From a virus, in IMG/VR virus record IMGVR_UViG_3300028920_000055, positions 26,052-90,051 of that record: a DNA stretch of 64,000 bases; one strand, 5' to 3'. The position numbers were made by a program, and so were the translations under genes. The notes under the pieces were generated by a model. The model made no database searches. It saw nothing but the letters and a program-made list of their open reading frames with translations, and was not told the DNA's origin. This document shows positions 1 to 64,000 of the stretch, one piece after another; positions within the stretch are counted from its first letter, which is position 1; every line of letters starts with the position of its first letter.

Positions 1-2
1 TC

Positions 3-65
3 TGCTTGGAGTGTGAGAAGCTCAAGAGTAAATTGTACAGCAGCGGTAGAAACTATGTATGGTAG
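3..65 (+). CDS. C-terminal end of a gene entering from the left (partial)
   Basis: Frame 3 is open from the window edge to a TAG at 63-65. The 20 visible codons begin with a CxxC pair (CLEC) followed by a Lys/Ser-rich tail, which resembles the zinc-knuckle style of the next gene. The stop lies inside the Shine-Dalgarno of the next gene (start 74), a spacing seen throughout this phage. Frame 2 closes at once; frame 1 stays open a little further but lacks a plausible end. No function can be assigned from so short a piece. Confidence 0.4.
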   Translation, partial: CLECEKLKSKLYSSGRNYVW

Positions 66-73
66 GAGGAACA

Positions 74-478
74 ATGCCACACAAAACAGTTGACCAGATG
101 GACAGCAGACTCAGAGAAAGTCGAGTTTGTTTCGGATGCGGGCATCACTTTAAGGAAGGTGAGCAGGAATGGGCAGCGGAGGATGTAGGAAAGTTGTGTA
201 CAGATTGTATCATTGCTCTACTTGTAGAGGTTAATTGCGCTACAAGTAAAATACTTTCCCACTTAAATGTTCGCATGCACAATGATTCTTTCATCAAGGA
301 TTCCATAGCGGATAAGAACAAAGGCTCCGCTATGGATCTGAAAGACATCATCAATGTTCTTGTAAGCGCAAGAAACAGCTCAATGACGTTGATCCAGAAC
401 GTTTCGTTTCAAGCGGGACTAAAAAGATCCAACATCAAAGGGCCGGAAATCCCCGAAGTATCAGAAGAAGATGAATGA
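74..478 (+). CDS. small putative zinc-binding protein
   Basis: The product is 134 residues. Two Cys pairs near the N-terminus (CFGC and CTDC, about 22 residues apart) look like a four-Cys zinc ribbon or knuckle. The rest is mainly helical with an acidic C-terminus (EVSEEDE). I start at the ATG at 74 because a strong GTAGGAGG lies just upstream; an in-frame ATG at 59 sits before that site and is less likely. It is followed after 10 bases by a glycosyltransferase. I do not recognise a family; a DNA- or protein-binding role is only a guess. Confidence 0.7.
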   Translation: MPHKTVDQMDSRLRESRVCFGCGHHFKEGEQEWAAEDVGKLCTDCIIALLVEVNCATSKILSHLNVRMHNDSFIKDSIADKNKGSAMDLKDIINVLVSARNSSMTLIQNVSFQAGLKRSNIKGPEIPEVSEEDE

Positions 479-488
479 GAGGTGAGAA

Positions 489-1241
489 ATGGGATGGCCA
501 AGTGCTCCAGTTATAGACAAGAAAGATGTTGTAAAGAAGATGAAACTGCAGTTTGGACAAAGTAGTATCGATGTGTGTATTAACACTTACAATCGGTTTC
601 CTTATCTTCAAAAATGCATCTGGTCTATTCTGGCGTCAACGACCATCCCATTTCGTATCTTTGTGTATGATGATCAATCTACTGATGGTACAGTTGATTG
701 GATTAAAGAAATGATAGGAAGGGGATTAATACACAAACTTATACAAAAACCAATAAAGTTAGGTAGCGCCAACAGTCTTAATGAAGTTATTAATTCTTCA
801 AATACACCGTGGTTCGCTTTTGCCAATGACGATATGTGGTTTCATCGTTGGTGGGATTTACTTTCTATTCAACTTGCTATGAAACATTCCGATTGCGGAA
901 TGATTAGTTTATACAATTATACAGCTTTAAAAATTGGAAAAAATTCTAAACAGGTAAATGGTCATTTGAAAGTGGGATCAACTGGACTCGGTGCAGCCTT
1001 ATGTTACCGACCGTCTTTTAAAAAAGCGGGCGGATTCAAATTGAGAACCAATAAAAAGATGGGATTTTTTGCCAATAAATTTTGTAATACTTTTTCAAGA
1101 ATAAATGGAAAGCGTAACGGTATATATCATCATATTCCTTATCTTGTTACAAATATGGATTTACCAAAATGTAATCTTAATGAAAGAGATTATTGTACGA
1201 AAACGGGTTATATCGAATATAGAAAAAGGGAGAAGTTATGA
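489..1241 (+). CDS. GT-A family 2 glycosyltransferase
   Basis: The 250-residue protein has the GT2 layout: an N-terminal nucleotide-sugar-binding strand with CINTYNRFPYLQKC, then YDDQSTDGT around residues 59-67 and the metal/nucleotide DxD-like NDDMW around 113-117. It should transfer a sugar from an NDP-sugar donor to an unknown acceptor in the cytoplasm. It resembles the two GT2 proteins at 21665-22414 and 23375-24112 (shared YNR-x-x-YL and DDMW), so these are probably paralogs. The SD is GAGGTGAGAA. The start of the next gene overlaps its stop (ATGA), which suggests coupled translation. Acceptor and sugar cannot be read from sequence. Confidence 0.88.
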   Translation: MGWPSAPVIDKKDVVKKMKLQFGQSSIDVCINTYNRFPYLQKCIWSILASTTIPFRIFVYDDQSTDGTVDWIKEMIGRGLIHKLIQKPIKLGSANSLNEVINSSNTPWFAFANDDMWFHRWWDLLSIQLAMKHSDCGMISLYNYTALKIGKNSKQVNGHLKVGSTGLGAALCYRPSFKKAGGFKLRTNKKMGFFANKFCNTFSRINGKRNGIYHHIPYLVTNMDLPKCNLNERDYCTKTGYIEYRKREKL

Positions 1242-1675
1242 AATGGTGGATGAAGCCTCAAATAAGGATTTGGGGAAGGCATTTCAATGATCCTGATGAG
1301 TTAGTAAAAAAAGAAGTTGTAATATTTAAGAATGTAAGGGGATTTTATGTTCCATTCCAACCGTGGCCACAATCATTTTTTATTACAAGAGATTTAACAG
1401 AATATGACATGATGGAATTGAGACCGTTGACATTAACATCCTTTTTCATACACGTATTTAGAAATTTTGTAACAATGAATATAAATCGAATAAAATTGTT
1501 ATTATATTATATGGGGTTTATGCATATTCAACACTTAGGGTGTAGAGATTGGGAGTGGAGATGGAAATTTTGGATAGAATTGAAAGAGAGGAAAAGATCG
1601 AATAAAGTGTATGATGCTTATAATAATTTGATGAGAGTGTTTAAGGAAGAAAAACAAAAAAGGAGTAAACAGTAA
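1238..1675 (+). CDS. hypothetical protein, Trp/Arg-rich
   Basis: The 145-residue protein is coupled to the preceding glycosyltransferase by an ATGA overlap and to the following gene by a TAATG overlap. It is unusually rich in Trp, Arg and aromatic residues, with a basic C-terminal tail (EEKQKRSKQ). One stretch around residues 65-95 is fairly hydrophobic but broken by charges, so a membrane helix is doubtful. I do not recognise it. Its tight linkage to the GT2 gene makes an accessory role in that glycosylation step possible. Confidence 0.7.
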   Translation: MKWWMKPQIRIWGRHFNDPDELVKKEVVIFKNVRGFYVPFQPWPQSFFITRDLTEYDMMELRPLTLTSFFIHVFRNFVTMNINRIKLLLYYMGFMHIQHLGCRDWEWRWKFWIELKERKRSNKVYDAYNNLMRVFKEEKQKRSKQ

Positions 1676-2025
1676 TGAAGAAATCAGAATCTCTTGAGTA
1701 TTTGCTTGAGTGTAGCAACATCGAGCTAAATTATTTGCTCAAGAAAAAGGGCTTGTACGGAGATGGCTTTAATTATCTTACTAAGATTCAAAAAGTTGTT
1801 CTTTTGTACAAGAATGACATGGATGATCCTGAAGTAAGAATTATTGTGAAGAAGTTGAAGAGAAAGTTGAGTACTTTTCGTGAAACACAAGTAAATGCTT
1901 TGCGCAAAGCGGCGCACGATAAAAAAATGTTGGCTAAAAAAATGAGGGAGAAATACGGCAATGGGGAAAAGAAAAGTCAAAAGAGTTCCAAGAAAAGAGT
2001 CAGAAAGACTACAGGAGATGATTGA
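1675..2025 (+). CDS. hypothetical Lys-rich helical protein
   Basis: The 116-residue protein is very basic, especially in its last 50 residues, where Lys/Arg dominate (KKSQKSSKKRVRK). The N-terminal half looks helical with Leu-rich repeats of turns. Its start overlaps the stop of the previous gene. Its last 65 bases overlap the next gene in another frame. The basic tail would suit nucleic-acid binding, but no family is recognised. Confidence 0.65.
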   Translation: MKKSESLEYLLECSNIELNYLLKKKGLYGDGFNYLTKIQKVVLLYKNDMDDPEVRIIVKKLKRKLSTFRETQVNALRKAAHDKKMLAKKMREKYGNGEKKSQKSSKKRVRKTTGDD

Positions 2026-2170
2026 CACAATTGTGAAATATCATCAGTTGGTCTTGGAAGAGGATGAATTGGAATTCGTGGATCGAATGAATAACATCGA
2101 TTGTATCGGTGTTACTAAAAAACAAGCTAAAAAGATTCAAACAATTTATGACCATTGTGTTGTCTATTAA
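1961..2170 (+). CDS. hypothetical small protein
   Basis: The 69-residue protein has a basic N-terminus (MGKRKVKRVPRK) followed by a predicted helix and an acidic middle. Its ATG is preceded by GAGGGAGAAA, a good Shine-Dalgarno located inside the upstream gene. Because the two frames overlap by 65 bases, one of them may be spurious; I keep both because both have plausible initiation signals and protein-like composition. Confidence 0.55.
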   Translation: MGKRKVKRVPRKESERLQEMIDTIVKYHQLVLEEDELEFVDRMNNIDCIGVTKKQAKKIQTIYDHCVVY

Positions 2171-2194
2171 ACACCTCTAAATAGGAACGCAGAA

Positions 2195-2222
2195 TTGTTT
2201 TTTTATTTTAAAATTCCATAAT
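2195..2222 (+). promoter_or_regulatory. possible sigma70-like promoter
   Basis: In the 84-base AT-rich gap before the HGG-motif gene, TTGTTT and CATAAT stand 16 bases apart. The match is modest and the whole gap is AT-rich, so this is tentative. Confidence 0.25.
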
Positions 2223-2254
2223 TTTTAGTACTTTTACTTATAAAAGGTGGAGTT

Positions 2255-3205
2255 ATGAATCGAAATCCATTGGATTTACCCTTAAAAGCAGCGGATTCAA
2301 GATGCAACGCAAGAACACCAACCGGATATTGCAAGAACAAGGCCGGATTTAATACTACGCATCCAGGAGAAGGTCGCTGTTATTTGCACGGCGGGTTAAG
2401 TCCAACTACTGGACAAGACAATGACGCTCTTAAAGAGGCCATCTATAGTAAGTTTTTACCAACCACACTTGCTATAGAATTAACCGAAGTAAAGCAAGAT
2501 CCAACTTTTACAACTCTTTTTGAAGAGTTGGCTTTGTTGAAGATAGTGTTACAAGGTTTCCTGTTTAAGTTACCTGCTGATATTGCTGCATCTTGGGGCA
2601 GAAGAGTCTGCCCAATATGTGGCGAAAAGATGAAGAAACAAAAAGGTTGGAAAGTTTTATTGCCCAGGAATTGGAGAGGTGAACAAGAAAGATTTAAACA
2701 ACTTCTTAGCACTATTGAAGCGATTGGTAAAACTTTTGAAAGAATATCTAAACATGAAGAGAGGCAAAGAAGATTTGTAACAATATCCGAAATAGAATCG
2801 ATTATGACTCGTTGGGGTCAGATTCTTATGGATGTTCTTGGAGACGATCCAAGAATCAGCATTATCCAACAAAAAATACTAAATGAGGGCTTTACAAGAA
2901 GGCCTGGTACACAGGATACAGAAAAATTAAAATTGATTAGAGAGTTCCAACGAAGAGTGGAAAATCAAAGACACATTGTAAATAATAAAAGAAGTTTGGG
3001 TGATGCTATAAAACGAGTTATTCCAGAATATTTTGAAGATGTGGAGGATGTTACAGAGGAAGAAGATGAGCCTGATAGAAAGACAACTCATACCCGTGTC
3101 AGTAAACAGAAAAGCCATTCCAGAGATGGTAAGGCAAGAAGGCGGGTCAAGAGCAAGCGAAAGAATGGAGCAAATAGCAATGATGACGCACTTTCAAGCT
3201 CTTGA
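2255..3205 (+). CDS. HGG-motif zinc protein, candidate terminase small subunit
   Basis: The 316-residue protein opens with a Cys/His segment (C-x6-C ... C-x3-HGG, around residues 18-47). This pattern is common near the N-terminus of phage proteins annotated as terminase small subunits or HGG-motif packaging proteins. A second pair, CPICG, lies near residue 117. The middle is helical, and the C-terminus is acidic (around 263-275) and then strongly basic, which suits DNA binding. The SD is AAAGGTGGAG. It is not adjacent to the large terminase (10362), so the small-terminase call is an inference; the winged-helix protein at 9024-9485 is a rival candidate. Confidence 0.6.
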   Translation: MNRNPLDLPLKAADSRCNARTPTGYCKNKAGFNTTHPGEGRCYLHGGLSPTTGQDNDALKEAIYSKFLPTTLAIELTEVKQDPTFTTLFEELALLKIVLQGFLFKLPADIAASWGRRVCPICGEKMKKQKGWKVLLPRNWRGEQERFKQLLSTIEAIGKTFERISKHEERQRRFVTISEIESIMTRWGQILMDVLGDDPRISIIQQKILNEGFTRRPGTQDTEKLKLIREFQRRVENQRHIVNNKRSLGDAIKRVIPEYFEDVEDVTEEEDEPDRKTTHTRVSKQKSHSRDGKARRRVKSKRKNGANSNDDALSSS

Positions 3206-3557
3206 GGATGAAAAGCGTAAAAAGGAATTGGAGGAGCAAGCGGTTGAAATAATCAAAGCCGCCTCTATTAAATCCAAATCCAATTTTTGTCCCCTCTGTA
3301 AAGGTGAAAATGTCATAAATGAAGTAATCACTCCTGTAGGTGTGCTTGATTATTACGAAGTCAAACATATTTGTCTTGATTGCAAAAAGGGTTGGAAGGC
3401 ATTGGTTGCGATAAATCTTGTTTATGATGAATACATCGAGGTACAAAGAGCCAATGGTATTCCACAAAGAATGTTGATAGAGCGTTTACTTACGGCTTTA
3501 TTAAGAGAAGCGCGGAAAAAAATTCTAAAAAATTTAAAGTCGGAATTCGACATTTAA
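3180..3557 (+). CDS. zinc-ribbon protein
   Basis: About 125 residues. A clear four-Cys ribbon is present: CPLC and CLDC, separated by about 28 residues. Helical, charged segments lie on both sides. The open frame extends upstream to 3033, but the ATG pair at 3180/3183 has a GGAG nine bases before it and overlaps the previous gene by only 26 bases, so I choose 3180. The adjacent HGG-motif gene suggests a shared role in DNA recognition or packaging, but no family is recognised. Confidence 0.65.
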   Translation: MMTHFQALEDEKRKKELEEQAVEIIKAASIKSKSNFCPLCKGENVINEVITPVGVLDYYEVKHICLDCKKGWKALVAINLVYDEYIEVQRANGIPQRMLIERLLTALLREARKKILKNLKSEFDI

Positions 3558-3609
3558 CTATGGATAATAAAACATTGAATGATTTCGAAAGATCCAAGAT
3601 ACCAATATG

Positions 3610-3647
3610 TTTGTAAAATAAATTTTCACACTTTAACAGGAGGAAAG
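3610..3647 (+). promoter_or_regulatory. leader with strong Shine-Dalgarno and TTTGTAAAATA box
   Basis: The 94-base gap before the gene at 3652 contains TTTGTAAAATA (3610-3620), the same 11-mer that occurs at 28991-29001 upstream of the head-tail connector gene. It ends with TTAACAGGAGGAAAG (3633-3647), which recurs exactly at 54703-54717. The second element is a near-perfect anti-SD match and implies strong translation of the following gene. Confidence 0.45.
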
Positions 3648-3651
3648 GAAA

Positions 3652-4050
3652 ATGGCTATGCCAAGATTTGATCCTAATGATTGGAAGGAGCGGCTTGAAC
3701 AGAATCTCAGTCACATGGGAGTTTCTGTTAACGAGCTGTTTACTGGCCCTTTCAAGTGGACAGAGTTAACTACTTTCTTGCGCGCAGGCATCACTCTCGC
3801 AGAGGATGCTTTTCCAGAAGATGGAAATGGCCAGGCAAAGAGCTTGCTTGTAATGGCTCTTTGGGACTATTACGATAAAAAGTACAATTTGGTCCAACGG
3901 ATTGATGATCTCGTTGATTTCAGGAAATTCTTGGGCACAATGATCGGCACTGTGATTGAACAGTTCGATTCCGCCGCCATTCGTGGAATCATTGAAAGGA
4001 TCATTATTCCGACAATGGTTGGATTGATCTTTCCAAATCCATCCAAATAG
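3652..4050 (+). CDS. abundant small protein of unknown function
   Basis: The 132-residue protein is helical, with no signal peptide and no convincing membrane span; the C-terminal third is amphipathic (AAIRGIIERIIIPTMVGLIF). It has one of the strongest Shine-Dalgarno sequences in the window and is closed by its own rho-independent terminator (4077-4121), so it is probably made in large amounts as a single-gene unit or at an operon end. That layout matches the tail-tube gene here, so a minor or decoration virion protein is possible. I do not recognise the family. Confidence 0.8.
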   Translation: MAMPRFDPNDWKERLEQNLSHMGVSVNELFTGPFKWTELTTFLRAGITLAEDAFPEDGNGQAKSLLVMALWDYYDKKYNLVQRIDDLVDFRKFLGTMIGTVIEQFDSAAIRGIIERIIIPTMVGLIFPNPSK

Positions 4051-4076
4051 AATCCCTGCGCTGCTGCGCGCCCTCA

Positions 4077-4121
4077 GAGAGGCGGTAATGTTGCCGGTCA
4101 TTGCCGTCTCTCACTTTTTTT
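4077..4121 (+). terminator. rho-independent terminator
   Basis: A 14-bp stem (GAGAGGCGGTAATG / CATTGCCGTCTCTC, two G-T wobbles) with an 8-base loop is followed by ACTTTTTTTG. It directly follows the stop of the gene at 3652-4050. Confidence 0.9.
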
Positions 4122-4152
4122 GTGTTAATTAACTGTTTGTTGGAGGTGTAAA

Positions 4153-4503
4153 ATGGCTCAGAAAGATACTTTCGTACCCAAGTCAACCGTGATAAACGAT
4201 ACCAATGTGGCTGCTGGAAATCATCAGTATGCTTTTCGCGGTACAGAATTCTTACGTTGGCTTATGCAAGTCAACATCAAAAACATCACGGTGAAAATCT
4301 ATGCTTCATTGTGGGACACACCTGGATCTTATGGATGGATTGATATGACATCCTATTTTACTGGGTCGGCAACTATTACATCCAATTCTATGATCATGAA
4401 TACTACCTTAGTACACATGCCGTGGTGGAAGGTGGTATATACTCGATCTAAAGCCACTAATGTGGTAAGAATCGAATTGATGCAATATGATCGGGAGAAA
4501 TGA
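4153..4503 (+). CDS. hypothetical beta-rich protein, probably virion-associated
   Basis: The 116-residue protein is mostly beta by pattern, with many Thr/Asn/Ser and aromatic residues and no long helix. It starts after a strong GTTGGAGGTG site downstream of a terminator, so it probably heads a new transcription or processing unit. Its stop overlaps the start of a small membrane protein. The small size and beta composition resemble minor structural proteins, but no family is recognised. Confidence 0.7.
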   Translation: MAQKDTFVPKSTVINDTNVAAGNHQYAFRGTEFLRWLMQVNIKNITVKIYASLWDTPGSYGWIDMTSYFTGSATITSNSMIMNTTLVHMPWWKVVYTRSKATNVVRIELMQYDREK

Positions 4504-4871
4504 TGGAAATCGAAATGAGCTTGTTAGCAGAAATTGAGCTGATTTTAGTTCTTGCTCTTTCATTCGTTACGGGCCAAATTTTTCATATCATCAAGAAAAA
4601 CAATCTTGAAGATAAAAAAACATTTAAGTGCTGGTTTGCGGAGAATTGGATTTCATTCGTTGTAAACACAGTAATTGGACTTGGAGCACTCGAAGTGCTT
4701 ATGACTCAGTTAACTAATGCGCCAATCAATATCACCGGTTGGATCGTCATTTTTTATACAGGATTAAATGCGGGAATTGCCTCAAATAGTATCGGTACGG
4801 ATACTAAAGAGGGGCAAGTTCAGTTGAAAAATTATACCCAACAATTGCAGCAAAGGAGAAATGTAAAATGA
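4500..4871 (+). CDS. small membrane protein, holin-like
   Basis: The 123-residue protein has hydrophobic segments around residues 8-30, 48-70 and 78-95 and a hydrophilic Gln/Lys-rich tail, a layout consistent with two to three membrane helices. Size and topology fit a holin, but many small phage membrane proteins look like this and no lysis enzyme is adjacent. ATGA couplings join it to both neighbours. Next to it is a protein with an N-terminal export signal. Confidence 0.6.
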   Translation: MMEIEMSLLAEIELILVLALSFVTGQIFHIIKKNNLEDKKTFKCWFAENWISFVVNTVIGLGALEVLMTQLTNAPINITGWIVIFYTGLNAGIASNSIGTDTKEGQVQLKNYTQQLQQRRNVK

Positions 4872-7800
4872 GAGCAATGAAAGTTTTTGGCGCAACAATA
4901 ATACTCGCAGTCATTATTGTTGGATTAGTTGGATTTATTACAGCCCAAACCAATATCTTTGTTCCGCCTGATGAAAGAGCGCGGATACAGAGAGTCATTG
5001 AGGAAATGGATTTTGAACCCACCGGAGATTGGACTTTCACAGGTTCGGTCACAGGTGCTGGAGGTGGTGGAGGTGGATCTTATGATTTGCCATTGAAAGA
5101 TACTGGAGGAACAGTATCTATTGGTGAAATAAGCGGTTACGGGACGAAGTACGAAGTTCCAAGGATGAATGTTGTAGCTAACGCTATGGAATGGGAACAA
5201 GCCGTTTTTACCAATCAATTTGATGCCCCTCTCCAATACATAGCTCTGGCAGATGTGGTTAATATTGGCGGGTTGGGATCTTTTGGAGCTGTTGGACAAG
5301 TAATGAAAGTAAAAGCTGGAGGTACAGAATTAGAATGGGCTAATGATGACAACAGTACTTATACTTTTAGCGATGATTATCTTGATTTGACTGTAGCAGA
5401 CGTAACTTTTGCCCAGCCAGCTAATATTGTAACTGTTGGGAAAAGTGGTGGTGTCGATTACAATACTATTCAAGGGGCAATTGATGCTATTACAGATAAT
5501 GCTACAGATAAAAGATACACAGTTCTTGTTTATCCAGGCACTTATACTGAAAATATTGCCATGGAAGATTTTGTTTCTCTTCATGGTATAGGCAATAGAA
5601 CCAATGCAATTATAGACGGAACTGTGACTTTTGCTTCTGACGCCGGAGATGAATCTGGTTTATTTAATTTAGGAATTAAGGAGACAGTTTCAGCTGATCT
5701 TTCTGGTCTTATTGTCTCTCCAAGTCAAGATCATTACATTCATAACTGTGTGGTCGTTCTTAATTCCACCACTAATGGTGTTCAAGCTACTATGTTTGAT
5801 ATCGATGCGGGAACTTTTAAAATTATAAATTGTGATATTACTTATAATTTTACAGGATCAACTGATTCTAATCAAGAATGGCAAAGATTTGCTGATGTTG
5901 AAAATAGTACAATAATGGATATTTATAATAATTTAATTGACATCGATATTGGAGATGAAGATGATTATGTAGTTGTATTTGACGAAGCTAATACAGCGGC
6001 ATCAGAAATTCATTTCAGTGGTAATGAGATCCATCTTGATCTAAATCATGCCGGTTACGATGGAACCGCTTCAGTCTGTTATCTTCACGGTACAGGTTCG
6101 GAACATTCTATTGGATTTAATCATTTTCACATGACTTCTAATGGTGGTGCTGGGGATACTGGTTATATTTATTATTCCAACGATTTAGCTAATGGTACAA
6201 TTAACTCTACCAGCAATAGAGCGATTGTGTCAGGATTCGATACAGGTCGGTTTTATTCTATTGCAGTTGGGGATGTTATAAATAGCCATGGAGACGAGGT
6301 CCAAACTTCAGACGCTTCAATTTGTAATGGTAGTTGTAATTACGCATCTTCATTTTCGGACGGGAATTTCAATGTAAGCGGTATATTAACAGCTGCACAG
6401 TATTCTGGTATTATGGGTTCAGGTGGATTGCCTGCTTATGGTGCTGTTGGTCAAGTAATGAAAGTCAAAGCTGGTGGCTCGCAATTAGAATGGGCCAACG
6501 ATGACAACGACAATACTGTTTATATGGCCACAAGTCCATTAAATTTAGTCGGAACATCTTTTAATGTTGGTGGCCTATCTTCATATGGTGCTGTTGGTCA
6601 AGTAATGAAAGTTGCTGCGGGCGGATCAAGTCTCGAATGGGGAGCGGTAAGTGGTGGCCATGTAGCTGTAACAGATAGTTTACGTGGAACCAGTCTTGCT
6701 GATAGTTGCACTATTTATGTCCAACCTGGTCAATCTATTGCCAACGCTATTGCGGCAATTGATGATGAAGCTACTGATAAAAGATATACTGTAGTTTTAA
6801 GGAATGGCCGTCATACTATTTCCAGCGAATTGGTTATGGCTCAATATATTTCATTGAGAGGTGAAGATCGTTCTTCCACTTGGATTTATACTTCATCTGC
6901 TTTGGATCCAATGATCCGGCTTGCCAACAACACTACAATTTCTAATATGACAATTTACCACGATGGTGCAAATGGTGATGACCAAGCTATATTTGATACC
7001 AATGGGGCTGGAGTGACCAGTGCTTGGATTATTAATTGTGATTTGCGCCATGATAATACCAGTTGGGATGGTCAAATAGTTTCTTGTCAAACTGGTTCCA
7101 TGACTGATTTTCGAATATTGAATTGTGAATTAAGAGGGGATGATGAAGTTAATCCTGAAGGAGAGGCGGTTTATATTGGTGTAACAGGAGATCCACAGAA
7201 TCCGTGGATTATCAAAGATTGCCACTTTCAAGGTTGGGAAATTGGTATAAGACGATACAATCCTACAATTCAATACGGCTCTATTGTAGATAATTGTACC
7301 TTTCATAGATGCGTTAATCAAGCCTATTACACTCGAACAAGTTATAGTACCACCTTTTATGATTATATGAGTAATTGTGAATTTCAGGAAAATGGATCTG
7401 ATATTCACATTTACAATGAATCGGGTGGAACATTCAATATGGAGTGTAATGGACTTGGAAATTTTGTTTATACAGAATCTGCCAGTACTAATAATGTCGT
7501 ATTTCGCAATTATTTCGATAAAAATAGCTGGACTGATGAAAATGGTGTTATTAATACAACTGGGCCAGTAGTATACGTTCCTAATGCAGCTTCCAATGCT
7601 GGAACTTCTGTTTCCGATGATGGCGCTATTACAGTTACTGCTAAGTTAATGAGAGTTGTTGGAGCCGACGCTGATGCATTACTTGATACAGCTCCGGCTA
7701 TCAATGATGGAGCATATGATGGTCAAATGGTAATTATCCAAGGAACAGCAGATGGCAATACAGTTACAATAGCAGATAATTGTAATACTGCTCTCGCAGG

Positions 7801-7900
7801 GGATGCCAGTTGTATACTTGGAGATGGACATGTTATTTGTCTTATCTGGGATTCTAATGATAGTAATTGGATTGAACAATATAGAAATACTACAAATTAA
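4868..7900 (+). CDS. beta-helix fibre or surface protein with N-terminal signal/anchor
   Basis: The 1010-residue protein starts with a hydrophobic segment (about residues 5-25, ending ITAQT) that looks like a signal peptide or membrane anchor, then a Gly-rich linker. Two right-handed parallel beta-helix regions of pectate-lyase type follow, at about 185-510 and 610-900, each opening with a similar block (AIDAITDNATDKRYTV and AIAAIDDEATDKRYTV). A repeated FGAVGQVMKVKAGG-type unit occurs three times (near 138, 520 and 570). Such beta-helices are typical of tail fibres and depolymerases; no catalytic residues can be named. An export signal is odd for a tail fibre, so display on the infected cell is an alternative. 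Confidence 0.75.
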   Translation: MRAMKVFGATIILAVIIVGLVGFITAQTNIFVPPDERARIQRVIEEMDFEPTGDWTFTGSVTGAGGGGGGSYDLPLKDTGGTVSIGEISGYGTKYEVPRMNVVANAMEWEQAVFTNQFDAPLQYIALADVVNIGGLGSFGAVGQVMKVKAGGTELEWANDDNSTYTFSDDYLDLTVADVTFAQPANIVTVGKSGGVDYNTIQGAIDAITDNATDKRYTVLVYPGTYTENIAMEDFVSLHGIGNRTNAIIDGTVTFASDAGDESGLFNLGIKETVSADLSGLIVSPSQDHYIHNCVVVLNSTTNGVQATMFDIDAGTFKIINCDITYNFTGSTDSNQEWQRFADVENSTIMDIYNNLIDIDIGDEDDYVVVFDEANTAASEIHFSGNEIHLDLNHAGYDGTASVCYLHGTGSEHSIGFNHFHMTSNGGAGDTGYIYYSNDLANGTINSTSNRAIVSGFDTGRFYSIAVGDVINSHGDEVQTSDASICNGSCNYASSFSDGNFNVSGILTAAQYSGIMGSGGLPAYGAVGQVMKVKAGGSQLEWANDDNDNTVYMATSPLNLVGTSFNVGGLSSYGAVGQVMKVAAGGSSLEWGAVSGGHVAVTDSLRGTSLADSCTIYVQPGQSIANAIAAIDDEATDKRYTVVLRNGRHTISSELVMAQYISLRGEDRSSTWIYTSSALDPMIRLANNTTISNMTIYHDGANGDDQAIFDTNGAGVTSAWIINCDLRHDNTSWDGQIVSCQTGSMTDFRILNCELRGDDEVNPEGEAVYIGVTGDPQNPWIIKDCHFQGWEIGIRRYNPTIQYGSIVDNCTFHRCVNQAYYTRTSYSTTFYDYMSNCEFQENGSDIHIYNESGGTFNMECNGLGNFVYTESASTNNVVFRNYFDKNSWTDENGVINTTGPVVYVPNAASNAGTSVSDDGAITVTAKLMRVVGADADALLDTAPAINDGAYDGQMVIIQGTADGNTVTIADNCNTALAGDASCILGDGHVICLIWDSNDSNWIEQYRNTTN
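6437..6612 (+). repeat. internal repeat of the beta-helix gene
   Basis: A 29-base segment beginning TATGGTGCTGTTGG occurs identically at 6437-6465 and 6584-6612. A diverged third copy lies at about 5285-5313. They encode the GAVGQVMKV units, which precede or separate the beta-helix regions and probably act as shaft or linker modules. Confidence 0.8.
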
Positions 7901-7912
7901 TGAGGTGATAAA

Positions 7913-9052
7913 ATGACTGTCGGGAATAAAGATCAAGCCTTTCGGCATGCTAAGACACCTGAACAGTTGCGTGCTGAGTTAGAGCCACCTGAAGAAATAC
8001 TGGCACTTCGCAAGAATGTAAAAGATTTGCGCGGTAAAATGACGCAAATGCGGAGCGAATATGGTAGGGTGAAAGAATTGATCCAAGAAGCCGCTTATGA
8101 AATGCCTGTACACAAAGCCGCCGATAGATATTATACACCACCCAAAGGTGGCCGAAAAGTTGAATCTCCGTGTATGGTTGTACAACATCGTACCGATGAT
8201 CATTATGGAGCGGTACAATTGCCGGAAGAAATCGAGTTTTTTGGCAATTACAGTCCTGACATTTTTAAAGAGCGGATTTTTGGCACTCTTGTACCGAAAT
8301 TTGTGGATTGGATCGAAAACAAGAGAAAATCCTACATCATTGATGAATGTGTAATCATCGCAACAGGCGATATGATCTCTGGAGACATCCAGAGATTGTA
8401 TGTAACCAATGCCTTCCCCTCTCCTGTGCAAGCTGTACAGGCTGGTCATTATTTCGGTGAATATGTGGCCAATCTTTCTCCCCATTTCAAAAAAATAAGA
8501 GTGGAATGGATCTGTGCTGACAATCATGGTCGCTTGACCACTCTACCTCAATCTCGTGAGGAAGGCTATAACTCTTGGAATTATGTTGTAGGAGAATTTG
8601 CCAAATCTTCTTTGCGTGATCACGATAATGTAGAATTTAACATCTATCCAATGTATCAAAAAGTGATAGATGTTGTTGGCTGGAAATATCTGTCGATGCA
8701 CGGCCATCAGATAAAAGGTTGGGCTGGATTTCCTTATTATGGATTGGAACGAAAAGCCGCCCGTGAAGCCATTAAACGTATAAAATCAAGACATCAAATG
8801 TATAGATGGGAAGATTATCTGTTTGACAAAGTGTTGATAGGTCATTATCATGCTCCCCTTAATCATCCTGTTTATATGGTTGGTGGAAGTGTAAGTGGTA
8901 CAGACGCTTATGATCATAAAGATGGGCGTCATGCCGGAGCCTCTCAAACTTCTTGGATGGTACACCCCAAGCACGGCGAGTTTGATTGGTTGGCATTTAA
9001 TTTGATGGAGAGGGAGGCGCAGGATGTCACAATTCAGACTGAAGCTGCATAA
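7913..9052 (+). CDS. calcineurin-like metallophosphoesterase
   Basis: The 379-residue protein carries the metallophosphoesterase motifs in order: DDHYG (D-x-H-x-G, about residue 95), TGDMISGD (about 151), DNHGR (the Asn-His pair, about 203), HGHQ (about 263) and GHYHAP (about 309). A coiled-coil-like region covers residues 25-65. Family members hydrolyse phosphodiesters using two metal ions; DNA end-processing nuclease and cyclic nucleotide phosphodiesterase are both possible. The SD is GAGGTGATAAA. The next gene overlaps by 29 bases, suggesting a coupled partner. Confidence 0.88.
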   Translation: MTVGNKDQAFRHAKTPEQLRAELEPPEEILALRKNVKDLRGKMTQMRSEYGRVKELIQEAAYEMPVHKAADRYYTPPKGGRKVESPCMVVQHRTDDHYGAVQLPEEIEFFGNYSPDIFKERIFGTLVPKFVDWIENKRKSYIIDECVIIATGDMISGDIQRLYVTNAFPSPVQAVQAGHYFGEYVANLSPHFKKIRVEWICADNHGRLTTLPQSREEGYNSWNYVVGEFAKSSLRDHDNVEFNIYPMYQKVIDVVGWKYLSMHGHQIKGWAGFPYYGLERKAAREAIKRIKSRHQMYRWEDYLFDKVLIGHYHAPLNHPVYMVGGSVSGTDAYDHKDGRHAGASQTSWMVHPKHGEFDWLAFNLMEREAQDVTIQTEAA

Positions 9053-9485
9053 TTACAATCCAGAGAAAGCAGAAAGATTGTTAAAGCTGATTGAGTATAT
9101 TCAGCAGCATCCAACAATCGGAAGGGATAGACTTATGAATGAGACAGGCGCGAATCAATCGGAAGCCAAAGCGGCATTGCAGGAATTCAAAGCATCCGCC
9201 GAAAAAGAAGACAAGCAAGGCCGATTTCGAAGAGCCATTGATGTTAACAAATTTCTTGAAGACAATGATCCCAAGCGGATATTAAGAAGGGGATTGAAAG
9301 AGATCAATGGCAAAATCATTATCGACAATGATTTTCGAATCGCTCTTGGTATTTCTTCAGATAATTGGAGATCATTGAGAGAAGCAGAAGAATTTCTCGA
9401 TTATCAAATTACAATCAAACAGAAGAGGTATTGGGGTTGGCCAGAGGATTTGAAACGGCTCCAAGATTCTCTACAGATAATCTAA
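9024..9485 (+). CDS. putative winged-helix DNA-binding protein
   Basis: The 153-residue protein has an N-terminal helix-turn-helix-like region (about residues 14-55: KLIEYIQQHPTIGRDRLMNE followed by a recognition-helix-like segment) and a charged remainder. GAGGGAGGCG precedes the ATG. It overlaps the metallophosphoesterase and lies about 0.9 kb before the large terminase, so a small terminase or regulator role is possible. No family is firmly recognised. Confidence 0.65.
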   Translation: MSQFRLKLHNYNPEKAERLLKLIEYIQQHPTIGRDRLMNETGANQSEAKAALQEFKASAEKEDKQGRFRRAIDVNKFLEDNDPKRILRRGLKEINGKIIIDNDFRIALGISSDNWRSLREAEEFLDYQITIKQKRYWGWPEDLKRLQDSLQII

Positions 9486-9497
9486 GGGATTGCCAGA

Positions 9498-9890
9498 ATG
9501 GACACGGAAAAACGTAGACAAAGGGTCACTCTTTCCACCGAAATTCTCGATGTGTTAAGAGAAAGTCGAGATACTTATGTGGAATTCGGTGAACTTCAAG
9601 CAAGCAATAATCAAGAGCTTAAAGCCATTAACAATAAGTTAGGAGATATTAGAATTCAATTTGATAATGGTTTTAAGAAAGAGATTGTAAATGCTCTCAA
9701 AAAACATACACAAGAACATTGCGATATAATGTGTCAATTGATTGAGCAAAATAGCAAGTTGCTATTTTGGCGAATTATTGGTTCAATAACAGCAGTAGCA
9801 ATAGTGTTAGCACTTGTCGTTCAACTTATACTTGCACTAAATGGCATACCTATTCAAGACTCGCCTGTCAATGTAGGAGGATTACAATGA
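9498..9890 (+). CDS. tail-anchored membrane protein with coiled coil
   Basis: The 130-residue protein has a charged, coiled-coil-like region (residues 20-90) and one strong membrane helix near the C-terminus (about 92-116, WRIIGSITAVAIVLALVVQL), then a short tail. The plan resembles XhlA-type haemolysin or lysis accessory proteins, but it is too generic for a firm call. Its TGA overlaps the ATG of the next, lipoprotein-like gene, so the two membrane-directed proteins are probably made together; a spanin-like pair is conceivable. Confidence 0.65.
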   Translation: MDTEKRRQRVTLSTEILDVLRESRDTYVEFGELQASNNQELKAINNKLGDIRIQFDNGFKKEIVNALKKHTQEHCDIMCQLIEQNSKLLFWRIIGSITAVAIVLALVVQLILALNGIPIQDSPVNVGGLQ

Positions 9891-10360
9891 AATATGGGAT
9901 TCTTATTCTTTTATTGCTAATCAGTAGCTGTTATTGTTACGGCTCTGAATGGCAAGTTCCGGCTTTTAATGATTCGAGCCAATGGTTTTTCCCAGCAACC
10001 AAAGATACCATCAAGGTGCTTTGGTTGCAACCTATGGAGACTGATATAGGTAGTTACACCTTGTATTTTACGGAAATACCTGACACATTAGTTGCCGGAG
10101 ATTCTCTTACATTTGCTCCAAAGTTTTCAGAATCTTGGTATGATTGGGAGACTGGTGTGTCTCACAATAGCCAATTGTATTGGGCCAAGATTATTGAAAT
10201 CGAGCTGAATGTAAATAAGTTCATGGCCAATTTAACAGCAATTGATCATGATGGTAATGAAAGTCCACCGAGTGATCCTGTGTGGATGAATGTAAAGGCT
10301 ACACCAGAAGATTATACACCAAGATCACTCACAATCATCATTTACAAATATAAACCGTAA
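9887..10360 (+). CDS. secreted lipoprotein with FN3-like domain
   Basis: The 157-residue protein starts with a hydrophobic signal (ILILLLLISSC) ending in a lipobox-like ISSC with Cys15, followed by a beta-rich domain with fibronectin type III features (DHDGNESPPSDPVW near the end). I start at 9887, where GTAGGAGGATTAC gives a strong SD and the ATG overlaps the previous stop; the frame is open further upstream but without a site. It should be exported and possibly lipid-anchored. Candidate roles are outer spanin, superinfection-exclusion lipoprotein or surface adhesin. Confidence 0.7.
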   Translation: MKYGILILLLLISSCYCYGSEWQVPAFNDSSQWFFPATKDTIKVLWLQPMETDIGSYTLYFTEIPDTLVAGDSLTFAPKFSESWYDWETGVSHNSQLYWAKIIEIELNVNKFMANLTAIDHDGNESPPSDPVWMNVKATPEDYTPRSLTIIIYKYKP

Positions 10361-10361
10361 A

Positions 10362-12170
10362 ATGCCGCCGAAAAAAGACAATGATGAAAATGCCGAAGTA
10401 GCCTATTTAACAGGGCTTTCAAAAGCATTTAATCAGCCTAATGATTACAGAAAAACGGCTGATGGTGATATTATCACGAGTCATGCTGGTGTTGTGGACG
10501 CTGGGCTTGATTCTTATGATGATATTTGGAAAGTAAAGCCGCCATCTGTCACAACTTTTTTCGGCACATTTGATTCAGATCCAAAGGATGCTTGGTTTTA
10601 TGAGCCTTTATATCCAATACAACAGGATTTTGTAGAAGAAATGATGGGAGAAAATCCTCTTGTATGGAATATTAAATATGATGAAGGTCACGCCTTTTGG
10701 GGGAAAGGTGGCGGTAAAGATCGAACGATTGCAAAAATGTTAATATATGTAATTGTGAAATTACTTTGTATGCATAATCCACAAAAGGGGTTGGAAAAAT
10801 ATGTTGGTGAAGGTACATTGGGACATGACTGTCCTATCGATATTGCTAATGTATCTAAAGATCAGATACAGGCTAAAGATGTGTTTTTCAAAAATTTTAA
10901 GGGAATACTTAAAAATGTACGAAATCCAGAAACAGGAAAAAATTTCTTTGTAGAGCAAGGTGTGGATATTCGAGAGGGACACGATGTACAAACTACAAAT
11001 GTACAGTTCCCTCATAATATTGCTTGTCACTCCCTTAATAGTAAACAATACGCCGGAGAGGGTTTGACTTTGTTCCTTGTAGTTGCTGATGAGATTGGAG
11101 CATCTCCTACGATAAAGGTGCGGAGTCAATTAACAAGTATCAGAGAAACACTTGACTCTCGTTTTCCAAAAGTTGGGAAATTGATGTTGCTTTCTTTTAA
11201 ATACGAGCTTAACTGTGCTATGAGTATCGAGTATAAACTTGGCTTGAAAGATAAAAGAGTGTATTCCTCCAAAGCTGCAACTTGGGAAGTCAATCCTAAG
11301 AAGCACAAAAAGAATTACAAGCGTCATTATGAGAGGAATCCAGAAAAAGCCAAGATGACATTCGAGTGTGAAGATCCAGCTGATGCTGGAGGTGGATATA
11401 TAAAGCGAACATATATTATTCCGTGGAATTTAACTACCGAACAAAATCCTTTTATTGGAGAAACAATAACTACCAATTCTATTCTTTCGGTACAATTTAA
11501 AGAGTGGTTTTGGAATAAAATCGGAACCACACCTTGCGCTATTCATGTTGATTTAGCGAAAGGTGCTGTGGAAGAAGGTCAAGATTGTGCCGGGATTGCC
11601 ATGAGCCATCCGGTACTATTAAACAGACGTATTCATCCCAAGATTTCAAGTTTTTTGGAATCTATGGGTTTTGAAATATCTGAATCCGATACTAAGGCAC
11701 TTAAAAAAGGAATTGTGTTTGATTTTTATCTTCAATTAACGGCTCCACAAGGTGGAGAAATTCCTTTTGCTGATATTATTACATTTATAGCCGGATTGAA
11801 AACAAAAGGTGTAAATGTATTTAAGGTGACTTATGATGGTTGGCAAAGTGTCGGAGAAATTCAACGTATTAACAATCTTGGTATTTTAGCCGATAATCTA
11901 TCCGTTGACAGAGATACAGGCCCATATGATACTTTAGTAGATTTATTGTATTTAGGGCTTGCTCGTGGATATTTTCATCCAATTCTTTTTCGTGAATTAA
12001 AAGAATTGGAGAAATTAGAAAATGGTAAGATTGATCACCCTGAAATGTCTTGGCAAAGATTGGAAGAAGAAGGATATGAACTTGGATCCAAAGACGTTTC
12101 AGATTCTGTTGCTGGTTCGTGTTTTACTTCAATAAAAGAAATTCCAATAACAAGTGGTATTGTATTCTAA
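10362..12170 (+). CDS. terL: terminase large subunit
   Basis: The 602-residue packaging motor ATPase/nuclease. The P-loop is WGKGGGKDRT (about residues 113-122), with Walker B LFLVVADE (about 238-245). The C-terminal RNase H-like nuclease has Asp residues in HVDLAKG (about 395), VTYDGWQS (about 490) and KDVSDS (about 578). It pumps DNA into the prohead through the portal and cuts the concatemer. There is no obvious SD, so translation may be coupled to the lipoprotein gene ending one base upstream. The long N-terminal lead (about 110 residues before the P-loop) is normal for this group. Packaging mode (cos or pac) cannot be read here. Confidence 0.93.
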   Translation: MPPKKDNDENAEVAYLTGLSKAFNQPNDYRKTADGDIITSHAGVVDAGLDSYDDIWKVKPPSVTTFFGTFDSDPKDAWFYEPLYPIQQDFVEEMMGENPLVWNIKYDEGHAFWGKGGGKDRTIAKMLIYVIVKLLCMHNPQKGLEKYVGEGTLGHDCPIDIANVSKDQIQAKDVFFKNFKGILKNVRNPETGKNFFVEQGVDIREGHDVQTTNVQFPHNIACHSLNSKQYAGEGLTLFLVVADEIGASPTIKVRSQLTSIRETLDSRFPKVGKLMLLSFKYELNCAMSIEYKLGLKDKRVYSSKAATWEVNPKKHKKNYKRHYERNPEKAKMTFECEDPADAGGGYIKRTYIIPWNLTTEQNPFIGETITTNSILSVQFKEWFWNKIGTTPCAIHVDLAKGAVEEGQDCAGIAMSHPVLLNRRIHPKISSFLESMGFEISESDTKALKKGIVFDFYLQLTAPQGGEIPFADIITFIAGLKTKGVNVFKVTYDGWQSVGEIQRINNLGILADNLSVDRDTGPYDTLVDLLYLGLARGYFHPILFRELKELEKLENGKIDHPEMSWQRLEEEGYELGSKDVSDSVAGSCFTSIKEIPITSGIVF

Positions 12171-12180
12171 GGAGGATGTT

Positions 12181-12477
12181 ATGATACTCTCAACAGGAAA
12201 GTGTTACAAGTACAAAGATAAGTTGTATCATCTTGTCGGAGTGGATCCTGGTCCAAGAGATATTGGTTATCTCAAAGATCCAGCCGCCAAAGACAACCGA
12301 AAGTGGCATGTAAGGGTAAAGTTATCGCTGTTGGAGCCCATCGATGAAGACAAGTTGTCTCTTTATTTGAAAGAAAAACACTTGCGTCCAGTGATTATGG
12401 ACAAAGAAGATGAGGCGGCTTGGAAGAAATATCTCGCCGAATTGAGAGGCGACAAGGACATCATAAATGAATTCTAA
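12181..12477 (+). CDS. hypothetical protein
   Basis: The 98-residue protein is charged, with an SH3-like beta pattern at the N-terminus (KCYKYKDKLYHLVGVDPG) and a helical C-terminus. I start at the ATG at 12181 because AAGGAGG lies just upstream, overlapping the terminase stop. It sits between terminase and portal, a common place for small head genes, but I do not recognise it. Confidence 0.7.
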   Translation: MILSTGKCYKYKDKLYHLVGVDPGPRDIGYLKDPAAKDNRKWHVRVKLSLLEPIDEDKLSLYLKEKHLRPVIMDKEDEAAWKKYLAELRGDKDIINEF

Positions 12478-12490
12478 GGGGGAAATTACA

Positions 12491-12928
12491 ATGAGGGAAA
12501 GCGCAATAGCAACTGCCGGAGATGTAATATCCGGGATTGTTGATAGGATTGATGCTGAAAAAAAGCATCCGCCCGGATGTCAATGTACAGAGTGCGTTGA
12601 AAGTATGTTTACTGGAAACATTGAACGCATCAAAGGCGGTAATGGGGATTTGGATGAAAATCAAGAGCTGCTTAAACAAAGCCTTGAAACAGACGAAAAA
12701 GAGAGGGAGTTGGCCAATAAAAAGGCAATTGAAGGAGAAGGCAACAATAAATTGGCCAATTTCTCTCATATTATGAATGTCATTCTTGTCTATTTTACGG
12801 CTTCTGGAATTATGATCGCCGGTTTAAGTATGCTCGTAACATTGATTATTAATCCAACAATCCAGACCAGTTTAGCTCATGCTGTAACTATGATTGTGTT
12901 AGGCATCATCAATGAGAGGATCAAATAA
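12491..12928 (+). CDS. membrane protein with Cys motif
   Basis: The 145-residue protein has an N-terminal soluble part with a CQCTEC cluster (around residue 31), a charged coiled-coil-like middle, and two hydrophobic segments near the C-terminus (about 97-121 and 125-140). The start at 12491 follows AAGGGGGAAATTAC; the upstream ATG at 12467 overlaps the previous gene without a clear SD. It overlaps the portal start by one base. Membrane location is likely; function is unknown. Confidence 0.65.
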   Translation: MRESAIATAGDVISGIVDRIDAEKKHPPGCQCTECVESMFTGNIERIKGGNGDLDENQELLKQSLETDEKERELANKKAIEGEGNNKLANFSHIMNVILVYFTASGIMIAGLSMLVTLIINPTIQTSLAHAVTMIVLGIINERIK

Positions 12929-14508
12929 TGAGTTTAGGATTTAACAAAGCGTTTACAATAGATGTTTCTACTGATCCTGCAACTCGAAAGGGCAAACTGG
13001 ATAGCTCTGAGTTTTTACAGGGTGGTGCTGGAGTAGGTATTTATGGTGGTGGAAGAAGATTGGAAGGTGGAGATACTCCCAGCAAAGTGATGGTGACTGA
13101 GCTTGATTTTCCCACTATGGAAGCTATGTATCACGGAAACGTATGGGTACGTGCTTGCATTGATAAAATAGTGAGAAGAGCCACCGCCGTAAAGCCAATG
13201 TTACGTCCCATTCTTAGAAAGCCTACAGAAAAGCCTAATCGTGTACAAAGAAAGAGAATGGATCAAATCGAACAACTATTGGCTGTTCCAAACGATATGC
13301 AGGAATCCCACGAAAGCATCCTAAAGAAGATTTTTACAGATGTATTAATTTGGGATGCCGCTGGTTTGGAGCTGGTTGGAGACAATTCCGAAATAGATGA
13401 GATATATGCTGTAAGCGGTGATACAATTCGAAAGAATGTGGATGAAAGGGGGATTTTTCGAAGCCAAAGCAGAGCCTATATCCAAAAAGAGAATTATACG
13501 GGCAAAACAGTGGCTTCTTTTGCTGCTGACGAATTGTGTTACTTTATGCAATATCCAAGAGCAAAACGGGTGTACGGATTTTCTCCACTTGAATCTCTGC
13601 GTCAAACTGTAACATCTGAATTGTATGCCGCAGAATTCAATAAAAATCGATTCGTCAACGATGCCACGCCAAGATTTGCAATGATGTTCGAGAATCTTGG
13701 AATGGGACAAGGTGAACCGGCTATCAAAAGATTACGTCAATGGTGGGATCAAGAATTGAAAGGTAAACCCCACCGACCTATTCTTATTGGTTCCGAAAAT
13801 GGTCAGATTAAATTCGAAAAAATTGGTCTGACCAATGAAGATATGCAATTCCAAGAATATTCTCGTTGGCTTCTTTCAAAGATTATGGCCGTTTATCACA
13901 TGCAAGCCGCCGTTCTTGGAGTAATCGAAATAAATCAAGGTCGCATCAATGCATCTTATCAAGAGGAACAATTCAAAAAAGATGCTTTGCGCCCATTGTT
14001 ACAGATGTATTCTAATCAATTTAACACTCTTCTCATCTGGTCAAATAGTAATTTAGGATATAACGATATTTATTTGACTTGGGAAGGATTAGATGCTCTG
14101 GATAGATTGGCGGAAGCCGAAATACACGAAATATATTTGCGATATGGAGTGTTTACCATTAATATGGTATTGAAAGAATTGGGTATGGAATCTGTTCCTT
14201 GGGGAGATGTTCCATACTTGCTTAATCAAATGCTCCCAATCGAAATGCATCCGGAAGAAAAGCGCGAAACAGAGCCGGGACGTAAGCCTGGTGAAAAGCC
14301 TGAGCTATCCGAAACAACTTATGTTGACGAGAACGGAAAGCTCAATGTGGAGAAATGGTTAAGAGCCGGATTGACGAAAGGTGGGCTTATTCCAACAGGT
14401 TTGGAACGAGTGGAGAAGAGTGAATTGAAAGAAGCCATTTCTCGAATCAAACGAAATAGACAACAAATAAGATCGGCTAAAGTCATTGATTTCACGGAGT
14501 TGGAATAA
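12928..14508 (+). CDS. portal protein (HK97-type)
   Basis: The 526-residue protein matches the phage portal family in length and position. Typical features are the N-terminal VWVRACIDKIVRRA helix (about residue 71), a central Gly/Phe-rich clip and wing region (RVYGFSPLESL, about 213) and the C-terminal QYSRWLL-type segment followed by AVLGV and a helical crown. Twelve copies form the DNA channel at the head vertex and bind terminase and the connector proteins. It starts by overlapping the previous gene; the C-terminal 60 residues are charged and may bind scaffold. Confidence 0.9.
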   Translation: MSLGFNKAFTIDVSTDPATRKGKLDSSEFLQGGAGVGIYGGGRRLEGGDTPSKVMVTELDFPTMEAMYHGNVWVRACIDKIVRRATAVKPMLRPILRKPTEKPNRVQRKRMDQIEQLLAVPNDMQESHESILKKIFTDVLIWDAAGLELVGDNSEIDEIYAVSGDTIRKNVDERGIFRSQSRAYIQKENYTGKTVASFAADELCYFMQYPRAKRVYGFSPLESLRQTVTSELYAAEFNKNRFVNDATPRFAMMFENLGMGQGEPAIKRLRQWWDQELKGKPHRPILIGSENGQIKFEKIGLTNEDMQFQEYSRWLLSKIMAVYHMQAAVLGVIEINQGRINASYQEEQFKKDALRPLLQMYSNQFNTLLIWSNSNLGYNDIYLTWEGLDALDRLAEAEIHEIYLRYGVFTINMVLKELGMESVPWGDVPYLLNQMLPIEMHPEEKRETEPGRKPGEKPELSETTYVDENGKLNVEKWLRAGLTKGGLIPTGLERVEKSELKEAISRIKRNRQQIRSAKVIDFTELE

Positions 14509-14532
14509 AACAACTCTAATAAGTTTGTAAAG

Positions 14533-14560
14533 TTGTCTTAGCTCTTTTAAATGTTATAAA
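14533..14560 (+). promoter_or_regulatory. candidate promoter upstream of the capsid operon
   Basis: In the 103-base AT-rich gap after the portal gene, TTGTCT and TATAAA are spaced by 16 bases. TTTGTAAAG (14524-14532) lies just before and resembles the TTTGTAAAATA box seen at 3610 and 28991. The position, directly before protease, scaffold and capsid genes, is sensible for a strong promoter, but the match is not decisive. Confidence 0.4.
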
Positions 14561-14611
14561 TTTTAATTATATTATAATCGTTATAAGTTAACTGCTCATA
14601 AGGGAACAAGG

Positions 14612-16309
14612 ATGCCTTACAGTTATCCCAACAATATACCATCTTGGGCTAAGAATCTGCCAACAGGTGCTCAGAAAAAGGCAATTTCTGCTTTTAATTC
14701 TGTTTTAAGGGACAATGGAACAGAAGAAGAAGCAAGAATAGCCGCTTGGGCAAATGTTAGGCGCGATTATAAAAAGTCTGGTGGTAAATGGGTGAAGAAA
14801 ACTTTTTCAATCCAGATTGATGACATCGTCACCTTGGACGAGTTGACAGATGACATCTTGGAGTTACCTGGTAAGTTACCCGTTGTCTGGATGAAATTGT
14901 TTAATGGCCTGGTTGAGAAACAAGTAAGTGTCCCCCTTGCGAGACAGAAGGTATGGGAAAGCATTAAAAAGTATGTGTATCAAACAAGGGATGGCAGTTG
15001 GAAATTCAAAAAACTGTTACCCGCCGAACGAATACTTTTTAATGACACGAACAAAGAGAGGGTTCCAAAGATGCTGATCTTTAAACAGTCAAATTCCAAA
15101 GATGGCCTCTTCAAAATGTTCATTCCTTTCCAAAAGGGTGTACAAACTGACCCCACTGGGAAAAAATTCTTGAAGGGCATCGCTTCTGGTAATTGGGTTG
15201 ATCGAGAATCCGATCAGATCATGCCCACTTTTATCAAGAAAATGCACAGTGTGGCTATTGGAAAGCCTGTCTTTGTAGATCACAAAAGAGATCAGGATCA
15301 CTTAATCGGAAGTGTTGTAAAGTCAGATGGTGATGATGACAAGTTCATTCCCACCACTGAACTTGAAGATGCTTTCGATAAGGAAAACCAAGAGGGCAAC
15401 ATACAAGTATCCACTCTCTTGAAAAGAATGGATAGGGGAATTAAATTTGCCTATTCCATTGGCGGTAGAATAACCAAAGCCGCAAAAGTTTGGCGCGAAG
15501 ATTTGAAAAAATTTGTGCGTCAAATTTACGATGGAGAGTTGTACGAAGTAAGTGTTGTTCCTGTTGGCGCCCTTCCTGGTTCCGATGTAGTCATGTTTTC
15601 CAAAAATCTCACTGACGAAATGTTCGAAAAAGATGAGTTGGACGAGGAATTCGAACAACTTATGAAGAGTGCTGGTGTGGACATCTCTAAGATCGAAGGA
15701 GATGTGGAGGTTCCTGTCATTGGGAGAATGGAAGAAGATGATTACTTTTGGCTTGATTTTGATAAGGCTGTTGACGCTTTTTCCGATCTAAGTATGGATC
15801 AACCCAAAGTCGAGGATGTTGATGTAGATTCCTTGTCAAAAGAGTGTTTCATACTACAGAAGAGCAAAAGATTCCCTTACAAATTTAATGACAATGAAAG
15901 TGGGGAGAATCTGTTACATCTTGGATTGCTTGACAAGTCTTTCCAAGAAGCTCACGATCAAGCCAAACATGATTCAGAAGCCAAGCTGGCTTATGAGTTA
16001 ATAAATGGTATCCGCAAGACTCTCGGCATCAAGGACAAATATTACAATTTCATCGATTTTCGGAAACTGTTGGTTGGCACAATCGGAGAAGCCATTGAGG
16101 CTCGTCAAGCAAGACAGAGGCTTTACGATGTGTTTGACGAATTCAACAGTTCTGTTTATCAAGTCATTTGGTCGGATGCATCTGTAGCCGAAAAGAAATC
16201 GGATATTGATGGATTGGCGGATCAATTGAAGAATGAGATTGATGAATTGTCGGTCGCTATGTCGCAAGAGGTTGTGGTTGCCATGAAATCGCTATCTGTT
16301 AAGGAGTAA
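14612..16309 (+). CDS. ChaB-domain prohead protease fusion
   Basis: The 565-residue protein has three parts. Residues 1-65 form a ChaB-like domain (SWAKNLPTGAQKKAISAFNS then AAWANVRRDYKK and a GGKW end). Residues about 170-330 form an HK97-type prohead protease (S78 fold), with VDH near 222 and the nucleophile context FAYSIGGR near 279, ending in ELYEVSVVPVGALPGS. The remaining 230 residues are acidic and helical and may act as a delta or scaffold-like region removed at maturation. The enzyme cleaves capsid and scaffold proteins inside the prohead. ChaB fusions to such proteases are known in some phages. Confidence 0.87.
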   Translation: MPYSYPNNIPSWAKNLPTGAQKKAISAFNSVLRDNGTEEEARIAAWANVRRDYKKSGGKWVKKTFSIQIDDIVTLDELTDDILELPGKLPVVWMKLFNGLVEKQVSVPLARQKVWESIKKYVYQTRDGSWKFKKLLPAERILFNDTNKERVPKMLIFKQSNSKDGLFKMFIPFQKGVQTDPTGKKFLKGIASGNWVDRESDQIMPTFIKKMHSVAIGKPVFVDHKRDQDHLIGSVVKSDGDDDKFIPTTELEDAFDKENQEGNIQVSTLLKRMDRGIKFAYSIGGRITKAAKVWREDLKKFVRQIYDGELYEVSVVPVGALPGSDVVMFSKNLTDEMFEKDELDEEFEQLMKSAGVDISKIEGDVEVPVIGRMEEDDYFWLDFDKAVDAFSDLSMDQPKVEDVDVDSLSKECFILQKSKRFPYKFNDNESGENLLHLGLLDKSFQEAHDQAKHDSEAKLAYELINGIRKTLGIKDKYYNFIDFRKLLVGTIGEAIEARQARQRLYDVFDEFNSSVYQVIWSDASVAEKKSDIDGLADQLKNEIDELSVAMSQEVVVAMKSLSVKE

Positions 16310-16314
16310 TTACA

Positions 16315-17046
16315 ATGCCGAAGCAAAAGATTGCCGGTAAGAAGATCACCAAAACAGCAGACGAAGCCATCAACAAGATGCTGGAAAGTATCGCTGATGA
16401 GGCTTTGGGAAAGAGTGCCGATGATGGTGACGATGAGGAATATGTCACCATGGATCAGTTGGAAGAGTTCGGCAAGGGTCTGCTGAAACAGGTGCTTGAT
16501 GGAACAAAAGAGAAATTCGATGGTATCGAAAAGACTCTGAAAGCCATCAAGGACAGCGTGACCGATCAAACCGATGGTGATGAAGAGGATGATGAAGAGG
16601 ATGAGAAGATCAACAAGAAAGCCAAGAAGTCCAAGTCCAAGGACAAGAAGGAGCTGAACAAGTCCAAGGATGAAGACGATGAAGATGAGGATGAAGACGA
16701 GGATGATGAGGATTGGGATGAAAAGGACAAGTCCTCCAAGAAGATCAAGAAGTCCAAGGACAAGAACAAGTCCAAGGATGAGGATGATGAGGATGAAGAC
16801 ACAGCTATCGAAAAGGCTGTGGAGAAAGTTCTTACCAAGGCACTTGGAAAAGGCGTTTCCGGTCGCAAGAGCCATGTCGTTGTCGATGGAAAGTTGGTGA
16901 AGTCTGTTGACGGCGAAGTGCCTGAAAATGCTGTAACAATCGATGTTGATAACATCGATATGGAAGATTGGAACGCTCTGCCTGAAGAGACGAGGAACAA
17001 GATCGTTGCTCGTGAATTCAAAGAGCGAATGTTTGGTTCCAAATAA
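16315..17046 (+). CDS. acidic scaffold-like protein
   Basis: The 243-residue protein lies between protease and major capsid protein, the normal site of a scaffolding gene. It has a helical N-terminal part, a long low-complexity centre of alternating Asp/Glu and Lys/Ser blocks (about residues 80-165), and a folded-looking C-terminus with a Val/Asp-rich segment. Scaffolds direct prohead assembly and are then digested or lost. The low-complexity region resembles that of the protein at 54722-55495. Codon use is more GC-rich than in most neighbours, like the capsid gene, which suggests high expression. Confidence 0.7.
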   Translation: MPKQKIAGKKITKTADEAINKMLESIADEALGKSADDGDDEEYVTMDQLEEFGKGLLKQVLDGTKEKFDGIEKTLKAIKDSVTDQTDGDEEDDEEDEKINKKAKKSKSKDKKELNKSKDEDDEDEDEDEDDEDWDEKDKSSKKIKKSKDKNKSKDEDDEDEDTAIEKAVEKVLTKALGKGVSGRKSHVVVDGKLVKSVDGEVPENAVTIDVDNIDMEDWNALPEETRNKIVAREFKERMFGSK

Positions 17047-17097
17047 TCTGGCTGCGGCCAGCACGGATATACTCGAACTGTGATGGAGGATGTAGTC

Positions 17098-18102
17098 ATG
17101 CCGAAACTCGGAACTCTGACAGATGCTATTCAGAAGGCATTGACCACAACCGCTGGTAGTGGTGGTGACTTTCTGCCAACACCACTCGCGGCCACCTACA
17201 TCGATCTTGTTCGGGATTTGACGGTTTTCCGTCAAGTGTTTCGTGTGATACCGATGCCCGGAAAGACTTTTGACTTTCCGAAAATTTTGAGTGGGCCGTC
17301 TGTGTATTACGAAAGCACAGAGCTTACTCAAGAGGCAATCGAAACCACAATGACCACAGGTACAGTCAGGCTAACGGCTCGTAAGTTCATGGCCCAATTG
17401 AAAGCGTCTGAGGAAATCTTTGAAGATTCCTCGCAAAACATGGACGCTATCATTCGGGAGCATTTTGCCCGCGCCATGGCCGAAGCTGAAGAGGAAACCT
17501 GCCTTGTTGGTGACAGAAGCCACACTGCGGCTTCTGGAACCGAAGCCGCAGCCACTGAAGCCAATTGGTACACTAAAGACCATAGGCTCGCGTGGAATGG
17601 AATCCTCACCCTCGCTGGGGACATTGTCGGAACACTTTCTGCCGGAAACCGCGCCGCCAATCGTGTTGATTCGTCTGGTGCTGGAATGTCCACTGCCCTC
17701 ATTCGTCAGCTTCTGTACAATCTCGGAAAGTATGGTCGCCGGATGAGCGATATAGTGGTCTTTTGCAACCCCTGGTCGGTTAACCAGCTGTTGGACGATT
17801 CGAAACTGGTGACTCTTGACAAGTATGGCCCGAAAGCCACCATTTTCACCGGTGAGTTTGGGAAGCTGTACGGAAAGATCACGATGATCAACAGCGATTG
17901 GTGTACTGACGGCTATGCCGTTGGTACGCACAAATCTAATGTGGTTCTTGGTGATCGCCGGAAGATCAAGCTCAAGAGCGAGGAAATGATTGAATACGAT
18001 GCAAGACGTTTCGTCATTTCCCAGCGTGCCGATATGGCATGTGAACACCAAGACGCATTGTGCCAAATCCACGACCTGGATCAGCCGAGCACATGGAGTT
18101 AA
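17098..18102 (+). CDS. major capsid protein, HK97 fold
   Basis: The 334-residue protein follows protease and scaffold and is closed by a strong terminator. Features fit the phage major capsid family: an N-terminal arm (GGDFLPTPLAATYIDLVRD), an E-loop region around 65-90, an A-domain with VFCNPWSVNQLL around 220 and a C-terminal segment with RRFVISQRADMAC. It forms the icosahedral shell. I start at 17098 (ATG after GGAGGATGTAGTC); in-frame GTG/ATG codons at 17080 and 17083 lie before or within this site. Base composition is clearly more GC-rich than the window average, as expected for a highly expressed gene. Confidence 0.92.
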   Translation: MPKLGTLTDAIQKALTTTAGSGGDFLPTPLAATYIDLVRDLTVFRQVFRVIPMPGKTFDFPKILSGPSVYYESTELTQEAIETTMTTGTVRLTARKFMAQLKASEEIFEDSSQNMDAIIREHFARAMAEAEEETCLVGDRSHTAASGTEAAATEANWYTKDHRLAWNGILTLAGDIVGTLSAGNRAANRVDSSGAGMSTALIRQLLYNLGKYGRRMSDIVVFCNPWSVNQLLDDSKLVTLDKYGPKATIFTGEFGKLYGKITMINSDWCTDGYAVGTHKSNVVLGDRRKIKLKSEEMIEYDARRFVISQRADMACEHQDALCQIHDLDQPSTWS

Positions 18103-18128
18103 TGTGCTGATGTAGTGATTCTGAAACT

Positions 18129-18162
18129 GATGGGCCTCTGTAAAGGGGCCCATCTTTCTTTT
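18129..18162 (+). terminator. rho-independent terminator after the major capsid gene
   Basis: An 11-bp stem (GATGGGCCTCT / AGGGGCCCATC, one wobble) with a GTAA tetraloop is followed by TTTCTTTT. It separates the capsid gene from the sugar cassette. Confidence 0.92.
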
Positions 18163-18179
18163 AACTGTTGAGGAAAGAC

Positions 18180-20420
18180 ATGAACAGACCAGAAGAAGGT
18201 GGTTTTATTTCGGGCAGTAAAAACATTATCAATGTAGGCCCGGAAGGAAAGAAAAAGGCGTATCCATCAGGAATCATTGATACAAAATCATTGGTGGTTC
18301 CGAACGAATCTGCTATTGATGGATCTAATATTTCTATTGGACAAGATGACACTCATTTTATGATTAAATTGTCCAAAGATTTTCTTGTGTCAGCCAGCAG
18401 AGAAGATGTTTTAAATTTAGTAAAAATGGCCTTATCCCCTATGTTTCTCTCCTTACCAAAAGATGATGCTATTCAAAAAGATATTGATGAAGAAAAGAAA
18501 AAACCAATTTCCGGCAAAGGAATTGCTATTTTTATGGACATGTTGTCACATTATACTGGCGGAAGATATAGTGTGGTACATCAAGGGGTGCTGCTCGCAG
18601 AAAATTTTGAAGTAACAATCGTAGCCAATCGAGAAATCCCATTTTTAAAAGATTTTAGGAACTATCCCGGCTATAACAATTTAAAAGTCGTAGTGGATTC
18701 TCAGTGGAGAATGAATGAACCTGAAAATCCTTATTTTCTTGTAATTGGATTGCCCGTAGACGCTGCCCAATATGCTTATGTTTATTGTCAAAAATGGAAA
18801 ATTCCTTTTTTCTGCTATATGTTTGAAAGTCCCAATTATGTATCTGAATATCGATCTGGCCCTGATTCTACAGAGGATTTTTGGGCTAATTTTAAAAAAG
18901 TGATAGAGAAAGCAGATGTTCGTCTTTCTCCCAGTGAAATAAGCAGTAAATATTTACAAGATTGGATCAAATTGTATGATAATAGCTTTCATGTCGTATA
19001 TCCTTGTATGAATACTCTCGTGGCAGATAAAGCCGCCGAAAGACCAATCAAAGAATACGATAAAGACCTTGTGTATGTTTCTCGAATGACTTCTTTTAAA
19101 AATCCATTGACTATCATTAAAGAGTTAGATCGAAGAAATTACAGCGGAACTTTACATATCATTGGAAAGATTTGGCAAGATAATGCTATTCCAGTCGATG
19201 CTTTCAAGAATGTTAAGATAAAAATACATGGTCAATTGGATGATTATGAAAAGTTTCGCATTATTGCTTCTTGCAAAGCATTGATTTTCCCAAGCAAATT
19301 CGAAGGTTTTGGTATGCCACCAATGGAGGCACTGTATTTTAATAAACCTGTAATTTGTTATCGATTGCCTGTATTGGAAGAGGTGTACGGAGACCACCTT
19401 GTTTATGTGGACGGAAATTATCGAACTTTTGTATCAAGAGTGTTCGAAGTATTAAAGAATTATCAATTATACATTCCAAATTGGAAGCCTCCATTTTCTT
19501 CTCCGGATGCTTGTAAGAGAAAATTGCTTAATATAATCCCCAAGCGAAAAATGCAAAAAGTATCTGTAGGAATTTTGGCTTTTAATTGTAATGATTATTT
19601 GCCATACGTTATAAAATCTTGTTATGACGAAGTGGATGAAATAGTCATTTGTGAAGGGCCAGTAAAAGGATTCGAATATGGTGCTACAGAAGAATATCAC
19701 AGCTCCGATGGTACTTGGGAGTGGCTCACGGATGATACTGGTCTCGGAATTGAAGATCCAAAGAATAAAGTTAGAATTATAGCAAGAAATGATAAAAGAG
19801 CTTGGTATGATAAAATAGAAATGCAGAACGCTATTGCGGAACGAGTAACAGGAGATATTTATATCAAGATGGATTCCGATGAAGTTTGGGATCCAAGAAC
19901 AATAAGGTCTGTTGTAGAATATATGATTATGAATAAAAATGTAGATATTATTCGAATGCCTTTTCTACATTTTTGGACATCTTTTGATAAAGTCGCTGTG
20001 GATGCTGGTGGTAAATGGGGAACTTGTCACCCACGAATATGGAGATGGCGCAGAAGTTTCCGACATCGTAAAACATTTAATGCTTTTCAAGATACTGCTC
20101 ACGATAATAGAATGGTAGCAGAACCATTCTTTGTTGAGCATACTTGGGAGGCTGAAGAGGGTGTAATATTTCATTTTGGTTATGCGAGAAAATTATACTA
20201 TGTGAATCAAAAATTGAGATATTATGCCGGAAGGCAAATAGAAAAAGTTGTAAAAACTGGTACATACGAGAATTGGAGAACACTTAAAGATTCTACCCAA
20301 CCTACACAAAATGTTAGAAGTTGGGCTGTCAAATTTAATAAGGAATTGTTGCCTCCAATAATGAAGGAGCATCCTTATTACGAGATAGACGACATAAGGA
20401 AACTGGAAGATGAAGGATAA
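18180..20420 (+). CDS. bifunctional glycosyltransferase, GT4 fused to GT2
   Basis: The 746-residue protein has an N-terminal region of about 110 residues of unknown function, then a GT-B (GT4-like) domain (about 115-440) with the E-x7-E signature in SKFEGFGMPPMEAL (about 372), and a GT-A (GT2-like) domain from about 459 with the metal-binding DSDE near 563. It could add two sugars in sequence to an acceptor. It opens the sugar cassette just after the capsid terminator, with a GAGGAAAG site before the ATG at 18180. The next gene overlaps by 11 bases. Donor and acceptor are unknown; virion proteins are plausible acceptors from context. Confidence 0.85.
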   Translation: MNRPEEGGFISGSKNIINVGPEGKKKAYPSGIIDTKSLVVPNESAIDGSNISIGQDDTHFMIKLSKDFLVSASREDVLNLVKMALSPMFLSLPKDDAIQKDIDEEKKKPISGKGIAIFMDMLSHYTGGRYSVVHQGVLLAENFEVTIVANREIPFLKDFRNYPGYNNLKVVVDSQWRMNEPENPYFLVIGLPVDAAQYAYVYCQKWKIPFFCYMFESPNYVSEYRSGPDSTEDFWANFKKVIEKADVRLSPSEISSKYLQDWIKLYDNSFHVVYPCMNTLVADKAAERPIKEYDKDLVYVSRMTSFKNPLTIIKELDRRNYSGTLHIIGKIWQDNAIPVDAFKNVKIKIHGQLDDYEKFRIIASCKALIFPSKFEGFGMPPMEALYFNKPVICYRLPVLEEVYGDHLVYVDGNYRTFVSRVFEVLKNYQLYIPNWKPPFSSPDACKRKLLNIIPKRKMQKVSVGILAFNCNDYLPYVIKSCYDEVDEIVICEGPVKGFEYGATEEYHSSDGTWEWLTDDTGLGIEDPKNKVRIIARNDKRAWYDKIEMQNAIAERVTGDIYIKMDSDEVWDPRTIRSVVEYMIMNKNVDIIRMPFLHFWTSFDKVAVDAGGKWGTCHPRIWRWRRSFRHRKTFNAFQDTAHDNRMVAEPFFVEHTWEAEEGVIFHFGYARKLYYVNQKLRYYAGRQIEKVVKTGTYENWRTLKDSTQPTQNVRSWAVKFNKELLPPIMKEHPYYEIDDIRKLEDEG

Positions 20421-21675
20421 GATATATTACAACGAAATGAAACCGGATGGCGACAAAAATTTTGTGGATAAAAATGCCGAACCAGTTAAAAGCAAAATTT
20501 TTGTTCAAAACGAATGGGTTGTTTCTCCATCTTCTACAAGGGATGTAATTGAAAAATTTCAATCTGTTATGATAGGAACAAAAGTAAAAAGTTTGAGACA
20601 AGTAATGGAAGAAAATGATAATCCCGATATGCCCTTTCAGGGATGGAGAGTAAATGTGGTGACTTGGGCGGATGTCGATAGCCGCACATATATGTGTTGG
20701 GGAGATTATTGGGTAAAGAAACAAATGGAAAATCATTTAAAGAAAATGGGATGTGTACTTAATGTTGGTCTTGAAGAAGCTGATGTATCGATATACCTTT
20801 TTGGATCCCCTTTTAATTACCGACCTGTTAGACCCTATCAATACAATCCTCTTTCCTACAATGTAGTTTGGTTTTATAGCCATCCTGACAAGATGAATGT
20901 CACAGAATCTGCTAAATACGATTATTTGTTTTGTCTTTCGGAGCCTTATATCGAAAAAATAAAAAAACAACACTTTAATGTACACCCTGAACCACTGCTT
21001 TCTTGTACGGATTTTAAACAGCCAGATGTAATTAAATATGGTGAACATCGAGATATTGTTATGGTCGCTAATGCTCGTGGAGCCGGTGCTCCTTATGGGC
21101 GTCAAATTGTAAAATTGTTAACTAACATTAATTTAAAAGGATTGAAAGTAAGTGTTTGGGGGCATAAATGGAATGATAGTAAGAAATATCATAAATTTCC
21201 ATCTAAATGGTATAAAGGTCAATATTGGGACTATAATCAGTTGCCGGAGCTTTATAGAGGGGCCAAAGCTGTTCTTATAGACGGTCACACTGACATGGAA
21301 CGTGAAGGCTTTGTTCCTATGAAATTGTTTGATATATTCGCTTCTGGTGGATTACCTATCATACATAAAAATCCCGGTATAAAAAAGATATTTGGTGATT
21401 ATGTTCTTCAATATCGTGACGAGGAATCTTTACATCAATGCATTACAATTCTTTCCAATAAAGAGAAGTGTTTAAGAATCATTAAAAGGGGGCAAAAGAT
21501 TGCTTTGCAACATACATTTAAAGATCGAGTAAATACTATTATGAATACAATACGAGATAATGTAGTAAAATCTGATGCTCTAAGAGGGGATTCGAGAGCA
21601 ATGATATTTAGAAGTTCGAAGACAAGTACTGTTAAAAGAACAGGCAAAATAGAATGGGTAGGAAATGTCGATTAA
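20410..21675 (+). CDS. CgeB-like GT-B glycosyltransferase
   Basis: The 421-residue protein has a C-terminal GT1/CgeB-like half with a VWGHKW motif, YRGAKAVLIDGH and MKLFDIFASGGLPI (about 300-316), features of the CgeB/glyco_trans_1_2 group. The N-terminal 75 residues are charged and unrelated to the catalytic fold. It overlaps both neighbours, so it belongs to the same translated unit. It is similar in plan to 22416-23387. Substrate unknown. Confidence 0.8.
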   Translation: MKDKIYYNEMKPDGDKNFVDKNAEPVKSKIFVQNEWVVSPSSTRDVIEKFQSVMIGTKVKSLRQVMEENDNPDMPFQGWRVNVVTWADVDSRTYMCWGDYWVKKQMENHLKKMGCVLNVGLEEADVSIYLFGSPFNYRPVRPYQYNPLSYNVVWFYSHPDKMNVTESAKYDYLFCLSEPYIEKIKKQHFNVHPEPLLSCTDFKQPDVIKYGEHRDIVMVANARGAGAPYGRQIVKLLTNINLKGLKVSVWGHKWNDSKKYHKFPSKWYKGQYWDYNQLPELYRGAKAVLIDGHTDMEREGFVPMKLFDIFASGGLPIIHKNPGIKKIFGDYVLQYRDEESLHQCITILSNKEKCLRIIKRGQKIALQHTFKDRVNTIMNTIRDNVVKSDALRGDSRAMIFRSSKTSTVKRTGKIEWVGNVD

Positions 21676-22414
21676 GCACGTAAAATATGAAGCCTTGATA
21701 ATCACTTATAACAGATTGAAATATCTAACACAATGTATCGAATCTCTTAATAAACAATCTGTTAGAGTGATGATAAATGTGTGGGATAACGGTTCCGCTG
21801 ATGGAACGAAAAAGTGGATTAAACAAAATATATCCAAATTGAATGGCGGAGATTTTTTTGATAATGGGAGAAATGTTGGAACAGCAGACGCGAGAAATAT
21901 TGGTCTTTCGAGACTTCAATCAGATATTGTATTATTAACAGACGATGATATGTGGTATCCAAGAGATTTTATGGAAGCCGCTTATGGAGTGTTCGAAGTA
22001 AAAGACGATGCAGGTGTAGTTACCGCCTACAATCCTCATACAGAGGCTCGATATAAGAAAAAATTTCTTAAAATGAGAACACACGAAGCTGATATATATA
22101 TGATTGATTTGATACAATCTTGTCCACCTGGATGTTGGGTTTGTGACAGAGAATTAATATTAAGTTGTGGAGGATTCTTTTTACCCAAAGGAAAGTTAAT
22201 GGGTTATTCTTCAAGATTTTTGGTAAGAAGCATATATGGCGAGGGAAAGAAATTTTATGGTATTTATAAATACAAAGGAAAGCCGATGAAAGTGGAGCAT
22301 ATGGATACTCTTAGCAATAAAAGATCACATTTGTTATATTATAAGGATATAGGATATGTAGATTTTAGATTGAGACAGAAGTATGGAAGTAAATACAAAA
22401 GTAGAAAGAAATGA
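21665..22414 (+). CDS. GT2 family glycosyltransferase
   Basis: The 249-residue protein has the GT-A signature: ITYNRLKYLTQCIESL at the N-terminus, INVWDNGSADGT (about 37) and the DxD motif TDDDMW (about 92). The C-terminal part includes PPGCWVCDRELIL and GGF, common in GT2 acceptor domains. It starts inside the end of the previous gene after GGTAGGAA. Closest internal relatives are 23375-24112 and 489-1241. Confidence 0.88.
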   Translation: MSIKHVKYEALIITYNRLKYLTQCIESLNKQSVRVMINVWDNGSADGTKKWIKQNISKLNGGDFFDNGRNVGTADARNIGLSRLQSDIVLLTDDDMWYPRDFMEAAYGVFEVKDDAGVVTAYNPHTEARYKKKFLKMRTHEADIYMIDLIQSCPPGCWVCDRELILSCGGFFLPKGKLMGYSSRFLVRSIYGEGKKFYGIYKYKGKPMKVEHMDTLSNKRSHLLYYKDIGYVDFRLRQKYGSKYKSRKK

Positions 22415-22415
22415 T

Positions 22416-23387
22416 ATGAGAATTTTATACGCAGGTACATTTACTGGTTTTTGGGTTTCAGATCACCATAGAGCAAATTCTTTCAAGAAGTATTTTGATA
22501 GAGTTGTTCAATTCGATTATCGCACTGTCGGCAAAGGTGATAATCTAAAGATGTGTTCTATTTTACACCAATCTATAGGAAGCCTTAATCCTCATGTTTT
22601 ATTTGTAAACAAAGGTGAACAAATTATACCGAATACTTTACATAGAATTAAATTGAATTTTCCCAATACCTTTATTGTAGCCTTTAACGGTGATCAAAGG
22701 GGAAAGGCTTCAAATATGACCGCAGCATTGGGAAGGGTTGCAGATGGTATTCTTATAAACAACCAACACGAGCCTCAATGGAAAGAATATAAAGATATGG
22801 GGGTTAGAGCGATATATGAATATCATACAGCTTCTGATCCCTCTGTGTTTAAACCAATAAGAGGAATCGATAAAAAATTCGATATAGTTTTTGTCGGTGG
22901 AAATTATGGAGATAAGTTTCCGCTAAGTAAATTTAGATTAAATTGTATAAGAGAGTTGGCTAAGGATTTTAAAGTTGCTATTTCCGGCACAACTAATTGG
23001 AGAAATGTACCTGGTATTCATTTTCTTGGCCGCAATTATGATGTAAAATTTTCAGAAATTGCTGCACAAGCTCGATGTATACTTGGAGTAAATGCTTTCG
23101 ATAATGTAAATCATTATACAAGCAATCGAACTTGGAATAGTATGGCTTGTGGAAGGCCATATGTTTGTCATTATTATCAAGGGGCTGAACATTTTTTTGA
23201 TGATAAGAAAAACATATTGTTTTTTAGGAATATAGATGATTTAAAGCAAATTGTAAGTTGGATAAAAGCGAATGAGAAGCAAGCTGACCAGATTGGAGCG
23301 GCTGGAAGAAAATTGATTCAAACCCAACATACTTACGATCATAGAACTGAACAATTATTAAGGATATATGAACAATGGAAAAAATGA
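22416..23387 (+). CDS. CgeB-like GT-B glycosyltransferase
   Basis: The 323-residue protein begins MRILYAGTFTGFW, the first strand of a GT-B fold, and carries the late motif SNRTWNSMACGRPYVC (about 233-248) with a following FRNIDDL and C-terminal helix, as in CgeB-like glycosyltransferases. I start at 22416, just after the previous stop; the frame opens at 22383 but that would overlap without benefit. It overlaps the next GT2 gene by 13 bases. Substrate unknown. Confidence 0.8.
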   Translation: MRILYAGTFTGFWVSDHHRANSFKKYFDRVVQFDYRTVGKGDNLKMCSILHQSIGSLNPHVLFVNKGEQIIPNTLHRIKLNFPNTFIVAFNGDQRGKASNMTAALGRVADGILINNQHEPQWKEYKDMGVRAIYEYHTASDPSVFKPIRGIDKKFDIVFVGGNYGDKFPLSKFRLNCIRELAKDFKVAISGTTNWRNVPGIHFLGRNYDVKFSEIAAQARCILGVNAFDNVNHYTSNRTWNSMACGRPYVCHYYQGAEHFFDDKKNILFFRNIDDLKQIVSWIKANEKQADQIGAAGRKLIQTQHTYDHRTEQLLRIYEQWKK

Positions 23388-24112
23388 TTGACTTTTTTGT
23401 ACTTACTTATAATCGATTAAAATATCTTAACCAGTGTGTTCGATCTGTAGTAGATCAAACAGTTGATATTAGGATTAATGTGTGGAATAATGGGTCTACA
23501 GATGAAACTACCGAATGGTTAATTAACCATTCGGAATTGCTAAATAGGGGACTACTTTTCAACAGTCCCGTTAATTTGGGAGTTGCAGATGCTCGTAATG
23601 TCATGATCGATTTAATAGATGCTAATTGGATATTTATTAGTGATGATGATATGTGGTATGATACTAATTGTATGAAGTATAATTGGGAAATGTTACAAGC
23701 CTATGAAAATAAGTTTGGAAAATCTAAAATTGGTTTTGTTGGCTTGAACATGCCTTGGAGAAGAAGTAAATATGATGATGAAATATTTATTAAAAAAGTA
23801 AATGTTGATAAATTCGAAATACACGAAGTTAGAACAACTCCACCCAATGCTTGGCTTATTAATAAAAAGGCTCTTTTTAAAATGGGCGGGTTTAAATTGC
23901 CGCCAAATCGATTGATGGGATATACAGCTTTTCATTTGCCAAATCAGTTAAGACAAAATGGTTACAAGGTGATTAGACTCGATAAAGTGAATGGAAAATT
24001 ATACAACGGTTGCGAACATACTGATAATATAGGTCACGAAAAAGGATTTAGAGATCATTACGAGGAATACAATGAGTGGAGATCCAAAGAAAAAAGATTG
24101 CCCACTGCCTGA
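23375..24112 (+). CDS. GT2 family glycosyltransferase
   Basis: The 245-residue protein has VLTYNRLKYLNQCVRSV, NVWNNGSTDET (about 38) and ISDDDMW (about 88-94), diagnostic for the GT-A/GT2 fold. It is very similar in these motifs to 21665-22414, which suggests gene duplication within the cassette. An alternative start is the ATG at 23384. It overlaps the next gene by 41 bases. Confidence 0.87.
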   Translation: MEKMIDFFVLTYNRLKYLNQCVRSVVDQTVDIRINVWNNGSTDETTEWLINHSELLNRGLLFNSPVNLGVADARNVMIDLIDANWIFISDDDMWYDTNCMKYNWEMLQAYENKFGKSKIGFVGLNMPWRRSKYDDEIFIKKVNVDKFEIHEVRTTPPNAWLINKKALFKMGGFKLPPNRLMGYTAFHLPNQLRQNGYKVIRLDKVNGKLYNGCEHTDNIGHEKGFRDHYEEYNEWRSKEKRLPTA

Positions 24113-24791
24113 TGCTGTAGAGTTAAAAAATCTTGCAAAAAGGTATAAAACAGATAAAGTCAGGCATGGATTTATACCAATTTATTCCAGTTATTTAAAG
24201 TCATTCCGTCAAAAGGCTAAATTTGTAATTGAAATTGGAATAAAATATGGTGCCTCTTTAAAGATGTGGCACGATTATTTCCCTAAAGCCACTATCGTAG
24301 GCATTGATAATATGGTAAAACACGATCCATCTATTTGGGCTAAATCAGAATTTGAATCAAGAGTGATTGTTTGGAAAGCAGATCAATCAAATCCAAAAGA
24401 CTTGAGCCGGTTTATTTATCAATCTCAAGGGATGATGGGAAAGGTTGATCTGATTGTTGATGATGGTAGCCACAAGATGTACGATCAACAGCTAACGCTG
24501 GCTAAATTGTTTGTAATGCTAAGGCCAGGCGGAATATATGTAATAGAGGATTTGGATACATCTTTGGCAGGTGGTCCAAAAAATAAATTTGGGATAATAA
24601 AAGATGACCAAGATACCACATTACGTGTACTTGAAAGGGCCAGAATTAAAAAGAAGATACAAGTTACATCTCGTCACTTGGCTAATTTGGAAGTTAATAG
24701 GATTTATCTTTGTAAGCATATTGCTGGTATTGACATTTATCGCTTACATGATTGCAGGAATATTATTGCTTTTATTAGGAAAATCAAATGA
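24072..24791 (+). CDS. SAM-dependent methyltransferase (class I)
   Basis: The 239-residue protein has the SAM-binding motif VIEIGIKYGAS (about 51-61), an acidic residue in IVGIDN (about 76), and DLIVDDGSHKMYDQQ (about 126-140) followed by LRPGGIYVIEDLD. This arrangement matches sugar and antibiotic O-methyltransferases of the macrocin/cephalosporin hydroxylase-like group. In this cassette it probably methylates a sugar. The start follows CGAGGAATACA inside the previous gene. Confidence 0.83.
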   Translation: MSGDPKKKDCPLPDAVELKNLAKRYKTDKVRHGFIPIYSSYLKSFRQKAKFVIEIGIKYGASLKMWHDYFPKATIVGIDNMVKHDPSIWAKSEFESRVIVWKADQSNPKDLSRFIYQSQGMMGKVDLIVDDGSHKMYDQQLTLAKLFVMLRPGGIYVIEDLDTSLAGGPKNKFGIIKDDQDTTLRVLERARIKKKIQVTSRHLANLEVNRIYLCKHIAGIDIYRLHDCRNIIAFIRKIK

Positions 24792-25513
24792 ATCTTGAAG
24801 AAATTACAACAGCCGTTATTACCTATAACAGACCACTTTGTGTAGGCAATTTTTTAAAATCCGCTCGCAAGCATCTTGACGATATGCCAGTGTTGGTAAT
24901 AGATGGTTCGAGCGAGATAGGTGATGGATGTATTACTTTCGATTCCGCAATATTTACACATAATAGACCATTATCAATCAATCTCAATAACGCTATCTTG
25001 TTCTCTCGAACAAGATATGTAATGATTTGCAATGACGATATTTATTTCAAAGATGGAATCATGCCTTTTTTGTTTAAGTTAAACGGGGCAGGATTGCATA
25101 TCTTGAGCAATTGGAGCTGTTTTGTAATAGATAAAGCAATTATTCCTACAGTTGGTTGGTTTGATCCAAGATTAGAGTCAGCAGGATACGATGGGAAAGA
25201 TTACGGTTCCAGAATGAAAATCTGTGGAATCGAAATGAAAAGGTATGATTGTAGAGAGTTTATACATCACGATCAGTATACAAGAAGGAAACATTATAAA
25301 TCAGTAAGATGGAATTATCGTCAATCTTTTGATTTTTTTAGAAAAAAGTGGGATGTAGTAAATAGTAAAACTACTGTGAATAGTAAAACTACTGTGAATT
25401 TAAAAAAGTTAAGTGGTGCTAAGTTGAAGCAGATGAAGAAAATGGATGATCCTGATTGGTATCCTTATTATACAGAATTATACAGGAAAGGTATCTGGTC
25501 AGATGAAATCTAA
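24788..25513 (+). CDS. GT2-like glycosyltransferase
   Basis: The 241-residue protein starts with a GT-A-like segment (AVITYNRPLCVGNFLKS) and carries ICNDDIYF (about 80-87) as the DxD-like motif. It is more diverged than the other GT2 proteins here: the first loop is shortened (VIDGSSEIGDG). Residues about 191-204 contain an exact six-codon tandem duplication (25361-25396) in a basic linker. ATGA coupling joins it to the methyltransferase before it. Confidence 0.75.
   Translation: MNLEEITTAVITYNRPLCVGNFLKSARKHLDDMPVLVIDGSSEIGDGCITFDSAIFTHNRPLSINLNNAILFSRTRYVMICNDDIYFKDGIMPFLFKLNGAGLHILSNWSCFVIDKAIIPTVGWFDPRLESAGYDGKDYGSRMKICGIEMKRYDCREFIHHDQYTRRKHYKSVRWNYRQSFDFFRKKWDVVNSKTTVNSKTTVNLKKLSGAKLKQMKKMDDPDWYPYYTELYRKGIWSDEI
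25361..25396 (+). repeat. 18-bp perfect tandem duplication inside a GT2 gene
   Basis: AATAGTAAAACTACTGTG occurs twice head to tail, in frame, giving NSKTTVNSKTTV. The exact identity suggests a recent slippage event. Confidence 0.9.
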
Positions 25514-26306
25514 TGCAGAACTTACAGTTGCACTGGCCTTGTTCAAGGGAAAAGAGATTTCCTGGCTTGGTATGGAATCTTTATGTAATCAAGTTACAAT
25601 TCCTGCTTCTTGGGAATTGCTGATAGCAGAAGAACAGTGCTCTGGAAGAACAGGAGCTGATGAAATCTTAAAATATCACAAGCGATTAAGGGAAATTGGT
25701 TGTGAAAGAATTGAATATTATCCCCTTACGAAAACTATGGGATTGGTAAATAAGTTTGTATTTTTAGCCAGTAACGCTGCAGAGACTTCAAAAATGTTTT
25801 TACTTTGGGCACAGGATGATTATTATGTGTCTACAAGGATAAGAGAAACTTATGATGCTATGATGTCTTATCCTTATCATATGTATACAAGAGATAACAA
25901 TTTCGATTATAGTTTTGCAACAGGAAATTTAACTTACAGACATTATAACAATAGGATTTTCAGACCTTACATTGAATTGGCTTATCGTCCACACGCTTTA
26001 AAAAGAATTATTTTAACAGGCGATGCAAGGCGGAGAAGTCATTCAGATATGACTCTGTTTAAATTGTATCAAGAAGTCGTCAAGAAGAAAAAGATTACAA
26101 GATTTATAAACACATTGCCCAATAATTCTGTTTATACTACAGGATTTAATTATTATAACAAGCCAAGAATTAAAAAATTGAAGCCAAGTAAAATGTTTCA
26201 ATATACAGAAGCTATATTGGAAGATGTTGTACCTGTAGATATAGCTATGAGACTTAGAGAATTAAAAAAGGTGTATGATGAAAGAACGCAAAAATATCAA
26301 CACTGA
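25503..26306 (+). CDS. probable GT-A fold glycosyltransferase
   Basis: The 267-residue protein begins with LTVALALFKGKEISWLGMES and has LLWAQDDYYVS (about 99-109), which suits the nucleotide-sugar metal site of a GT2-like enzyme. Overall similarity to the other GT2 proteins is weak, so this is a lower-confidence family call. I start at 25503, overlapping the previous stop by 11 bases; the frame is open to 25446. The next gene overlaps its end by 32 bases. Confidence 0.65.
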   Translation: MKSNAELTVALALFKGKEISWLGMESLCNQVTIPASWELLIAEEQCSGRTGADEILKYHKRLREIGCERIEYYPLTKTMGLVNKFVFLASNAAETSKMFLLWAQDDYYVSTRIRETYDAMMSYPYHMYTRDNNFDYSFATGNLTYRHYNNRIFRPYIELAYRPHALKRIILTGDARRRSHSDMTLFKLYQEVVKKKKITRFINTLPNNSVYTTGFNYYNKPRIKKLKPSKMFQYTEAILEDVVPVDIAMRLRELKKVYDERTQKYQH

Positions 26307-26943
26307 AACTTATTGGGACGGAAAGTATTCCAGAAATTATTGGAGTAATCCCAATAATTTGGTAAAAGGTGCACACAAGCCTCTTTATGAAAAAGTTGTA
26401 GACATAATATTCGAGGTGCGTCATGATTATATTGTGGACTTGGGGGCCGGAATTGGTCCAGTCCCATTTTTACTATCAAAACGGGGTTTTGATTTTAATA
26501 AAAGAATATACATATGCGTGGATCAGTCAACCGTTGGACTTGATAGGGCTAAAAAATTCAGTCCCTCAGTGAAAGTATTGCCCGCCAAAGTTGATGAGCC
26601 TATTACTCAGCTTGAGAAAAGCAAAGCTGATCTTGTAATATGTTGCGAAGTGCTTGAACATTTAACCAATCCAATAAATGCTTTAAAAAATGCTTATGAA
26701 CTTGTGAGCGATACAGGATTGGTTGTAGTTTCTGTTCCTCACGGAATAAGCAAGCATCAAGAACACGTACACTGGAGCATAAGGCAGGATTTGTTGGAGC
26801 GTTTTCATGAAGCGGTTGGGCTCAATGTTTATGGGGTTACAATCGCAGATCGCTGGCGAGTTGTAAAAAGCAGAAGAATGTGGAGGAAGAAAAATGTCGA
26901 GCATCCAACAGTTCAGAAAGCCGATCTTTGTATTTCAGACTAA
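26275..26943 (+). CDS. SAM-dependent methyltransferase (class I)
   Basis: The 222-residue protein has YIVDLGAGIGPVPFLL (about 51-66), motif I of class I methyltransferases, and the later ADLVICCEVLEHL (about 117-129) and GLVVVSVPHG typical of the methyltransf_11/23 group, often acting on small molecules or sugars. ATGATG follows AAAAGGTGT. It overlaps the aminotransferase gene by 50 bases, so the two are made together. Confidence 0.83.
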   Translation: MMKERKNINTETYWDGKYSRNYWSNPNNLVKGAHKPLYEKVVDIIFEVRHDYIVDLGAGIGPVPFLLSKRGFDFNKRIYICVDQSTVGLDRAKKFSPSVKVLPAKVDEPITQLEKSKADLVICCEVLEHLTNPINALKNAYELVSDTGLVVVSVPHGISKHQEHVHWSIRQDLLERFHEAVGLNVYGVTIADRWRVVKSRRMWRKKNVEHPTVQKADLCISD

Positions 26944-28084
26944 GATCGAAAAAGATAAAGTATTGGCTACAATATCTGATTCAATTGATAAAGGTTGGAT
27001 TGGACTCGGTAAGGTAACTGAAGCGTTCGAGCGAGAATTTGCTGAATATGTTGGAGCAAAGTATGCGGTTGGTTTGAATAGTGCCACAGCTGGACTCCAT
27101 CTTGCTCTTATTTTAGCCGGAGTAAAAAAACACCAGCAGGTTATAACTACACCAATGACTTTTGTTTCAACCAATGCTGCTATTCTTTATGTAGACGCGA
27201 ATCCCTTTTTTGTAGATGTTGGTGAATATTTACATATAAAAATCGATGATATACTTAATCCCGAAATAAGTCCAAACAGTGCTAAAGCTATAATGTTAGT
27301 ACATTTCGGCGGGATTCCTATTGAAAAGAAAAAAATTATACAGCTTCAGAATAATTGTCCCCATACAGCTATTATACAAGATTGCGCTCATGCTACAGGG
27401 GCGAAATTTGAAGATGGATCGATGGTAGGAAGTTTTGGAGATTATAACATCTTTTCGTTCCATGCTGTAAAAAATTTACCATCACCTGATGGCGGAATGT
27501 TGGTAACTAACGATGCATCTATTGCCGCAGAAGCAAAAAAGTTGAGGTGGATGGGTATCGATAAAGATACGGCTTCAAGAACGCACCATCTACACAACGT
27601 TGGATATAGCTGGTATTATAATGTTGGGAAGCTCGGATATAAATATCACATGAACGATATAACTGCTGCATTTGGATTAGCTGGACTCGATACAATCAAT
27701 AGAGATAATGACCGGCGCGGAGAAATTCGACAGGCTTATTATGACAAAATAGACAAAAATTATGCCAAGTTGGTAATGGCAGATACTAATGTAAAGTCTG
27801 CTAATCATATGGCTACATTAATACTAAGACAAGGTATTGATCGAAATACTCTTATCCAACGATTGAAAGATAATTGGAATATTCATCCTGGAGTACATTA
27901 TACTCCAAATAATTATTTTGAGCCGTTTTCTAATTATCCAGGCGGAACTATAATGGCTTGGAACGTATATAAACAGATTGTGACTTTGCCTTGTCATCTC
28001 GAAATGACCGATGAAGATGTGGCAAGAGTTATAACGGCGGTAAACTCTGAGATAGATAGAATATTAGAAAAATCACTACAATGA
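26894..28084 (+). CDS. DegT/DnrJ/EryC1-type NDP-sugar aminotransferase
   Basis: The 396-residue PLP enzyme has the family hallmarks: GLGKVTEAFEREFAEYVGAKY with GLNSATAGLHLAL (about 57), TTPMTFVSTNAAI (about 86), QDCAHATGA (about 167) and the Schiff-base Lys in FSFHAVKNLPSPDGGML (about 187-200). These enzymes transfer an amino group to a keto-sugar nucleotide (ArnB, PglE, PseC, DesI types). No NDP-sugar dehydratase is seen in the window, so the keto-sugar would come from the host or from outside the window. A GNAT acetyltransferase follows shortly, consistent with making an N-acetylamino sugar. Confidence 0.9.
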   Translation: MSSIQQFRKPIFVFQTKIEKDKVLATISDSIDKGWIGLGKVTEAFEREFAEYVGAKYAVGLNSATAGLHLALILAGVKKHQQVITTPMTFVSTNAAILYVDANPFFVDVGEYLHIKIDDILNPEISPNSAKAIMLVHFGGIPIEKKKIIQLQNNCPHTAIIQDCAHATGAKFEDGSMVGSFGDYNIFSFHAVKNLPSPDGGMLVTNDASIAAEAKKLRWMGIDKDTASRTHHLHNVGYSWYYNVGKLGYKYHMNDITAAFGLAGLDTINRDNDRRGEIRQAYYDKIDKNYAKLVMADTNVKSANHMATLILRQGIDRNTLIQRLKDNWNIHPGVHYTPNNYFEPFSNYPGGTIMAWNVYKQIVTLPCHLEMTDEDVARVITAVNSEIDRILEKSLQ

Positions 28085-28094
28085 AACCAATCAT

Positions 28095-28115
28095 ATTTGC
28101 TCTCTAAGAGCAAAT
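28095..28115 (+). promoter_or_regulatory. hairpin after the aminotransferase gene
   Basis: ATTTGCTCT / AGAGCAAAT forms a 9-bp stem with a 3-base loop just after the stop. No T-run follows, so it may be a processing or stabilising hairpin rather than a full terminator. The upstream arm is part of CCAATCATATTTGCT (28087-28101), which recurs at 60672-60686. Confidence 0.4.
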
Positions 28116-28150
28116 TACCTTAAATTCATAGTAGGATACAGGAGGAAAAT

Positions 28151-28438
28151 ATGTCTACAATAAGAGGATTTTCGTTGGTGGAGCCGCCGAAGGCGGAGAG
28201 CTTCATAAAATATGTACACCACGGCATTAATATGTGGGTACGTAATGCCTTGAAAGGAAAGCATCGGTTGGTGTGTTGTTGCTATCATTGTGATAAATTT
28301 CATCCAGGCAAGGAGAACAATTGTCCAATAGCTCAAGCTCTTTATGAGTTTGATGTGGATAATAGTGTAACAACTCCTGTTTGGGAGTGCGAAGGTTTCG
28401 AATTTACCGATACGCCTGATGTGGAGGAAACAAAATGA
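28151..28438 (+). CDS. small Cys/His-rich protein
   Basis: The 95-residue protein has a metal-site-like cluster CCCYHC followed by KFHPGKENNCPIAQALYEF (about 44-67), a pattern reminiscent of zinc- or iron-sulfur-binding small phage proteins. It has a strong ACAGGAGGAAAAT site. It is ATGA-coupled to the acetyltransferase, which suggests a joint role, but the function is unknown. Confidence 0.7.
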   Translation: MSTIRGFSLVEPPKAESFIKYVHHGINMWVRNALKGKHRLVCCCYHCDKFHPGKENNCPIAQALYEFDVDNSVTTPVWECEGFEFTDTPDVEETK

Positions 28439-28962
28439 GTAATTGTAAATACGACATCGTTCTGGTTCCTGTAAACAAAGATGTAGCTGGAGATTCTCAG
28501 TTTATTTACAACGTCAGGAACCATCCGGCCATCCGGAAAAATCTCATCAACGAAAGTGAAATTCCAATCTCGAAACACAATCAGTATTGGAGTAAACTCA
28601 TTCTCTCCAATGACGTTGTGCTCTATAAAATCGAAATGATGGATCCGATTACTCATCAATTCATCTCGGTTGGATATTGTGATACTAAAGTAATCGGTGA
28701 TGAGATGGAATTCGGTTGGAAGATTTTACCGGATTATCAAGGTCTTGGACTTGGCCGGAAAGCCGTTGAAGCTCTGCTCAACGCCAATGAAGGCTATATT
28801 CAGATCAAAGGCTTAACACCATCTTTGACAGTATTCGATGATAATTTTCCAGCCATTAAGTTATATCAATCTTTTGGTTTTGAAACAGTAGATCAAAAGA
28901 AATTGAAGAGACTTGATGGTACAATTCGTGTCCTTTTGAAGATGAAACTCACCTCTAATTAG
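28435..28962 (+). CDS. GNAT family N-acetyltransferase
   Basis: The 175-residue protein has the acetyl-CoA-binding motif A (LPDYQGLGLGRKAVEAL, about 98-114, matching Q-x-x-G-x-G/A) and motif B DNFPAIKLYQSFGFE (about 140). Length and order match GNAT enzymes of the RimJ/PseH/WecD type. Beside a DegT aminotransferase, acetylation of an amino sugar nucleotide is the most economical hypothesis; protein acetylation is the alternative. Confidence 0.83.
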   Translation: MSNCKYDIVLVPVNKDVAGDSQFIYNVRNHPAIRKNLINESEIPISKHNQYWSKLILSNDVVLYKIEMMDPITHQFISVGYCDTKVIGDEMEFGWKILPDYQGLGLGRKAVEALLNANEGYIQIKGLTPSLTVFDDNFPAIKLYQSFGFETVDQKKLKRLDGTIRVLLKMKLTSN

Positions 28963-28976
28963 AAAAGGATATTGGA

Positions 28977-29001
28977 TATAATATAGTAAATTTGTAAAAT
29001 A
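28977..29001 (+). promoter_or_regulatory. AT-rich candidate promoter region before the connector genes
   Basis: The 78-base gap contains a perfect TATAAT (28977-28982) without a clear -35, then TTTGTAAAATA (28991-29001), identical to 3610-3620, about 50 bases before the ATG. A promoter restarting the structural operon after the sugar cassette is plausible. Confidence 0.35.
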
Positions 29002-29040
29002 TTTATTATATTATTCTTAGAGTAAACTTGAGGAACAAAA

Positions 29041-29733
29041 ATGGCAACTGGAGAATTAACAGCTTCTTATATCGATTGGGAAGATGCTTGTTATATGGTC
29101 GGGGCCGATCCTACGGCCATAGACAATATTAAGGATCCAATCATTCAATGGGTTGAAACGCTCGGTATTGAGTTGGAGCTTGGAAGAGACATCTCTACGG
29201 CATTTCAGGAAAATACTGTTAGCTCAAGTGATCCAGAGCTTCACAGTATTGAGCGCGATGATCAGGATACCCTTATAGCCAAGCATTTTCCTATCATAAG
29301 TGTAACTCGCCTGCGAGATAATATTCAAGCAAGCAATTCCAACAACATATTAACTCTAACGGAACATACTAATTTCGAGATCGAAAAAGAAACTGGACTC
29401 ATAAGGCTCACAGGCGAGTTACAAGACAGCAACCTGATGAAGAAAATCGAGTTCTTCACACAGGGTTATAATACAGTGGATCTGTGTTACGTGTGGGGAT
29501 TTACTTCAATTCCAAACGATGTAAAGGCTTTCGCTAATTTGATGGCTGCTGCTTTGTTGAGACAATACGATAAAATGGTAGCCAGTGGAGAATCTGCTGG
29601 ATTGAAGCGATTACAGATGGGCGATTATGAAGAAGAAGTGGGAGATATGTACAAGAACGCACAGAACGAGTTTATGGCATCTGTAAAGTTGTCTTCATAT
29701 CGGTTAAAGAGTAAATACGGAAATTATGTTTGA
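29041..29733 (+). CDS. head-tail connector (HK97 gp6-like adaptor)
   Basis: The 230-residue protein is beta-rich in the first half and ends with a helical segment including FTSIPNDVKAFANLMAAALL (about 155-174), typical of head-tail adaptor proteins where 'P-x-D-v' precedes the conserved helix. It is the first of four connector genes in canonical order after the capsid. It would bind the portal ring. The SD is TTGAGGAACA. Confidence 0.78.
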   Translation: MATGELTASYIDWEDACYMVGADPTAIDNIKDPIIQWVETLGIELELGRDISTAFQENTVSSSDPELHSIERDDQDTLIAKHFPIISVTRLRDNIQASNSNNILTLTEHTNFEIEKETGLIRLTGELQDSNLMKKIEFFTQGYNTVDLCYVWGFTSIPNDVKAFANLMAAALLRQYDKMVASGESAGLKRLQMGDYEEEVGDMYKNAQNEFMASVKLSSYRLKSKYGNYV

Positions 29734-30092
29734 TGTCGATAGATGAATCAAAACTGCCTCAATCGGTGACTATATCTGAACCATCATCTTCACTCGATGC
29801 TTATGGTAATCCAGATGGAACGCTGGCTGTTATTAATTCGAGCGTTCCTTGTCGGATAACAAGAAATAAACATTACAATGCAGAAGCGGGAAGTGAAGCG
29901 GGATTTTTGAGTCGATCAACGCATTTGATTTTTATGAATCATACTTATAACAGCATTACTAATACTGTAAAGACTGGTTTTCAAATATCTACTGGATCTG
30001 ACATCTATATAGTTCAATTTGTAGACGATGCTCCCGGTGGAGTTGAAGATCATCATCAACAAATATATTGTACTAAGCAGGTAAAAGATTAA
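29733..30092 (+). CDS. head closure / stopper protein
   Basis: About 119 residues, beta-rich, ending GSDIYIVQFVDDAPGGVEDH plus a short strand, which fits SPP1 gp16-like head-completion proteins ('I-x-Y-V-x-N-V' type ending). I use the ATG at 29733, which overlaps the previous TGA. Position between adaptor and HK97 gp10-like protein supports the call. Confidence 0.7.
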   Translation: MSIDESKLPQSVTISEPSSSLDAYGNPDGTLAVINSSVPCRITRNKHYNAEAGSEAGFLSRSTHLIFMNHTYNSITNTVKTGFQISTGSDIYIVQFVDDAPGGVEDHHQQIYCTKQVKD

Positions 30093-30670
30093 TGCCAAGA
30101 CCAGTAAGGATAACAGGAGCAAAAGGGCGGAGAGCCACTGGGGCATTGGTAAAAGCTCCTGGTCGAGCACCTGCGGCTTTCAGAGGAAAGAAACTTACAC
30201 CTCCGAAAATACAAATAGTTGTACACGGAGCGAAACAAGCAGAAAAAGTTTTTAAATTAATCAATAAAGCCTCTAAATCCTGGACACAAAAAGGTGTAGA
30301 GGCGACCCTGAAGATGTTCCTTAAACAAGCTCAAGCGAATGTACTTTCTAATCCTCAATTAAGAGCTTATGACAAGGGCAATCTTTACAAGGATTTAAAG
30401 TATAAAATTGAAGTTGTAAAAGATGGATTTGTACAAGGTTCTGCTGGAAACTGGGGTGAACAAGCAACGGGCGGTACAAATCCAGCTTATGTGACTTATC
30501 ATATATATGTACACGAAGGCACAAGAAAAATGCCTAAAAGACCTTATCTACATTATGCCTATTTATGGAAAGTAAATCTTGCAATAAAACATCTGGAGAA
30601 AAGCATTCAAAAGGATGCTATCGAAGGATCAGCACCAAGAATTGGAATAGCGAATAGGCTCGCAAGATGA
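30092..30670 (+). CDS. HK97 gp10-like neck / tail-completion protein
   Basis: The 192-residue protein has a basic N-terminal extension (about 40 residues), then a helix around 55-80 and the family's late motif YHIYVHEGTRKMPKRPYL (about 146-163), corresponding to the conserved 'Y-x-x-E-x-G-T-x-x-x-x-x-R-P-F/Y' segment. These proteins sit in the neck and help join tail to head. TAATG overlap with the previous gene. Confidence 0.85.
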   Translation: MPRPVRITGAKGRRATGALVKAPGRAPAAFRGKKLTPPKIQIVVHGAKQAEKVFKLINKASKSWTQKGVEATLKMFLKQAQANVLSNPQLRAYDKGNLYKDLKYKIEVVKDGFVQGSAGNWGEQATGGTNPAYVTYHIYVHEGTRKMPKRPYLHYAYLWKVNLAIKHLEKSIQKDAIEGSAPRIGIANRLAR

Positions 30671-31134
30671 GTGTATCATACGATTTAGAATTAGTCAAAG
30701 CGATTAAGGCTTTATTTGTTGCCGATAATGTTGATCCAGACGCATCAAATAATGAGCTATGTATACACTCATTTGTTGCTGATAGAATCGTCCAAGGTGA
30801 TGTGCCGCTTCAAGATGTCGATCTGCCGCAAATTTCTATATCTGTTACAGTTGGACCAGGTGTAGAAGAAGGTTTACCGGCAGAGCACGCAATGATGGAC
30901 ATCAAAGCTTGGTATCCACGTACCACTGCTGGTGCTTCTTTATCTGTTTCAAGATGCGGAGCAAGAATAAGAGGATTGTTGGATCACAAGCCTCAAGTGG
31001 TTTTTCAATACAATTCTGCTTTGCATTGCTATTTACTTGATCGGATAGATGGAAGTAAGTACTTGGGTGAGGAAGAAGAGTGTTACGTGTACCAAAATCT
31101 CTTTGATGTCGTCATGGAAAGGTCATTCTCTTAA
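30667..31134 (+). CDS. tail terminator-like protein
   Basis: The 155-residue protein has an alpha/beta pattern with a first helix (YDLELVKAIKALF), a strand IPQISISVTV-like segment (LPQISISVTVGPG) and a late strand pair. Size and position immediately before the tail tube gene match tail terminator proteins that cap the tube. Family similarity is not strong enough to go beyond that. Confidence 0.65.
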   Translation: MSVSYDLELVKAIKALFVADNVDPDASNNELCIHSFVADRIVQGDVPLQDVDLPQISISVTVGPGVEEGLPAEHAMMDIKAWYPRTTAGASLSVSRCGARIRGLLDHKPQVVFQYNSALHCYLLDRIDGSKYLGEEEECYVYQNLFDVVMERSFS

Positions 31135-31155
31135 TCATGATCATAGGAGAATAAC

Positions 31156-31611
31156 ATGTCAGTCCAATTCGGATTGGCCATCATGCGCTTGGATTCTGTG
31201 ACTCTGGGTTATATGCAGGGTGTGTCGCTCGATTTTAATTTCGAGCAAGCACTGTTGTATAGCGGGTCTCAGATTTTCCCTGTAGACGTTCGAGTTCACA
31301 CTGGAAGCATTGCTGGTAATGCTGAATTTGCGGATTTGAACGCCTTGGGAATTCACAAGCTAATTGGCGGCACAAGATCCAGCTATGGCGTTATCACTCT
31401 GACATCCACTTCATATCCCGGCACGTGGGAATGTTTGTTACACATGACCACGGATAACAAGACGTTCCGTATCGTGTTGGAGAAATGCAGGAGTACCAAG
31501 TTGAGTTTCGCTTGGGCAAGGGATGCTCACATTATTCCCAACTTCGATTTTCAAGCGTTCGATGATGGCTCCGGTAACATTGGAACCATCACGCTTGAGG
31601 ATGTTTCGTGA
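31156..31611 (+). CDS. major tail tube protein
   Basis: The 151-residue protein is beta-rich and follows the terminator-like gene; the tail chaperones and tape measure come next, which is the classic place for the tube protein. It has its own strong SD (CATAGGAGAATAAC) and is closed by a terminator-like hairpin, and its base composition is more GC-rich than its neighbours, all signs of high expression. The start of the fold is unusual (FGLAIMRLDSVTLGYMQGV), so the call rests mainly on context. Confidence 0.72.
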   Translation: MSVQFGLAIMRLDSVTLGYMQGVSLDFNFEQALLYSGSQIFPVDVRVHTGSIAGNAEFADLNALGIHKLIGGTRSSYGVITLTSTSYPGTWECLLHMTTDNKTFRIVLEKCRSTKLSFAWARDAHIIPNFDFQAFDDGSGNIGTITLEDVS

Positions 31612-31634
31612 TGATTGCCTCCTGCTAAGGTGAG

Positions 31635-31692
31635 GATGGGCGATGAAGCTCGGTTAATGGTCTGGCCTTGTGGATTCGCCCATCTTATTTTA
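31635..31692 (+). terminator. terminator-like hairpin after the tail tube gene
   Basis: A 9-bp perfect stem (GATGGGCGA / TCGCCCATC) with a 32-base loop is followed by TTATTTTA. The long loop makes it weaker than the other terminators; partial read-through to the chaperones would be expected. Confidence 0.65.
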
Positions 31693-31726
31693 TCTCGTCA
31701 AATCAGACCACGTTGAGAGGGACATT

Positions 31727-32185
31727 ATGTTAAAGAAAGATGATTTTGAAGAGTTGGAAGCCATTGTTGGCGAAACCAAAAAAGTCAAAGTAAGAGGGAA
31801 AATTTGGAAGATCACGGCATGTCCACTGTCTGATATTCCGACATTACAGAAATTGATCCGGCAATTTGAAAGTCTCAACAATGAAGAAGTCATTATGGAA
31901 AGGGGACGTGTTCTAATGGCGGAAATCATTTGGCATGGTATAAAAGAGGAACACTCCAAGGAAGTTGAGAAAGAAAAGGTAATGGATCATTTCACATTAG
32001 GAGCTTTTCCAGTAATTCTTAACATTATGCTGGATCTGAATGATTTTTTATCAGGCATGCGGGAAGTGAGGAATCTGGGCCAAGCCGGAGCGAATCTCGC
32101 CGCTCCAAGCGGAAGTTTGGAATCAATGTTGCCGATGGAAAAATCAAGGGCCAACCGTGGCGCGAACTCAAAGAAGAAGAAATAA
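31727..32185 (+). CDS. tail assembly chaperone (gpG-like)
   Basis: The 152-residue protein is mainly helical with an acidic N-terminus and a basic, disordered tail ending KSRANRGANSKKKK. It lies between tail tube and tape measure, the position of the G/GT chaperone pair in long-tailed phages. The -1 frame is open across its last 140 bases and continues to 32613. I start at 31727 (GAGAGGGACATT before ATG); the upstream open frame lies in the preceding hairpin. Confidence 0.72.
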   Translation: MLKKDDFEELEAIVGETKKVKVRGKIWKITACPLSDIPTLQKLIRQFESLNNEEVIMERGRVLMAEIIWHGIKEEHSKEVEKEKVMDHFTLGAFPVILNIMLDLNDFLSGMREVRNLGQAGANLAAPSGSLESMLPMEKSRANRGANSKKKK

Positions 32186-32613
32186 GAAATCTAACAGAGC
32201 GCCAACAGATAAAGTATGAGGTGTTAAGAGCACAACATCGAGCAAGTGAAGTAAGAAAGGCGATACCAAGCAGTGAAAGAATAAGTTACAAACGATTGTT
32301 TTATGTTCTGGCTACCGAATGTGGCTGGACCATTGATTATATAGCAGGTCTTAAATCTAAACAAATAAGATTGTTTTGGGAAGGAAGGAAAGATCATTTT
32401 GAATCGTTGGAGAAGTCCAAAGGTGAAGTAGAAACAAGGAAATCTAATTTAAGCAACCAACTACAGTCGGCTTCTGGTGGAAAATTTAAAAAACCATTTC
32501 CGAAGTCACGGGCCATGGCTGTACCGCCAACTCCTGATATAACAGATACGAAAGATATGTTAAGATCGGGAATGTTTAAGGTCGGTGACATGAGGAAGAA
32601 GAAAAATGGCTAA
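32044..32613 (+). CDS. -1 frame extension of the tail chaperone (gpGT-like)
   Basis: This frame is open from 32044 to 32613 and is -1 relative to the upstream chaperone, overlapping it by about 140 bases. There is no convincing start or SD for independent translation near its beginning, so it is best read as the T part of a G-T fusion made by programmed -1 frameshifting, as in lambda and many siphoviruses. The C-terminal part (32221 onward) contains SYKRLFYVLATECGWTIDYI and a basic tail with PPTPDI. It ends eight bases into the tape-measure gene. Confidence 0.65.
   Translation, partial: FFIRHAGSEESGPSRSESRRSKRKFGINVADGKIKGQPWRELKEEEIRNLTERQQIKYEVLRAQHRASEVRKAIPSSERISYKRLFYVLATECGWTIDYIAGLKSKQIRLFWEGRKDHFESLEKSKGEVETRKSNLSNQLQSASGGKFKKPFPKSRAMAVPPTPDITDTKDMLRSGMFKVGDMRKKKNG
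32135..32187 (+). other. candidate -1 frameshift region
   Basis: Within the overlap, two A-rich places could slip: GGAAAAA at 32137-32143 and CAAAGAAGAAGAAATAA ending at the zero-frame stop (32183-32185). Neither is a perfect X-XXY-YYZ heptamer, so the exact site is open. Confidence 0.4.
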
Positions 32614-35600
32614 GAAACGATACACAGTTGCCGAATTAGTTGTAACAGTCAAAGGCGATGTAACAAGCCTTGTCAATGAACTTGACAAGGGTGTCTCCGA
32701 TATAAAGAAATTTTCAGGAGACATGACCCGCGTTAATCGTGATTTGGTTAAGGTTGGTGCGGGAATGACAGTTGCTGCCGGAGCTATTATCGGGGCCGGA
32801 GCCGCAGCTGTTAAAGTGTTTGCTGATTTGGAACAATCGATAGCGAACACTGCCTCAGTTACCGGCGATACATCAAGAGGTCTGAAGGAACTTGAAGCCT
32901 TTGCTCGTAAGATGGGCCGTACAACTATTTATACGGCTACACAAGCGGGCGAGGCTATGTATTATCTTGCCTCTGCTGGTTATAATGCTCAACAGATTTT
33001 TGATGGTTTAGAGGGCATCCTTGCTCTTGCCGCCGCTACACAATTCGATCTTGCCGAAACGACCGCCACAGTAGTTTCTACATTACGTGCTTTTAATATG
33101 GAGGCTTCAGAAGCCTCAAGGGTGGCCAACGTATTTGCCGCCGCTATATCTTCATCTCAGGCGACAATGTTTAAATTGTCGGAGTCTATGAAATACGTGG
33201 CTCCAGTTTTCGCCAGCTTAGATTGGAATATCGAATCTACAGTTGCTGCCTTATCTAAATTGTATGACAGTGGTCTCGAAGCCTCTATGTCAGGTACACA
33301 ATTGCGTATGGCCATGACAAGGCTTCAAAAGCCTACCAGAGCCGCCCGTCAAGCCATTTCCGATCTTGGTGTAAAATTTAATGATTTGGATCCAGCCGCC
33401 AATAGTCTTGTTGACATTATATGGGCACTGGAAGAAGCCAACGCCGGAGCCGCCGAAAAAGGAAGGCTCATGTCAGAGATTTTCGGTGTTCGTTCTAAGA
33501 ACGCAATGACTATCCTTGTAAGGACTGGAAGTTCTGCGCTTGCCGAAATGGTAGACAATATTACAAATACTACCAAAGCCGCTGATATGCAGCAACGTCA
33601 GATTGATACGTTGAAAGGTACTTGGAGGCTGATGACATCAGCATTACAAGAAACATCTATTATTATCGGAACCAATTTGGAACCGGCTCTTAAAGCCATA
33701 ATGGAGTCGATACGTCAATTGAATCTTTCGTTCAGTGCTTTACCCGATTTTGTTAAAACGATAATTGTAGGATTTACAGCACTTTCGGCTGTATTTTTAG
33801 CTGTGGGCGGGGCAGTTACTATGATTGTTGGTAACTTACCAAGATTAATTGAAGGGTTGACTTTATTGAGAGCTGTGGCCGCAGGATTAGGATGGCAAAT
33901 ATCAGCGGTAACTGTTGGTATTATGGCATTGTTGGCTGCTTTCGGATATTTGGCTTCTGCTCAAGAGAGGCAAAAGCGGCTGTTTGAAGAGAACATTTTG
34001 GAAATGAAGAATGCTATCAATTTGCGGAGAAAAGAAGAAAAAGCTATTGTTAATTCTGTAAAACAGTTAGAAAAATTGGTAGATGTACAAGAGGATAATA
34101 AAACGCTCTATGGACAGCAACAAAGAGCTATCAATAGGCTTAACAGTGTCGTACCTGGTCTTGTAGATAAAAATAAAAGTCTTGCGGAACAAATGGACAA
34201 GCTAAAAGACGCAGCAAATGAAGCCGAAAAAGAAGTTGAGGAATTGGGAGATCAATTGGAACGTGTGGAGGGTATTAAATTAAAGCGCACACTTTCTGAA
34301 AACAGAGAAGAAATAAAGAAATTGGAAGAGGATTTAAGAACTGGTGCAGGGTTGAAAGATTGGGTAAATGATGCTAAAGAATTCAAGTTAGAATCTTCTA
34401 TGGTTCCGAAGGATTGGGATCATTTACAGAAAACAATGAATGGCGTATCCAAAGGTGCTTTCAAGAACATATTGGAAAATTCGAAATCTATATCTATACT
34501 TAATAGAGGTATTGGTGTAGACGTATCGAAATACAGAGATAATATGGAAAAAATTGCTTATGACGGTACAACTTATACTAATTTATTGGAGTATCAAGAT
34601 CGGCTTTCAGATACAAGATTGGATGCTCAACAGAAATTTTTTGAACTCCAAGATAAACTTAACAATAGAAGCGAAAGCATGACATCTTATGAAGCCGAGC
34701 AACTTGTGCTTCTACAAAGAGAATATGCGATATTAAAAATGATGGACGATGTTACTGCTGAAACTGTAAATAAAGTCGATACAATAAGGCAATTGAGACA
34801 AGAAAACAAAGAAATAGAAGAAGGAACAAAACCAACTGAAGAAGTTGATGGTGAAGGTGGAGAGGATGAAAAATTGGCGAGACAACGAGAAGCATTGGAA
34901 TTGGAGATTGCTGCTTATGGAGCCAAGAACAGGAGAGAAGTCAGAGAAAAGGAGCTTAAAAAATGGGAAAATACAATGAGGAATCGTCTTCATGAGCTTC
35001 AAATGGACGAAACTGAACTGAATAGAGTGGTGGCTATTAAAAAGAAAGAAATTGAAAGAGAAGCGGCTATTGATATAGCCACATACGAAAAAATGGTAAT
35101 GATGAAAACCAGCAAAGATATATTTCAATCAAAGATAGCTGAATTAGATATATGGGTGGAACAAGCTGTTGAAAGAGGAAGGGAAGTTGGTTTAAGCGAG
35201 GCGGAATCTCGTATCAATGCTGAAAAAGCCTATGCTGCTGAAAAATTAAGAATTGAAAGAGATATTAATCAAGCAATCGAAAAAATGTCAAAAGATGTAA
35301 GTCTCGAATTACAAGAGGCAAGACTTGACAGTATTCGTAATACACAAGAGAGAGCTATAGCAGAGGAACAGTTAAAATATAATCAGGAAATAGCCAGTGC
35401 TAAATATGCTCTCAATGAAGAAACAAAAGCTGTTGAACAAGGATTAATAACCAAAGAGCAAGTCCAACAGAATTATAGAAGTAGGATGGAGGCGGCTGAA
35501 GCGTCTCATACGGAAAGATTGAGACAATTGAATTATGATTATACAATGCAAGTGGAAAATGATCGTGCTACTTTGGCGGCGAGAATTAAAGAGATACAAG

Positions 35601-36739
35601 CCAAAACAGATACAAGCTCTCTTTACCAAAGAGACATCGAAATGTTAAGAGCCGCTAATATTGAAAAACTTAACAGTGTAGATCAATATTATGCTCAATT
35701 AATGGAGAAATATGTTGGAGACGAAGAAACAATAATTGATCTTGAAAAGAAACACAATGCTGAAAGAGAAGCCGCCAAAGATGAACTTAATGATAACATA
35801 TTAGCTTTGCAAGTTGAATATGAAGTAAGGCGGCTTGAGATCGAGCTTGCTGGATTGGATAAAGACGATAGGATGTACAAAAAGAGATTGGAGCAACATA
35901 AAGAATTTTTAGAAAATAAATTGGAACAAATGAAAACTTACGGTGAAGGTAGAGAGGAAGTGGAAGAGGAATTAAATGCCACAGAAGAAGATTTGGAAGA
36001 TCAAAGGAAAAGACGTGAAAAGAGAATCGAAAAACACGCCGCAAAGACATTTGAGCTTATTGAAAAGGCGGCTGTAGCTTCTTCTGTTGGTCAAGCGGAT
36101 GCTTGGAGAGAAGCGGCAAAAGAATATATCGCCCTACAGGCAGCATCACTCAAAGGTGAGATTATATTAAAACTTGCCAAAGATACTGCTTCTTTTAATT
36201 GGTTTGGCGTAGCTAAGTGGACAGCTGCTTACGCCGCTGTAACTGCTGCTGAACATGCTGCTTATGCTTTATTGGGTAAAAGACAAAGACCAACTGCAGC
36301 TTATGGTGGAGAAATAGAAAGTGGTGGAGAGGCTTGGGTACACCCTGGAGAATGGATATTTCCAAGAGGTGTTGTAAATGAATTGAAGGGGGCAAATATA
36401 ACAAGAAAGCCATGGCATGAATATCGCAATACTATGGCTGAAGGATTGAATTTACCAATATCTTCTAATCCTATGGCTAATGCAGGAGCAGTTGGTGGAA
36501 CAAATGAAGTTATAAAACAACAAGAAAGAACTGTTAATATTAAATTCGAAATAGACGCCAATGGTGCCATAATAACTCCTGCTAATGTGGATGAACAAGA
36601 TGCTTTTTATGAGAGAATAATAAAGCCAGCAGAAGAAAGATTTAAAGAAGCCATTGGTGAAATGGAAGATAATTCTCAACACGGCGATCCTATTGGTTAT
36701 TTGGATAGTTTTCACAGTCTTATAGTTAAAAAACTTTGA
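32606..36739 (+). CDS. tail tape measure protein
   Basis: The 1377-residue protein has the TP901/PhageMin_tail core at its N-terminal half (FADLEQSIANTASVTGDTS near residue 72, then YYLASAGYN and LYDSGLEASMSGTQLRMAM), hydrophobic segments around 382-410 and 430-453, and long coiled coils from about 455 to 1190. It sets tail length: at about 0.15 nm per residue this predicts a tail of roughly 200 nm. The C-terminal part (ESGGEAWVHPGEWIFP, near 1232) is typical of these proteins. The SD is ATGAGGAAGAAG. Confidence 0.93.
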   Translation: MAKKRYTVAELVVTVKGDVTSLVNELDKGVSDIKKFSGDMTRVNRDLVKVGAGMTVAAGAIIGAGAAAVKVFADLEQSIANTASVTGDTSRGLKELEAFARKMGRTTIYTATQAGEAMYYLASAGYNAQQIFDGLEGILALAAATQFDLAETTATVVSTLRAFNMEASEASRVANVFAAAISSSQATMFKLSESMKYVAPVFASLDWNIESTVAALSKLYDSGLEASMSGTQLRMAMTRLQKPTRAARQAISDLGVKFNDLDPAANSLVDIIWALEEANAGAAEKGRLMSEIFGVRSKNAMTILVRTGSSALAEMVDNITNTTKAADMQQRQIDTLKGTWRLMTSALQETSIIIGTNLEPALKAIMESIRQLNLSFSALPDFVKTIIVGFTALSAVFLAVGGAVTMIVGNLPRLIEGLTLLRAVAAGLGWQISAVTVGIMALLAAFGYLASAQERQKRLFEENILEMKNAINLRRKEEKAIVNSVKQLEKLVDVQEDNKTLYGQQQRAINRLNSVVPGLVDKNKSLAEQMDKLKDAANEAEKEVEELGDQLERVEGIKLKRTLSENREEIKKLEEDLRTGAGLKDWVNDAKEFKLESSMVPKDWDHLQKTMNGVSKGAFKNILENSKSISILNRGIGVDVSKYRDNMEKIAYDGTTYTNLLEYQDRLSDTRLDAQQKFFELQDKLNNRSESMTSYEAEQLVLLQREYAILKMMDDVTAETVNKVDTIRQLRQENKEIEEGTKPTEEVDGEGGEDEKLARQREALELEIAAYGAKNRREVREKELKKWENTMRNRLHELQMDETELNRVVAIKKKEIEREAAIDIATYEKMVMMKTSKDIFQSKIAELDIWVEQAVERGREVGLSEAESRINAEKAYAAEKLRIERDINQAIEKMSKDVSLELQEARLDSIRNTQERAIAEEQLKYNQEIASAKYALNEETKAVEQGLITKEQVQQNYRSRMEAAEASHTERLRQLNYDYTMQVENDRATLAARIKEIQAKTDTSSLYQRDIEMLRAANIEKLNSVDQYYAQLMEKYVGDEETIIDLEKKHNAEREAAKDELNDNILALQVEYEVRRLEIELAGLDKDDRMYKKRLEQHKEFLENKLEQMKTYGEGREEVEEELNATEEDLEDQRKRREKRIEKHAAKTFELIEKAAVASSVGQADAWREAAKEYIALQAASLKGEIILKLAKDTASFNWFGVAKWTAAYAAVTAAEHAAYALLGKRQRPTAAYGGEIESGGEAWVHPGEWIFPRGVVNELKGANITRKPWHEYRNTMAEGLNLPISSNPMANAGAVGGTNEVIKQQERTVNIKFEIDANGAIITPANVDEQDAFYERIIKPAEERFKEAIGEMEDNSQHGDPIGYLDSFHSLIVKKL

Positions 36740-36746
36740 GGAAATA

Positions 36747-39700
36747 ATGCAAACAGTAAGCGATGAATCATTAGTCCAACAAGAGAATCAAGTAACTCCT
36801 GTTCACCACGCAGATTGTTACGCTTATAAGCAATGGGTTGGATATATTACGGATACAGCTGCCGGATCAATAACTGTGCTCGGTGATGCTACCAGTTTTG
36901 TATCAACAGGAGATGAAATTATAATAAGTAGTTCCAATCTTAACATAGATTATGAAGTTGAATCTGTATCTTATAATGAGACCACAGGTGAGACTACAAT
37001 TACTTGTGATGGATTGGGAGATTTAGGTGTTAATATTCCGAATGGTGACTATTTTTATTTAAAAAAAGATTTAACAGAATATTTAATCAACGATGGAATA
37101 GGTGATATTCGAAAAGAATTTGAATCAAAAACATTTGGTACATTAAGACCCTGGCAAGTAAATCTTCAGTTTATTGATGATGGATATGATTATCTTTTGA
37201 CTGGAACGAGATTAAGTCCACAATTCTTTTTTAAAGACGTATATACATCAACTGTAATTAGTGCTACTGATGTCGGGAATTTTACCCAAATCGATCTTAA
37301 CGAACATACTTATGAATTGTTTAATACAAATCTATTAAAACAATATGAAATAAGGATATTGAATGGTAAGGCTCGTAATCAAAAAGCAAAAATATGTAAA
37401 GTGTCTGCAATATTTAAGAGAATTTGGGTATATGGTAATTTTGGAGATACTATCAAGGAAGGTGATAGTATCTCTATCAATATGCAAAATAAATTTATGT
37501 TTAAAATTAGATTTGGTATGAAAGGATTTCCATCAGATCGATTAAACATATTTTTTGGTATGGCTTATCCAAAAACCATTACAAGAGCGAATAGAAGAGT
37601 TGATGTAATAGCATATAGTTTCGTGAAAGATTGGGAAGCCAGATATGCTTGGCAAGTATCACGTGAAACCAATAGATTTGCTAAAATTCCTGGAATTAAA
37701 GTATATTCTTACGATACCAATTTAAAATCTTATGGAGAAGAAAGACTTGTTAAAGTGAAATATAAATTTCCAGATGGATCATTGCAAGGTGTTACAGGGG
37801 TAAGTATTAAAGAGGCTTCTGTTGACGTTGGAACGAAAGCAAGATTGTTAAGGTTCAAAAGGCCAAATTATTTACAATGGGATGGTGGAAGTTGGACACA
37901 AAAGGCATCTGAAGCAGATGCTCAAACTCTTACAGCATCTGATAGTTCTACCATAACTGTAGACGTAAGGCCATCAGATTATCCACCAATAGATACAGAA
38001 GAAATTATATTTTTTGACGCACAATCGAGAATGGATGTAAAGGTGCTTGATCAAGGGCCGGCTGGAATAAAAATCGATGATGGAGAAGTTGTACCATTAT
38101 ATTCCAAATTATTTAGAATATGGGTTGATGAGAGTTATACAGCTGGAACGATCGCAGATCAAGTCGATATGACTGATAGAGCAAATAGTAGTCCCATAGA
38201 AGTAATTCCGGATGTTAATGCTAATGTAGCAATATATTTCGGATTAACAGAAAGATTTGGTGCAATAGAAATAAAAGGATTGCGCCAACTTGGAAATGCG
38301 ATTAGTGACTCTACATTGGAGTGGGAATATTCGTTGTCTTACGGTACAGATCCAAGCTGTTTTCAAAGTCTAACTGTTACAGATGGGACTAATGGTTTTA
38401 GTCAAGACGGAATCATCTCTTGGGAAGTACCTGACGATTGGGGAAAGAAATCTAAGATTGGTGATTCGAGTGACTTTCATATGTATTGGATAAGATTAAA
38501 GATAGCTTGCGGTGGAGCAAACGATTTAAGAGAATGCGATGAAATTGTTCCTTATATGACTGTTCTTGGATCAAAACAAGATACATTTACATTAAATTCT
38601 GATTGGAGAAATTTCGGAAAAGAAAGTATAGACGATGAAGTGATTGTTCGTAAAGATGATGATGGAAATTATGTTCTTGCTACTTGGAAACAAAATGTAA
38701 GAGCAATTGACATACTTGATGAATTGATTGAAGAATCTGGATATGGAGTAAATGAAGAAATTGACGAAGCATTAATAGATTTACCATCTCCATCATTGAA
38801 TATTTGGGGCAAACCATTTAGTGCAGAATTAAATAAACCAACTGCTGTAGCAGTTGGAACAGGCAATGCTGATGGATATATTTTTGTAGCCTATAAAAAT
38901 GTAATATTTAGATTAAAAAGTTCAGATGATGAATGGAAAGAAATAGCAAGATGTAATTACGATTATACAATACACTCCATTGCTTATTTCGATAGTATCG
39001 ATGGTGCCGAAAGGAATTTCATTCTTTGTATTGGTTATAAGGATATTCAACCTCCTGGTTCCATGTCAGGAGATGATTATCATGTACAACCAGCACAAAT
39101 AATGATGAGAATAGATGATGTAGAAGGAGATGATTATTTTACAACATTCGATACTTGTGATGATGGCGGAGATATTTACAACCATGACAGTTATACAGAT
39201 GGAGATGGATTGATAGATAATCTTCATTTGTTTAGATCAGGATTAAGTAAAGAAATAACAATTAGTGTTACCAATTATTATTATCTTGCGTGTGGTCACG
39301 TCAATGAAGCAGGTGCTGTTGGTGCAGCTAATTTTGATTCAGAACATATTTGTGTACCTTATCATCAATTGGTTGCAAGATTGAATATTTCTACTGATCC
39401 GGTTATAGAAGCTATTTCTGATGGAGATATTGATTTTGATGAACCTACACTTATAAATGAGCAAACTGGTCAAACAAGTGCTTGGACGCCTGTTTGGCTG
39501 GATCCTGGATATGGACCAGTTATTTGGATGTGGAGATCGGCAGAATATAGTCAATGGGGCGATCTCGGTGTAAGATATTCGCTTGGTCAAAAGGGTGGAT
39601 ATTGTGGAGTTCATTTCCCTGGTATACCAAATCCACAATACGGAATATATGGCCAAAAACCTTTAGACGTAAGTCCAATAACTTGGAGCAATAGACCAAG

Positions 39701-41561
39701 ATATTTTCTATTTCAAACATTGTATTATGGCAAGGGAGCTAATTATGGCACTTTAACAGATTCTACAAGATTTCTTGGAATGGGAAATTATCCTCAAACA
39801 GCTTGGGCACCAGCAGATGGAAGTCTCAACAATGCTAAGTTTTTTGCTCGTACAGAATTACTTGACGCTTTGCAAATACCGGCAACCGACCAGATAAATG
39901 ATTGGATCATACAATCAACTTATTGTGATTGGTATAATAGAGCTGATTTAACTTATAAAACCAATCATACATATGAGATGATTAATCAAAAGCGAATCGA
40001 AGTTACAACGGCTCGAAAAGATCGTAACAACATGTTAACTACTACTAATCTCGATGTAAAGCATTATGATCATTCTGGTGGAAGTTGGGCTAATAAAGGA
40101 AATCCACCTGTTTGGCCAATTAGCGCGCAACTTGACCAGAATGATTATCTTATCGTAGCAGATGATATGAGTTTCGCTCGATTATGGATGGAAGCAACAA
40201 TAGCTGGCAATGTTAATCTTGAGTGTTATATTTCAGATGGAAATGGAGATTGGGAGGCGGTAACTTGTAGAGAAGATCCATTTTCCGGTTATCCAGCAGG
40301 AGCGCAAACTGGAATATTAGATTTTCCCATTTCTGGAAGTTGGTTCAGAGATGATATAGCTGGAAAATTCAACGATACATTTATGTTTAAAATAGTTCAA
40401 ACAGGAACAGGATCATTAACTGTTACTCGTGTTGCTCCAACAAGAAGAACTATCTGGTGGAATTATGATGATCGTTATTATACTAACGATGGAGGAGTTG
40501 GAGAGTCACGAACAGAAGATATGGTTCCGCTCGAAATGTGTTATGATTCTGTAAACGATATAACATATGGATGTATGTTAGATCAAATGACTATGGAATA
40601 TTATGTATTCGCTTTACTTGATGTAAAAAATACTCGGTTAACAGATAGTAATCAATATAGCAATACATTTATGAAACATGTACAAATATCCGATTATGAC
40701 GGTGATCAAAATATGCAACTTGTTGGATTCGCCATAGATGAAGATACTGATTATTGTTATTTTGTTGCCGCTGATCGAAGATTTAGAAGAAAATCAGCAC
40801 AATTATGGAGAGCTAAATATTCAGGCGGAGCTTGGACTGTTGAAAAACTCGATGATATTATGGCCGGAGAATGGGATTGTCCAGTAAGACTTATTGTAAC
40901 AGGTGAAAATAGAGTGTGCGGATTTACTGGTCCAAATTACGGATATTTTTGGGAATGGAGTGATCAATTTTATATAAGACTTCCTATAGCAAAATTTGGT
41001 AATAAAACTATAAAACAAGAAATTCAGGATGTTGGCCAATTACTTAATCTTGTATCATTTACAGACGAAATAGGGAAAACTATTGTAAGAAAGAGATTGA
41101 CTGAAAATCCAACTGTAGATATAGAATGGGATACTCCACATCTTAAAAGTGTAGAATTTGTAAGAGAAGCAAAAAGCCAGTTGGATGGAGTTATAGTTTC
41201 ATGGGAGCATGAAGATTTTAGCGGAGATATAAAAATTGGAGAAACAGGTCTTGGGAATGAAATGTTAGAGATAAACAATCCTCATATTTTCTTTCCTCAA
41301 ACAGCTATATTGGTTGGAGAAGAGCTGTGGAAATTTTTTGTGAAGAGGCGGAGAGAAGTTGAAGGAATATTAACATTTCTTTATCAACATCAAATGTTTG
41401 ATACAGTTCAATTATTAGCTGAATGGATCGAAAATTTAAAAAATTATAACATAGAAGAAGCTGATTTGTGGCAATTAATTCATATGACTGTATCTTGGAA
41501 GCGAAAAAACATTCGATTCGTTTTGTTAGAGAACAAGACAGAAGAAACGCCTACTTCATAA
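36747..41561 (+). CDS. large tail tip / baseplate protein, unrecognised
   Basis: The 1604-residue protein directly follows the tape measure, where distal tail and tail-tip/baseplate proteins lie. The N-terminal 100 residues are beta-rich (GSITVLGDATSFVSTGDEII); a segment around 650-680 (NVRAIDILDELIEESGYG) resembles hub-type tail proteins; the middle (about 680-1400) is rich in Trp, Asp and Gly with repeated strand patterns and may be propeller-like; the last 150 residues are alpha/beta and include VGEELWKFFVKRRREVEG. It is translationally close (7 bases) to the tape measure. I cannot name a family. Confidence 0.75.
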   Translation: MQTVSDESLVQQENQVTPVHHADCYAYKQWVGYITDTAAGSITVLGDATSFVSTGDEIIISSSNLNIDYEVESVSYNETTGETTITCDGLGDLGVNIPNGDYFYLKKDLTEYLINDGIGDIRKEFESKTFGTLRPWQVNLQFIDDGYDYLLTGTRLSPQFFFKDVYTSTVISATDVGNFTQIDLNEHTYELFNTNLLKQYEIRILNGKARNQKAKICKVSAIFKRIWVYGNFGDTIKEGDSISINMQNKFMFKIRFGMKGFPSDRLNIFFGMAYPKTITRANRRVDVIAYSFVKDWEARYAWQVSRETNRFAKIPGIKVYSYDTNLKSYGEERLVKVKYKFPDGSLQGVTGVSIKEASVDVGTKARLLRFKRPNYLQWDGGSWTQKASEADAQTLTASDSSTITVDVRPSDYPPIDTEEIIFFDAQSRMDVKVLDQGPAGIKIDDGEVVPLYSKLFRIWVDESYTAGTIADQVDMTDRANSSPIEVIPDVNANVAIYFGLTERFGAIEIKGLRQLGNAISDSTLEWEYSLSYGTDPSCFQSLTVTDGTNGFSQDGIISWEVPDDWGKKSKIGDSSDFHMYWIRLKIACGGANDLRECDEIVPYMTVLGSKQDTFTLNSDWRNFGKESIDDEVIVRKDDDGNYVLATWKQNVRAIDILDELIEESGYGVNEEIDEALIDLPSPSLNIWGKPFSAELNKPTAVAVGTGNADGYIFVAYKNVIFRLKSSDDEWKEIARCNYDYTIHSIAYFDSIDGAERNFILCIGYKDIQPPGSMSGDDYHVQPAQIMMRIDDVEGDDYFTTFDTCDDGGDIYNHDSYTDGDGLIDNLHLFRSGLSKEITISVTNYYYLACGHVNEAGAVGAANFDSEHICVPYHQLVARLNISTDPVIEAISDGDIDFDEPTLINEQTGQTSAWTPVWLDPGYGPVIWMWRSAEYSQWGDLGVRYSLGQKGGYCGVHFPGIPNPQYGIYGQKPLDVSPITWSNRPRYFLFQTLYYGKGANYGTLTDSTRFLGMGNYPQTAWAPADGSLNNAKFFARTELLDALQIPATDQINDWIIQSTYCDWYNRADLTYKTNHTYEMINQKRIEVTTARKDRNNMLTTTNLDVKHYDHSGGSWANKGNPPVWPISAQLDQNDYLIVADDMSFARLWMEATIAGNVNLECYISDGNGDWEAVTCREDPFSGYPAGAQTGILDFPISGSWFRDDIAGKFNDTFMFKIVQTGTGSLTVTRVAPTRRTIWWNYDDRYYTNDGGVGESRTEDMVPLEMCYDSVNDITYGCMLDQMTMEYYVFALLDVKNTRLTDSNQYSNTFMKHVQISDYDGDQNMQLVGFAIDEDTDYCYFVAADRRFRRKSAQLWRAKYSGGAWTVEKLDDIMAGEWDCPVRLIVTGENRVCGFTGPNYGYFWEWSDQFYIRLPIAKFGNKTIKQEIQDVGQLLNLVSFTDEIGKTIVRKRLTENPTVDIEWDTPHLKSVEFVREAKSQLDGVIVSWEHEDFSGDIKIGETGLGNEMLEINNPHIFFPQTAILVGEELWKFFVKRRREVEGILTFLYQHQMFDTVQLLAEWIENLKNYNIEEADLWQLIHMTVSWKRKNIRFVLLENKTEETPTS

Positions 41562-41573
41562 AGGGAAAGTACA

Positions 41574-42545
41574 ATGCCAAACTATCAAATGAGCCAACTT
41601 GTAGTTGGCGGAATTGGAAAGCATCGATTCTCTATTATAACTGGAAGACAACTAATAACTCCTGTAGTAAATAGATCATTCGAATCAGGTCTTGGAGATT
41701 GGAGTTATAGTGGCAACGGCGTAATCAGTAGGGTACAAGATGATGATACTTATTTCGGCGATTATTGTATGAAAGTACAAGATAATCAAGCCGGAAGTGA
41801 AGAATATGCTGATTACACTGTAAGTCTTACAGAGTCTATCGATAATAGAAAATTTGCCGTATACTTTTGGGCAAGATGTGATTCAGCCGATACTGCTCAT
41901 GTCCAATTGTATTCAGATTCTTCAGATGCTGATGATAAAGAGTTGGGTACAACCGATATTTCTTTGACTACAAATTGGAAGCCTTATATTGCTATCGCTA
42001 AAGCAAATGCTGGAGCAGATGGCACAACTCTTTATGTTCGTATAAAACCGTATGGAAGTACAGAAGGAAATGCTGGTCTTGGAACAATGTATGTAGACAA
42101 TATACAGTGTTGGGAAATTAGTTTTGATTTCTGGCTTAAACAAGCTACAAGATTTTCTCAAAATTGGAAAGAATCTGTAGATGCCGAATATGAACTTGTA
42201 AGCAGAAATTTAAAAGTATATCCCTCTGGATCAAGATACCACGCAGAGTTGTATTGGGATTATCTTGAACCGCCAGAAGAACTGGTAAAACACAAGATAT
42301 ATGCGGCTCGATACTTGCTTTTCATGCCTCATATTGATTATAATTGGGCTATACTTTGTAGGAAAGATGGAGATAATGTAAGAGATTATTTCCACGATAA
42401 ATACATAGGCCATCATGGATATATTCGATTGAAAGGATTGGAATTGCTTGAAAGCGATCCACCTGAAATTCCAGCAGGAGCCGGAGCGGGCGATATGTTC
42501 GGTTCTGGTACAGTTACTATGGACGATGTTATCATCTCTGAATAA
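41574..42545 (+). CDS. tail protein with carbohydrate-binding-module-like domain
   Basis: The 323-residue protein has a jelly-roll CBM4/9-like domain at about 28-185, opening with PVVNRSFESGLGDWSYSG, then GDYCMKVQ and FAVYFWARCDSADTAHVQLY, which is the typical 'N-x-G-F-E-x-G-x-x-x-W' pattern. The C-terminal part (about 185-300) looks like a tail-attachment region. Such proteins decorate the tail tip or fibre and may bind host glycans. The SD is AAGGGAAAGTACA. Confidence 0.78.
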   Translation: MPNYQMSQLVVGGIGKHRFSIITGRQLITPVVNRSFESGLGDWSYSGNGVISRVQDDDTYFGDYCMKVQDNQAGSEEYADYTVSLTESIDNRKFAVYFWARCDSADTAHVQLYSDSSDADDKELGTTDISLTTNWKPYIAIAKANAGADGTTLYVRIKPYGSTEGNAGLGTMYVDNIQCWEISFDFWLKQATRFSQNWKESVDAEYELVSRNLKVYPSGSRYHAELYWDYLEPPEELVKHKIYAARYLLFMPHIDYNWAILCRKDGDNVRDYFHDKYIGHHGYIRLKGLELLESDPPEIPAGAGAGDMFGSGTVTMDDVIISE

Positions 42546-42562
42546 GGAGACAGGCCATGAAA
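42545..42562 (+). repeat. repeated translation-initiation block, copy 1
   Basis: AGGAGACAGGCCATGAAA spans the SD and start codon of the gene at 42557. The same 18 bases occur at 47768-47785 at the start of the sulfotransferase-like gene. Confidence 0.85.
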
Positions 42563-43249
42563 TTAAAAAAGATTTATGATAGCGAATTGACTAAAGAACA
42601 ACTTGATTTACTCGATAAAACATTCGAGCTGTTTCCTGATATACCGAAAGGAATGACGCAGTTTCAAATCGAACAATTTGTTTTAAATTCATCGGATTTC
42701 CCAACATGGTATTCAGTTTATCATCAATGTGTACTCGAATTGTGGACTCGATTGACTTCTGTAATGGATTCTCTTGATCATGTAAAGACAATGGAGTTAC
42801 AAGCGGAAGTTTATGAAGCAACAGCCTCAGAATTGATAGATGATGGATCCAGGAAATCTAAAGCCAGAGCAAATTTATTGGCTCACAAGGCGTCTATTCT
42901 CAGAAGGCGTGTTGTGTTTGAAAGGAGAGAGTTAGAGAGCAAGATTGAAGAAATGAAAGTGTTTGAAAGTGCCCGCAAAACTGCAGAAAAGCGTGGTAAA
43001 ATTAAGCCATATGGAGACAATGAAGCTGAAAGGATTCGCTGGTATCTGCGCTTTGTGTTTCAGAAACACCAAATGAGACGCTCTCTTGTTGCGGGCTATC
43101 AAGACGGGAAAGAAACACTTGAAGCTGTCGCTGGAGAATTAAATCAAATGACCGATGGTGAAAAGCGATTGCTCGGTGTGGATAACGGTGTAGTAAAACC
43201 AATGAGACCAACGAGGCGTGAATTTTTAAAAGAAACAAGAAGGGAATAA
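42557..43249 (+). CDS. hypothetical helical tail-region protein
   Basis: The 230-residue protein is almost all helical and highly charged, with long heptad-like stretches (about 75-140) and a basic C-terminus. It lies between the CBM protein and a beta-propeller protein in the fibre region, so it may be a fibre chaperone or a structural spacer. I do not recognise the family. Confidence 0.7.
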   Translation: MKLKKIYDSELTKEQLDLLDKTFELFPDIPKGMTQFQIEQFVLNSSDFPTWYSVYHQCVLELWTRLTSVMDSLDHVKTMELQAEVYEATASELIDDGSRKSKARANLLAHKASILRRRVVFERRELESKIEEMKVFESARKTAEKRGKIKPYGDNEAERIRWYLRFVFQKHQMRRSLVAGYQDGKETLEAVAGELNQMTDGEKRLLGVDNGVVKPMRPTRREFLKETRRE

Positions 43250-43250
43250 A

Positions 43251-45791
43251 ATGGCAGATAGTGGCGAAAAAGATTTTATATTAGGGGGAAATCCAGCTAA
43301 CAATGTAATGACCAATGCTGTGGAGCGTTTTAACACTTATGATAAAACGTGGACGGCAATAGCCACAACTATTGTTCGTCAAAAAGGCTATTTCAATACA
43401 GCCATGGAATTACAAGGATCGAGCGATCAATCTGTAATAGTTATGACTGATGGTTATTGGAGTGGTCCACCTGCTACTTATTATCATGAAACTGAAGCAT
43501 TTGATACATCTACAGAAACTTGTGCTTCCAAAGCAGCAAGTCCACACGGATCAGCAACAAGAATGGGCAATATTCAAGGGGCCCATACGGGGAAAACGGG
43601 ACTTCAATCTGGTGGACAGCAAGCTGACGCTTCTACGATGGATGAACAATATGAATACAGATTATTACAGGATAGTTGGATTACATTTAATAGTTTGTAT
43701 GCTGCGGTTAAGGAAGGAACCAATAGCAGATATTATTATGATACGGATTACAATACAGGCAGATTTTTACTTTTTTATGGAAGGTCAGGCAATCCAGCAT
43801 CAATTCGTAATAAATTATATGATATAGAGCTTTATTATGGAACACAGAAATATATTGGAGCAAAAAATTATACAGGATATAGAAATTCTGCGATAACAGG
43901 GCCGGATGGTCCACTTTGTACCGCTGGTCGAATTGCTACCGGTACAGACGATGGTCTCGAACACGTTGATGTTGATAGTCTTACTTTTACAACCAAACAA
44001 GATATGACTGCCAAGAGGGATAGTGGTGGAATAACACAGAATGAAGTCGCCGGAGATGCCCCATATAATAATGATGAATATTACGAATTTTTCGGTGGAT
44101 ATACCAGTGTAGATGCAAATAGGCACAATGATGTATATATCTATAGATATTCTACAAATACTTGGGCAGCTCTTGGTGCTACAATGAACACCGCTAATAT
44201 GGTTTTTGCTTATGGATCGAATCGGAGAGCGAAAACTTGGAAGCAATTAAGTGATTTGAAATTTGGATTTCTTGACGATGAAGTATTTCATAATATTTAT
44301 CAATCTGGAGCAGGATATGTTTGGCCAAGTTTAACTATGGCAGAAGAAGATGGTGAATGGCATTTACTCGGAGGATCAGGAACAGGGTGTGGAGGATTGG
44401 CAGGATATTCAAGAGAACATATGGGTTATCATGCGAGTCACGAATGTATATATTATGAAGACGGTGATACATGGTGGTCGATGTGGAGAAAAACAGCAGA
44501 TAGTACTCTACATCTTTTTAAATCTTCTAATCGAAAAGATTGGTCATTAGTATGGTCAGCAGATTGGGATAATGATAGTAGTTGTACATATTCTTTTGAA
44601 ATATCTAATCAATATCTATACATTGCTTGTAATACGATGAATACAGAACCTCTTGCTACAAGAGGAATAAATATTGTAAAATTTAATTTAGCCACAGAAG
44701 CGAAAGTGTCTACTTTACATGTTCACGATGATTCAGATACTGATGTTTGTTTATCAATAGATCGTAATAACACTAATAATATGGTTGTAACTTATAACTC
44801 CGTTGGAAGATTATATAAATATTCTACAGACGGCGGATCAACTTGGTCTGCTGAAAAAAATATGAGTAGTACTGAAAAGCCACCAGAAGAAAGTACAAGA
44901 AGTTATGCAGGAAATTCTTTTGTACATTGTTGGAACGAGCCTGCTAATGCTATATATGGAGTATTTGGTAATGATGCTCCTGGTGAAGATTATCTTGACG
45001 TATTGTATTATAGTTTTGTTGATAATTATTGGCATAATGTAGAAAAGAAAAAGAGAAATATGGTAAAATTAGTTGATATTGCTATTGATCAAAATAATGG
45101 AGATATTTATATTGGACATATGTACGGCTTGCATGATAACCAATATTGGTTCGAAGTGTGGATGTTAGATTATAGCGATAGTTGGTCTTGGACAGGATTA
45201 TCTCATAATCAAACCGCAGTATATGTAGGGATGGGCCAACCAAGATTTGGAATGGCTTGGTCAGAAAGTGTGTGGACATTTTGGGGATACCAAGTTATGA
45301 TTGGGGATCTTGCGGATGGAGCAAGATTTCAATGGGACGGTTGGTTTCCTGAATATAGTGGTGAAGGATCATTCTTTTGGGGCGAAAGTTTTATACCAGG
45401 ATATGATTTCCTACAAATAAAAAATAGTGATAATAATTTATCTATGGATGATCACCAACCATTGGTATTTAATTATTTATGGCCATATGGTAATCCATAT
45501 TATTCAGAAGATGATACTCCTGCTGGCCCTGCTATATTAATTTATAAAAATCTAATTGATAAAACTACAAGAAGGCCACTAACAGGTAAGACAGTAGTAT
45601 TGAAGGATCATGCTACTGGAAGTACTGTAGTAACAATGACTGAGCATAGCACTTATCCTGGATTGTATTATGGATCATTTCATACTCAATTCGTAAGATT
45701 TGTAGATGTATTCGTGGATGGAGTCGAGGCAACCTATTTTGGTCCAATTGCCTTGGTTCCATCCGATAAATATCCAAAATACAGGAGTTAA
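43251..45791 (+). CDS. beta-propeller receptor-binding protein candidate
   Basis: The 846-residue protein contains Kelch-like repeats at the N-terminus (NPANNVMTNAVERFNTYDK, then RHNDVYIYRYSTNTWAALG near 295) and a bacterial-neuraminidase-repeat-like Asp box YSTDGGSTWSAEK near 522, both signs of a beta-propeller. The C-terminal 75 residues (PLTGKTVVLKDHATGSTVV) look like an Ig/carboxypeptidase-regulatory-type domain. Such architecture suits a receptor-binding or glycan-recognising tail fibre. No sialidase catalytic set is evident, so enzymatic activity is not claimed. Confidence 0.72.
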   Translation: MADSGEKDFILGGNPANNVMTNAVERFNTYDKTWTAIATTIVRQKGYFNTAMELQGSSDQSVIVMTDGYWSGPPATYYHETEAFDTSTETCASKAASPHGSATRMGNIQGAHTGKTGLQSGGQQADASTMDEQYEYRLLQDSWITFNSLYAAVKEGTNSRYYYDTDYNTGRFLLFYGRSGNPASIRNKLYDIELYYGTQKYIGAKNYTGYRNSAITGPDGPLCTAGRIATGTDDGLEHVDVDSLTFTTKQDMTAKRDSGGITQNEVAGDAPYNNDEYYEFFGGYTSVDANRHNDVYIYRYSTNTWAALGATMNTANMVFAYGSNRRAKTWKQLSDLKFGFLDDEVFHNIYQSGAGYVWPSLTMAEEDGEWHLLGGSGTGCGGLAGYSREHMGYHASHECIYYEDGDTWWSMWRKTADSTLHLFKSSNRKDWSLVWSADWDNDSSCTYSFEISNQYLYIACNTMNTEPLATRGINIVKFNLATEAKVSTLHVHDDSDTDVCLSIDRNNTNNMVVTYNSVGRLYKYSTDGGSTWSAEKNMSSTEKPPEESTRSYAGNSFVHCWNEPANAIYGVFGNDAPGEDYLDVLYYSFVDNYWHNVEKKKRNMVKLVDIAIDQNNGDIYIGHMYGLHDNQYWFEVWMLDYSDSWSWTGLSHNQTAVYVGMGQPRFGMAWSESVWTFWGYQVMIGDLADGARFQWDGWFPEYSGEGSFFWGESFIPGYDFLQIKNSDNNLSMDDHQPLVFNYLWPYGNPYYSEDDTPAGPAILIYKNLIDKTTRRPLTGKTVVLKDHATGSTVVTMTEHSTYPGLYYGSFHTQFVRFVDVFVDGVEATYFGPIALVPSDKYPKYRS

Positions 45792-45795
45792 ACAA

Positions 45796-47769
45796 ATGGC
45801 TTTGGGATATTTCGATACAGAAACAGGCAATGGTTGGAGAACAGGCGGTTCACGTCACGATTTCGTCTTTCCAGAGGGTTATGATACATTTATTCCACCC
45901 TGTGATCTTGTGCCTGGTAATTCTATTGTAGATAGTTATTTGGATCTACCCTATCCACAAATTCCATCTGGCGGAGAAATTATTAACAATAAGCCAAGTT
46001 TAAATCCAAATCCGAATGGTGTAGCATTTAACACAAGAATTTGGCGTCTTACGCGAGATGGTTATGATCATCCAGAATATCGTGGAGCTTGGACATTTAA
46101 TAGCGAAGTTTGCTATTGGAATAAAAATGGTACACGATTAATTTTAAAAGACTGGGATCCAGATGTAGGAATAGCCAATAAGCAATCCACTTGGCTTTTT
46201 GACGGAAATGGTAAAAGAGATCGAAAAGTTACTGTAAATAATCCAGGAGCGAATGTAGCTTGGCAACAAAGTAATTGGCGTTGGGCTTTAGCCAATTATT
46301 ATGTTGACGGTGGGAACCAATCTTTTGATCCCGATGATACATTTTATTATGTAAAAGGAGATGGAGTTTATATCTATACATTAGATGCTACCGCATCAGG
46401 ATATACCCTGCTAAAGAAATGGAGTTGGGCTGGTTACAATAGTTATGATACAGCAGGGAAAGAGGGCGACATCTCCTATGATGGTCAATATATGGTAATT
46501 GGAGCCACAAGAGCATCGGATTCAAAATATGTAATTTTTCGAATTAATCTTATTACAGGGGCGAAAAGTAGCGATAGTCATACATCAAGAGATTTATCCA
46601 CCTATCTTGATTATGCTCGTGTTTCTCCAAGCGGAGATTATGTTATAATTGCTTGGAATACCAATTACAATGATCGTAACGATATGGGAACTGAAAAGGG
46701 AATGGAAATATATGAAGCCTCCACTATGAATCGAATCCGATCTGCTTGTCCAGGCATTAATCATTGGGACATGTATATGGATGCCGATGGAGTAGATTGG
46801 GTAATTTCTAATGCTGTATTTACGCACCATGACATTCTTTTCGGATACACCAGTCCATTAATACAACCTGCTGATTTTTTCAAATGTAAGGTTGATAGCA
46901 ATTCTACGGAATCCTGGAATAATACCAGCTTGATACGAGATCGGTTTCAAGGATTGCTGAAATGGTTCGGTAATGGTACTTATCCCAATAAAACATATGG
47001 ATGTTGCCATTGCTTGAATGATCCAACTTGTATTTATATCGGCACTTGGAAGATGGATGCAAGAGGTTGGAATAGCAATCACTTTAACGAAGGATGGTGG
47101 TGGCCTCTTTACGGGGAAATTATTGAAACACCTACCAGTGGATCGGCTTTTGGAGAACATACCAATACAGCTCGAAGATTATGCCATACAAGAGCAAGAC
47201 AATTTGTTAAATATGATGGCTCGAATTATTTAACAGGGAAAGCAGCTCAGCCTGACTTTAACATCAATCGTCAAGGAACCAAGATAGTGTTCTGTTCTAC
47301 AATGGGTCAATTAGCAAGAGATGTTTTCATGTTTAATGTAAATAAAGGTGAGAATTATGATGATTGGAGGCCCGATAATCCACCCAGCGAATATGATGAT
47401 ATGGATGATCCGCCTGAAGACAGTGATCCAGATATACATGATTTTGAACCTCCACAGCCGCCCACTCCGCCGAAAAATAATAATGATTCTGATGGTCCAG
47501 GCGGAAGCGGAAACAATCAAACTCTTATCTCAGGAGATGTTAAGAAAGCCATTAAGTTATATCAAGATACTGGTGCTCCAATAGATGAAGATAAAATTGT
47601 GAAATGGAAAGACGAGGATGGTAAAGAAGTAAATGCTATTCGAGTGGATAATAGAGGAAATTATGTAGCTGGTTTTAAGAAAAGTGGTGTTCATCAATTA
47701 ATGGTTGACGATGAAGATGATGCCGAAATTGATAGTGCCGGAATAGAAACAGACGATGTTGTAGAATAG
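45796..47769 (+). CDS. WD40/TolB-like propeller tail protein
   Basis: The 657-residue protein (start at 45796 after ACAGGAGTTAAACAA) shows repeated TolB/WD-like blades such as EGDISYDGQYMVIGATRASD (about 220) and DYARVSPSGDYVIIAW (about 270), then a Cys-rich patch (YGCCHC near 398) and a Pro/Asp/Glu-rich linker (about 530-580) before a short C-terminal domain (KKAIKLYQDTGAPIDEDKIV). The last domain may be a docking or trimerisation unit. It is probably a tail-fibre or host-recognition protein working with the preceding propeller. Confidence 0.7.
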   Translation: MALGYFDTETGNGWRTGGSRHDFVFPEGYDTFIPPCDLVPGNSIVDSYLDLPYPQIPSGGEIINNKPSLNPNPNGVAFNTRIWRLTRDGYDHPEYRGAWTFNSEVCYWNKNGTRLILKDWDPDVGIANKQSTWLFDGNGKRDRKVTVNNPGANVAWQQSNWRWALANYYVDGGNQSFDPDDTFYYVKGDGVYIYTLDATASGYTLLKKWSWAGYNSYDTAGKEGDISYDGQYMVIGATRASDSKYVIFRINLITGAKSSDSHTSRDLSTYLDYARVSPSGDYVIIAWNTNYNDRNDMGTEKGMEIYEASTMNRIRSACPGINHWDMYMDADGVDWVISNAVFTHHDILFGYTSPLIQPADFFKCKVDSNSTESWNNTSLIRDRFQGLLKWFGNGTYPNKTYGCCHCLNDPTCIYIGTWKMDARGWNSNHFNEGWWWPLYGEIIETPTSGSAFGEHTNTARRLCHTRARQFVKYDGSNYLTGKAAQPDFNINRQGTKIVFCSTMGQLARDVFMFNVNKGENYDDWRPDNPPSEYDDMDDPPEDSDPDIHDFEPPQPPTPPKNNNDSDGPGGSGNNQTLISGDVKKAIKLYQDTGAPIDEDKIVKWKDEDGKEVNAIRVDNRGNYVAGFKKSGVHQLMVDDEDDAEIDSAGIETDDVVE

Positions 47770-47785
47770 GAGACAGGCCATGAAA
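47768..47785 (+). repeat. repeated translation-initiation block, copy 2
   Basis: Identical to 42545-42562; covers the SD and ATG of the sulfotransferase-like gene. Confidence 0.85.
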
Positions 47786-48355
47786 ATTTTATCTACAGCA
47801 CACCCAAGAAGCGGTACGGGATATATGAGCGAATTCTACAAAAGGCTTGGGTTCGATATACCACATGAAGTGAAGATTGGTAAAGATGGGATTTCGTCAT
47901 GGAAGCATATTGCCCGATCAGATTTAAAGTGGGATTTTATCATTCACCACGTAAGAAGCCCACTTGATACAATCATTTCTTCATGGGGCTTATTGCCTTC
48001 ATCAATCAATTGGTTTATGAAACATTTGAACAGACCTGACTTAACCAAGTTAGATCGTATCAGTAGAGCAAGTGTGACTTGGCTTCTTTGGAACGAATTG
48101 ATTGAATCAAAAGAGCCGATATATACATTTCGAATTGAAGACATTGAAAAGCCTGATGTATTTAATACAATATGTAGGCTTCTTGGCATAGAGCCTCCAA
48201 AGAATTTTAAATTTCCTCCAACTAACGTTAATACAAGAAAGCATCGCCGTGAAAAAAAGGGAATTCATAACATTAGTTGGAGAGATTTAAGTAATTTGGA
48301 TATGAACATATACAGAAAAGTAAAAGCAATGTCAGAAAGGTACGGATATGGCTGA
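47780..48355 (+). CDS. sulfotransferase-like protein
   Basis: The 191-residue protein begins with a P-loop-like 5'-phosphosulfate-binding motif (AHPRSGTGYMSEFYKRLG, cf. P-K/R-S-G-T) and has HHVRSPLDTIISSW (about 56-69), matching the 3'-phosphate-binding region of PAPS-dependent sulfotransferases. The family transfers sulfate from PAPS to a hydroxyl or amine. It is short, near the lower limit for the family. It lies among fibre genes, so sulfation of a glycan on the virion or host surface is a possibility; substrate unknown. Confidence 0.72.
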   Translation: MKILSTAHPRSGTGYMSEFYKRLGFDIPHEVKIGKDGISSWKHIARSDLKWDFIIHHVRSPLDTIISSWGLLPSSINWFMKHLNRPDLTKLDRISRASVTWLLWNELIESKEPIYTFRIEDIEKPDVFNTICRLLGIEPPKNFKFPPTNVNTRKHRREKKGIHNISWRDLSNLDMNIYRKVKAMSERYGYG

Positions 48356-48635
48356 TCCATCGAGTGTAAGATTTTGCAGACCATTTTATGATGGTATGGG
48401 AGCACCTCTCGTAGGTGCTACAATAACGCTCCGAAATGACGCCGGGACGGTAACTTATTACACTCTTATTGAAATAACCGGAGAAGATGGTTTAACCGGA
48501 GTATATTATTGTGATGTGACGGTATCAAGAAAGTACTACATATGGGTAAAAGTAAACAATTACTCAGATGCTGTTTGTATAGGTGAATGGTCTCCGCCAT
48601 TTATTCCGGCTCCCGATATAGGGGACGACATCTAA
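48348..48635 (+). CDS. small Ig/CarboxypepD-reg-like domain protein
   Basis: The 95-residue protein has a single beta-sandwich-like domain (PLVGATITLRNDAGT then LTGVYYCDVTVSRKYYIWV), similar in pattern to the C-terminal domain of the 43251-45791 protein. It is probably a minor fibre or tail protein. It overlaps the sulfotransferase-like gene by eight bases and closes the structural region. Confidence 0.65.
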   Translation: MADPSSVRFCRPFYDGMGAPLVGATITLRNDAGTVTYYTLIEITGEDGLTGVYYCDVTVSRKYYIWVKVNNYSDAVCIGEWSPPFIPAPDIGDDI

Positions 48636-48644
48636 ATGTAGGAA

Positions 48645-48682
48645 AAATTTTCCTTTACTTTTAAAAAATTTTTCCTTATCTT
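48645..48682 (+). promoter_or_regulatory. conserved promoter block, copy 1
   Basis: AAATTTTCCTTTACTTTT (48645-48662), ten bases, then TCCTTAT (48673-48679). TTTACT (48654-48659) and TATCTT (48677-48682) are 17 bases apart, a sigma70-like layout. The same two blocks with the same spacing occur at 54564-54598. It opens the replication operon. Confidence 0.7.
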
Positions 48683-48705
48683 TCTAAAACCGGAAATTTA
48701 ACTTC

Positions 48706-48729
48706 ATGGAAACCAATACATTACAATGA
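48706..48729 (+). CDS. micro-ORF upstream of the helicase gene
   Basis: ATG to TGA with seven codons (METNTLQ), ending ATGA over the helicase start. It follows the conserved promoter block at about the same distance as the micro-ORF at 54630. Whether it is translated is unknown; the lack of an SD for the helicase itself makes coupling attractive. Confidence 0.35.
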   Translation: METNTLQ

Positions 48730-50624
48730 TACTTCTCAGACCAGTGTTATTGGATGGTGATTACTATGCTATAGTAAACATAAGAGACAGAAATTTCAAC
48801 CAAATCTTGGATGTTGTAAAAGATTTGGAAGTGAGAGAGTACATAAGGCCGATGAGAAAATATGCCATCGGCTTTTCCAGTGTTAAGGAACTTGTAAGAA
48901 ATTTAAAGAAGAAGAAAATAAATACACCTATAATTTACAATGATGATTTTTATTATCATTATTTACAATGGCTTGGGGAACGAAAAGAATTGATGTCCAT
49001 AAAGAATGAAATTCCTGTAGATGTAGAAATTCCTGGCTATAATGAGCATGTAGGAACAGAGTTTAAACTTTTCCCTTTTCAAACCATAGGATCACATTTC
49101 CTATACACTGGAAGAAAAGTTCTACTGGCAGATGTAGTAGGATTGGGGAAAACTCCTCAAAGTATCATAGCCTCACAAAAACTTCTCATAGAAGAAAATT
49201 ACGATGGAGTTATTGTTGTAGTTCCCGCCTCTTTAAAAAGAAAATGGAGAAAAGACATCTATAAATTCCTTGGGGTTCAAACAAGAGTCACCCTTATTGA
49301 AGGATCTAAAAAGGAGCGCATCGAACAGTATGGTAAGTTTTTTGGATTGTTAAATCTAAAAAATGTGGAAAATCTCAAGGTGTCCGATTCGTTAGAAAAA
49401 AATACTAAAAAAAATAAAATTAAAAATATTAATATTAATTTAAAAGATAGTAGGGGTATAAGTCTTTTTAGTGTAGGAAATTACTTGGTTTTAAATTATG
49501 ACATAGCCCATAGGGACATTGAAGATGTAATAATCCCATTATTGGAGGAAAACAAAAAGAAGAAATACGTTATTGTGTTCGATGAGATACAATACTTAAA
49601 GAATTATCAAACAAAGAGACACGAAGCTTGTTTAGAAATGGCCAAATATTGTAAGTCAATATTTGGTTTATCGGCAACATTAGTGGAAACCACTATAATG
49701 GATATATTTAACATCTTATTGGTTGTTAATGATACTCTATTGGGTACTCAGGGGGGCAGATTCTACAATCGTCACACTGAACAAGATTATTTCGGAAACG
49801 TTAAATTTTTTAAAGATACCAAGTATGTTGAGGAAATAACATTCCCTTATCGATTAAGGCGACATAAGGAACAAGTGTTCGATCAATTGCCTGAAAGAGT
49901 GGAAATGACTTATTGGTGCGAACTGGCTCCGCCTCAAAGAAAATTGTACGAAAATGTGATTGATAATATTGCGAAAGACATTAAAAGTGATCATCGCAAA
50001 ACAGGAATTTCTACAGCAGATGTACTAAGTAAGGTACAATATTTAATACAAGCTTGTCTTCATACTGAGCTATTGGATTACAAAGAATCTATATCTTCCA
50101 AAGTAGAATTGTTGAAACAAGTCATGGAAGATATGGGTGAGAAAAAATACGTTATTTTCTGCCGATACACTAAAATGTTAGAAATATTAAAAAGGGAATT
50201 GGAAAAGAAGTATGATGGAGTGGTGACGGCACACGGAAAGAATATGCCCCAAAAGAAACGACAAGAGCTTATTGATGATTTTAATGATAGCGAAGGCTTC
50301 ACTAAAATATTACTTACATCCGATATATTTAAACAAGGTGTTGATCTTGTTGGGGCAAGCGTACTAATCCATTATGATTTGCTATGGAATCCAGCTGTTA
50401 TGGAGCAAAGAAGCGGTCGGATTGATCGGATTGGTCAAAAAGCCAATAAAATAGCGATTGTGTACTTAGTTACGTCTGATACTATAGAACATCGGATGTA
50501 TAACATATTGGAAGAGAGAAAAGAATTAATCGATCAATTGATTGAAGAGGGATTTAAAAGTGATCGAATAAAATCTGTAAACAAACGTTTGCGTAGAGAG
50601 TTGTATATGGAGTTGGGATTATGA
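48726..50624 (+). CDS. SNF2-type DNA helicase/translocase
   Basis: The 632-residue protein has SF2/SNF2 motifs in order: Q-like FPFQTIGSHFL, P-loop ADVVGLGKTPQS (about 136-147), Ia VVVPASLKRKW, DEIQ box VFDEIQYLKN (about 283), GLSAT (about 315), V TSDIFKQGVDLV (about 534) and VI QRSGRIDRIGQ (about 560). It lacks accessory chromatin domains, as usual in phage homologs involved in replication or recombination-fork remodelling. An AT-rich, Lys/Asn-rich insertion lies at about 222-242. It is the first gene of the replication operon; no SD is obvious before its ATG. Confidence 0.9.
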   Translation: MILLRPVLLDGDYYAIVNIRDRNFNQILDVVKDLEVREYIRPMRKYAIGFSSVKELVRNLKKKKINTPIIYNDDFYYHYLQWLGERKELMSIKNEIPVDVEIPGYNEHVGTEFKLFPFQTIGSHFLYTGRKVLLADVVGLGKTPQSIIASQKLLIEENYDGVIVVVPASLKRKWRKDIYKFLGVQTRVTLIEGSKKERIEQYGKFFGLLNLKNVENLKVSDSLEKNTKKNKIKNININLKDSRGISLFSVGNYLVLNYDIAHRDIEDVIIPLLEENKKKKYVIVFDEIQYLKNYQTKRHEACLEMAKYCKSIFGLSATLVETTIMDIFNILLVVNDTLLGTQGGRFYNRHTEQDYFGNVKFFKDTKYVEEITFPYRLRRHKEQVFDQLPERVEMTYWCELAPPQRKLYENVIDNIAKDIKSDHRKTGISTADVLSKVQYLIQACLHTELLDYKESISSKVELLKQVMEDMGEKKYVIFCRYTKMLEILKRELEKKYDGVVTAHGKNMPQKKRQELIDDFNDSEGFTKILLTSDIFKQGVDLVGASVLIHYDLLWNPAVMEQRSGRIDRIGQKANKIAIVYLVTSDTIEHRMYNILEERKELIDQLIEEGFKSDRIKSVNKRLRRELYMELGL

Positions 50625-51226
50625 TAAAATTAAAACACGGAGCTGTTATTAGGATACCAGAGGGCTACACTTTCGATACTGTGAAACACGGAAGCCGGAT
50701 AAAATTTATCATTGTAAGAAAAATGACTGAAAGAGAAACCAAAGGATCATTTGAAGATGTCGGTGAACAAGCAAAGCCTAAGATGCCTCGCTACAATAGA
50801 GCCAATAGAGATAGAAGCAACGCCAATGTAAATTACAATAGAGTTAATCCCGCCGAATGGAAACCAAAGCATATAGTTCAGTATTTAAAATATTTGTATA
50901 TAACAAACTTGGGTCAATTGCCTTTGTCACTAAGATGGAATGATCACGGATACACGAAAAATGCTAAGGAAAGATCGAAAGCTTGGTTGAATGGTCGTTT
51001 TATCAAAGATAAATTCGCAGCCTTACAATTAAATCAAAGAGAAATCAAAGATTACATACGTTGGGCTTGGGATACCCAAAGCATTACTCCTACCATGTCA
51101 CTATTGTCTTGTAACGATTGGATCGATAAATATAACATCGAGCGGAGAAAGAATCACGAGTTGGATGAAGACACAGAGATGGAAAATTGGAGTGAAACGG
51201 TACACCACCTACAGGATGAGAAATGA
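50621..51226 (+). CDS. hypothetical protein before the replicative helicase (loader candidate)
   Basis: The 201-residue protein has a small N-terminal beta part, a basic Asn/Arg-rich linker (about 58-75) and a helical C-terminal half with ITNLGQLPLSLRW and AWDTQSITPTMSLLSCNDWI. It overlaps both the SNF2 helicase and the DnaB-like helicase by four bases. Helicase loaders often precede the helicase gene in phages, so a loader or replication mediator is a reasonable guess, but there is no P-loop and no recognised family. Confidence 0.7.
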   Translation: MIKLKHGAVIRIPEGYTFDTVKHGSRIKFIIVRKMTERETKGSFEDVGEQAKPKMPRYNRANRDRSNANVNYNRVNPAEWKPKHIVQYLKYLYITNLGQLPLSLRWNDHGYTKNAKERSKAWLNGRFIKDKFAALQLNQREIKDYIRWAWDTQSITPTMSLLSCNDWIDKYNIERRKNHELDEDTEMENWSETVHHLQDEK

Positions 51227-52740
51227 CAAAGACCAAGTACGATGATTTAAGGATGGAGCGATCTTTTCTTAGGGCTATGTTATCCGATGATAAAGTGACC
51301 AAAGAAACCAGCGAGGACACAACTTTTGGGTATAGAGCTTTCAATGACAAAGTTAATCAGAACATTTATAAAGCAATAGTGCGACATCACCGGAAATATA
51401 GTGCATTGCCTACAGCAGATGTACTTAAAAGAATTGTTATGAGGTATGTGGAGAAATCTTCTCTGTATAGTCGTGGACAACAAGCCGAAAAATATGGATT
51501 AATCATAGAAAAATTATTATCAAGAGAATCAACCAATAAGGAATTGGCCAACTTGCCCGAAATAAGAAACCAATTATTAACTTACGCGAAAGGGCGAGAT
51601 TTAAGAATGGCTATAATGAAAAGTGCCGATATGTTAGATGATGGAGATATAGACGGGGCATCGAATGTATTTTACAATTTTAAAAGCGATATGATGAGTG
51701 CTGCTGATTTATCGGATGAAGGGGACTACATATCGGATTGGACAGAGAGATGGAAACTTGTAAAGAAAAAAGAAAAGCATCCGGAATTGTTCAAGGCAAT
51801 ACCTACAGGGATTTATGGTTGGAATCCTTACGATCCATTTAAAGACAGTAACACTATTGATTTCGATGTATTTCTCGATGGCGGTCATTACGATGGAGAA
51901 TTAGAGATCGTGGTAGGGGATAGTGGAGGTGGTAAAAGCAATACATTATTAGAGTTTGCTCATAATGCCGCAATAGCGGGCAAGAATGTAATGTTATTCA
52001 CAATAGAGATGAGTCGATGGAAGATGCAAACCCGCCTTGACAGTCGCATTACAGGCATCCCTTTTCGAAAATTTCGTACTGCTACATTGACAGAAAAGGA
52101 TTGGGAGAGATGGGAAAGAAAAATGAAGGCTTGGAAGGAAAAGGTTGGAAAGGGATCGATCTATGTGGTCGGATTTCCTCAGCAGTGTACGGTAGCAACC
52201 ATAGAGGCCAAAATTAAAGAAAGGCAACAACAAAGCGGAAACAAAGTTGATCTCGTTGTGGTTGATTATCTTAATGATATAAAACCTAATGGAAGATATG
52301 AAACAGATAAGGATTGGAAGGCACAAGGAGAAATTTCTTGGGATTTAAAGCAAATGGCGGGTTTATTTAAGATACCTGTAGTCACCGCCAATCAAGGAAA
52401 GTCAAGCTCGATATTGTCCAAGTTCAAAGTCAGTGAAAGCGGAGTGCCCAAATTTCGGAGAATGATGTGGAATGATGCCGCTTTTAGCCCATTGCCCTCT
52501 CATCACTCTACAACAATAATTGGTTTGTTGTTAAGTAAAAAAGTTGATAATGGTATATGGGACATTCTTAATTCTCAAGTTATCAAGCATCGAGACGGAG
52601 AGACTACACTTGGCGTAGTAAGTGTACCTGATCTGTCAAGATGCCGGATATGTACCACTTATGCTTACGCCAAAGCAAAAGAGAGACTTGAAGAGGGCAG
52701 TGTAGAAAACTTTGAGGGCTTGACCAATGATGGAAAATAA
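51223..52740 (+). CDS. DnaB-like replicative helicase
   Basis: The 505-residue protein has an N-terminal helical domain (about 1-120, starting LRMERSFLRAML) and a RecA-like core: Walker A GDSGGGKSN (about 231-239), VMLFTIEMSRWKMQTRLDSR (DnaB motif H1a-like, about 256), Walker B KVDLVVVDYLNDI (about 341) and VVTANQGKS (H3/H4 region, about 385). It should unwind DNA at the fork as a hexamer on the lagging strand with the primase encoded nearby. The region between the two domains (about 155-230) is longer than usual. Confidence 0.9.
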   Translation: MTKTKYDDLRMERSFLRAMLSDDKVTKETSEDTTFGYRAFNDKVNQNIYKAIVRHHRKYSALPTADVLKRIVMRYVEKSSLYSRGQQAEKYGLIIEKLLSRESTNKELANLPEIRNQLLTYAKGRDLRMAIMKSADMLDDGDIDGASNVFYNFKSDMMSAADLSDEGDYISDWTERWKLVKKKEKHPELFKAIPTGIYGWNPYDPFKDSNTIDFDVFLDGGHYDGELEIVVGDSGGGKSNTLLEFAHNAAIAGKNVMLFTIEMSRWKMQTRLDSRITGIPFRKFRTATLTEKDWERWERKMKAWKEKVGKGSIYVVGFPQQCTVATIEAKIKERQQQSGNKVDLVVVDYLNDIKPNGRYETDKDWKAQGEISWDLKQMAGLFKIPVVTANQGKSSSILSKFKVSESGVPKFRRMMWNDAAFSPLPSHHSTTIIGLLLSKKVDNGIWDILNSQVIKHRDGETTLGVVSVPDLSRCRICTTYAYAKAKERLEEGSVENFEGLTNDGK

Positions 52741-53620
52741 AGCAAGCAAGATGAGCAGAATAGCGGGAGCAATATTCGGAGCCGCCATAGGGGATGTGTT
52801 CGGCTCAATGATTTCCAGCATAAATGAATATAACAATACCGAATTGTATGGAGAATGGCCAATAAAACATTTTAAAAGACCACATGGTAAAAATGCCTTT
52901 CTCGTAAAAGGCCAATATAGCTGGCCCTTTCAGGTAATGAAGATGTTCATAAGATCAATTATAGGAGTTGGTGATAATTGGAATTCCGGCTATACCGATT
53001 TGGATGTAGCATCGGCAGTTATGGGTGGATTTTCCATTCGATATGAAAAACACACAAAAGAGGATTCTTTTCTTGGAACCGATTCAACTTATGTTATGTT
53101 GGGATCAAAAATGTTAGATAGTGGAGAGGATATACCAAGTTTTGAATTTTATCACACTGCTATGGATTCCTTTTTGCCTAAAATAATGCTTACATCATTA
53201 ATATTCGCTCCACCTTATATGAATGCCATTAGAATGTTAAAAAGCAAAATTAGTTACATGTTTAATATACCAGAGGGTCGAGATAAAAGAGAATTGTATA
53301 TGATTCCTGATTATATGATTGGGGAATCAGTAATGCATTTGTTCTCTATATCAAGTAAAATCAGTCGAATATTAAGTGATATATCAGAGATAGAGGAAAA
53401 GGCTGAGAATTTTTATGATGCCATGGTAAATTTTACAAGTTCAGGTGTATACTATCATTATGGAAACGATAGTAATTGTTTCGGTTGTATGCTTGGGGCG
53501 AGGTTGGGTTGGAGATTCGGAGTAAATAGCACAGAATTTTTCGCACACCAATTGGAGGAATTCGCAGAAATCGATAGGATGATAGATAACTTGTTAACAT
53601 TTTGGAGGGATCATGTCTAA
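52727..53620 (+). CDS. ADP-ribosylglycohydrolase-like protein, degenerate
   Basis: The 297-residue protein opens with GAIFGAAIGDVFGS (about 14-27), the signature N-terminus of the ADP-ribosylglycohydrolase (DraG/ARH) fold, and ends with HYGNDSNCFGCMLGARLGWRFG-like sequence (about 243-262), which lines up with the family's GGDTDT-x-x-x-x-x-G-A-x-x-G. The second metal-binding Asp appears replaced by Asn and the usual TDDTQM segment reads YSWPFQVM. It may therefore be inactive, bind without hydrolysing, or use a changed substrate. It sits between helicase and primase, overlapping both. Confidence 0.72.
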   Translation: MMENKASKMSRIAGAIFGAAIGDVFGSMISSINEYNNTELYGEWPIKHFKRPHGKNAFLVKGQYSWPFQVMKMFIRSIIGVGDNWNSGYTDLDVASAVMGGFSIRYEKHTKEDSFLGTDSTYVMLGSKMLDSGEDIPSFEFYHTAMDSFLPKIMLTSLIFAPPYMNAIRMLKSKISYMFNIPEGRDKRELYMIPDYMIGESVMHLFSISSKISRILSDISEIEEKAENFYDAMVNFTSSGVYYHYGNDSNCFGCMLGARLGWRFGVNSTEFFAHQLEEFAEIDRMIDNLLTFWRDHV

Positions 53621-54554
53621 TTTCAAATTCCGTACAGGCGAAATTGAGTCGGTGTTTGAAAGGTCAGGGATAGATTTTACAAGAACGGGACATTGGATTA
53701 TGATTAATTGTCCCTTTCACGAAGAAGAAGTTCCAAGTTGCGGGATTCATACACTAAATGGAGGATTTAATTGTTTTGGATGTGGGAAAAGAGGAAACTT
53801 TGCCGATCTGTGTAAAAAATTAAACATAACTCCAGAATTGAATGAGGTAGAGGGGCCAAGCGAAGCCGATTTTAATGCGAAAATTTCTAAGTTACGAAGC
53901 AACAATAATACACCTAAAAAATTAAAATTGTATGAAAAACATTTCAAATCATTAAATAGCAGAAGAAATCGTAACACCGAATGTGGAGAGGATATAATCG
54001 ATTATCTACACAATAGGGGAGTTGGTCTTACCACTATCGTAGATTTTGAAATAGGCTATATCAATTATGGCCCTTATATAGGGCGTGTAGCCATACCTGT
54101 ATACGATATTACAGGAAAAGAAATTATTTGGTTTGAAGGTAGGGCAATTAAAAAAACGATGATGCCGCCCTATTTCCGACCAAAGGGAAGTCCAAAGAAA
54201 AGTACAGTATTTAATTATCATAGAGTACACGATAAAGATTCAGTCATTGTTACAGAGGGAATAATGGATGCTATTGTTCTTCATTCTTGGGGCTATCCCT
54301 CTGTATGCGTTTTTGGAACAAATTATAATATCGATCAGTTGATATTGCTTTCTTCATTTGAGAAAGTACATTTTTGTTTCGATGGAGATGGCCCTGGGCG
54401 AAATGCCGCCGCCTCTATACGAAGATCCAGAGAATTGGAGACAGGATCGAATTATTACATTATTCCTATGCCGGATGGTCGCGATCCGGCTTCTTTGACG
54501 CGGGATGAATTTAAATATCAACTAAAGCGCACTCGCCGCATTTCTATATCTTAA
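53613..54554 (+). CDS. DnaG-like DNA primase
   Basis: The 313-residue protein has a CHC2 zinc finger with C33, H36, C54 and C57 (CPFH ... CFGC) and a TOPRIM domain with VTEGIMDAIVLH (about 214-225) and the metal-binding FDGDGPGRNAA (about 255-265). It is shorter than bacterial DnaG and lacks the C-terminal helicase-interaction domain, as in many phage primases. It makes primers with the DnaB-like helicase. Its SD is TTGGAGGGATC; it ends the replication operon before a promoter block. Confidence 0.88.
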   Translation: MSNFKFRTGEIESVFERSGIDFTRTGHWIMINCPFHEEEVPSCGIHTLNGGFNCFGCGKRGNFADLCKKLNITPELNEVEGPSEADFNAKISKLRSNNNTPKKLKLYEKHFKSLNSRRNRNTECGEDIIDYLHNRGVGLTTIVDFEIGYINYGPYIGRVAIPVYDITGKEIIWFEGRAIKKTMMPPYFRPKGSPKKSTVFNYHRVHDKDSVIVTEGIMDAIVLHSWGYPSVCVFGTNYNIDQLILLSSFEKVHFCFDGDGPGRNAAASIRRSRELETGSNYYIIPMPDGRDPASLTRDEFKYQLKRTRRISIS

Positions 54555-54563
54555 TCTATGTAG

Positions 54564-54601
54564 AAATTTTCCTTTACTTTTTGAAAAAAAATCCTTATAT
54601 T
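54564..54601 (+). promoter_or_regulatory. conserved promoter block, copy 2
   Basis: AAATTTTCCTTTACTTTT (54564-54581), ten bases, then TCCTTAT (54592-54598), matching copy 1 at 48645. TTTACT (54573-54578) and TATATT (54596-54601) are 17 bases apart. It drives the acidic SAP-domain gene and perhaps the nucleotide operon beyond its terminator. Confidence 0.72.
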
Positions 54602-54629
54602 ATATTACGCGGATGTAAGATAAAACTTA

Positions 54630-54659
54630 ATGAAAACCAACATTGGAGGGCCAAAATGA
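54630..54659 (+). CDS. micro-ORF in the leader of the SAP-protein gene
   Basis: Nine codons (MKTNIGGPK) then TGA. It overlaps, by ATGA, a second tiny ORF (54656-54667, MRR) that is preceded by a perfect GGAGG. The leader continues to 54721 with a second strong SD for the real gene. Confidence 0.35.
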   Translation: MKTNIGGPK

Positions 54660-54721
54660 GACGTTAAAGACTTGTAAGTTTTGTGTTGTTTTTAACTTCA
54701 CCTTAACAGGAGGAAAGTACT

Positions 54722-55495
54722 GTGGCAAATCTCAAGAAGATGACAGTGGCACAGCTTCAAAAGTTGTGCAAAAAGGAAGGCATCGAAGGCTATGAAGACA
54801 TGAAGAAATCCGATCTCATAGCCGTGTTGGAGTCAGTGGATGAGGAAGCAGAAGAGGCTGAAGTGGACGAGGAAGTGGAAGATGAGGATGAGGATTGGGA
54901 AGATGATGAGGATGATGAAGAAGGGGACGATGAAGACGAGGACGATGAGGATGATGATGATTGGGAGGAAGATGAGGATGAAGACGAGGATGAGGAAGAT
55001 GAGGAAGATGAGGATGAGGAAGATGAGGATGAGGATGATGAGGATGAAGAGGTGGTGGAAGAGAAGCCCAAGAAAAAGCCCTCAAAGAAAGCATCCAAGG
55101 CTCGAAAAGAGGGTGGTGAGCGTCTGCGTCCCTTCATCAACGAACAGATCGATCTGAACGCCAAGCTCAAGAAAAAGAATCTGTGGGTCAAGAACGCACA
55201 GTTTCTGTCCCGTGATGAGAAGAAACAGCTTCTCAAGGCCAAGAATCAAAAAGATCCCATCGCCAAAAAGGTGTACAAGCTCCTTGATAAAAAGGTCGCC
55301 GGTTTCCGCTCGAAACAGAAGGAAAAGACCAAAGCCGCCAAGACCACTACCAAGGCAGCTTCACCTTATGCCGATAAGTCTCACATCGAACTGGCCAAGG
55401 AAGTGGTGAAGCGAAAGCTGAAGCCGAAAGCCGAAGCCAAAAAGATGAGTGACTCCAAATTGATCAAGCTGCTTGAATTCGATGATGCGGAATGA
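54722..55495 (+). CDS. SAP-like, Asp/Glu-rich protein
   Basis: The 257-residue protein (GTG start after AACAGGAGGAAAGTACT) has an N-terminal SAP/Rho-N-like helix-extended-loop-helix (MTVAQLQKLCKKEGIEGYED and KSDLIAVLE, about 7-38), an almost pure Asp/Glu stretch (about 40-118), then a Lys/Arg-rich region and a second SAP-like segment at the end (KSHIELAKEVVKRKL and SDSKLIKLLE). SAP motifs bind DNA. The acidic block may mimic DNA or bind basic proteins. Strong SD, single-gene unit and terminator imply high expression. Confidence 0.78.
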   Translation: MANLKKMTVAQLQKLCKKEGIEGYEDMKKSDLIAVLESVDEEAEEAEVDEEVEDEDEDWEDDEDDEEGDDEDEDDEDDDDWEEDEDEDEDEEDEEDEDEEDEDEDDEDEEVVEEKPKKKPSKKASKARKEGGERLRPFINEQIDLNAKLKKKNLWVKNAQFLSRDEKKQLLKAKNQKDPIAKKVYKLLDKKVAGFRSKQKEKTKAAKTTTKAASPYADKSHIELAKEVVKRKLKPKAEAKKMSDSKLIKLLEFDDAE

Positions 55496-55528
55496 TCCCT
55501 GGCCTGACTGACTGATTCCAACCGGATT

Positions 55529-55560
55529 GGGCGGCTCCTTTGTGGGCCGCCCTTTCTATT
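55529..55560 (+). terminator. rho-independent terminator
   Basis: GGGCGGCTC / GGGCCGCCC form a 9-bp stem with one wobble and a 6-base loop, followed by TTTCTATT. It ends the SAP-protein transcript; the exonuclease ATG is 20 bases further on. Confidence 0.9.
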
Positions 55561-55579
55561 TAGTTTGCGGAGAAAGACA

Positions 55580-56383
55580 ATGGTACTTATTGATGGAAAT
55601 AATCTTTTGTATAAAGATTATTTCTCCTACAAGGGCGCGGATTACAAACAATTAAAAGATTTTTTCATTAGACATCTTCATTCGCTTGCTTCATCAGGAA
55701 TACACGATCTTGTGGTGATTTGGGATAGTGCTTTCGGATCGTGGCGCAATATTGCTTATCCATCTTACAAAGGCACAAGGACTATGTCTTTGTTCGAATG
55801 TGATAGTGAAGCAAAGAAATTTTACCACTGGAGAATAAAATTAAGACAATTTTTATACACTCGAACATCAATAAGACAAACCCATATAAATCGATTCGAA
55901 GCAGATGATATAATAGCTCTTTATGTTAGAAATAGAATCAAGAAAAAGATTGATGTTAATATAACAATAGTATCCAACGACAAAGACTTCTATCAATTGC
56001 TACATTCTTATCGTCCCACCGTGAATATTCTCCGTGTAGGTAGAAACAAACAACGTGTATTAACTCGTGAAGATTTCGAAGAAGAATACGAAATCAGACC
56101 AGCATTATGGTCTGATGTGAGAGCACTTAGTGGTGATACATCAGATAATATTCCTGGTATTGAAGGAATTGGCCCAGTAAGGGCTGTTGAAATAATAAAA
56201 ACATACGGGCCATTGAAAAAATGGATCAATTCCGTAGCTCCCAATGATAAAATAAAAATCAGCAAGTGGGCATTTAAAGCTCGCCTTAAACGTAAAAAGG
56301 TGATGTTTTATTACAAGCTTGTAGATTTAAAGAGAAATCATAGTGGTCTTAGATTGGAATTGAGTAACAATACTTACAAGTGA
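55580..56383 (+). CDS. 5'-3' exonuclease / flap endonuclease
   Basis: The 267-residue protein has the PIN-like FEN fold: MVLIDGNNLLY at the start (metal Asp5), YPSYKGTR (about 59), FEADDIIALY (about 106), VSNDKDFYQLL (about 131) and the helix-3-turn-helix GDTSDNIPGIEGIGPVRA (about 184-201). It removes RNA primers or flaps in lagging-strand processing. I start at the ATG at 55580, which follows GCGGAGAAAG; an upstream TTG at 55565 is in frame but unlikely. Confidence 0.9.
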   Translation: MVLIDGNNLLYKDYFSYKGADYKQLKDFFIRHLHSLASSGIHDLVVIWDSAFGSWRNIAYPSYKGTRTMSLFECDSEAKKFYHWRIKLRQFLYTRTSIRQTHINRFEADDIIALYVRNRIKKKIDVNITIVSNDKDFYQLLHSYRPTVNILRVGRNKQRVLTREDFEEEYEIRPALWSDVRALSGDTSDNIPGIEGIGPVRAVEIIKTYGPLKKWINSVAPNDKIKISKWAFKARLKRKKVMFYYKLVDLKRNHSGLRLELSNNTYK

Positions 56384-56391
56384 GGCGTATC

Positions 56392-57171
56392 GTGAATTAT
56401 GTAAAAAATAGTTTTAAAATGGGCCCATTTCGCGTAATATCTTACAGCAGAAGAGAAATGGAACATATGACGATTGTTCCAGATGGTTGTCACTCGGATT
56501 ACGTAATACACGGCGACCTTTCTGTCGCAGCAAGTTACGAATTTGCTTCTTATTTGTTTTATAGAGGATTGGCTAAAAAATCTAATAAAATTAACAGTGT
56601 ATTAGAAGTTTTTGGCGGTTCAGGTTGGGAATCTCATCTTATTGGTAGAGTAATAAAACCAGAAAAACATTACGTATTAGAAATGTATGAACAAGGGTGC
56701 AAATCGATTGAAGAGAATTGCAATCCTACAAGTGTTATGCAAGTGGATAGTTATTACTTTTGTAGTATTCTAAAAAAACATTTTGATTTAATTGTAGCAG
56801 ATTTTAACGCATTTACATTTCGTAAAATGGAGCAAGATAGAAACATTAAGGAAGCCGTAAAAGGGATGTTTCGATCATCTAACAAATACGTTAAAATAAG
56901 CGATTCTACATTTTTCGGAATATACAGATTCCCAAAAAATATTACAAGTTACGATTTATATTTAGATGGACACGCCAAAGATTATAAACATTTTTATTCT
57001 TTAATTCAAAAGAAATTTTATAAGTTGTACGGATTTAGTCTCATTAAAGTTATAATTCCAAAAGGTAAAACTGTGGCTTTGTTAATATTTAAAAAAGGGA
57101 AATACAGCAATTTAACATTTAAGTCTGTAAATGAAAAATTTGACATGAAGATTTTGCGAGGTGTATCATGA
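56392..57171 (+). CDS. methyltransferase-fold protein (putative)
   Basis: About 259 residues. LEVFGGSGWESHLIGRVI (about 67-84) looks like a SAM-binding glycine-rich loop, followed by an acidic residue in YVLEMYEQG and a motif IV-like DLIVADFNAF (about 130). The C-terminal half is basic and aromatic. The fold call is reasonable but not firm, and the substrate is unknown. I use GTG 56392 because GAGG lies six bases upstream; a GTG at 56380 overlapping the previous stop is equally possible. It is coupled to the peptidase gene. Confidence 0.6.
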   Translation: MNYVKNSFKMGPFRVISYSRREMEHMTIVPDGCHSDYVIHGDLSVAASYEFASYLFYRGLAKKSNKINSVLEVFGGSGWESHLIGRVIKPEKHYVLEMYEQGCKSIEENCNPTSVMQVDSYYFCSILKKHFDLIVADFNAFTFRKMEQDRNIKEAVKGMFRSSNKYVKISDSTFFGIYRFPKNITSYDLYLDGHAKDYKHFYSLIQKKFYKLYGFSLIKVIIPKGKTVALLIFKKGKYSNLTFKSVNEKFDMKILRGVS

Positions 57172-57611
57172 GACATTGGTTAAAAGCCCGTCAAGCGATT
57201 GCTTACATAAAGCATTTTATTGGATTGCCTTATATCTATGGCGGCGATGATCCAATGGCAGGATTTGATTGTAGCGGTCTTGCCATCGAAATGCTTAAAA
57301 GCGTGGGACTTTTTCCGCTTTATAGCGATATGACAGCGCAAGATTTATTTCATTATCATAGCAATTACATTGTAGATATGACTAAGCCATTTAAACCAGG
57401 CATGTTGATATTTTATGGAACAGCTCTAAACGAAATTTCTCATGTTTCGATTGTGTTAAATAAAAATCAAATTCTTGAGGCGGGTGGCGGAAGAAGTACA
57501 ACGAAAACAATTGGGGATGCAATCCGGCAAAATGCTTATATTATGTGTAGGCCCATTAGTAAAAGAGAAAACGAAATTATTGGAGTAGTTGATCCTTTTA
57601 TTAAGAGGTGA
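57168..57611 (+). CDS. NlpC/P60 family cysteine peptidase
   Basis: The 147-residue protein is a minimal NlpC/P60 domain: YIYGGDDPMAGFDCSGL with catalytic Cys35, HVSIVL with His92 and a third polar residue near 103 in ILEAGGG. These enzymes cut peptide bonds in peptidoglycan stems. It is the only recognised cell-wall hydrolase in the window, so it may be the endolysin, although it lies inside a nucleotide-enzyme operon and lacks a signal or binding domain. An ATGA overlap joins it to the gene before. Confidence 0.85.
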   Translation: MRHWLKARQAIAYIKHFIGLPYIYGGDDPMAGFDCSGLAIEMLKSVGLFPLYSDMTAQDLFHYHSNYIVDMTKPFKPGMLIFYGTALNEISHVSIVLNKNQILEAGGGRSTTKTIGDAIRQNAYIMCRPISKRENEIIGVVDPFIKR

Positions 57612-57615
57612 TAAA

Positions 57616-58767
57616 ATGAATCCGCCACAATTCGTTGTACTCGGATTAGGCATTAATGGCCTATTGACTTGCTTTTATCTTAGAAAAAAGTATCCCACTT
57701 GTAAAATTATCGTAATCAGCAAAGGGCCATATTGTAAGTCATTTCTCGATCATCAATATGGTGTACCAATATATTTATATTGGTCGGTTGCTACACATGA
57801 ATTGTTAAAAGATTTACTCGATTTTCGTACAAGGAGATTGAAGATAGGATTGGTGTCTGGTAATAATGTATCATCAATTAAAAAGTTTCCAGAATTTGTT
57901 ATGGATAGAATGGAGTATCTTAAATCTTATTATTACAAATGTAATTTAACAAATGATGGATATGATCCGAAAACTTACAGAGGAATGTCAGATTTCGGTC
58001 ATAATAATTTTATGGTGTGTTCTTTTAATTATCAACAATTAGTAAATAAATTGTATTCAAGGGCAAATGTGGAAGTAATTTATAATACAACAGATTATTG
58101 CATTGACACTTATGGAAGAAAAATTATAATCGAGGAAGGAGATAACAAGGCATTTTGTATTAAATACGATAAATTATTTAGTACAATTCCATTATATTCA
58201 TTGTTGGTCAATCATTATACTGCCGGAGTTCAAAAATTTTCAAAAGATTCTCAATTGGGAATTATTCAAAATCTATATAGTGAAGTAAAAAAAGTATACA
58301 ATGATGCTAACAAGGCTACAAAAGCAAGTTGTATCGTTGATACAAGCGATGTCGGTTTCCCACAATATCAAGGTGGTGGGAAAACAAAAGATTATGATTA
58401 CATTTATGTTGCGTCGCATCCACACTCAATAACTCCAATAAGGAGAATTTCATTTTCGGAAGATGGTAATTATATGTTCATTGAAATCGTAGGTAGTGTC
58501 ACTAATAGTTCATTTAGCTCTCCAACTCAATGTAGAGGATGGATTACATCTCTTTTTAATAATGAAGTTTCTATCGATGGCAAAATGGTAGATTTTGTAC
58601 ACAAAGATTGTAAAATCGTGTTGCCACATATCGTAGACAATATTATAACCGAAGAAATATTGGAAGCATTTAAATGTTTCGGAATTCATTTGTATGGTAG
58701 ATATTCGAGAATGAATACGAGGGGGTTGATTCATCATACCATAGAGCAACTTGAAAAGGAGCTATAA
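57616..58767 (+). CDS. FAD-dependent oxidoreductase-like protein
   Basis: The 383-residue protein begins with a Rossmann dinucleotide motif GLGINGLLTCFYL (G10-x-G12-x-x-G15) followed by IIVISKG, and has a later KLFSTIPLYSLL (about 192) typical of UDP-galactopyranose mutase and protoporphyrinogen-oxidase-like flavoproteins. The start at 57616 follows AAGAGGTGATAAA. It is TAATG-linked to the HAD nucleotidase. A redox step on a nucleotide, sugar nucleotide or amine is likely; which one cannot be read from sequence. Confidence 0.75.
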   Translation: MNPPQFVVLGLGINGLLTCFYLRKKYPTCKIIVISKGPYCKSFLDHQYGVPIYLYWSVATHELLKDLLDFRTRRLKIGLVSGNNVSSIKKFPEFVMDRMEYLKSYYYKCNLTNDGYDPKTYRGMSDFGHNNFMVCSFNYQQLVNKLYSRANVEVIYNTTDYCIDTYGRKIIIEEGDNKAFCIKYDKLFSTIPLYSLLVNHYTAGVQKFSKDSQLGIIQNLYSEVKKVYNDANKATKASCIVDTSDVGFPQYQGGGKTKDYDYIYVASHPHSITPIRRISFSEDGNYMFIEIVGSVTNSSFSSPTQCRGWITSLFNNEVSIDGKMVDFVHKDCKIVLPHIVDNIITEEILEAFKCFGIHLYGRYSRMNTRGLIHHTIEQLEKEL

Positions 58768-59702
58768 TGATAGAGAAAATGTGGGAAGCACAAGAGGAAC
58801 AACAAAAGCTGTGGGTGGAAGATTATGATAGTCTTTCAGATAAGGAACAGCTTGAGCTTTTACAGGAATATATTTTATCAATTATGACCAATTCGAGTCG
58901 TGTGTTAGATGAAGTAAATTGGAAATCTAATATATTGTCTCGAAAACAAATTAACACCGATAATATTACCGAACACTGTGTAGATATTTTAAAATACGTC
59001 ATTAACACATTGTTGATATTCGGAGTGTCACCGGTAGACTTTACTAAAAAATTCGATGAAAAAACGGATGCGGTTCAAAAGAAATGGGATTGGGAAAGAA
59101 AAAGAGATCGTCTCAGCGATACAGATTCGATCATTACTATTGATATAGATGGTGTAATAGCTAATTTTAGTGAGTCTTTTACCAGTTTTATTGAAAATAA
59201 AACTGGAAAGCCTCTTGTAACTGATAGAAAATACTTTCATTATTATATGAATGTTGAGGGACTTACTGCCACAGAAGAAGAAAGATTGATGGATGAATTT
59301 ATTAGGGATGGTGGTTTTTGCAGACCAAAAATCTATCCAGGCGCAAAAGATTCTATCGATGTATTAAAATCTGTGGGATTTCATATTGTATTCTTAACAG
59401 CAAGGCCATATAATAAATACAGAAGAATTTTTCGTGACACAACTTGGTGGATGGAAAAGCATAAAGTAAATTATGACGCCATTTTGTGGGATAAAGATAA
59501 AGCGGATGCTATTAAAGCATTACATCCTGCTTTCGTTTTATTTCATGTGGAAGATCGAGATAAACATGCTGTGGAAGTTGCAAACAGCGGAGTTGATGTA
59601 TTGTTATTTGATAAACCCTATAATCAAACCGTAATCCACGATAAAGTACAACGGATTACACGATGGAGCGAAGTAATTGAACGAGCATGTTCGGAGGTGT
59701 AA
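58767..59702 (+). CDS. HAD-type 5'(3')-deoxyribonucleotidase-like protein with N-terminal extension
   Basis: The 311-residue protein has an N-terminal helical region (about 1-115, acidic, unrecognised) and a C-terminal HAD domain with ITIDIDGVIANF (about 122-133, nucleophile Asp and acid Asp), FLTARPYN (about 208) and VEDRDKHA (about 260). This combination is typical of the 5'(3')-deoxyribonucleotidase subfamily that dephosphorylates dNMPs. In this operon it may remove a competing nucleotide such as dTMP or dUMP, or recycle one. Lys in the third motif is plausible near 230-240. Confidence 0.8.
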   Translation: MIEKMWEAQEEQQKLWVEDYDSLSDKEQLELLQEYILSIMTNSSRVLDEVNWKSNILSRKQINTDNITEHCVDILKYVINTLLIFGVSPVDFTKKFDEKTDAVQKKWDWERKRDRLSDTDSIITIDIDGVIANFSESFTSFIENKTGKPLVTDRKYFHYYMNVEGLTATEEERLMDEFIRDGGFCRPKIYPGAKDSIDVLKSVGFHIVFLTARPYNKYRRIFRDTTWWMEKHKVNYDAILWDKDKADAIKALHPAFVLFHVEDRDKHAVEVANSGVDVLLFDKPYNQTVIHDKVQRITRWSEVIERACSEV

Positions 59703-59703
59703 G

Positions 59704-60657
59704 ATGAAAGAAATGGAAGTCAAGATGCTTTCTGGAACACAACAGCCGGTAGTTACGGCTATAAAGATTTGGAAAGCATCAAAGGGAGAGGATTTTACTG
59801 ATGTAACTGAAGAAGAATCCAAGGAGTTGTGGCCTCAGTTAGTGTTACAAGATGTACCGGTGCTTGAAAATCTTCATTATCAGTTTCTTTTTCAAAATGT
59901 TCCAGTGTCTTGGCGTGAACAGGCAGTGAGGCATCGCATCGGTGTAAAAGCAGGAGAAAATTATGGTATAGACATTATACCAGATTTTCCAGGATCATCT
60001 TGGTGGAGTCAATCGATGAGGATCAAGAATGTAGGCGGATTTTACCATCGAGGCGATTTTTACATTCCTGAATCGATAAGAGGAAATAAAGAATTACAAG
60101 ACGTGTATACTCACGTTTTGGAATCTATTGGAAATGCTTACACAACTTTGGTGAATTTCGGAATTCCAATGGAAGATGCTCGCAATCTTATCCCTCTTGG
60201 AGCCACACACGATATAAGTTGGGATTTAAGTCATAAAGCAATGCTTTACATTGTAAATAAAAGATCGTGTTGGATACTTCAAGCCGGATTGTGGGTTCCT
60301 ATCATAAAAGAAATGATGTTATCACTTCTTAACTTTTATGGAAGCGAGCAGTTATTGTACGGAATGGGAAAGCCGCCTTGTTACGATCCAAAAGAGGGTA
60401 AGATCGCCGATTGTATTTTCAATTTGGAAAATGAAAGAAGATGGTCTGGGAAAGATAATCTGCCACCATGTCCCATATGGGTATATCTTGCTTGTTACAA
60501 AATAAAATATGGGAACAGCATAGAGATGGCTCACAGATGTTATCCAGAGACTCCACCAGAGGGTTCAGACATAAAAACTTTTGTTAAAGATTTTAAAAGA
60601 CGGTTGAGCCTATATTCAGAAATTTGGGGCGGTGAGATAACTGATATTTTGCTTTAA
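59704..60657 (+). CDS. thyX: ThyX-like flavin-dependent thymidylate synthase, divergent
   Basis: The 317-residue protein has the ThyX core: LHYQFLFQNVPVSWREQAVRHR (two segments, about 57-78, RHR at 76-78) and RNLIPLGATHDISWDLS (about 163-179) matching R-x-x-L-P. The signature RHR-x7-S-x-R is interrupted: about 20 residues separate RHR from SQSMR (102-106). ThyX methylates dUMP using FAD, NADPH and methylene-THF. The insertion may change substrate or chemistry (for example hydroxymethylation). The start at 59704 follows GGAGGTGTAAG. Confidence 0.82.
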   Translation: MKEMEVKMLSGTQQPVVTAIKIWKASKGEDFTDVTEEESKELWPQLVLQDVPVLENLHYQFLFQNVPVSWREQAVRHRIGVKAGENYGIDIIPDFPGSSWWSQSMRIKNVGGFYHRGDFYIPESIRGNKELQDVYTHVLESIGNAYTTLVNFGIPMEDARNLIPLGATHDISWDLSHKAMLYIVNKRSCWILQAGLWVPIIKEMMLSLLNFYGSEQLLYGMGKPPCYDPKEGKIADCIFNLENERRWSGKDNLPPCPIWVYLACYKIKYGNSIEMAHRCYPETPPEGSDIKTFVKDFKRRLSLYSEIWGGEITDILL

Positions 60658-60671
60658 TTAGTACAATAATC

Positions 60672-60686
60672 CCAATCATATTTGCT
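60672..60686 (+). other. intergenic copy of CCAATCATATTTGCT
   Basis: The 65-base gap between ThyX and aminotransferase genes holds a 15-base match to 28087-28101. No hairpin forms here. Significance is uncertain. Confidence 0.3.
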
Positions 60687-60722
60687 TTCTCTCGCATTTG
60701 AAACATGAGTATGGAGGGTATT

Positions 60723-61865
60723 ATGAGTTATTTAATGAATACAATAAAAACCATTCCCGGTTTGGAAATAGAGCATGCCGAAGACAGTTATCTTTATGGT
60801 ACACTTAACGGAGAAGTAATGAAATGGATCGATCTTTTTAACGATAGTGGTGTTTGCTCATTGGGATACGATAATCATATTAAATATCATCTTAAAAGAG
60901 CTTTAACACCTCATATGCCCAATATAGTCAGTTTTAAATTCAGAGAAAATGTAGCCGAAGAATTATGTGACATGACAAAAATGAATAAAGTATTTTTTTG
61001 TAACAGTGGTACAGAAGCGATTGAGTCGGCTATTAAAATAATGAGAAAGGCTTCTACAGATACAAAGAAAAGATATATTTATACATATGCGAATGACTTC
61101 CACGGGAGAACATATGGAGCATTGGCGGCAAGTGATGGGCCATCTTATCATTACGAAGGATTTGGTCCACATTTACAAGGATTTAAACATTTCAAATATC
61201 CTCATCAAATTGATTGGGACGTTTGTTCCGGTATTCTCATGTCTACAGTATTCGGTAATCATGATGTAATGGATCACGGCATAGCGGAACTTAAATATTT
61301 AAGATCAATGTGTGATAGGCATAGAATACCACTTTGTTTGGACGAAATACAATGCGGAGCAGGAAGATGTGGAACGTTTAATGCTTTTGATCGATATGCA
61401 ATTGTACCGGATATTCTTTGTCTTGCAAAAGGAATTGCTTGTGGAAATACGTTGGGTGCTTGTTTAGCAAGAGGCAGATATGCTAACACACTTACTCCAG
61501 GTTCACATTTTTCTACATTTGGTGGCGGAATATATGGGTTGTTAGGAGTATTCGAATATATATCAAAGTGGAGAAATGGTGATTTAAATTATCAAGATAT
61601 TGAAAACAAAGCACATTTGTTCAAAATAAAATTGGAAGTAATAAAAGAAATAGACGAAATAAGGCAAGTGGGATTGATGATCGCTGTAAAAGTAAAAGAT
61701 GATACCGCGAAATTGGTTTCAAGAAAATTGTTAGAAAAGGGAGTATTCTTACCAACATTCAGAAGTGATGTTTTAAAAATGGCTCCGGCATTAACAATAA
61801 AAGCAGAAGAAATAGAGTTGTCAATGAATACTTTACAAGACGTAATGGAGGAGGTGTACTCATGA
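60723..61865 (+). CDS. class III PLP-dependent aminotransferase
   Basis: The 380-residue protein has class III (ornithine/omega-aminotransferase) motifs: FCNSGTEAIESAIKIMRKA (about 95-113), NDFHGRTYGALAASDG (about 125), LDEIQCGAGRCGTF (about 206) and the Schiff-base Lys in LAKGIACGN (about 236). It moves amino groups to or from omega-amino compounds, semialdehydes or keto substrates. I start at 60723 because GGAGGGTATT precedes it; upstream in-frame ATGs at 60705 and 60711 lie before that site. It is coupled to a nucleotide kinase gene. Confidence 0.87.
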   Translation: MSYLMNTIKTIPGLEIEHAEDSYLYGTLNGEVMKWIDLFNDSGVCSLGYDNHIKYHLKRALTPHMPNIVSFKFRENVAEELCDMTKMNKVFFCNSGTEAIESAIKIMRKASTDTKKRYIYTYANDFHGRTYGALAASDGPSYHYEGFGPHLQGFKHFKYPHQIDWDVCSGILMSTVFGNHDVMDHGIAELKYLRSMCDRHRIPLCLDEIQCGAGRCGTFNAFDRYAIVPDILCLAKGIACGNTLGACLARGRYANTLTPGSHFSTFGGGIYGLLGVFEYISKWRNGDLNYQDIENKAHLFKIKLEVIKEIDEIRQVGLMIAVKVKDDTAKLVSRKLLEKGVFLPTFRSDVLKMAPALTIKAEEIELSMNTLQDVMEEVYS

Positions 61866-62509
61866 TTATTGTAATGGAAGGAATCCAGGGAAGTGGTAAA
61901 ACCAGTATTGCAAGAGCATTGGTATCAGAAAGTAAATTTAGATTCAATTTAAAAGGCGTATATTATCATTCATTTGAAAGTAAACCATCATTTTATAATA
62001 ATGGCCTTTGTAGAAAGGCTTTTCAAGACGTAGTTTTTGCTGATTTTCTTAACAAGGTTCCAATTGACGCCGATTTTATCATATTTGATAGATCAATCTT
62101 TTCAGGTTTTGTGTATGATAAATTCGAAAAGGAAAAAACCAAGACAGGCGGAGATAAAACAATACACAAAGATTATTTCCAATTTTGTCTTGAAAAATTT
62201 CACAACGGAGTAAATGGTCCATTAGTAATATTTTATCTCAATACAAAAGTAAATATTGCTCAAAAGAGATTTGATGAAAATAATAGACCGGATAGATTGT
62301 TTCTCGATACTTCTGTACAATATAAAAGATTTTGGAGCTATTATGGCAACCATCTTTCTAATATGGGAATAAAGTTATACATATATCGTAATGATAATAA
62401 TGCAGATTACGTTAATGTTTTGCAAATGGCTCGTTCAGAAATTGTAAGGACAATTAAAATAACGGAAAAGAGGCGACATGACGTACAATCCGAAAGAGAA
62501 AGTGGATGA
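61862..62509 (+). CDS. thymidylate-kinase-like nucleotide kinase
   Basis: The 215-residue P-loop kinase has MEGIQGSGKTSIARAL (about 5-20), FDRSIFSGFVY (DR-S motif, about 74-84) and a lid-like basic stretch (KRFDENNRPDRLF, about 139). Order and length match the dTMP kinase/deoxynucleoside kinase family, which phosphorylates dNMP or nucleosides. It is preceded by GGAGGAGGTG and overlaps the aminotransferase stop. In this operon it could phosphorylate the product of the ThyX-like enzyme or a modified nucleotide. Confidence 0.8.
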   Translation: MIIVMEGIQGSGKTSIARALVSESKFRFNLKGVYYHSFESKPSFYNNGLCRKAFQDVVFADFLNKVPIDADFIIFDRSIFSGFVYDKFEKEKTKTGGDKTIHKDYFQFCLEKFHNGVNGPLVIFYLNTKVNIAQKRFDENNRPDRLFLDTSVQYKRFWSYYGNHLSNMGIKLYIYRNDNNADYVNVLQMARSEIVRTIKITEKRRHDVQSERESG

Positions 62510-64000
62510 ATCAAAGGTATCAAGAGTTGGTTTTGTATTCGATTATCATTCGCCACCTAAAGAAAAGGAACCGAAAGGTTGTGACAGATTTGTAAATTTA
62601 CATAATCATAGTGAATATAGCTTGCTTGATGGAATGTCAAGGATAGAGCGTGGAGTGCTTTCTCTTGACATGGATCGCCTTTATGATACACAAGTAACTC
62701 TTGTAAGAAAGGCGGATTATAATAAGCAACCTGGTGTAGGATTATCAGATCATGGCACATTAGGGGGATTTTTTCGCTTTCATACCGAAGCAGTATCTCA
62801 CAATATAAATCCTATCATTGGTATCGAATTATATGTAATTCCAGATTTAAAAAATTTGTTTAATGTGGATAGTAAGTTTTCTATGCACATGACTATGTTT
62901 GCGAAGTCTTATGATGGATTGCTTAATCTATTTAAGTTGAATAAAATCGCTTGGACAAAGGGATTTTATCGTAAACCAAAGGTTGATTATGAATCTATGA
63001 TCAATTGCAAAGGCGATACAATTCTTCTTTCCGGTTGCGGCGGAGATAGCCCATATTTAAATATTTTGAATAATGAAAATTTATCAAAGCAAGATAAGTG
63101 GGCCAAGATGTGTAAGCTCACAGAGTTTTTTATAATAAATTGGGGAGATGATTTTTATTTTGAAGTCATGCCACACAAATACGATCAACAAGTGATACTT
63201 AATAAGGCATTAATAAAATTGTCAAAGAAGTTTGATGTAAAGTTAGTAGCAACCAACGATACACATTATGCTCGAAAAGAAGATGAGATAACACACGAAG
63301 TGTTGTTGGCGATTCAAGTGCATGATAAATGGGACGATCCTAATAGGTGGACTTTTGGTGTACACGAATTGTATCCGAAAACAAGAAAAGAAATGTTTCG
63401 AGCATTTATGAAATATCATTCCTACATGGGTAAAAATAAAATTAAAGAAGCTCTTGATTCCACTATGGAGATACACGGAAAGGTTTATATCGATATACCA
63501 AAAAGAAAAGAGATGTTGCCTGAACCACTTGTACCAGATGGAATGACTAAGAAAAAATACTTTTTTAAGTTGTTGAGGAAAGGTTGGAGCATTCGTAAAA
63601 TCGAAAGTAAGCAAGCTGTGCTGCTTTCTGAAAAATTAGGAATAAGTCACAAAGAAGCTGTACAAATGTATAAAGATCGTATCAAACACGAATGGAATTT
63701 GATTGATGAATTAGGATTTCCCAATTATTTTCTAATCGTTAGAGAGGTTGTGAATTTTGCTCGAAAAAATAATATAGCTGTAGGGCCTGGAAGAGGATCG
63801 GCGGCGGCATCGGTGATTTGTTATTTGCTTGGTATCACCTCCATTGATCCGCTTGTATATGATCTAATGTTTGAGAGATTTATTTCTAAATATAAAGTTA
63901 CATTGCCAGACATCGATATGGATTTTGAAGATACCAGAAGAGATGAAATAATAGAATGGCTCAAGAAAAGATTCGGAGAGAATAATTTAGTAAACATTGG
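62478..64000 (+). CDS. dnaE: DNA polymerase III alpha subunit (C-family), partial
   Basis: Open to the window edge (507 codons seen). The N-terminal PHP domain shows FVNLHNHSEYSLLDG (about 38-52) and LSDHGTLGGFFRF (about 88); the polymerase core begins with VGPGRGSAAASVICYLLG (about 434) and the catalytic Asp pair in PDIDMDFED (about 477). It is the replicative polymerase of this phage. The start at 62478 overlaps the kinase gene by 32 bases with AGAGG upstream. PHP His/Asp residues look conserved in part, so metal-dependent proofreading is possible but unproven. Confidence 0.92.
   Translation, partial: MTYNPKEKVDESKVSRVGFVFDYHSPPKEKEPKGCDRFVNLHNHSEYSLLDGMSRIERGVLSLDMDRLYDTQVTLVRKADYNKQPGVGLSDHGTLGGFFRFHTEAVSHNINPIIGIELYVIPDLKNLFNVDSKFSMHMTMFAKSYDGLLNLFKLNKIAWTKGFYRKPKVDYESMINCKGDTILLSGCGGDSPYLNILNNENLSKQDKWAKMCKLTEFFIINWGDDFYFEVMPHKYDQQVILNKALIKLSKKFDVKLVATNDTHYARKEDEITHEVLLAIQVHDKWDDPNRWTFGVHELYPKTRKEMFRAFMKYHSYMGKNKIKEALDSTMEIHGKVYIDIPKRKEMLPEPLVPDGMTKKKYFFKLLRKGWSIRKIESKQAVLLSEKLGISHKEAVQMYKDRIKHEWNLIDELGFPNYFLIVREVVNFARKNNIAVGPGRGSAAASVICYLLGITSIDPLVYDLMFERFISKYKVTLPDIDMDFEDTRRDEIIEWLKKRFGENNLVNI

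Follow-up and report, generated by a model that had tools for sequence, protein, structure and literature searches.

Why a phage would carry a twelve-gene glyco cassette in the middle of its structural operon, and what its products would modify, are the questions raised by the window studied here, a stretch of 64,000 nucleotides from an uncultivated viral record (IMGVR_UViG_3300028920_000055). The original prediction described an insertion through which the phage would glycosylate its own virion, and named host-surface modification as the alternative.

Gene content and borders of the cassette

The cassette (18168/18180–28962) lies between the major capsid protein (MCP) gene and the connector genes; its existence and position were confirmed by gene calls, Pfam and NCBIfam, and the cassette genes, their flanks and the two outlying genes at 489–1241 and 31156–31611 are on the + strand. 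Its core gene encodes a GT4–GT2 fusion glycosyltransferase (18180–20420), in which both matches score above cut-off (PF00534, 53.7 bits; PF00535, 25.9 bits). The longest open reading frame (18168–20420) opens at a TTG at 18168, while the likely start is the ATG at 18180 with its SD-like GAGGAAAG, in agreement with the earlier reading. The residues of an E-x7-E motif (E379–E387) and a DxD motif (D569, D571) are invariant across three aligned fusions. Downstream follow a first CgeB-like glycosyltransferase (20410–21675; PF13524, 59.5 bits), a clear GT2 glycosyltransferase (21665–22414; PF00535, 75.8 bits), a second CgeB-like enzyme (22383–23387; PF13524, 86.4 bits) and another clear GT2 (23375–24112; PF00535, 60.4 bits). 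Two SAM methyltransferases are encoded at 24072–24791 (Methyltransf_24; PF13578, 30.3 bits; phrog_21658, 88.4 bits) and 26275–26943 (Methyltransf_23; PF13489, 44 bits), the latter sharing 43% identity with the gene in the corresponding position of the related locus L083. The 3′ part of the cassette holds a PseC/ArnB-like DegT sugar aminotransferase (26894–28084; PF01041, 275 bits), a 95-aa protein with six cysteines (28151–28438), for which no Pfam family and no homologue among 125 sequences from the window and the related loci were found, and a PseH-like GNAT N-acetyltransferase (28435–28962; PF00583, 33 bits). With longest-ORF starts, 10 of the 11 internal junctions overlap.

All of the above assignments were as originally predicted, the Cys-rich protein by its six cysteines and the enzymes by Pfam. 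At most three of the four proposed GT2-type proteins could be upheld, namely the two clear ones and a borderline GT2-like protein at 24788–25513 (PF00535, 22.7 bits against a cut-off of 23.3; phrog_2456, E 4.6e-5). The fourth (25446–26306) matched no Pfam family, gave a chance-level match in the PHROG search (E 0.15), and failed an hhalign profile comparison with the other GT2s (probability 1.2), so that its GT2 identity could not be confirmed; one paralogue, 23% identical, lies upstream in the same record (L069:4087–4959). An additional GT2 gene lies outside the cassette (489–1241; PF00535, 67.8 bits), and its homologue (35%) is located within the cassette of the relative L110.

On the upstream side, the MCP gene (17080–18102; phrog_10/1623 matches) encodes a protein that ends in DLDQPSTWS and has PDB matches to MCP sequences, the T5 type among them. 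Of the two bordering elements proposed earlier, the terminator is plausible: a hairpin at 18129–18154 has an 11-pair stem with 7 G–C pairs and the tail TTTCTTTT, and among the 31 loci whose MCP is complete, 20 have a similar hairpin, under a looser rule, 3′ of that gene, while terminator-like sites in the region (7) show no excess over shuffled sequences (7.3 ± 2.5). The candidate promoter near 28960–29000 was rejected as evidence, being a 9/12 match of a kind that occurs 57 times against 47.6 ± 5.9 in shuffles (~1.6 sd above). Further downstream, the connector block (29041–30670; phrog_793, phrog_5) comprises an unassigned gene (29041–29733), which separates the GNAT gene from the adaptor, followed by the head–tail adaptor and Neck1 (29730–30670). 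Connector-block homologues come after the cassette in relatives too.

Linkage of the fusion glycosyltransferase to the capsid gene

The same cassette was sought in related phages, as the original prediction had suggested. A first MCP search, independent of the glycosyltransferases, returned four relatives, and the fusion lay beside the MCP gene in 3/3 with downstream sequence. A wider MCP-profile search brought the set, with the window, to 35 loci, which fall into 26 MCP groups when grouped at 95% identity; the relatives are uncultured, and their MCPs are as low as ~40% identical. Wherever 1.6 kb or more of sequence follows the MCP gene, the fusion lies downstream of it (27/27 loci; 20/20 MCP groups). 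The profile had been seeded with MCPs already adjoining a fusion; among these groups, the evaluable new ones outside the seeds account for 8/8. The remaining eight loci end too soon downstream, one of which (L094) shows the start of a fusion. In 19 groups the gap between the two genes ranges from 21 nt to 1.3 kb, and in one it is 4 kb. Among 50,697 phage records searched with three fusion queries, only partial matches were obtained, none of which spanned more than 22% of the query.

The accessory genes turn over between relatives while the fusion stays. In L076, little is found between the MCP and connector genes beyond the fusion and one 148-aa ORF; in L083, L110, L084 and L085 the cassette ends with DegT–GNAT, and the GNAT gene also follows DegT in L116. 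The term insertion is thus misleading: given a fusion–MCP linkage that spans a divergent lineage, the cassette is not a chance insertion but an old, conserved part of the structural operon. The cassette has a lower G+C than the head genes (35% vs 41%), as in L110 and L083 and not in L072 and L084; this inconsistency led us to drop low G+C as a sign of recent transfer. The sole match in genome collections was a contig of 59.6 kb assigned by binning to a MAG of Chloroherpeton thalassium, which, since binning can err, is a lead only to the host; the bin contains PseB matches below cut-off and one Bac_transf gene.

Proposed sugar, acceptors and alternative targets

The DegT–GNAT pair resembles PseC/PseH of pseudaminic acid synthesis in that these are the best NCBIfam matches of the two proteins, which are paired in relatives. 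It departs from that pathway in its scores, which lie well below the equivalog cut-offs (DegT against PseC, 265.7 bits vs 423.5; GNAT against PseH, 42.5 bits vs 93.1), so that the aminotransferase can be called PseC-like only, and in that a search of the phage record for two dehydratase/epimerase families found neither; the precursor would thus come from the host. The SFHAxKN motif of DegT aligns with the ArnB-type sequence 8sng. Together with the two methyltransferases, the PseC/PseH-like pair renders the predicted methylated, N-acetylated amino sugar plausible, as chemistry read from enzyme families.

The termini of the structural proteins suggest where such a glycan might be attached. A C-terminal Ser is present in 31/31 complete MCPs (24/24 lineage groups), with all six Ser codons in use, and 22 of the 24 groups carry an additional S/T at −2 to −5. 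Between the neck genes and the tape measure lies the gene for a probable tail tube protein (31156–31611), assigned from its position and weak matches to tail-tube/major-tail families, which ends in TLEDVS; all nine aligned homologues end in D-x-S. Among distinct tails of other structural families, 15/139 end in Ser. In the mycobacteriophage Che8, the MCP ends in TGS and the major tail protein in DGS. A search for the Che8 gp110-type glycosyltransferase in 19 comparison records gave, in a small, hand-picked, post hoc sample uncorrected for relatedness, Ser at both ends in 6/6 mycobacteriophages with the enzyme and in 1/7 phages without it (HK97 being the exception), and an MCP ending in Ser in 6/6 with and 1/12 without (Fisher p 4e-4). 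Terminal Ser alone was rejected as a diagnostic sign, as the HK97 MCP and major tail protein, lambda V and the unrelated L024 MCP also end in Ser. Structure predictions were too poor for use (mean pLDDT 40.7 for the probable tail tube protein and 40.5 for the MCP).

Taken together, the cassette is probably a virion self-glycosylation module, whose products would O-link a modified amino-sugar glycan to the MCP and tail tube protein at or near their C-terminal Ser. This reading, the one originally predicted, is favored by the fusion–MCP linkage, the soluble appearance of the enzymes, the absence of GtrA and Bac_transf from the records searched and the Che8-like terminal Ser, and is much better supported than host-surface modification. 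For the latter, in which the cassette would alter an O-antigen, flagellin or pilin glycan and thereby block superinfection or otherwise change the host, it speaks that some cassette members score best against surface-glycan enzyme models (EpsD-, PseC- and PseH-type) and that bacterial surface-glycan islands also hold sets of DegT, GNAT, methyltransferase and glycosyltransferase genes. Whereas gtr-type O-antigen conversion employs a GtrA flippase and membrane-bound glycosyltransferases, GtrA (PF04138) was not found in the window's record, and the cassette proteins look soluble, with no membrane or strongly hydrophobic segment. A Bac_transf priming transferase was likewise not found in the virus records of 7/7 relatives, the fusion is tied to the MCP gene throughout the lineage, and late expression, as the operon suggests, would leave little time for a surface change; we therefore regard this alternative as unlikely.

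It is also improbable that glycosylation is confined to another virion part, such as a fibre, a minor tail protein or a decoration protein, and spares the MCP and tail tube. In L071, L072, L079, L084 and L089, the MCP and fusion genes are separated by one or two small genes, which could encode decoration proteins, yet the window and its nearest relatives have no gene of at least 120 aa there (gaps of 65–112 nt), and a Pfam scan of two intervening genes gave one match, a cupin, which is not structural. Very improbable is glycosylation of modified bases in the phage genome, in which case gene order would have put the cassette next to the capsid gene by chance: phage glycosyltransferases reportedly hypermodify DNA (Pyle 2024, as cited in PMC12619734), and the window encodes a ThyX-like protein, a dNMP-kinase-like protein and a class III aminotransferase (59677–62509), but the fusion adjoins the MCP rather than replication genes, of the enzymes that provide a base in glycosylated-DNA phages (a hydroxymethylase in T4-like or TET/JBP in TET-type phages) no PF00303 hydroxymethylase/TS relative was found in this record, and the class III aminotransferase is missing in 7/7 fusion-carrying relatives, so that the two gene sets do not travel together.

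For virion self-glycosylation, we infer an acceptor, linkage, sugar and order of action as follows. The cassette would be expressed from the structural operon, with the terminator 3′ of the MCP gene keeping enzyme levels below those of the capsid. From a 4-keto nucleotide sugar supplied by the host, DegT and GNAT would produce an N-acetylated amino sugar. The fusion would start or build the core glycan on virion subunits; for the MCP and tail tube protein, the likeliest attachment is an O-link to their conserved C-terminal Ser or immediately beside it. The CgeB-like and GT2 enzymes may then extend the glycan and the methyltransferases cap it; quick turnover of these enzymes between relatives would vary the glycan, and the benefit would be particle shielding or altered adsorption.

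The terminal-Ser pattern of the MCP and probable tail tube protein is new here: our literature search found no description of such a rule or of this lineage, although Freeman 2023 itself may state the residue. The pattern would let glycosylated virions be screened for cheaply by sequence and marks an obvious residue for point mutation. Virion glycosylation is said to be almost absent outside actinobacterial phages; an MCP-linked glycosyltransferase kept across a broad environmental lineage suggests that in this lineage the trait is long-standing and commonplace. More tentatively, C-terminal Ser on the MCP and tail tube might serve phages in general as an acceptor code for O-glycosylating their virions, one that arose independently in mycobacteriophages and in this uncultured lineage, in which the phage would also make its own amino sugar and carry fast-changing decorating enzymes, giving each phage its own variable sugar coat. 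In phage therapy, such phage-to-phage variation would matter for how particles adsorb, survive and are recognized by the immune system.

Comparison with known glycosylation systems

Chloroviruses glycosylate their own MCP with virus-encoded machinery, a likeness to the proposal made here, and differ as viruses of eukaryotic algae with an unrelated capsid. The accessible portions of PMC13033339 (on Douge) and PMC12494034 (on HFTV1) deal with the binding of glycans and not with virion glycosylation. Closer parallels are found in mycobacteriophages, where virion glycosylation is described for Che8, Corndog and Myrna (Freeman et al. 2023, as cited in the available parts of PMC12619734, PMC11256854 and PMC12363180), with the glycans borne by the C-terminal ends of the capsid and tail tube subunits (PMC12619734) and Che8 named among the phages with glycosylated virions (PMC12363180). 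As in Che8, the glycosyltransferases are phage-encoded and both MCP and probable tail tube end in Ser. Unlike in the present lineage, the Che8 glycosyltransferase genes occupy the far genome end, distant from the capsid gene, and linkage to the MCP is thus not required for capsid glycosylation. The accessible portions of these sources also describe no aminotransferase/acetyltransferase pair comparable to DegT/GNAT.

In cluster O mycobacteriophages (Corndog, Firecracker), O-methyltransferase and glycosyltransferase genes lie between portal and protease, and capsid modification was proposed in 2015 (PMC4351075, as far as its accessible text goes). The cassette shares with cluster O the presence of such genes within the structural operon; it differs in having twelve genes between MCP and connectors, including sugar-nucleotide enzymes, where cluster O has four between portal and protease (L126). 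Since capsid glycosylation and glyco genes in a structural operon are both known, from Che8 and Corndog, the cassette would represent an elaborate new form of these systems.

The capsid gene and its fused glycosyltransferase

The window spans positions 26052-90051 of G000, an IMG/VR virus record of 90 kb. In it, the major capsid protein (MCP) gene (17080-18102) is separated from the connector genes, which begin at 29041, by twelve genes that overlap at 10 of their 11 internal junctions. Pfam backed the sugar-building gene set of the original prediction where this had described a GT4-GT2 glycosyltransferase fusion, two CgeB-like glycosyltransferases, two clear GT2s, two methyltransferases, a DegT aminotransferase and a GNAT enzyme, a third GT2 being borderline in Pfam. 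One correction was needed, as the assignment of 25446-26306 to GT2 was unsupported by Pfam, by profile comparison with the cassette GT2s and by PHROGs. A paralogue of this protein (23% identical) is encoded far upstream in the same record (L069:4087-4959, equivalent to G000 4087-4959), and no Pfam family was found for either.

Searching with the window's MCP as the sole query retrieved four relatives, and the fusion lay 3' of the MCP gene in all three with downstream sequence. A fusion profile returned 15 loci, 14 of which possess an MCP homologue upstream, while the exception (L082) matches the fusion in part only (residues 119-429). A wider MCP-profile search yielded 33 IMG/VR loci and one MAG contig, giving, together with the window, 35 loci in 26 MCP groups at 95% identity. 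Recurrence in related phages had been proposed as a check on the cassette, and here the fusion was located downstream of the MCP in all 27 loci whose sequence continues for 1.6 kb or more beyond the MCP gene (20/20 groups), after gaps of 21 nt to 1.3 kb, or 4 kb in locus L107; the remaining eight loci stop too early, the fusion's start being visible in one (L094). Since the profile seeds were taken from fusion-bearing loci, the fair test is provided by evaluable groups outside the seeds, where the fusion was present in 8 of 8. At the capsid stretch of three distant phages (28-32% similar), no annotated glycosyltransferase was found.

A plausible candidate for the terminator predicted to border the cassette is a strong hairpin with a T-tract 3' of the MCP gene (18129-18154); 20 of 31 loci show a comparable hairpin after the MCP. 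Annotated terminators also follow the capsid genes of HK97 and T7, so a hairpin at this position is ordinary; we infer that it probably sets the capsid in excess over the enzymes. The gene at 14612-16309, positioned where the head maturation protease would be expected, combines an N-terminal ChaB domain (PF06150, 49.7 bits) with weak prohead-protease matches.

Accessory genes and suggested chemistry

Apart from the fusion, cassette content varied among relatives. Locus L076 carries only the fusion and one 148-aa ORF before the connector gene, whereas in L083 and L110 fusion, CgeB-like, GT2 and methyltransferase genes are followed by DegT and GNAT and then by connectors. The DegT and GNAT pair also closes the cassette in L084, L085 and L116. 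Locus L071 holds two CgeB1-like genes together with GT2a-, GT2b- and CgeB2-like genes, with no DegT match before its connector; between its MCP and fusion genes, a cupin-domain protein (L071:8629-9147; PF07883, 42.1 bits) is perhaps a sugar isomerase-like accessory. The closest relative of a GT2 gene outside the window's cassette (489-1241) sits inside the L110 cassette. Given one constant and many variable genes, the fusion is the core and the others a changing set of predicted decorators.

DegT scored best against PseC (265.7 bits) and GNAT against PseH (42.5 bits), neither reaching its cut-off (423.5 and 93.1, respectively). The solved relatives of DegT are ArnB-type aminotransferases, with which its SFHAxKN motif aligns. 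As neither GDP_Man_Dehyd nor Polysacc_synt_2 was found in the window's record, possibly a fragment, a 4-keto precursor would need to be supplied by the host. A lead toward a green-sulfur-bacterium-like host comes from L110 (DYLM01000005.1), a phage of the same lineage (MCP 80% identical) within a contig binned in a Chloroherpeton thalassium MAG. In the fusion, E-x7-E of the GT4 half and DxD of the GT2 half are kept in three aligned members; we read both motifs as is usual for glycosyltransferase families.

Terminal serines and the probable glycosylation target

The proposed acceptors share a C-terminal serine. All 31 complete lineage MCPs (24/24 groups) end in Ser, although all six Ser codons are in use and the adjoining residues vary; a further Ser or Thr lies at -2 to -5 in 22 of the 24 groups. 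The product of 31156-31611, called the probable tail tube because its gene sits between those of the neck and the tape measure and because of weak matches, shows a D-x-S end in 9 of 9 aligned homologues. A distant homologue ends in Glu; it comes from L124, a record of 18.6 kb in which no GT2 match was found. By comparison, a Ser end was seen in 15 of the 139 distinct tails from the remaining structural families in these loci. In L024:1105-8166, from an unrelated IMG/VR phage, the MCP ends in Ser and ~5 kb downstream of it lies a DegT gene; this may be an independent instance of sugar genes linked to the capsid.

Modification of the host surface, the alternative to virion glycosylation, is made less likely by three absences: there is no membrane protein in the cassette, no GtrA in the window's record and no Bac_transf in the virus records of 7/7 relatives. 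Glycosylation of DNA by the cassette enzymes is likewise less likely: the window's record has no PF00303 relative, and the ThyX/aminotransferase/kinase block is not common to relatives (PF00202 is absent from 7/7). In the window this block (59677-62509) comprises consecutive genes for a ThyX-like protein (PF02511, 54.6 bits), a class III aminotransferase (PF00202, 191.6 bits) and a thymidylate-kinase-like protein, which may together serve to modify thymidine or nucleotides. A weak ADP-ribosylglycohydrolase match (52727-53620; PF03747, 24.1 bits, below the cut-off of 26.2) adjoins the replicative helicase gene.

Comparison with glycosylated mycobacteriophages

In mycobacteriophages, capsid and tail tube were found to carry glycans at their C-termini (Freeman 2023, as cited in PMC12619734), and Che8, Corndog and Myrna are named in PMC12363180. 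The Che8 MCP has TGS as its last three residues and the Che8 major tail protein DGS; the lineage MCPs and probable tail tubes likewise end in Ser. We compared 19 records, L024 not among them, sorted by presence or absence of a Che8 gp110-type glycosyltransferase. Both proteins end in Ser in all six phages possessing it (Che8, Firecracker, Jabbawokkie, Sbash, Poise and phiGD23-1), those of Sbash, annotated as scaffold and hypothetical, being identified by position. Among phages lacking it, a terminal Ser was present in 1 of 12 MCPs (HK97, but not AGM4, phiSASD1, Jace, Giles, lambda, T7, TM4, Bxb1 or three outgroups) and in 2 of 7 major tail proteins (HK97 and lambda). Pleione (MCP outside the stretch analysed), L124, the L111-L113 tail proteins and those of Giles and T7 (identity doubtful or not applicable) were left out ahead of counting. 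In this small, hand-picked sample, with kinship ignored, Fisher tests gave p = 4e-4 for the MCP, 0.016 for the major tail protein and 0.004 for both together (6/6 vs 1/7).

Capsid glycosylation and glyco-genes within the structural operon are already known in mycobacteriophages, according to PMC12619734, PMC12363180 and PMC4351075. What is new here is the lineage, its MCP-tied fused glycosyltransferase, the added amino-sugar pair and the common terminal-Ser pattern.

Follow-up and report, generated by a model that had tools for sequence, protein, structure and literature searches.

Base alterations can protect phage DNA against nucleases of the host, and they are also a source of DNA-modifying enzymes for use as tools. 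In phages M6, ViI and phiW-14, the thymine pathways are thought to pass through incorporated 5hmdU and to finish on DNA, and flavin and PLP enzymes occur in post-replicative hypermodification pathways of this kind. Bacillus phage SP-15 encodes two ThyX proteins, and 5-(4',5'-dihydroxypentyl)uracil (DHPU) replaces over half of its thymine (PMC5977210); according to a title cited in that paper, DHPU is made as the triphosphate. A ThyX relative can also modify pyrimidines in a setting other than ordinary dTMP synthesis: PolB, of polyoxin biosynthesis, is a ThyX-fold UMP/dUMP C5-methylase that has been repurposed in nucleoside antibiotic synthesis (PMC5003785). For the locus analysed here, SP-15 is the nearest precedent in logic.

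The locus occupies the last part of the window, the 64,000-nucleotide stretch of viral DNA that was analysed. In the ORF and profile analysis, the interval opens with a 5'-3' exonuclease gene (55565-56383). It is followed on the plus strand by genes for a class I SAM-dependent methyltransferase-fold protein (MT; 56380-57171), an FAD-binding oxidoreductase (57616-58767), a fusion of a MazG-like domain and an NT5C-type HAD deoxynucleotidase (58767-59702; PF06941, 8.1e-9), a variant ThyX (59704-60657), a class III PLP aminotransferase (60705-61865; PF00202, Aminotran_3, 2.4e-56), a P-loop (d)NMP/deoxynucleoside kinase-like protein (61862-62509; PF02223, Thymidylate_kin, 1.5e-6) and the N-terminal part of DNA polymerase III alpha (DnaE; 62478-64000; PF07733, DNA_pol3_alpha, 1.2e-46; PHP, 6.7e-23; phrog_405, 1e-127). 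The preliminary description had placed the set that begins with MT in one closely packed run before the polymerase, and ORF and Pfam analysis recovered all of the named genes in that arrangement. The window ends where the 90,051-base IMG/VR record ends, so DnaE and anything downstream of it are cut off. The cassette lies between primase and DnaE. Gene junctions from 56380 to 62509 are short overlaps or SD-spaced, with good SDs before the flavoprotein, HAD, ThyX and kinase genes; the sole exception is the aminotransferase gene, which has a 47-base gap upstream and a weak SD. The flavoprotein ORF extends from a TTG at 57589, but the ATG at 57616 is the more likely start; similarly, the ThyX ORF runs from a TTG at 59677, and the ATG at 59704 has a strong SD. 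An NlpC/P60 gene (57168-57611, plus strand; PF00877, 2.5e-11), absent from the earlier list, lies between the MT and flavoprotein genes; no relative was detected in other cassettes, and its product is probably not part of the pathway.

Apart from the window, 17 distinct viral contigs from distantly related phages, and one truncated contig, carry linked genes for the flavoprotein, nucleotidase, variant ThyX, aminotransferase and kinase, in several gene orders and with roughly 16-41% identity to the window proteins. Such recurrence indicates more than chance, and the ThyX-aminotransferase-kinase trio that had been singled out as possibly linked does recur across contigs. Reverse scans returned nearly the same contigs: 14 of 15 flavoprotein loci (the 15th lies on a contig that stops inside HAD or directly behind it), all 7 MT loci and 14/16 HAD nucleotidase loci lie on contigs with the variant ThyX, and the flavoprotein and methyltransferase families are seen almost only on cassette contigs. 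Because much of the synteny comes from a single broad group of DnaE phages, common descent may account for some of it. Partial arrangements also exist: contig L094 carries FAD-HAD-SDR-DnaE and a canonical-type ThyX, with neither the variant ThyX nor the aminotransferase nearby, and L019 carries variant ThyX-kinase-DnaE without the aminotransferase. In L003, ThyX and aminotransferase are separated by an additional gene, which by eye looks like a nucleotide-sugar epimerase and was treated as an insertion. No prior report of a ThyX-aminotransferase phage cassette was found in the open-access literature. A ThyX, a dTMP-kinase-like protein and a nucleotidase beside a polymerase would make a sensible dTTP module, and the locus could be a plain nucleotide-supply operon with no altered base, in which a fast-evolving dTMP synthase feeds a kinase that yields dTDP and the nucleotidase keeps pools in balance; aminotransferase and flavoprotein would then be mere metabolic passengers with no link to it. 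However, the two supposed passengers are kept in the 17 other contigs despite the changes in gene order.

The variant ThyX family comprises 42 viral loci and was not found among 84,980 bacterial/archaeal species. Its Thy1/ThyX fold is indicated by PF02511 (1.6e-14, over the cut-off), whereas the TIGR02170 equivalog cut-off is not reached (38 vs 87.9 bits). ThyA (PF00303) was absent from the window record and 21 relatives, all of them fragments, and was found in 9 control genomes; the synthase is ThyX-type and not ThyA-type, as first described. An active-site map of 33 family members showed that R78, H79, S88, R90, E144, R147 and R174 are kept (the dUMP/flavin residues R78, H79, S88, R90, R147 and R174 each in 32-33/33). 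Tyr91 is replaced by I, V or L in every one of the 33, N85 by W likewise, and E86 by S in 31; H53 is retained in 3/33. In ThyX, Tyr91 has been proposed as the general acid, and in Y91A flavin-carbinolamine consumption is >100-fold slower (PMC8316439). The tyrosine is not universal in phage ThyX-like proteins, as phage Suzy appears, by eye, to have Phe. This uniform alteration of the active site argues against mere nucleotide supply, as does contig L030 (G012), which encodes, close to a dCMP deaminase and some 20 kb away from the cassette, a second ThyX with Tyr91 (TIGR02170, 109.4 bits, over the cut-off). The variant ThyX is therefore probably not a plain dTMP synthase. In L002, L020 and L048 a second, divergent ThyX adjoins the variant one, which also speaks against a simple supply role. 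On the other side, most contigs lack a second thymidylate synthase (no canonical ThyX was found in the incomplete window record), and the variant ThyX may be their only dTMP source. Taken together, we regard a plain supply operon as rather unlikely.

The flavoprotein had no usable Pfam match, and as a single query the window protein retrieved no relative from phages or from viral contigs. It is too divergent for such a search, and the profile of the others was needed: the window protein matches a profile of the other cassette flavoproteins, built without it, with 37.6 bits (E 1.3e-12 in a 15-sequence search). It contains a GxGxxG motif, and its AF2 model (pLDDT 74) is predicted to have the fold of amine oxidase/UDP-galactopyranose mutase (UGM)/protoporphyrinogen oxidase (Foldseek E 8e-14 to UGM). 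The MT, which had no usable Pfam/NCBIfam match, likewise gave a model (pLDDT 72) whose top Foldseek matches are SAM methyltransferases (E 3e-8). The MT fold search points to a generic SAM methyltransferase only, so we make no claim about its substrate. Cassette contigs contain MT homologues, in most cases with the gene placed between those for HAD and ThyX, and MT is an optional member of the cassette.

In the fusion protein, the HAD half scores as NT5C (36 bits vs the Pfam cut-off of 24.8), with the DxD, T/S, K and ED motifs conserved and the catalytic residues D126, D128, T211, K245 and E262/D263 intact. The MazG-like half, an all-alpha NTP pyrophosphatase, keeps EExxE in 17-18/19 family members; the window protein has TNxxR in its place, and its ligands are degenerate or lost, a point against the cassette model proposed below. 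The kinase just exceeds the PF02223 cut-off (28.5 bits vs 27), with G7, G12, K13, D76 and R77 invariant in its family. It does not reach that for dTMP kinase (TIGR00041, 37.6 vs 83.25 bits) and resembles soluble (d)NMP/deoxynucleoside kinases. The aminotransferase is acetylornithine/ornithine aminotransferase-like (family profile to 2eh6, 2.3e-103) and shares with ArgD/AstC acetylornithine-succinylornithine aminotransferases the fold, the PLP lysine (Lys242) and the HGRT arginine (Arg135), both invariant (n = 17). It differs from them in scoring below all ArgD cut-offs (232 bits vs 410 for TIGR00707 and 372 for NF002325), in having Lys in half of the family where the reference has a C-terminal Arg, and in lying beside a polymerase rather than arginine genes. 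Aminotransferase matches in isolate phage records were not used, as they resemble bacterial sequence (AstC/ArgD annotations, short unannotated fragments). Since the ThyX relative PolB takes part in making nucleoside antibiotics (PMC5003785), the cassette might likewise make a modified nucleoside or nucleotide directed against host processes or defence. However, its constant place next to primase and DnaE in the replication module, and a kinase and dNTP-clearing nucleotidase that fit DNA precursors, make such a product highly improbable. PolB retains dTMP synthase activity and produces 5-methyl-UMP, whereas the variant ThyX has lost the Tyr91-containing motif.

From the gene content, conservation, folds, retained and lost residues and linkage, we infer, with a probability of about 0.6, that the cassette makes a C5-substituted deoxyuridine nucleotide that is placed in DNA for part or all of thymine. 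The substituent is probably amine-bearing. The preliminary suggestion of an aminated or otherwise altered pyrimidine, made as a nucleotide and then incorporated, is partly supported. As for the chemical steps, their nucleotide-level timing and the DNA destination, the variant ThyX would bind dUMP and FAD as ThyX does and form the C5-carbon bond; without Tyr91, Asn85/Glu86 and, mostly, His53, it would not finish as plain dTMP, and the intermediate would be trapped as a hydroxymethyl or other C5 substituent. The flavoprotein and aminotransferase may act on the amine/aldehyde end of this substituent or its donor, tentatively in the order 5-hydroxymethyl, 5-formyl, 5-aminomethyl type. The step from hydroxymethyl to formyl is a weak point here, since enzymes of the amine oxidase fold are not typically alcohol oxidases. 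The SAM enzyme could cap the group in a subset of cassettes, the kinase and host NDP kinase would make the triphosphate, the MazG-NT5C protein would destroy competing dTTP/dTMP, and the adjacent phage DnaE would incorporate the modified nucleotide. With such a route, ThyX-type, amine-handling and probably working on nucleotides, uncultured phages would have a second way to altered thymine.

This proposed pathway shares with those of M6, ViI and phiW-14 a general logic of C5-altered deoxyuridine nucleotide, kinase and nitrogen-bearing side chains, and the cassette could instead hypermodify DNA after replication as they do, with hydroxymethyl-dUMP from the variant ThyX incorporated first and the kinase, aminotransferase, flavoprotein and MT then acting on DNA. 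The flavin and PLP enzymes would suit such a scheme, as would a kinase below the dTMP-kinase cut-off. However, profile scans of the M6, ViI and phiW-14 genomes gave no match to the variant ThyX, flavoprotein or aminotransferase (the last without a positive control), and the ThyA-family dUMP hydroxymethylase of such pathways was not found in the fragmentary records of the cassette and its relatives. In the three families tested, the cassette appears unlike the enzymes of these altered-thymine phages, in line with the preliminary description. The likeness of the kinase to soluble enzymes, and of the aminotransferase to enzymes of small substrates, also argues against action on DNA, and we judge modification after replication unlikely.

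SP-15 resembles the cassettes in using ThyX-type, not ThyA-type, synthases. SP-15 gp130 lies at the limit of detection against the variant ThyX (hhalign Prob 6%, E 0.006; tree with very long branches), and gp134 and gp135, a few genes downstream, weakly match the kinase and HAD profiles (8e-5, 5e-5). SP-15 differs in having no aminotransferase match and in its sugar-decoration genes, which were not seen in the cassettes; the flavoprotein profile matches only 50 Rossmann-like residues, in the SP-15 UDP-glucose dehydrogenase. A bolder and distinctly unlikely scheme would make the variant ThyX a reductive C5-alkylase, with flavin N5 carrying not methylene but a multi-carbon aldehyde (e.g. an amino-acid semialdehyde) from the ornithine-type aminotransferase and/or the amine-oxidase-like flavoprotein; joined to dUMP, this would give a nucleotide-level thymine analogue with an amino-acid-like side chain, polymerised by phage DnaE. 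The same chemistry would then also yield the C5-chain uracil of SP-15. If the cassette does make a C5-substituted deoxyuridine nucleotide for DNA, how SP-15 builds its uracil would become testable via relatives such as the cultured Listeria phage LIS04. Among isolates, the ThyX of LIS04 matches the variant ThyX best (27% over 85%, 1e-19). A stronger match (5.7e-86) came from a profile that includes LIS04; the independent value, from a profile built without it, is 128 bits, and the two proteins are clearly related.

From position 55565 of the window, the plus strand encodes, in order, a 5'-3' exonuclease, a methyltransferase-like protein (MT), an NlpC/P60 protein, a flavoprotein (FAD), a MazG-like/NT5C fusion (HAD), ThyX, a class III aminotransferase (AT3), a dNMP-kinase-like protein (TMK) and DnaE, with short overlaps or SD spacing at the gene junctions. 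The window covers bases 26,052–90,051 of its virus record and ends where that record of 90,051 bases (IMG/VR) ends, which truncates DnaE. Every gene named in the preliminary description, which had proposed a pyrimidine-modification operon before the polymerase, is present in this run; the exonuclease and NlpC/P60 genes were missing from its list. Immediately upstream of the exonuclease lies a gene with a GTG start (54722–55495) whose highly acidic product contains a long stretch of Asp and Glu; the poly-Ser ORF antisense to it is surely spurious.

Searching IMG/VR with ThyX queries yielded 42 loci and, with Listeria phage isolate LIS04, 34 distinct proteins of a variant ThyX family (ThyX*) at <90% identity. 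When each family's profile was searched against every ORF of these loci, FAD, HAD, ThyX*, AT3 and TMK (the cassette) were found together in 17 distinct contigs besides the window. The ThyX-aminotransferase-kinase trio, for which a neighbour search had been proposed, thus recurs. DnaE accompanies the cassette in all 17 contigs except L035; the L047 contig terminates within AT3. Part of this synteny may reflect shared descent inside one DnaE phage group, but the window and L035 have few further genes in common with that group, and the gene order is shuffled: the commonest arrangement is HAD-ThyX-AT3-TMK (in the window, MT-NlpC-FAD-HAD-ThyX-AT3-TMK), and others are HAD-AT3-ThyX-TMK (L004, L028, L029 and L038), HAD-AT3-TMK-ThyX (L041), HAD-MT-ThyX-AT3 (L008, L014 and L017) and HAD-ThyX-MT-AT3 (L030). 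Pairwise identity to the window proteins is 35–41% for ThyX* (LIS04 left out), 28–38% for AT3, 25–33% for HAD, 17–27% for TMK and 16–22% for FAD. Against profiles that excluded them, the window proteins scored 304 (ThyX), 373 (AT3), 244 (HAD), 147 (MT), 45.5 (TMK) and 37.6 bits (FAD). In L003, a nucleotide-sugar epimerase-like gene (10997–12117, read by eye) is inserted between ThyX* and the aminotransferase.

Scans from the partner genes required exact seed peptides, so their counts are lower bounds. FAD returned at least 15 loci, of which 14 belong to contigs where ThyX* had been detected before and one to a contig that stops inside or directly after HAD; HAD returned at least 16 (14 on ThyX* contigs) and MT at least seven (7/7), one of which (L079) is ~20 kb away from the cassette. 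The true exception to linkage is L094 (6920–16671), a FAD-HAD-SDR-DnaE stretch in which ThyX*, AT3 and TMK were not found, with a canonical-type ThyX slightly downstream. In Bacillus phage SP-15, gp129, the neighbour of the divergent ThyX gp130, is an SDR as well.

ThyX* residues (33 sequences) were numbered by mapping onto Thermotoga maritima ThyX. Q75, R78, H79, R80, S88, R90, E144, R147 and R174 are retained in the family; Asn85 is replaced by Trp and Tyr91 by Ile/Val/Leu in 33/33, Glu86 by Ser in 31/33 and Asn169 by His in 32/33, and His53 is absent from most. In ThyX, carbon passes from the flavin N5-carbinolamine to dUMP, with Tyr91 as the proposed general acid, and this transfer is strongly slowed by S88A, R90A and Y91A (PMC8316439). 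Judged from the residue pattern and these mutants, ThyX* looks to have retained substrate binding and changed its chemistry. The window protein (38 bits) falls below the ThyX equivalog cut-off of 87.9 bits, and no ThyX* relatives were found in 84,980 bacterial/archaeal species. ThyX*, LIS04 ThyX and gp130 stand apart from canonical ThyX in a tree whose branches are too long for reliance.

The contig of L030 holds an additional, canonical ThyX (109 bits, motif RHRLASYAQESTRY), which shares one gene run with a dCMP deaminase ~20 kb from the cassette (L057, G012:C1:69500-75000, 716–2901). A second divergent ThyX paralogue adjoins ThyX* in L002, L020 and L048. ThyX* is probably not merely a dTMP synthase; it may keep a residual part in dTMP supply, since it is the sole ThyX seen in most contigs. 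The synthase, earlier called ThyX-like and not ThyA-like, does belong to the ThyX family, and no ThyA was found in the window record or 21 relatives.

The AT3 profile aligns over its full length with acetylornithine aminotransferase 2eh6 (2.3e-103), and all 17 sequences conserve PLP Lys242, Asp213 and the arginine of HGRT; in the acetylornithine aminotransferase-type subfamily, this arginine binds a substrate carboxylate. The AF2 model of FAD (pLDDT 74) has UDP-galactopyranose mutase, L-amino-acid oxidase, protoporphyrinogen oxidase and monoamine oxidases as its best Foldseek matches (E 8e-14 to 7e-11, TM ~0.5–0.6), and MT is predicted to adopt a generic class I SAM methyltransferase fold (pLDDT 72). 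HAD retains all catalytic residues. The EExxE metal ligands of its MazG-like half are present in 17–18/19 family members and absent from the window protein (58767–59702), which has T41, N42 and R45 there instead; a separate dATP/dGTP pyrophosphohydrolase is encoded elsewhere on the window record (L024:3692–4090). TMK has a P-loop and DR motif and scores under the dTMP-kinase cut-off.

Going by gene association and residue patterns, these parts fit a route acting on nucleotides, in which dUMP would be substituted at C5, AT3 and FAD would carry out amine/aldehyde chemistry, a SAM-dependent reaction could optionally follow, the modified nucleotide would be phosphorylated, competing dTTP/dTMP would be cleared, and DnaE would incorporate the product. 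An order of the 5-hydroxymethyl/formyl/aminomethyl type is weakly favoured; an alternative reading is that ThyX* itself would add a longer side chain.

In eight loci (L002, L012, L020, L021, L033, L044, L045 and L048), ThyX* adjoins a radical SAM protein, which in L012 is of the SPASM type, and PolA is usually next after the pair. Upstream of the pair in L012 (7309–12786) are a nucleoside 2-deoxyribosyltransferase, a YfbR-type deoxynucleotidase and a DUF6378 protein; a deoxyribosyltransferase is likewise encoded close to ThyX in SP-15 and LIS04. Because two gene settings surround it, ThyX* may be a shared core with varying accessory enzymes.

In phages M6, ViI and phiW-14, 5hmdU is believed to be incorporated first and the modification then completed on DNA by a 5hmdU DNA kinase and transferases (PMC6449724). 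The ThyX*, FAD and AT3 profiles had no match in these three genomes, which for these families agrees with the earlier view that the enzymes here are not obvious orthologs of such pathways. SP-15 has two ThyX proteins, and dihydroxypentyluracil, which replaces more than half of its thymine (PMC5977210), is reportedly made at the triphosphate level, according to a title cited in that paper. Close to gp130, gp134 and gp135 (L027:19925–21106; annotated hypothetical protein and polynucleotide kinase) weakly match the TMK and HAD profiles, a possible clue to the dihydroxypentyluracil pathway. Among isolate phages, the LIS04 ThyX (E 1e-19) is the only near-full-length match to a cassette-specific protein; HAD has partial matches only, and FAD and MT have none. 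No description of a ThyX*-aminotransferase cassette was found in the open-access literature.

Elsewhere in the window, an ADP-ribosylglycohydrolase-like protein (52727–53620; 24.1 bits, marginally below the cut-off) is encoded between the gene for the DnaB-like helicase and that for primase. The first half contains a glycan-building cluster (20410–28962) with a run of glycosyltransferases (family 1-like and family 2), two SAM methyltransferases, a DegT/DnrJ sugar aminotransferase (1e-81) and a GNAT protein.
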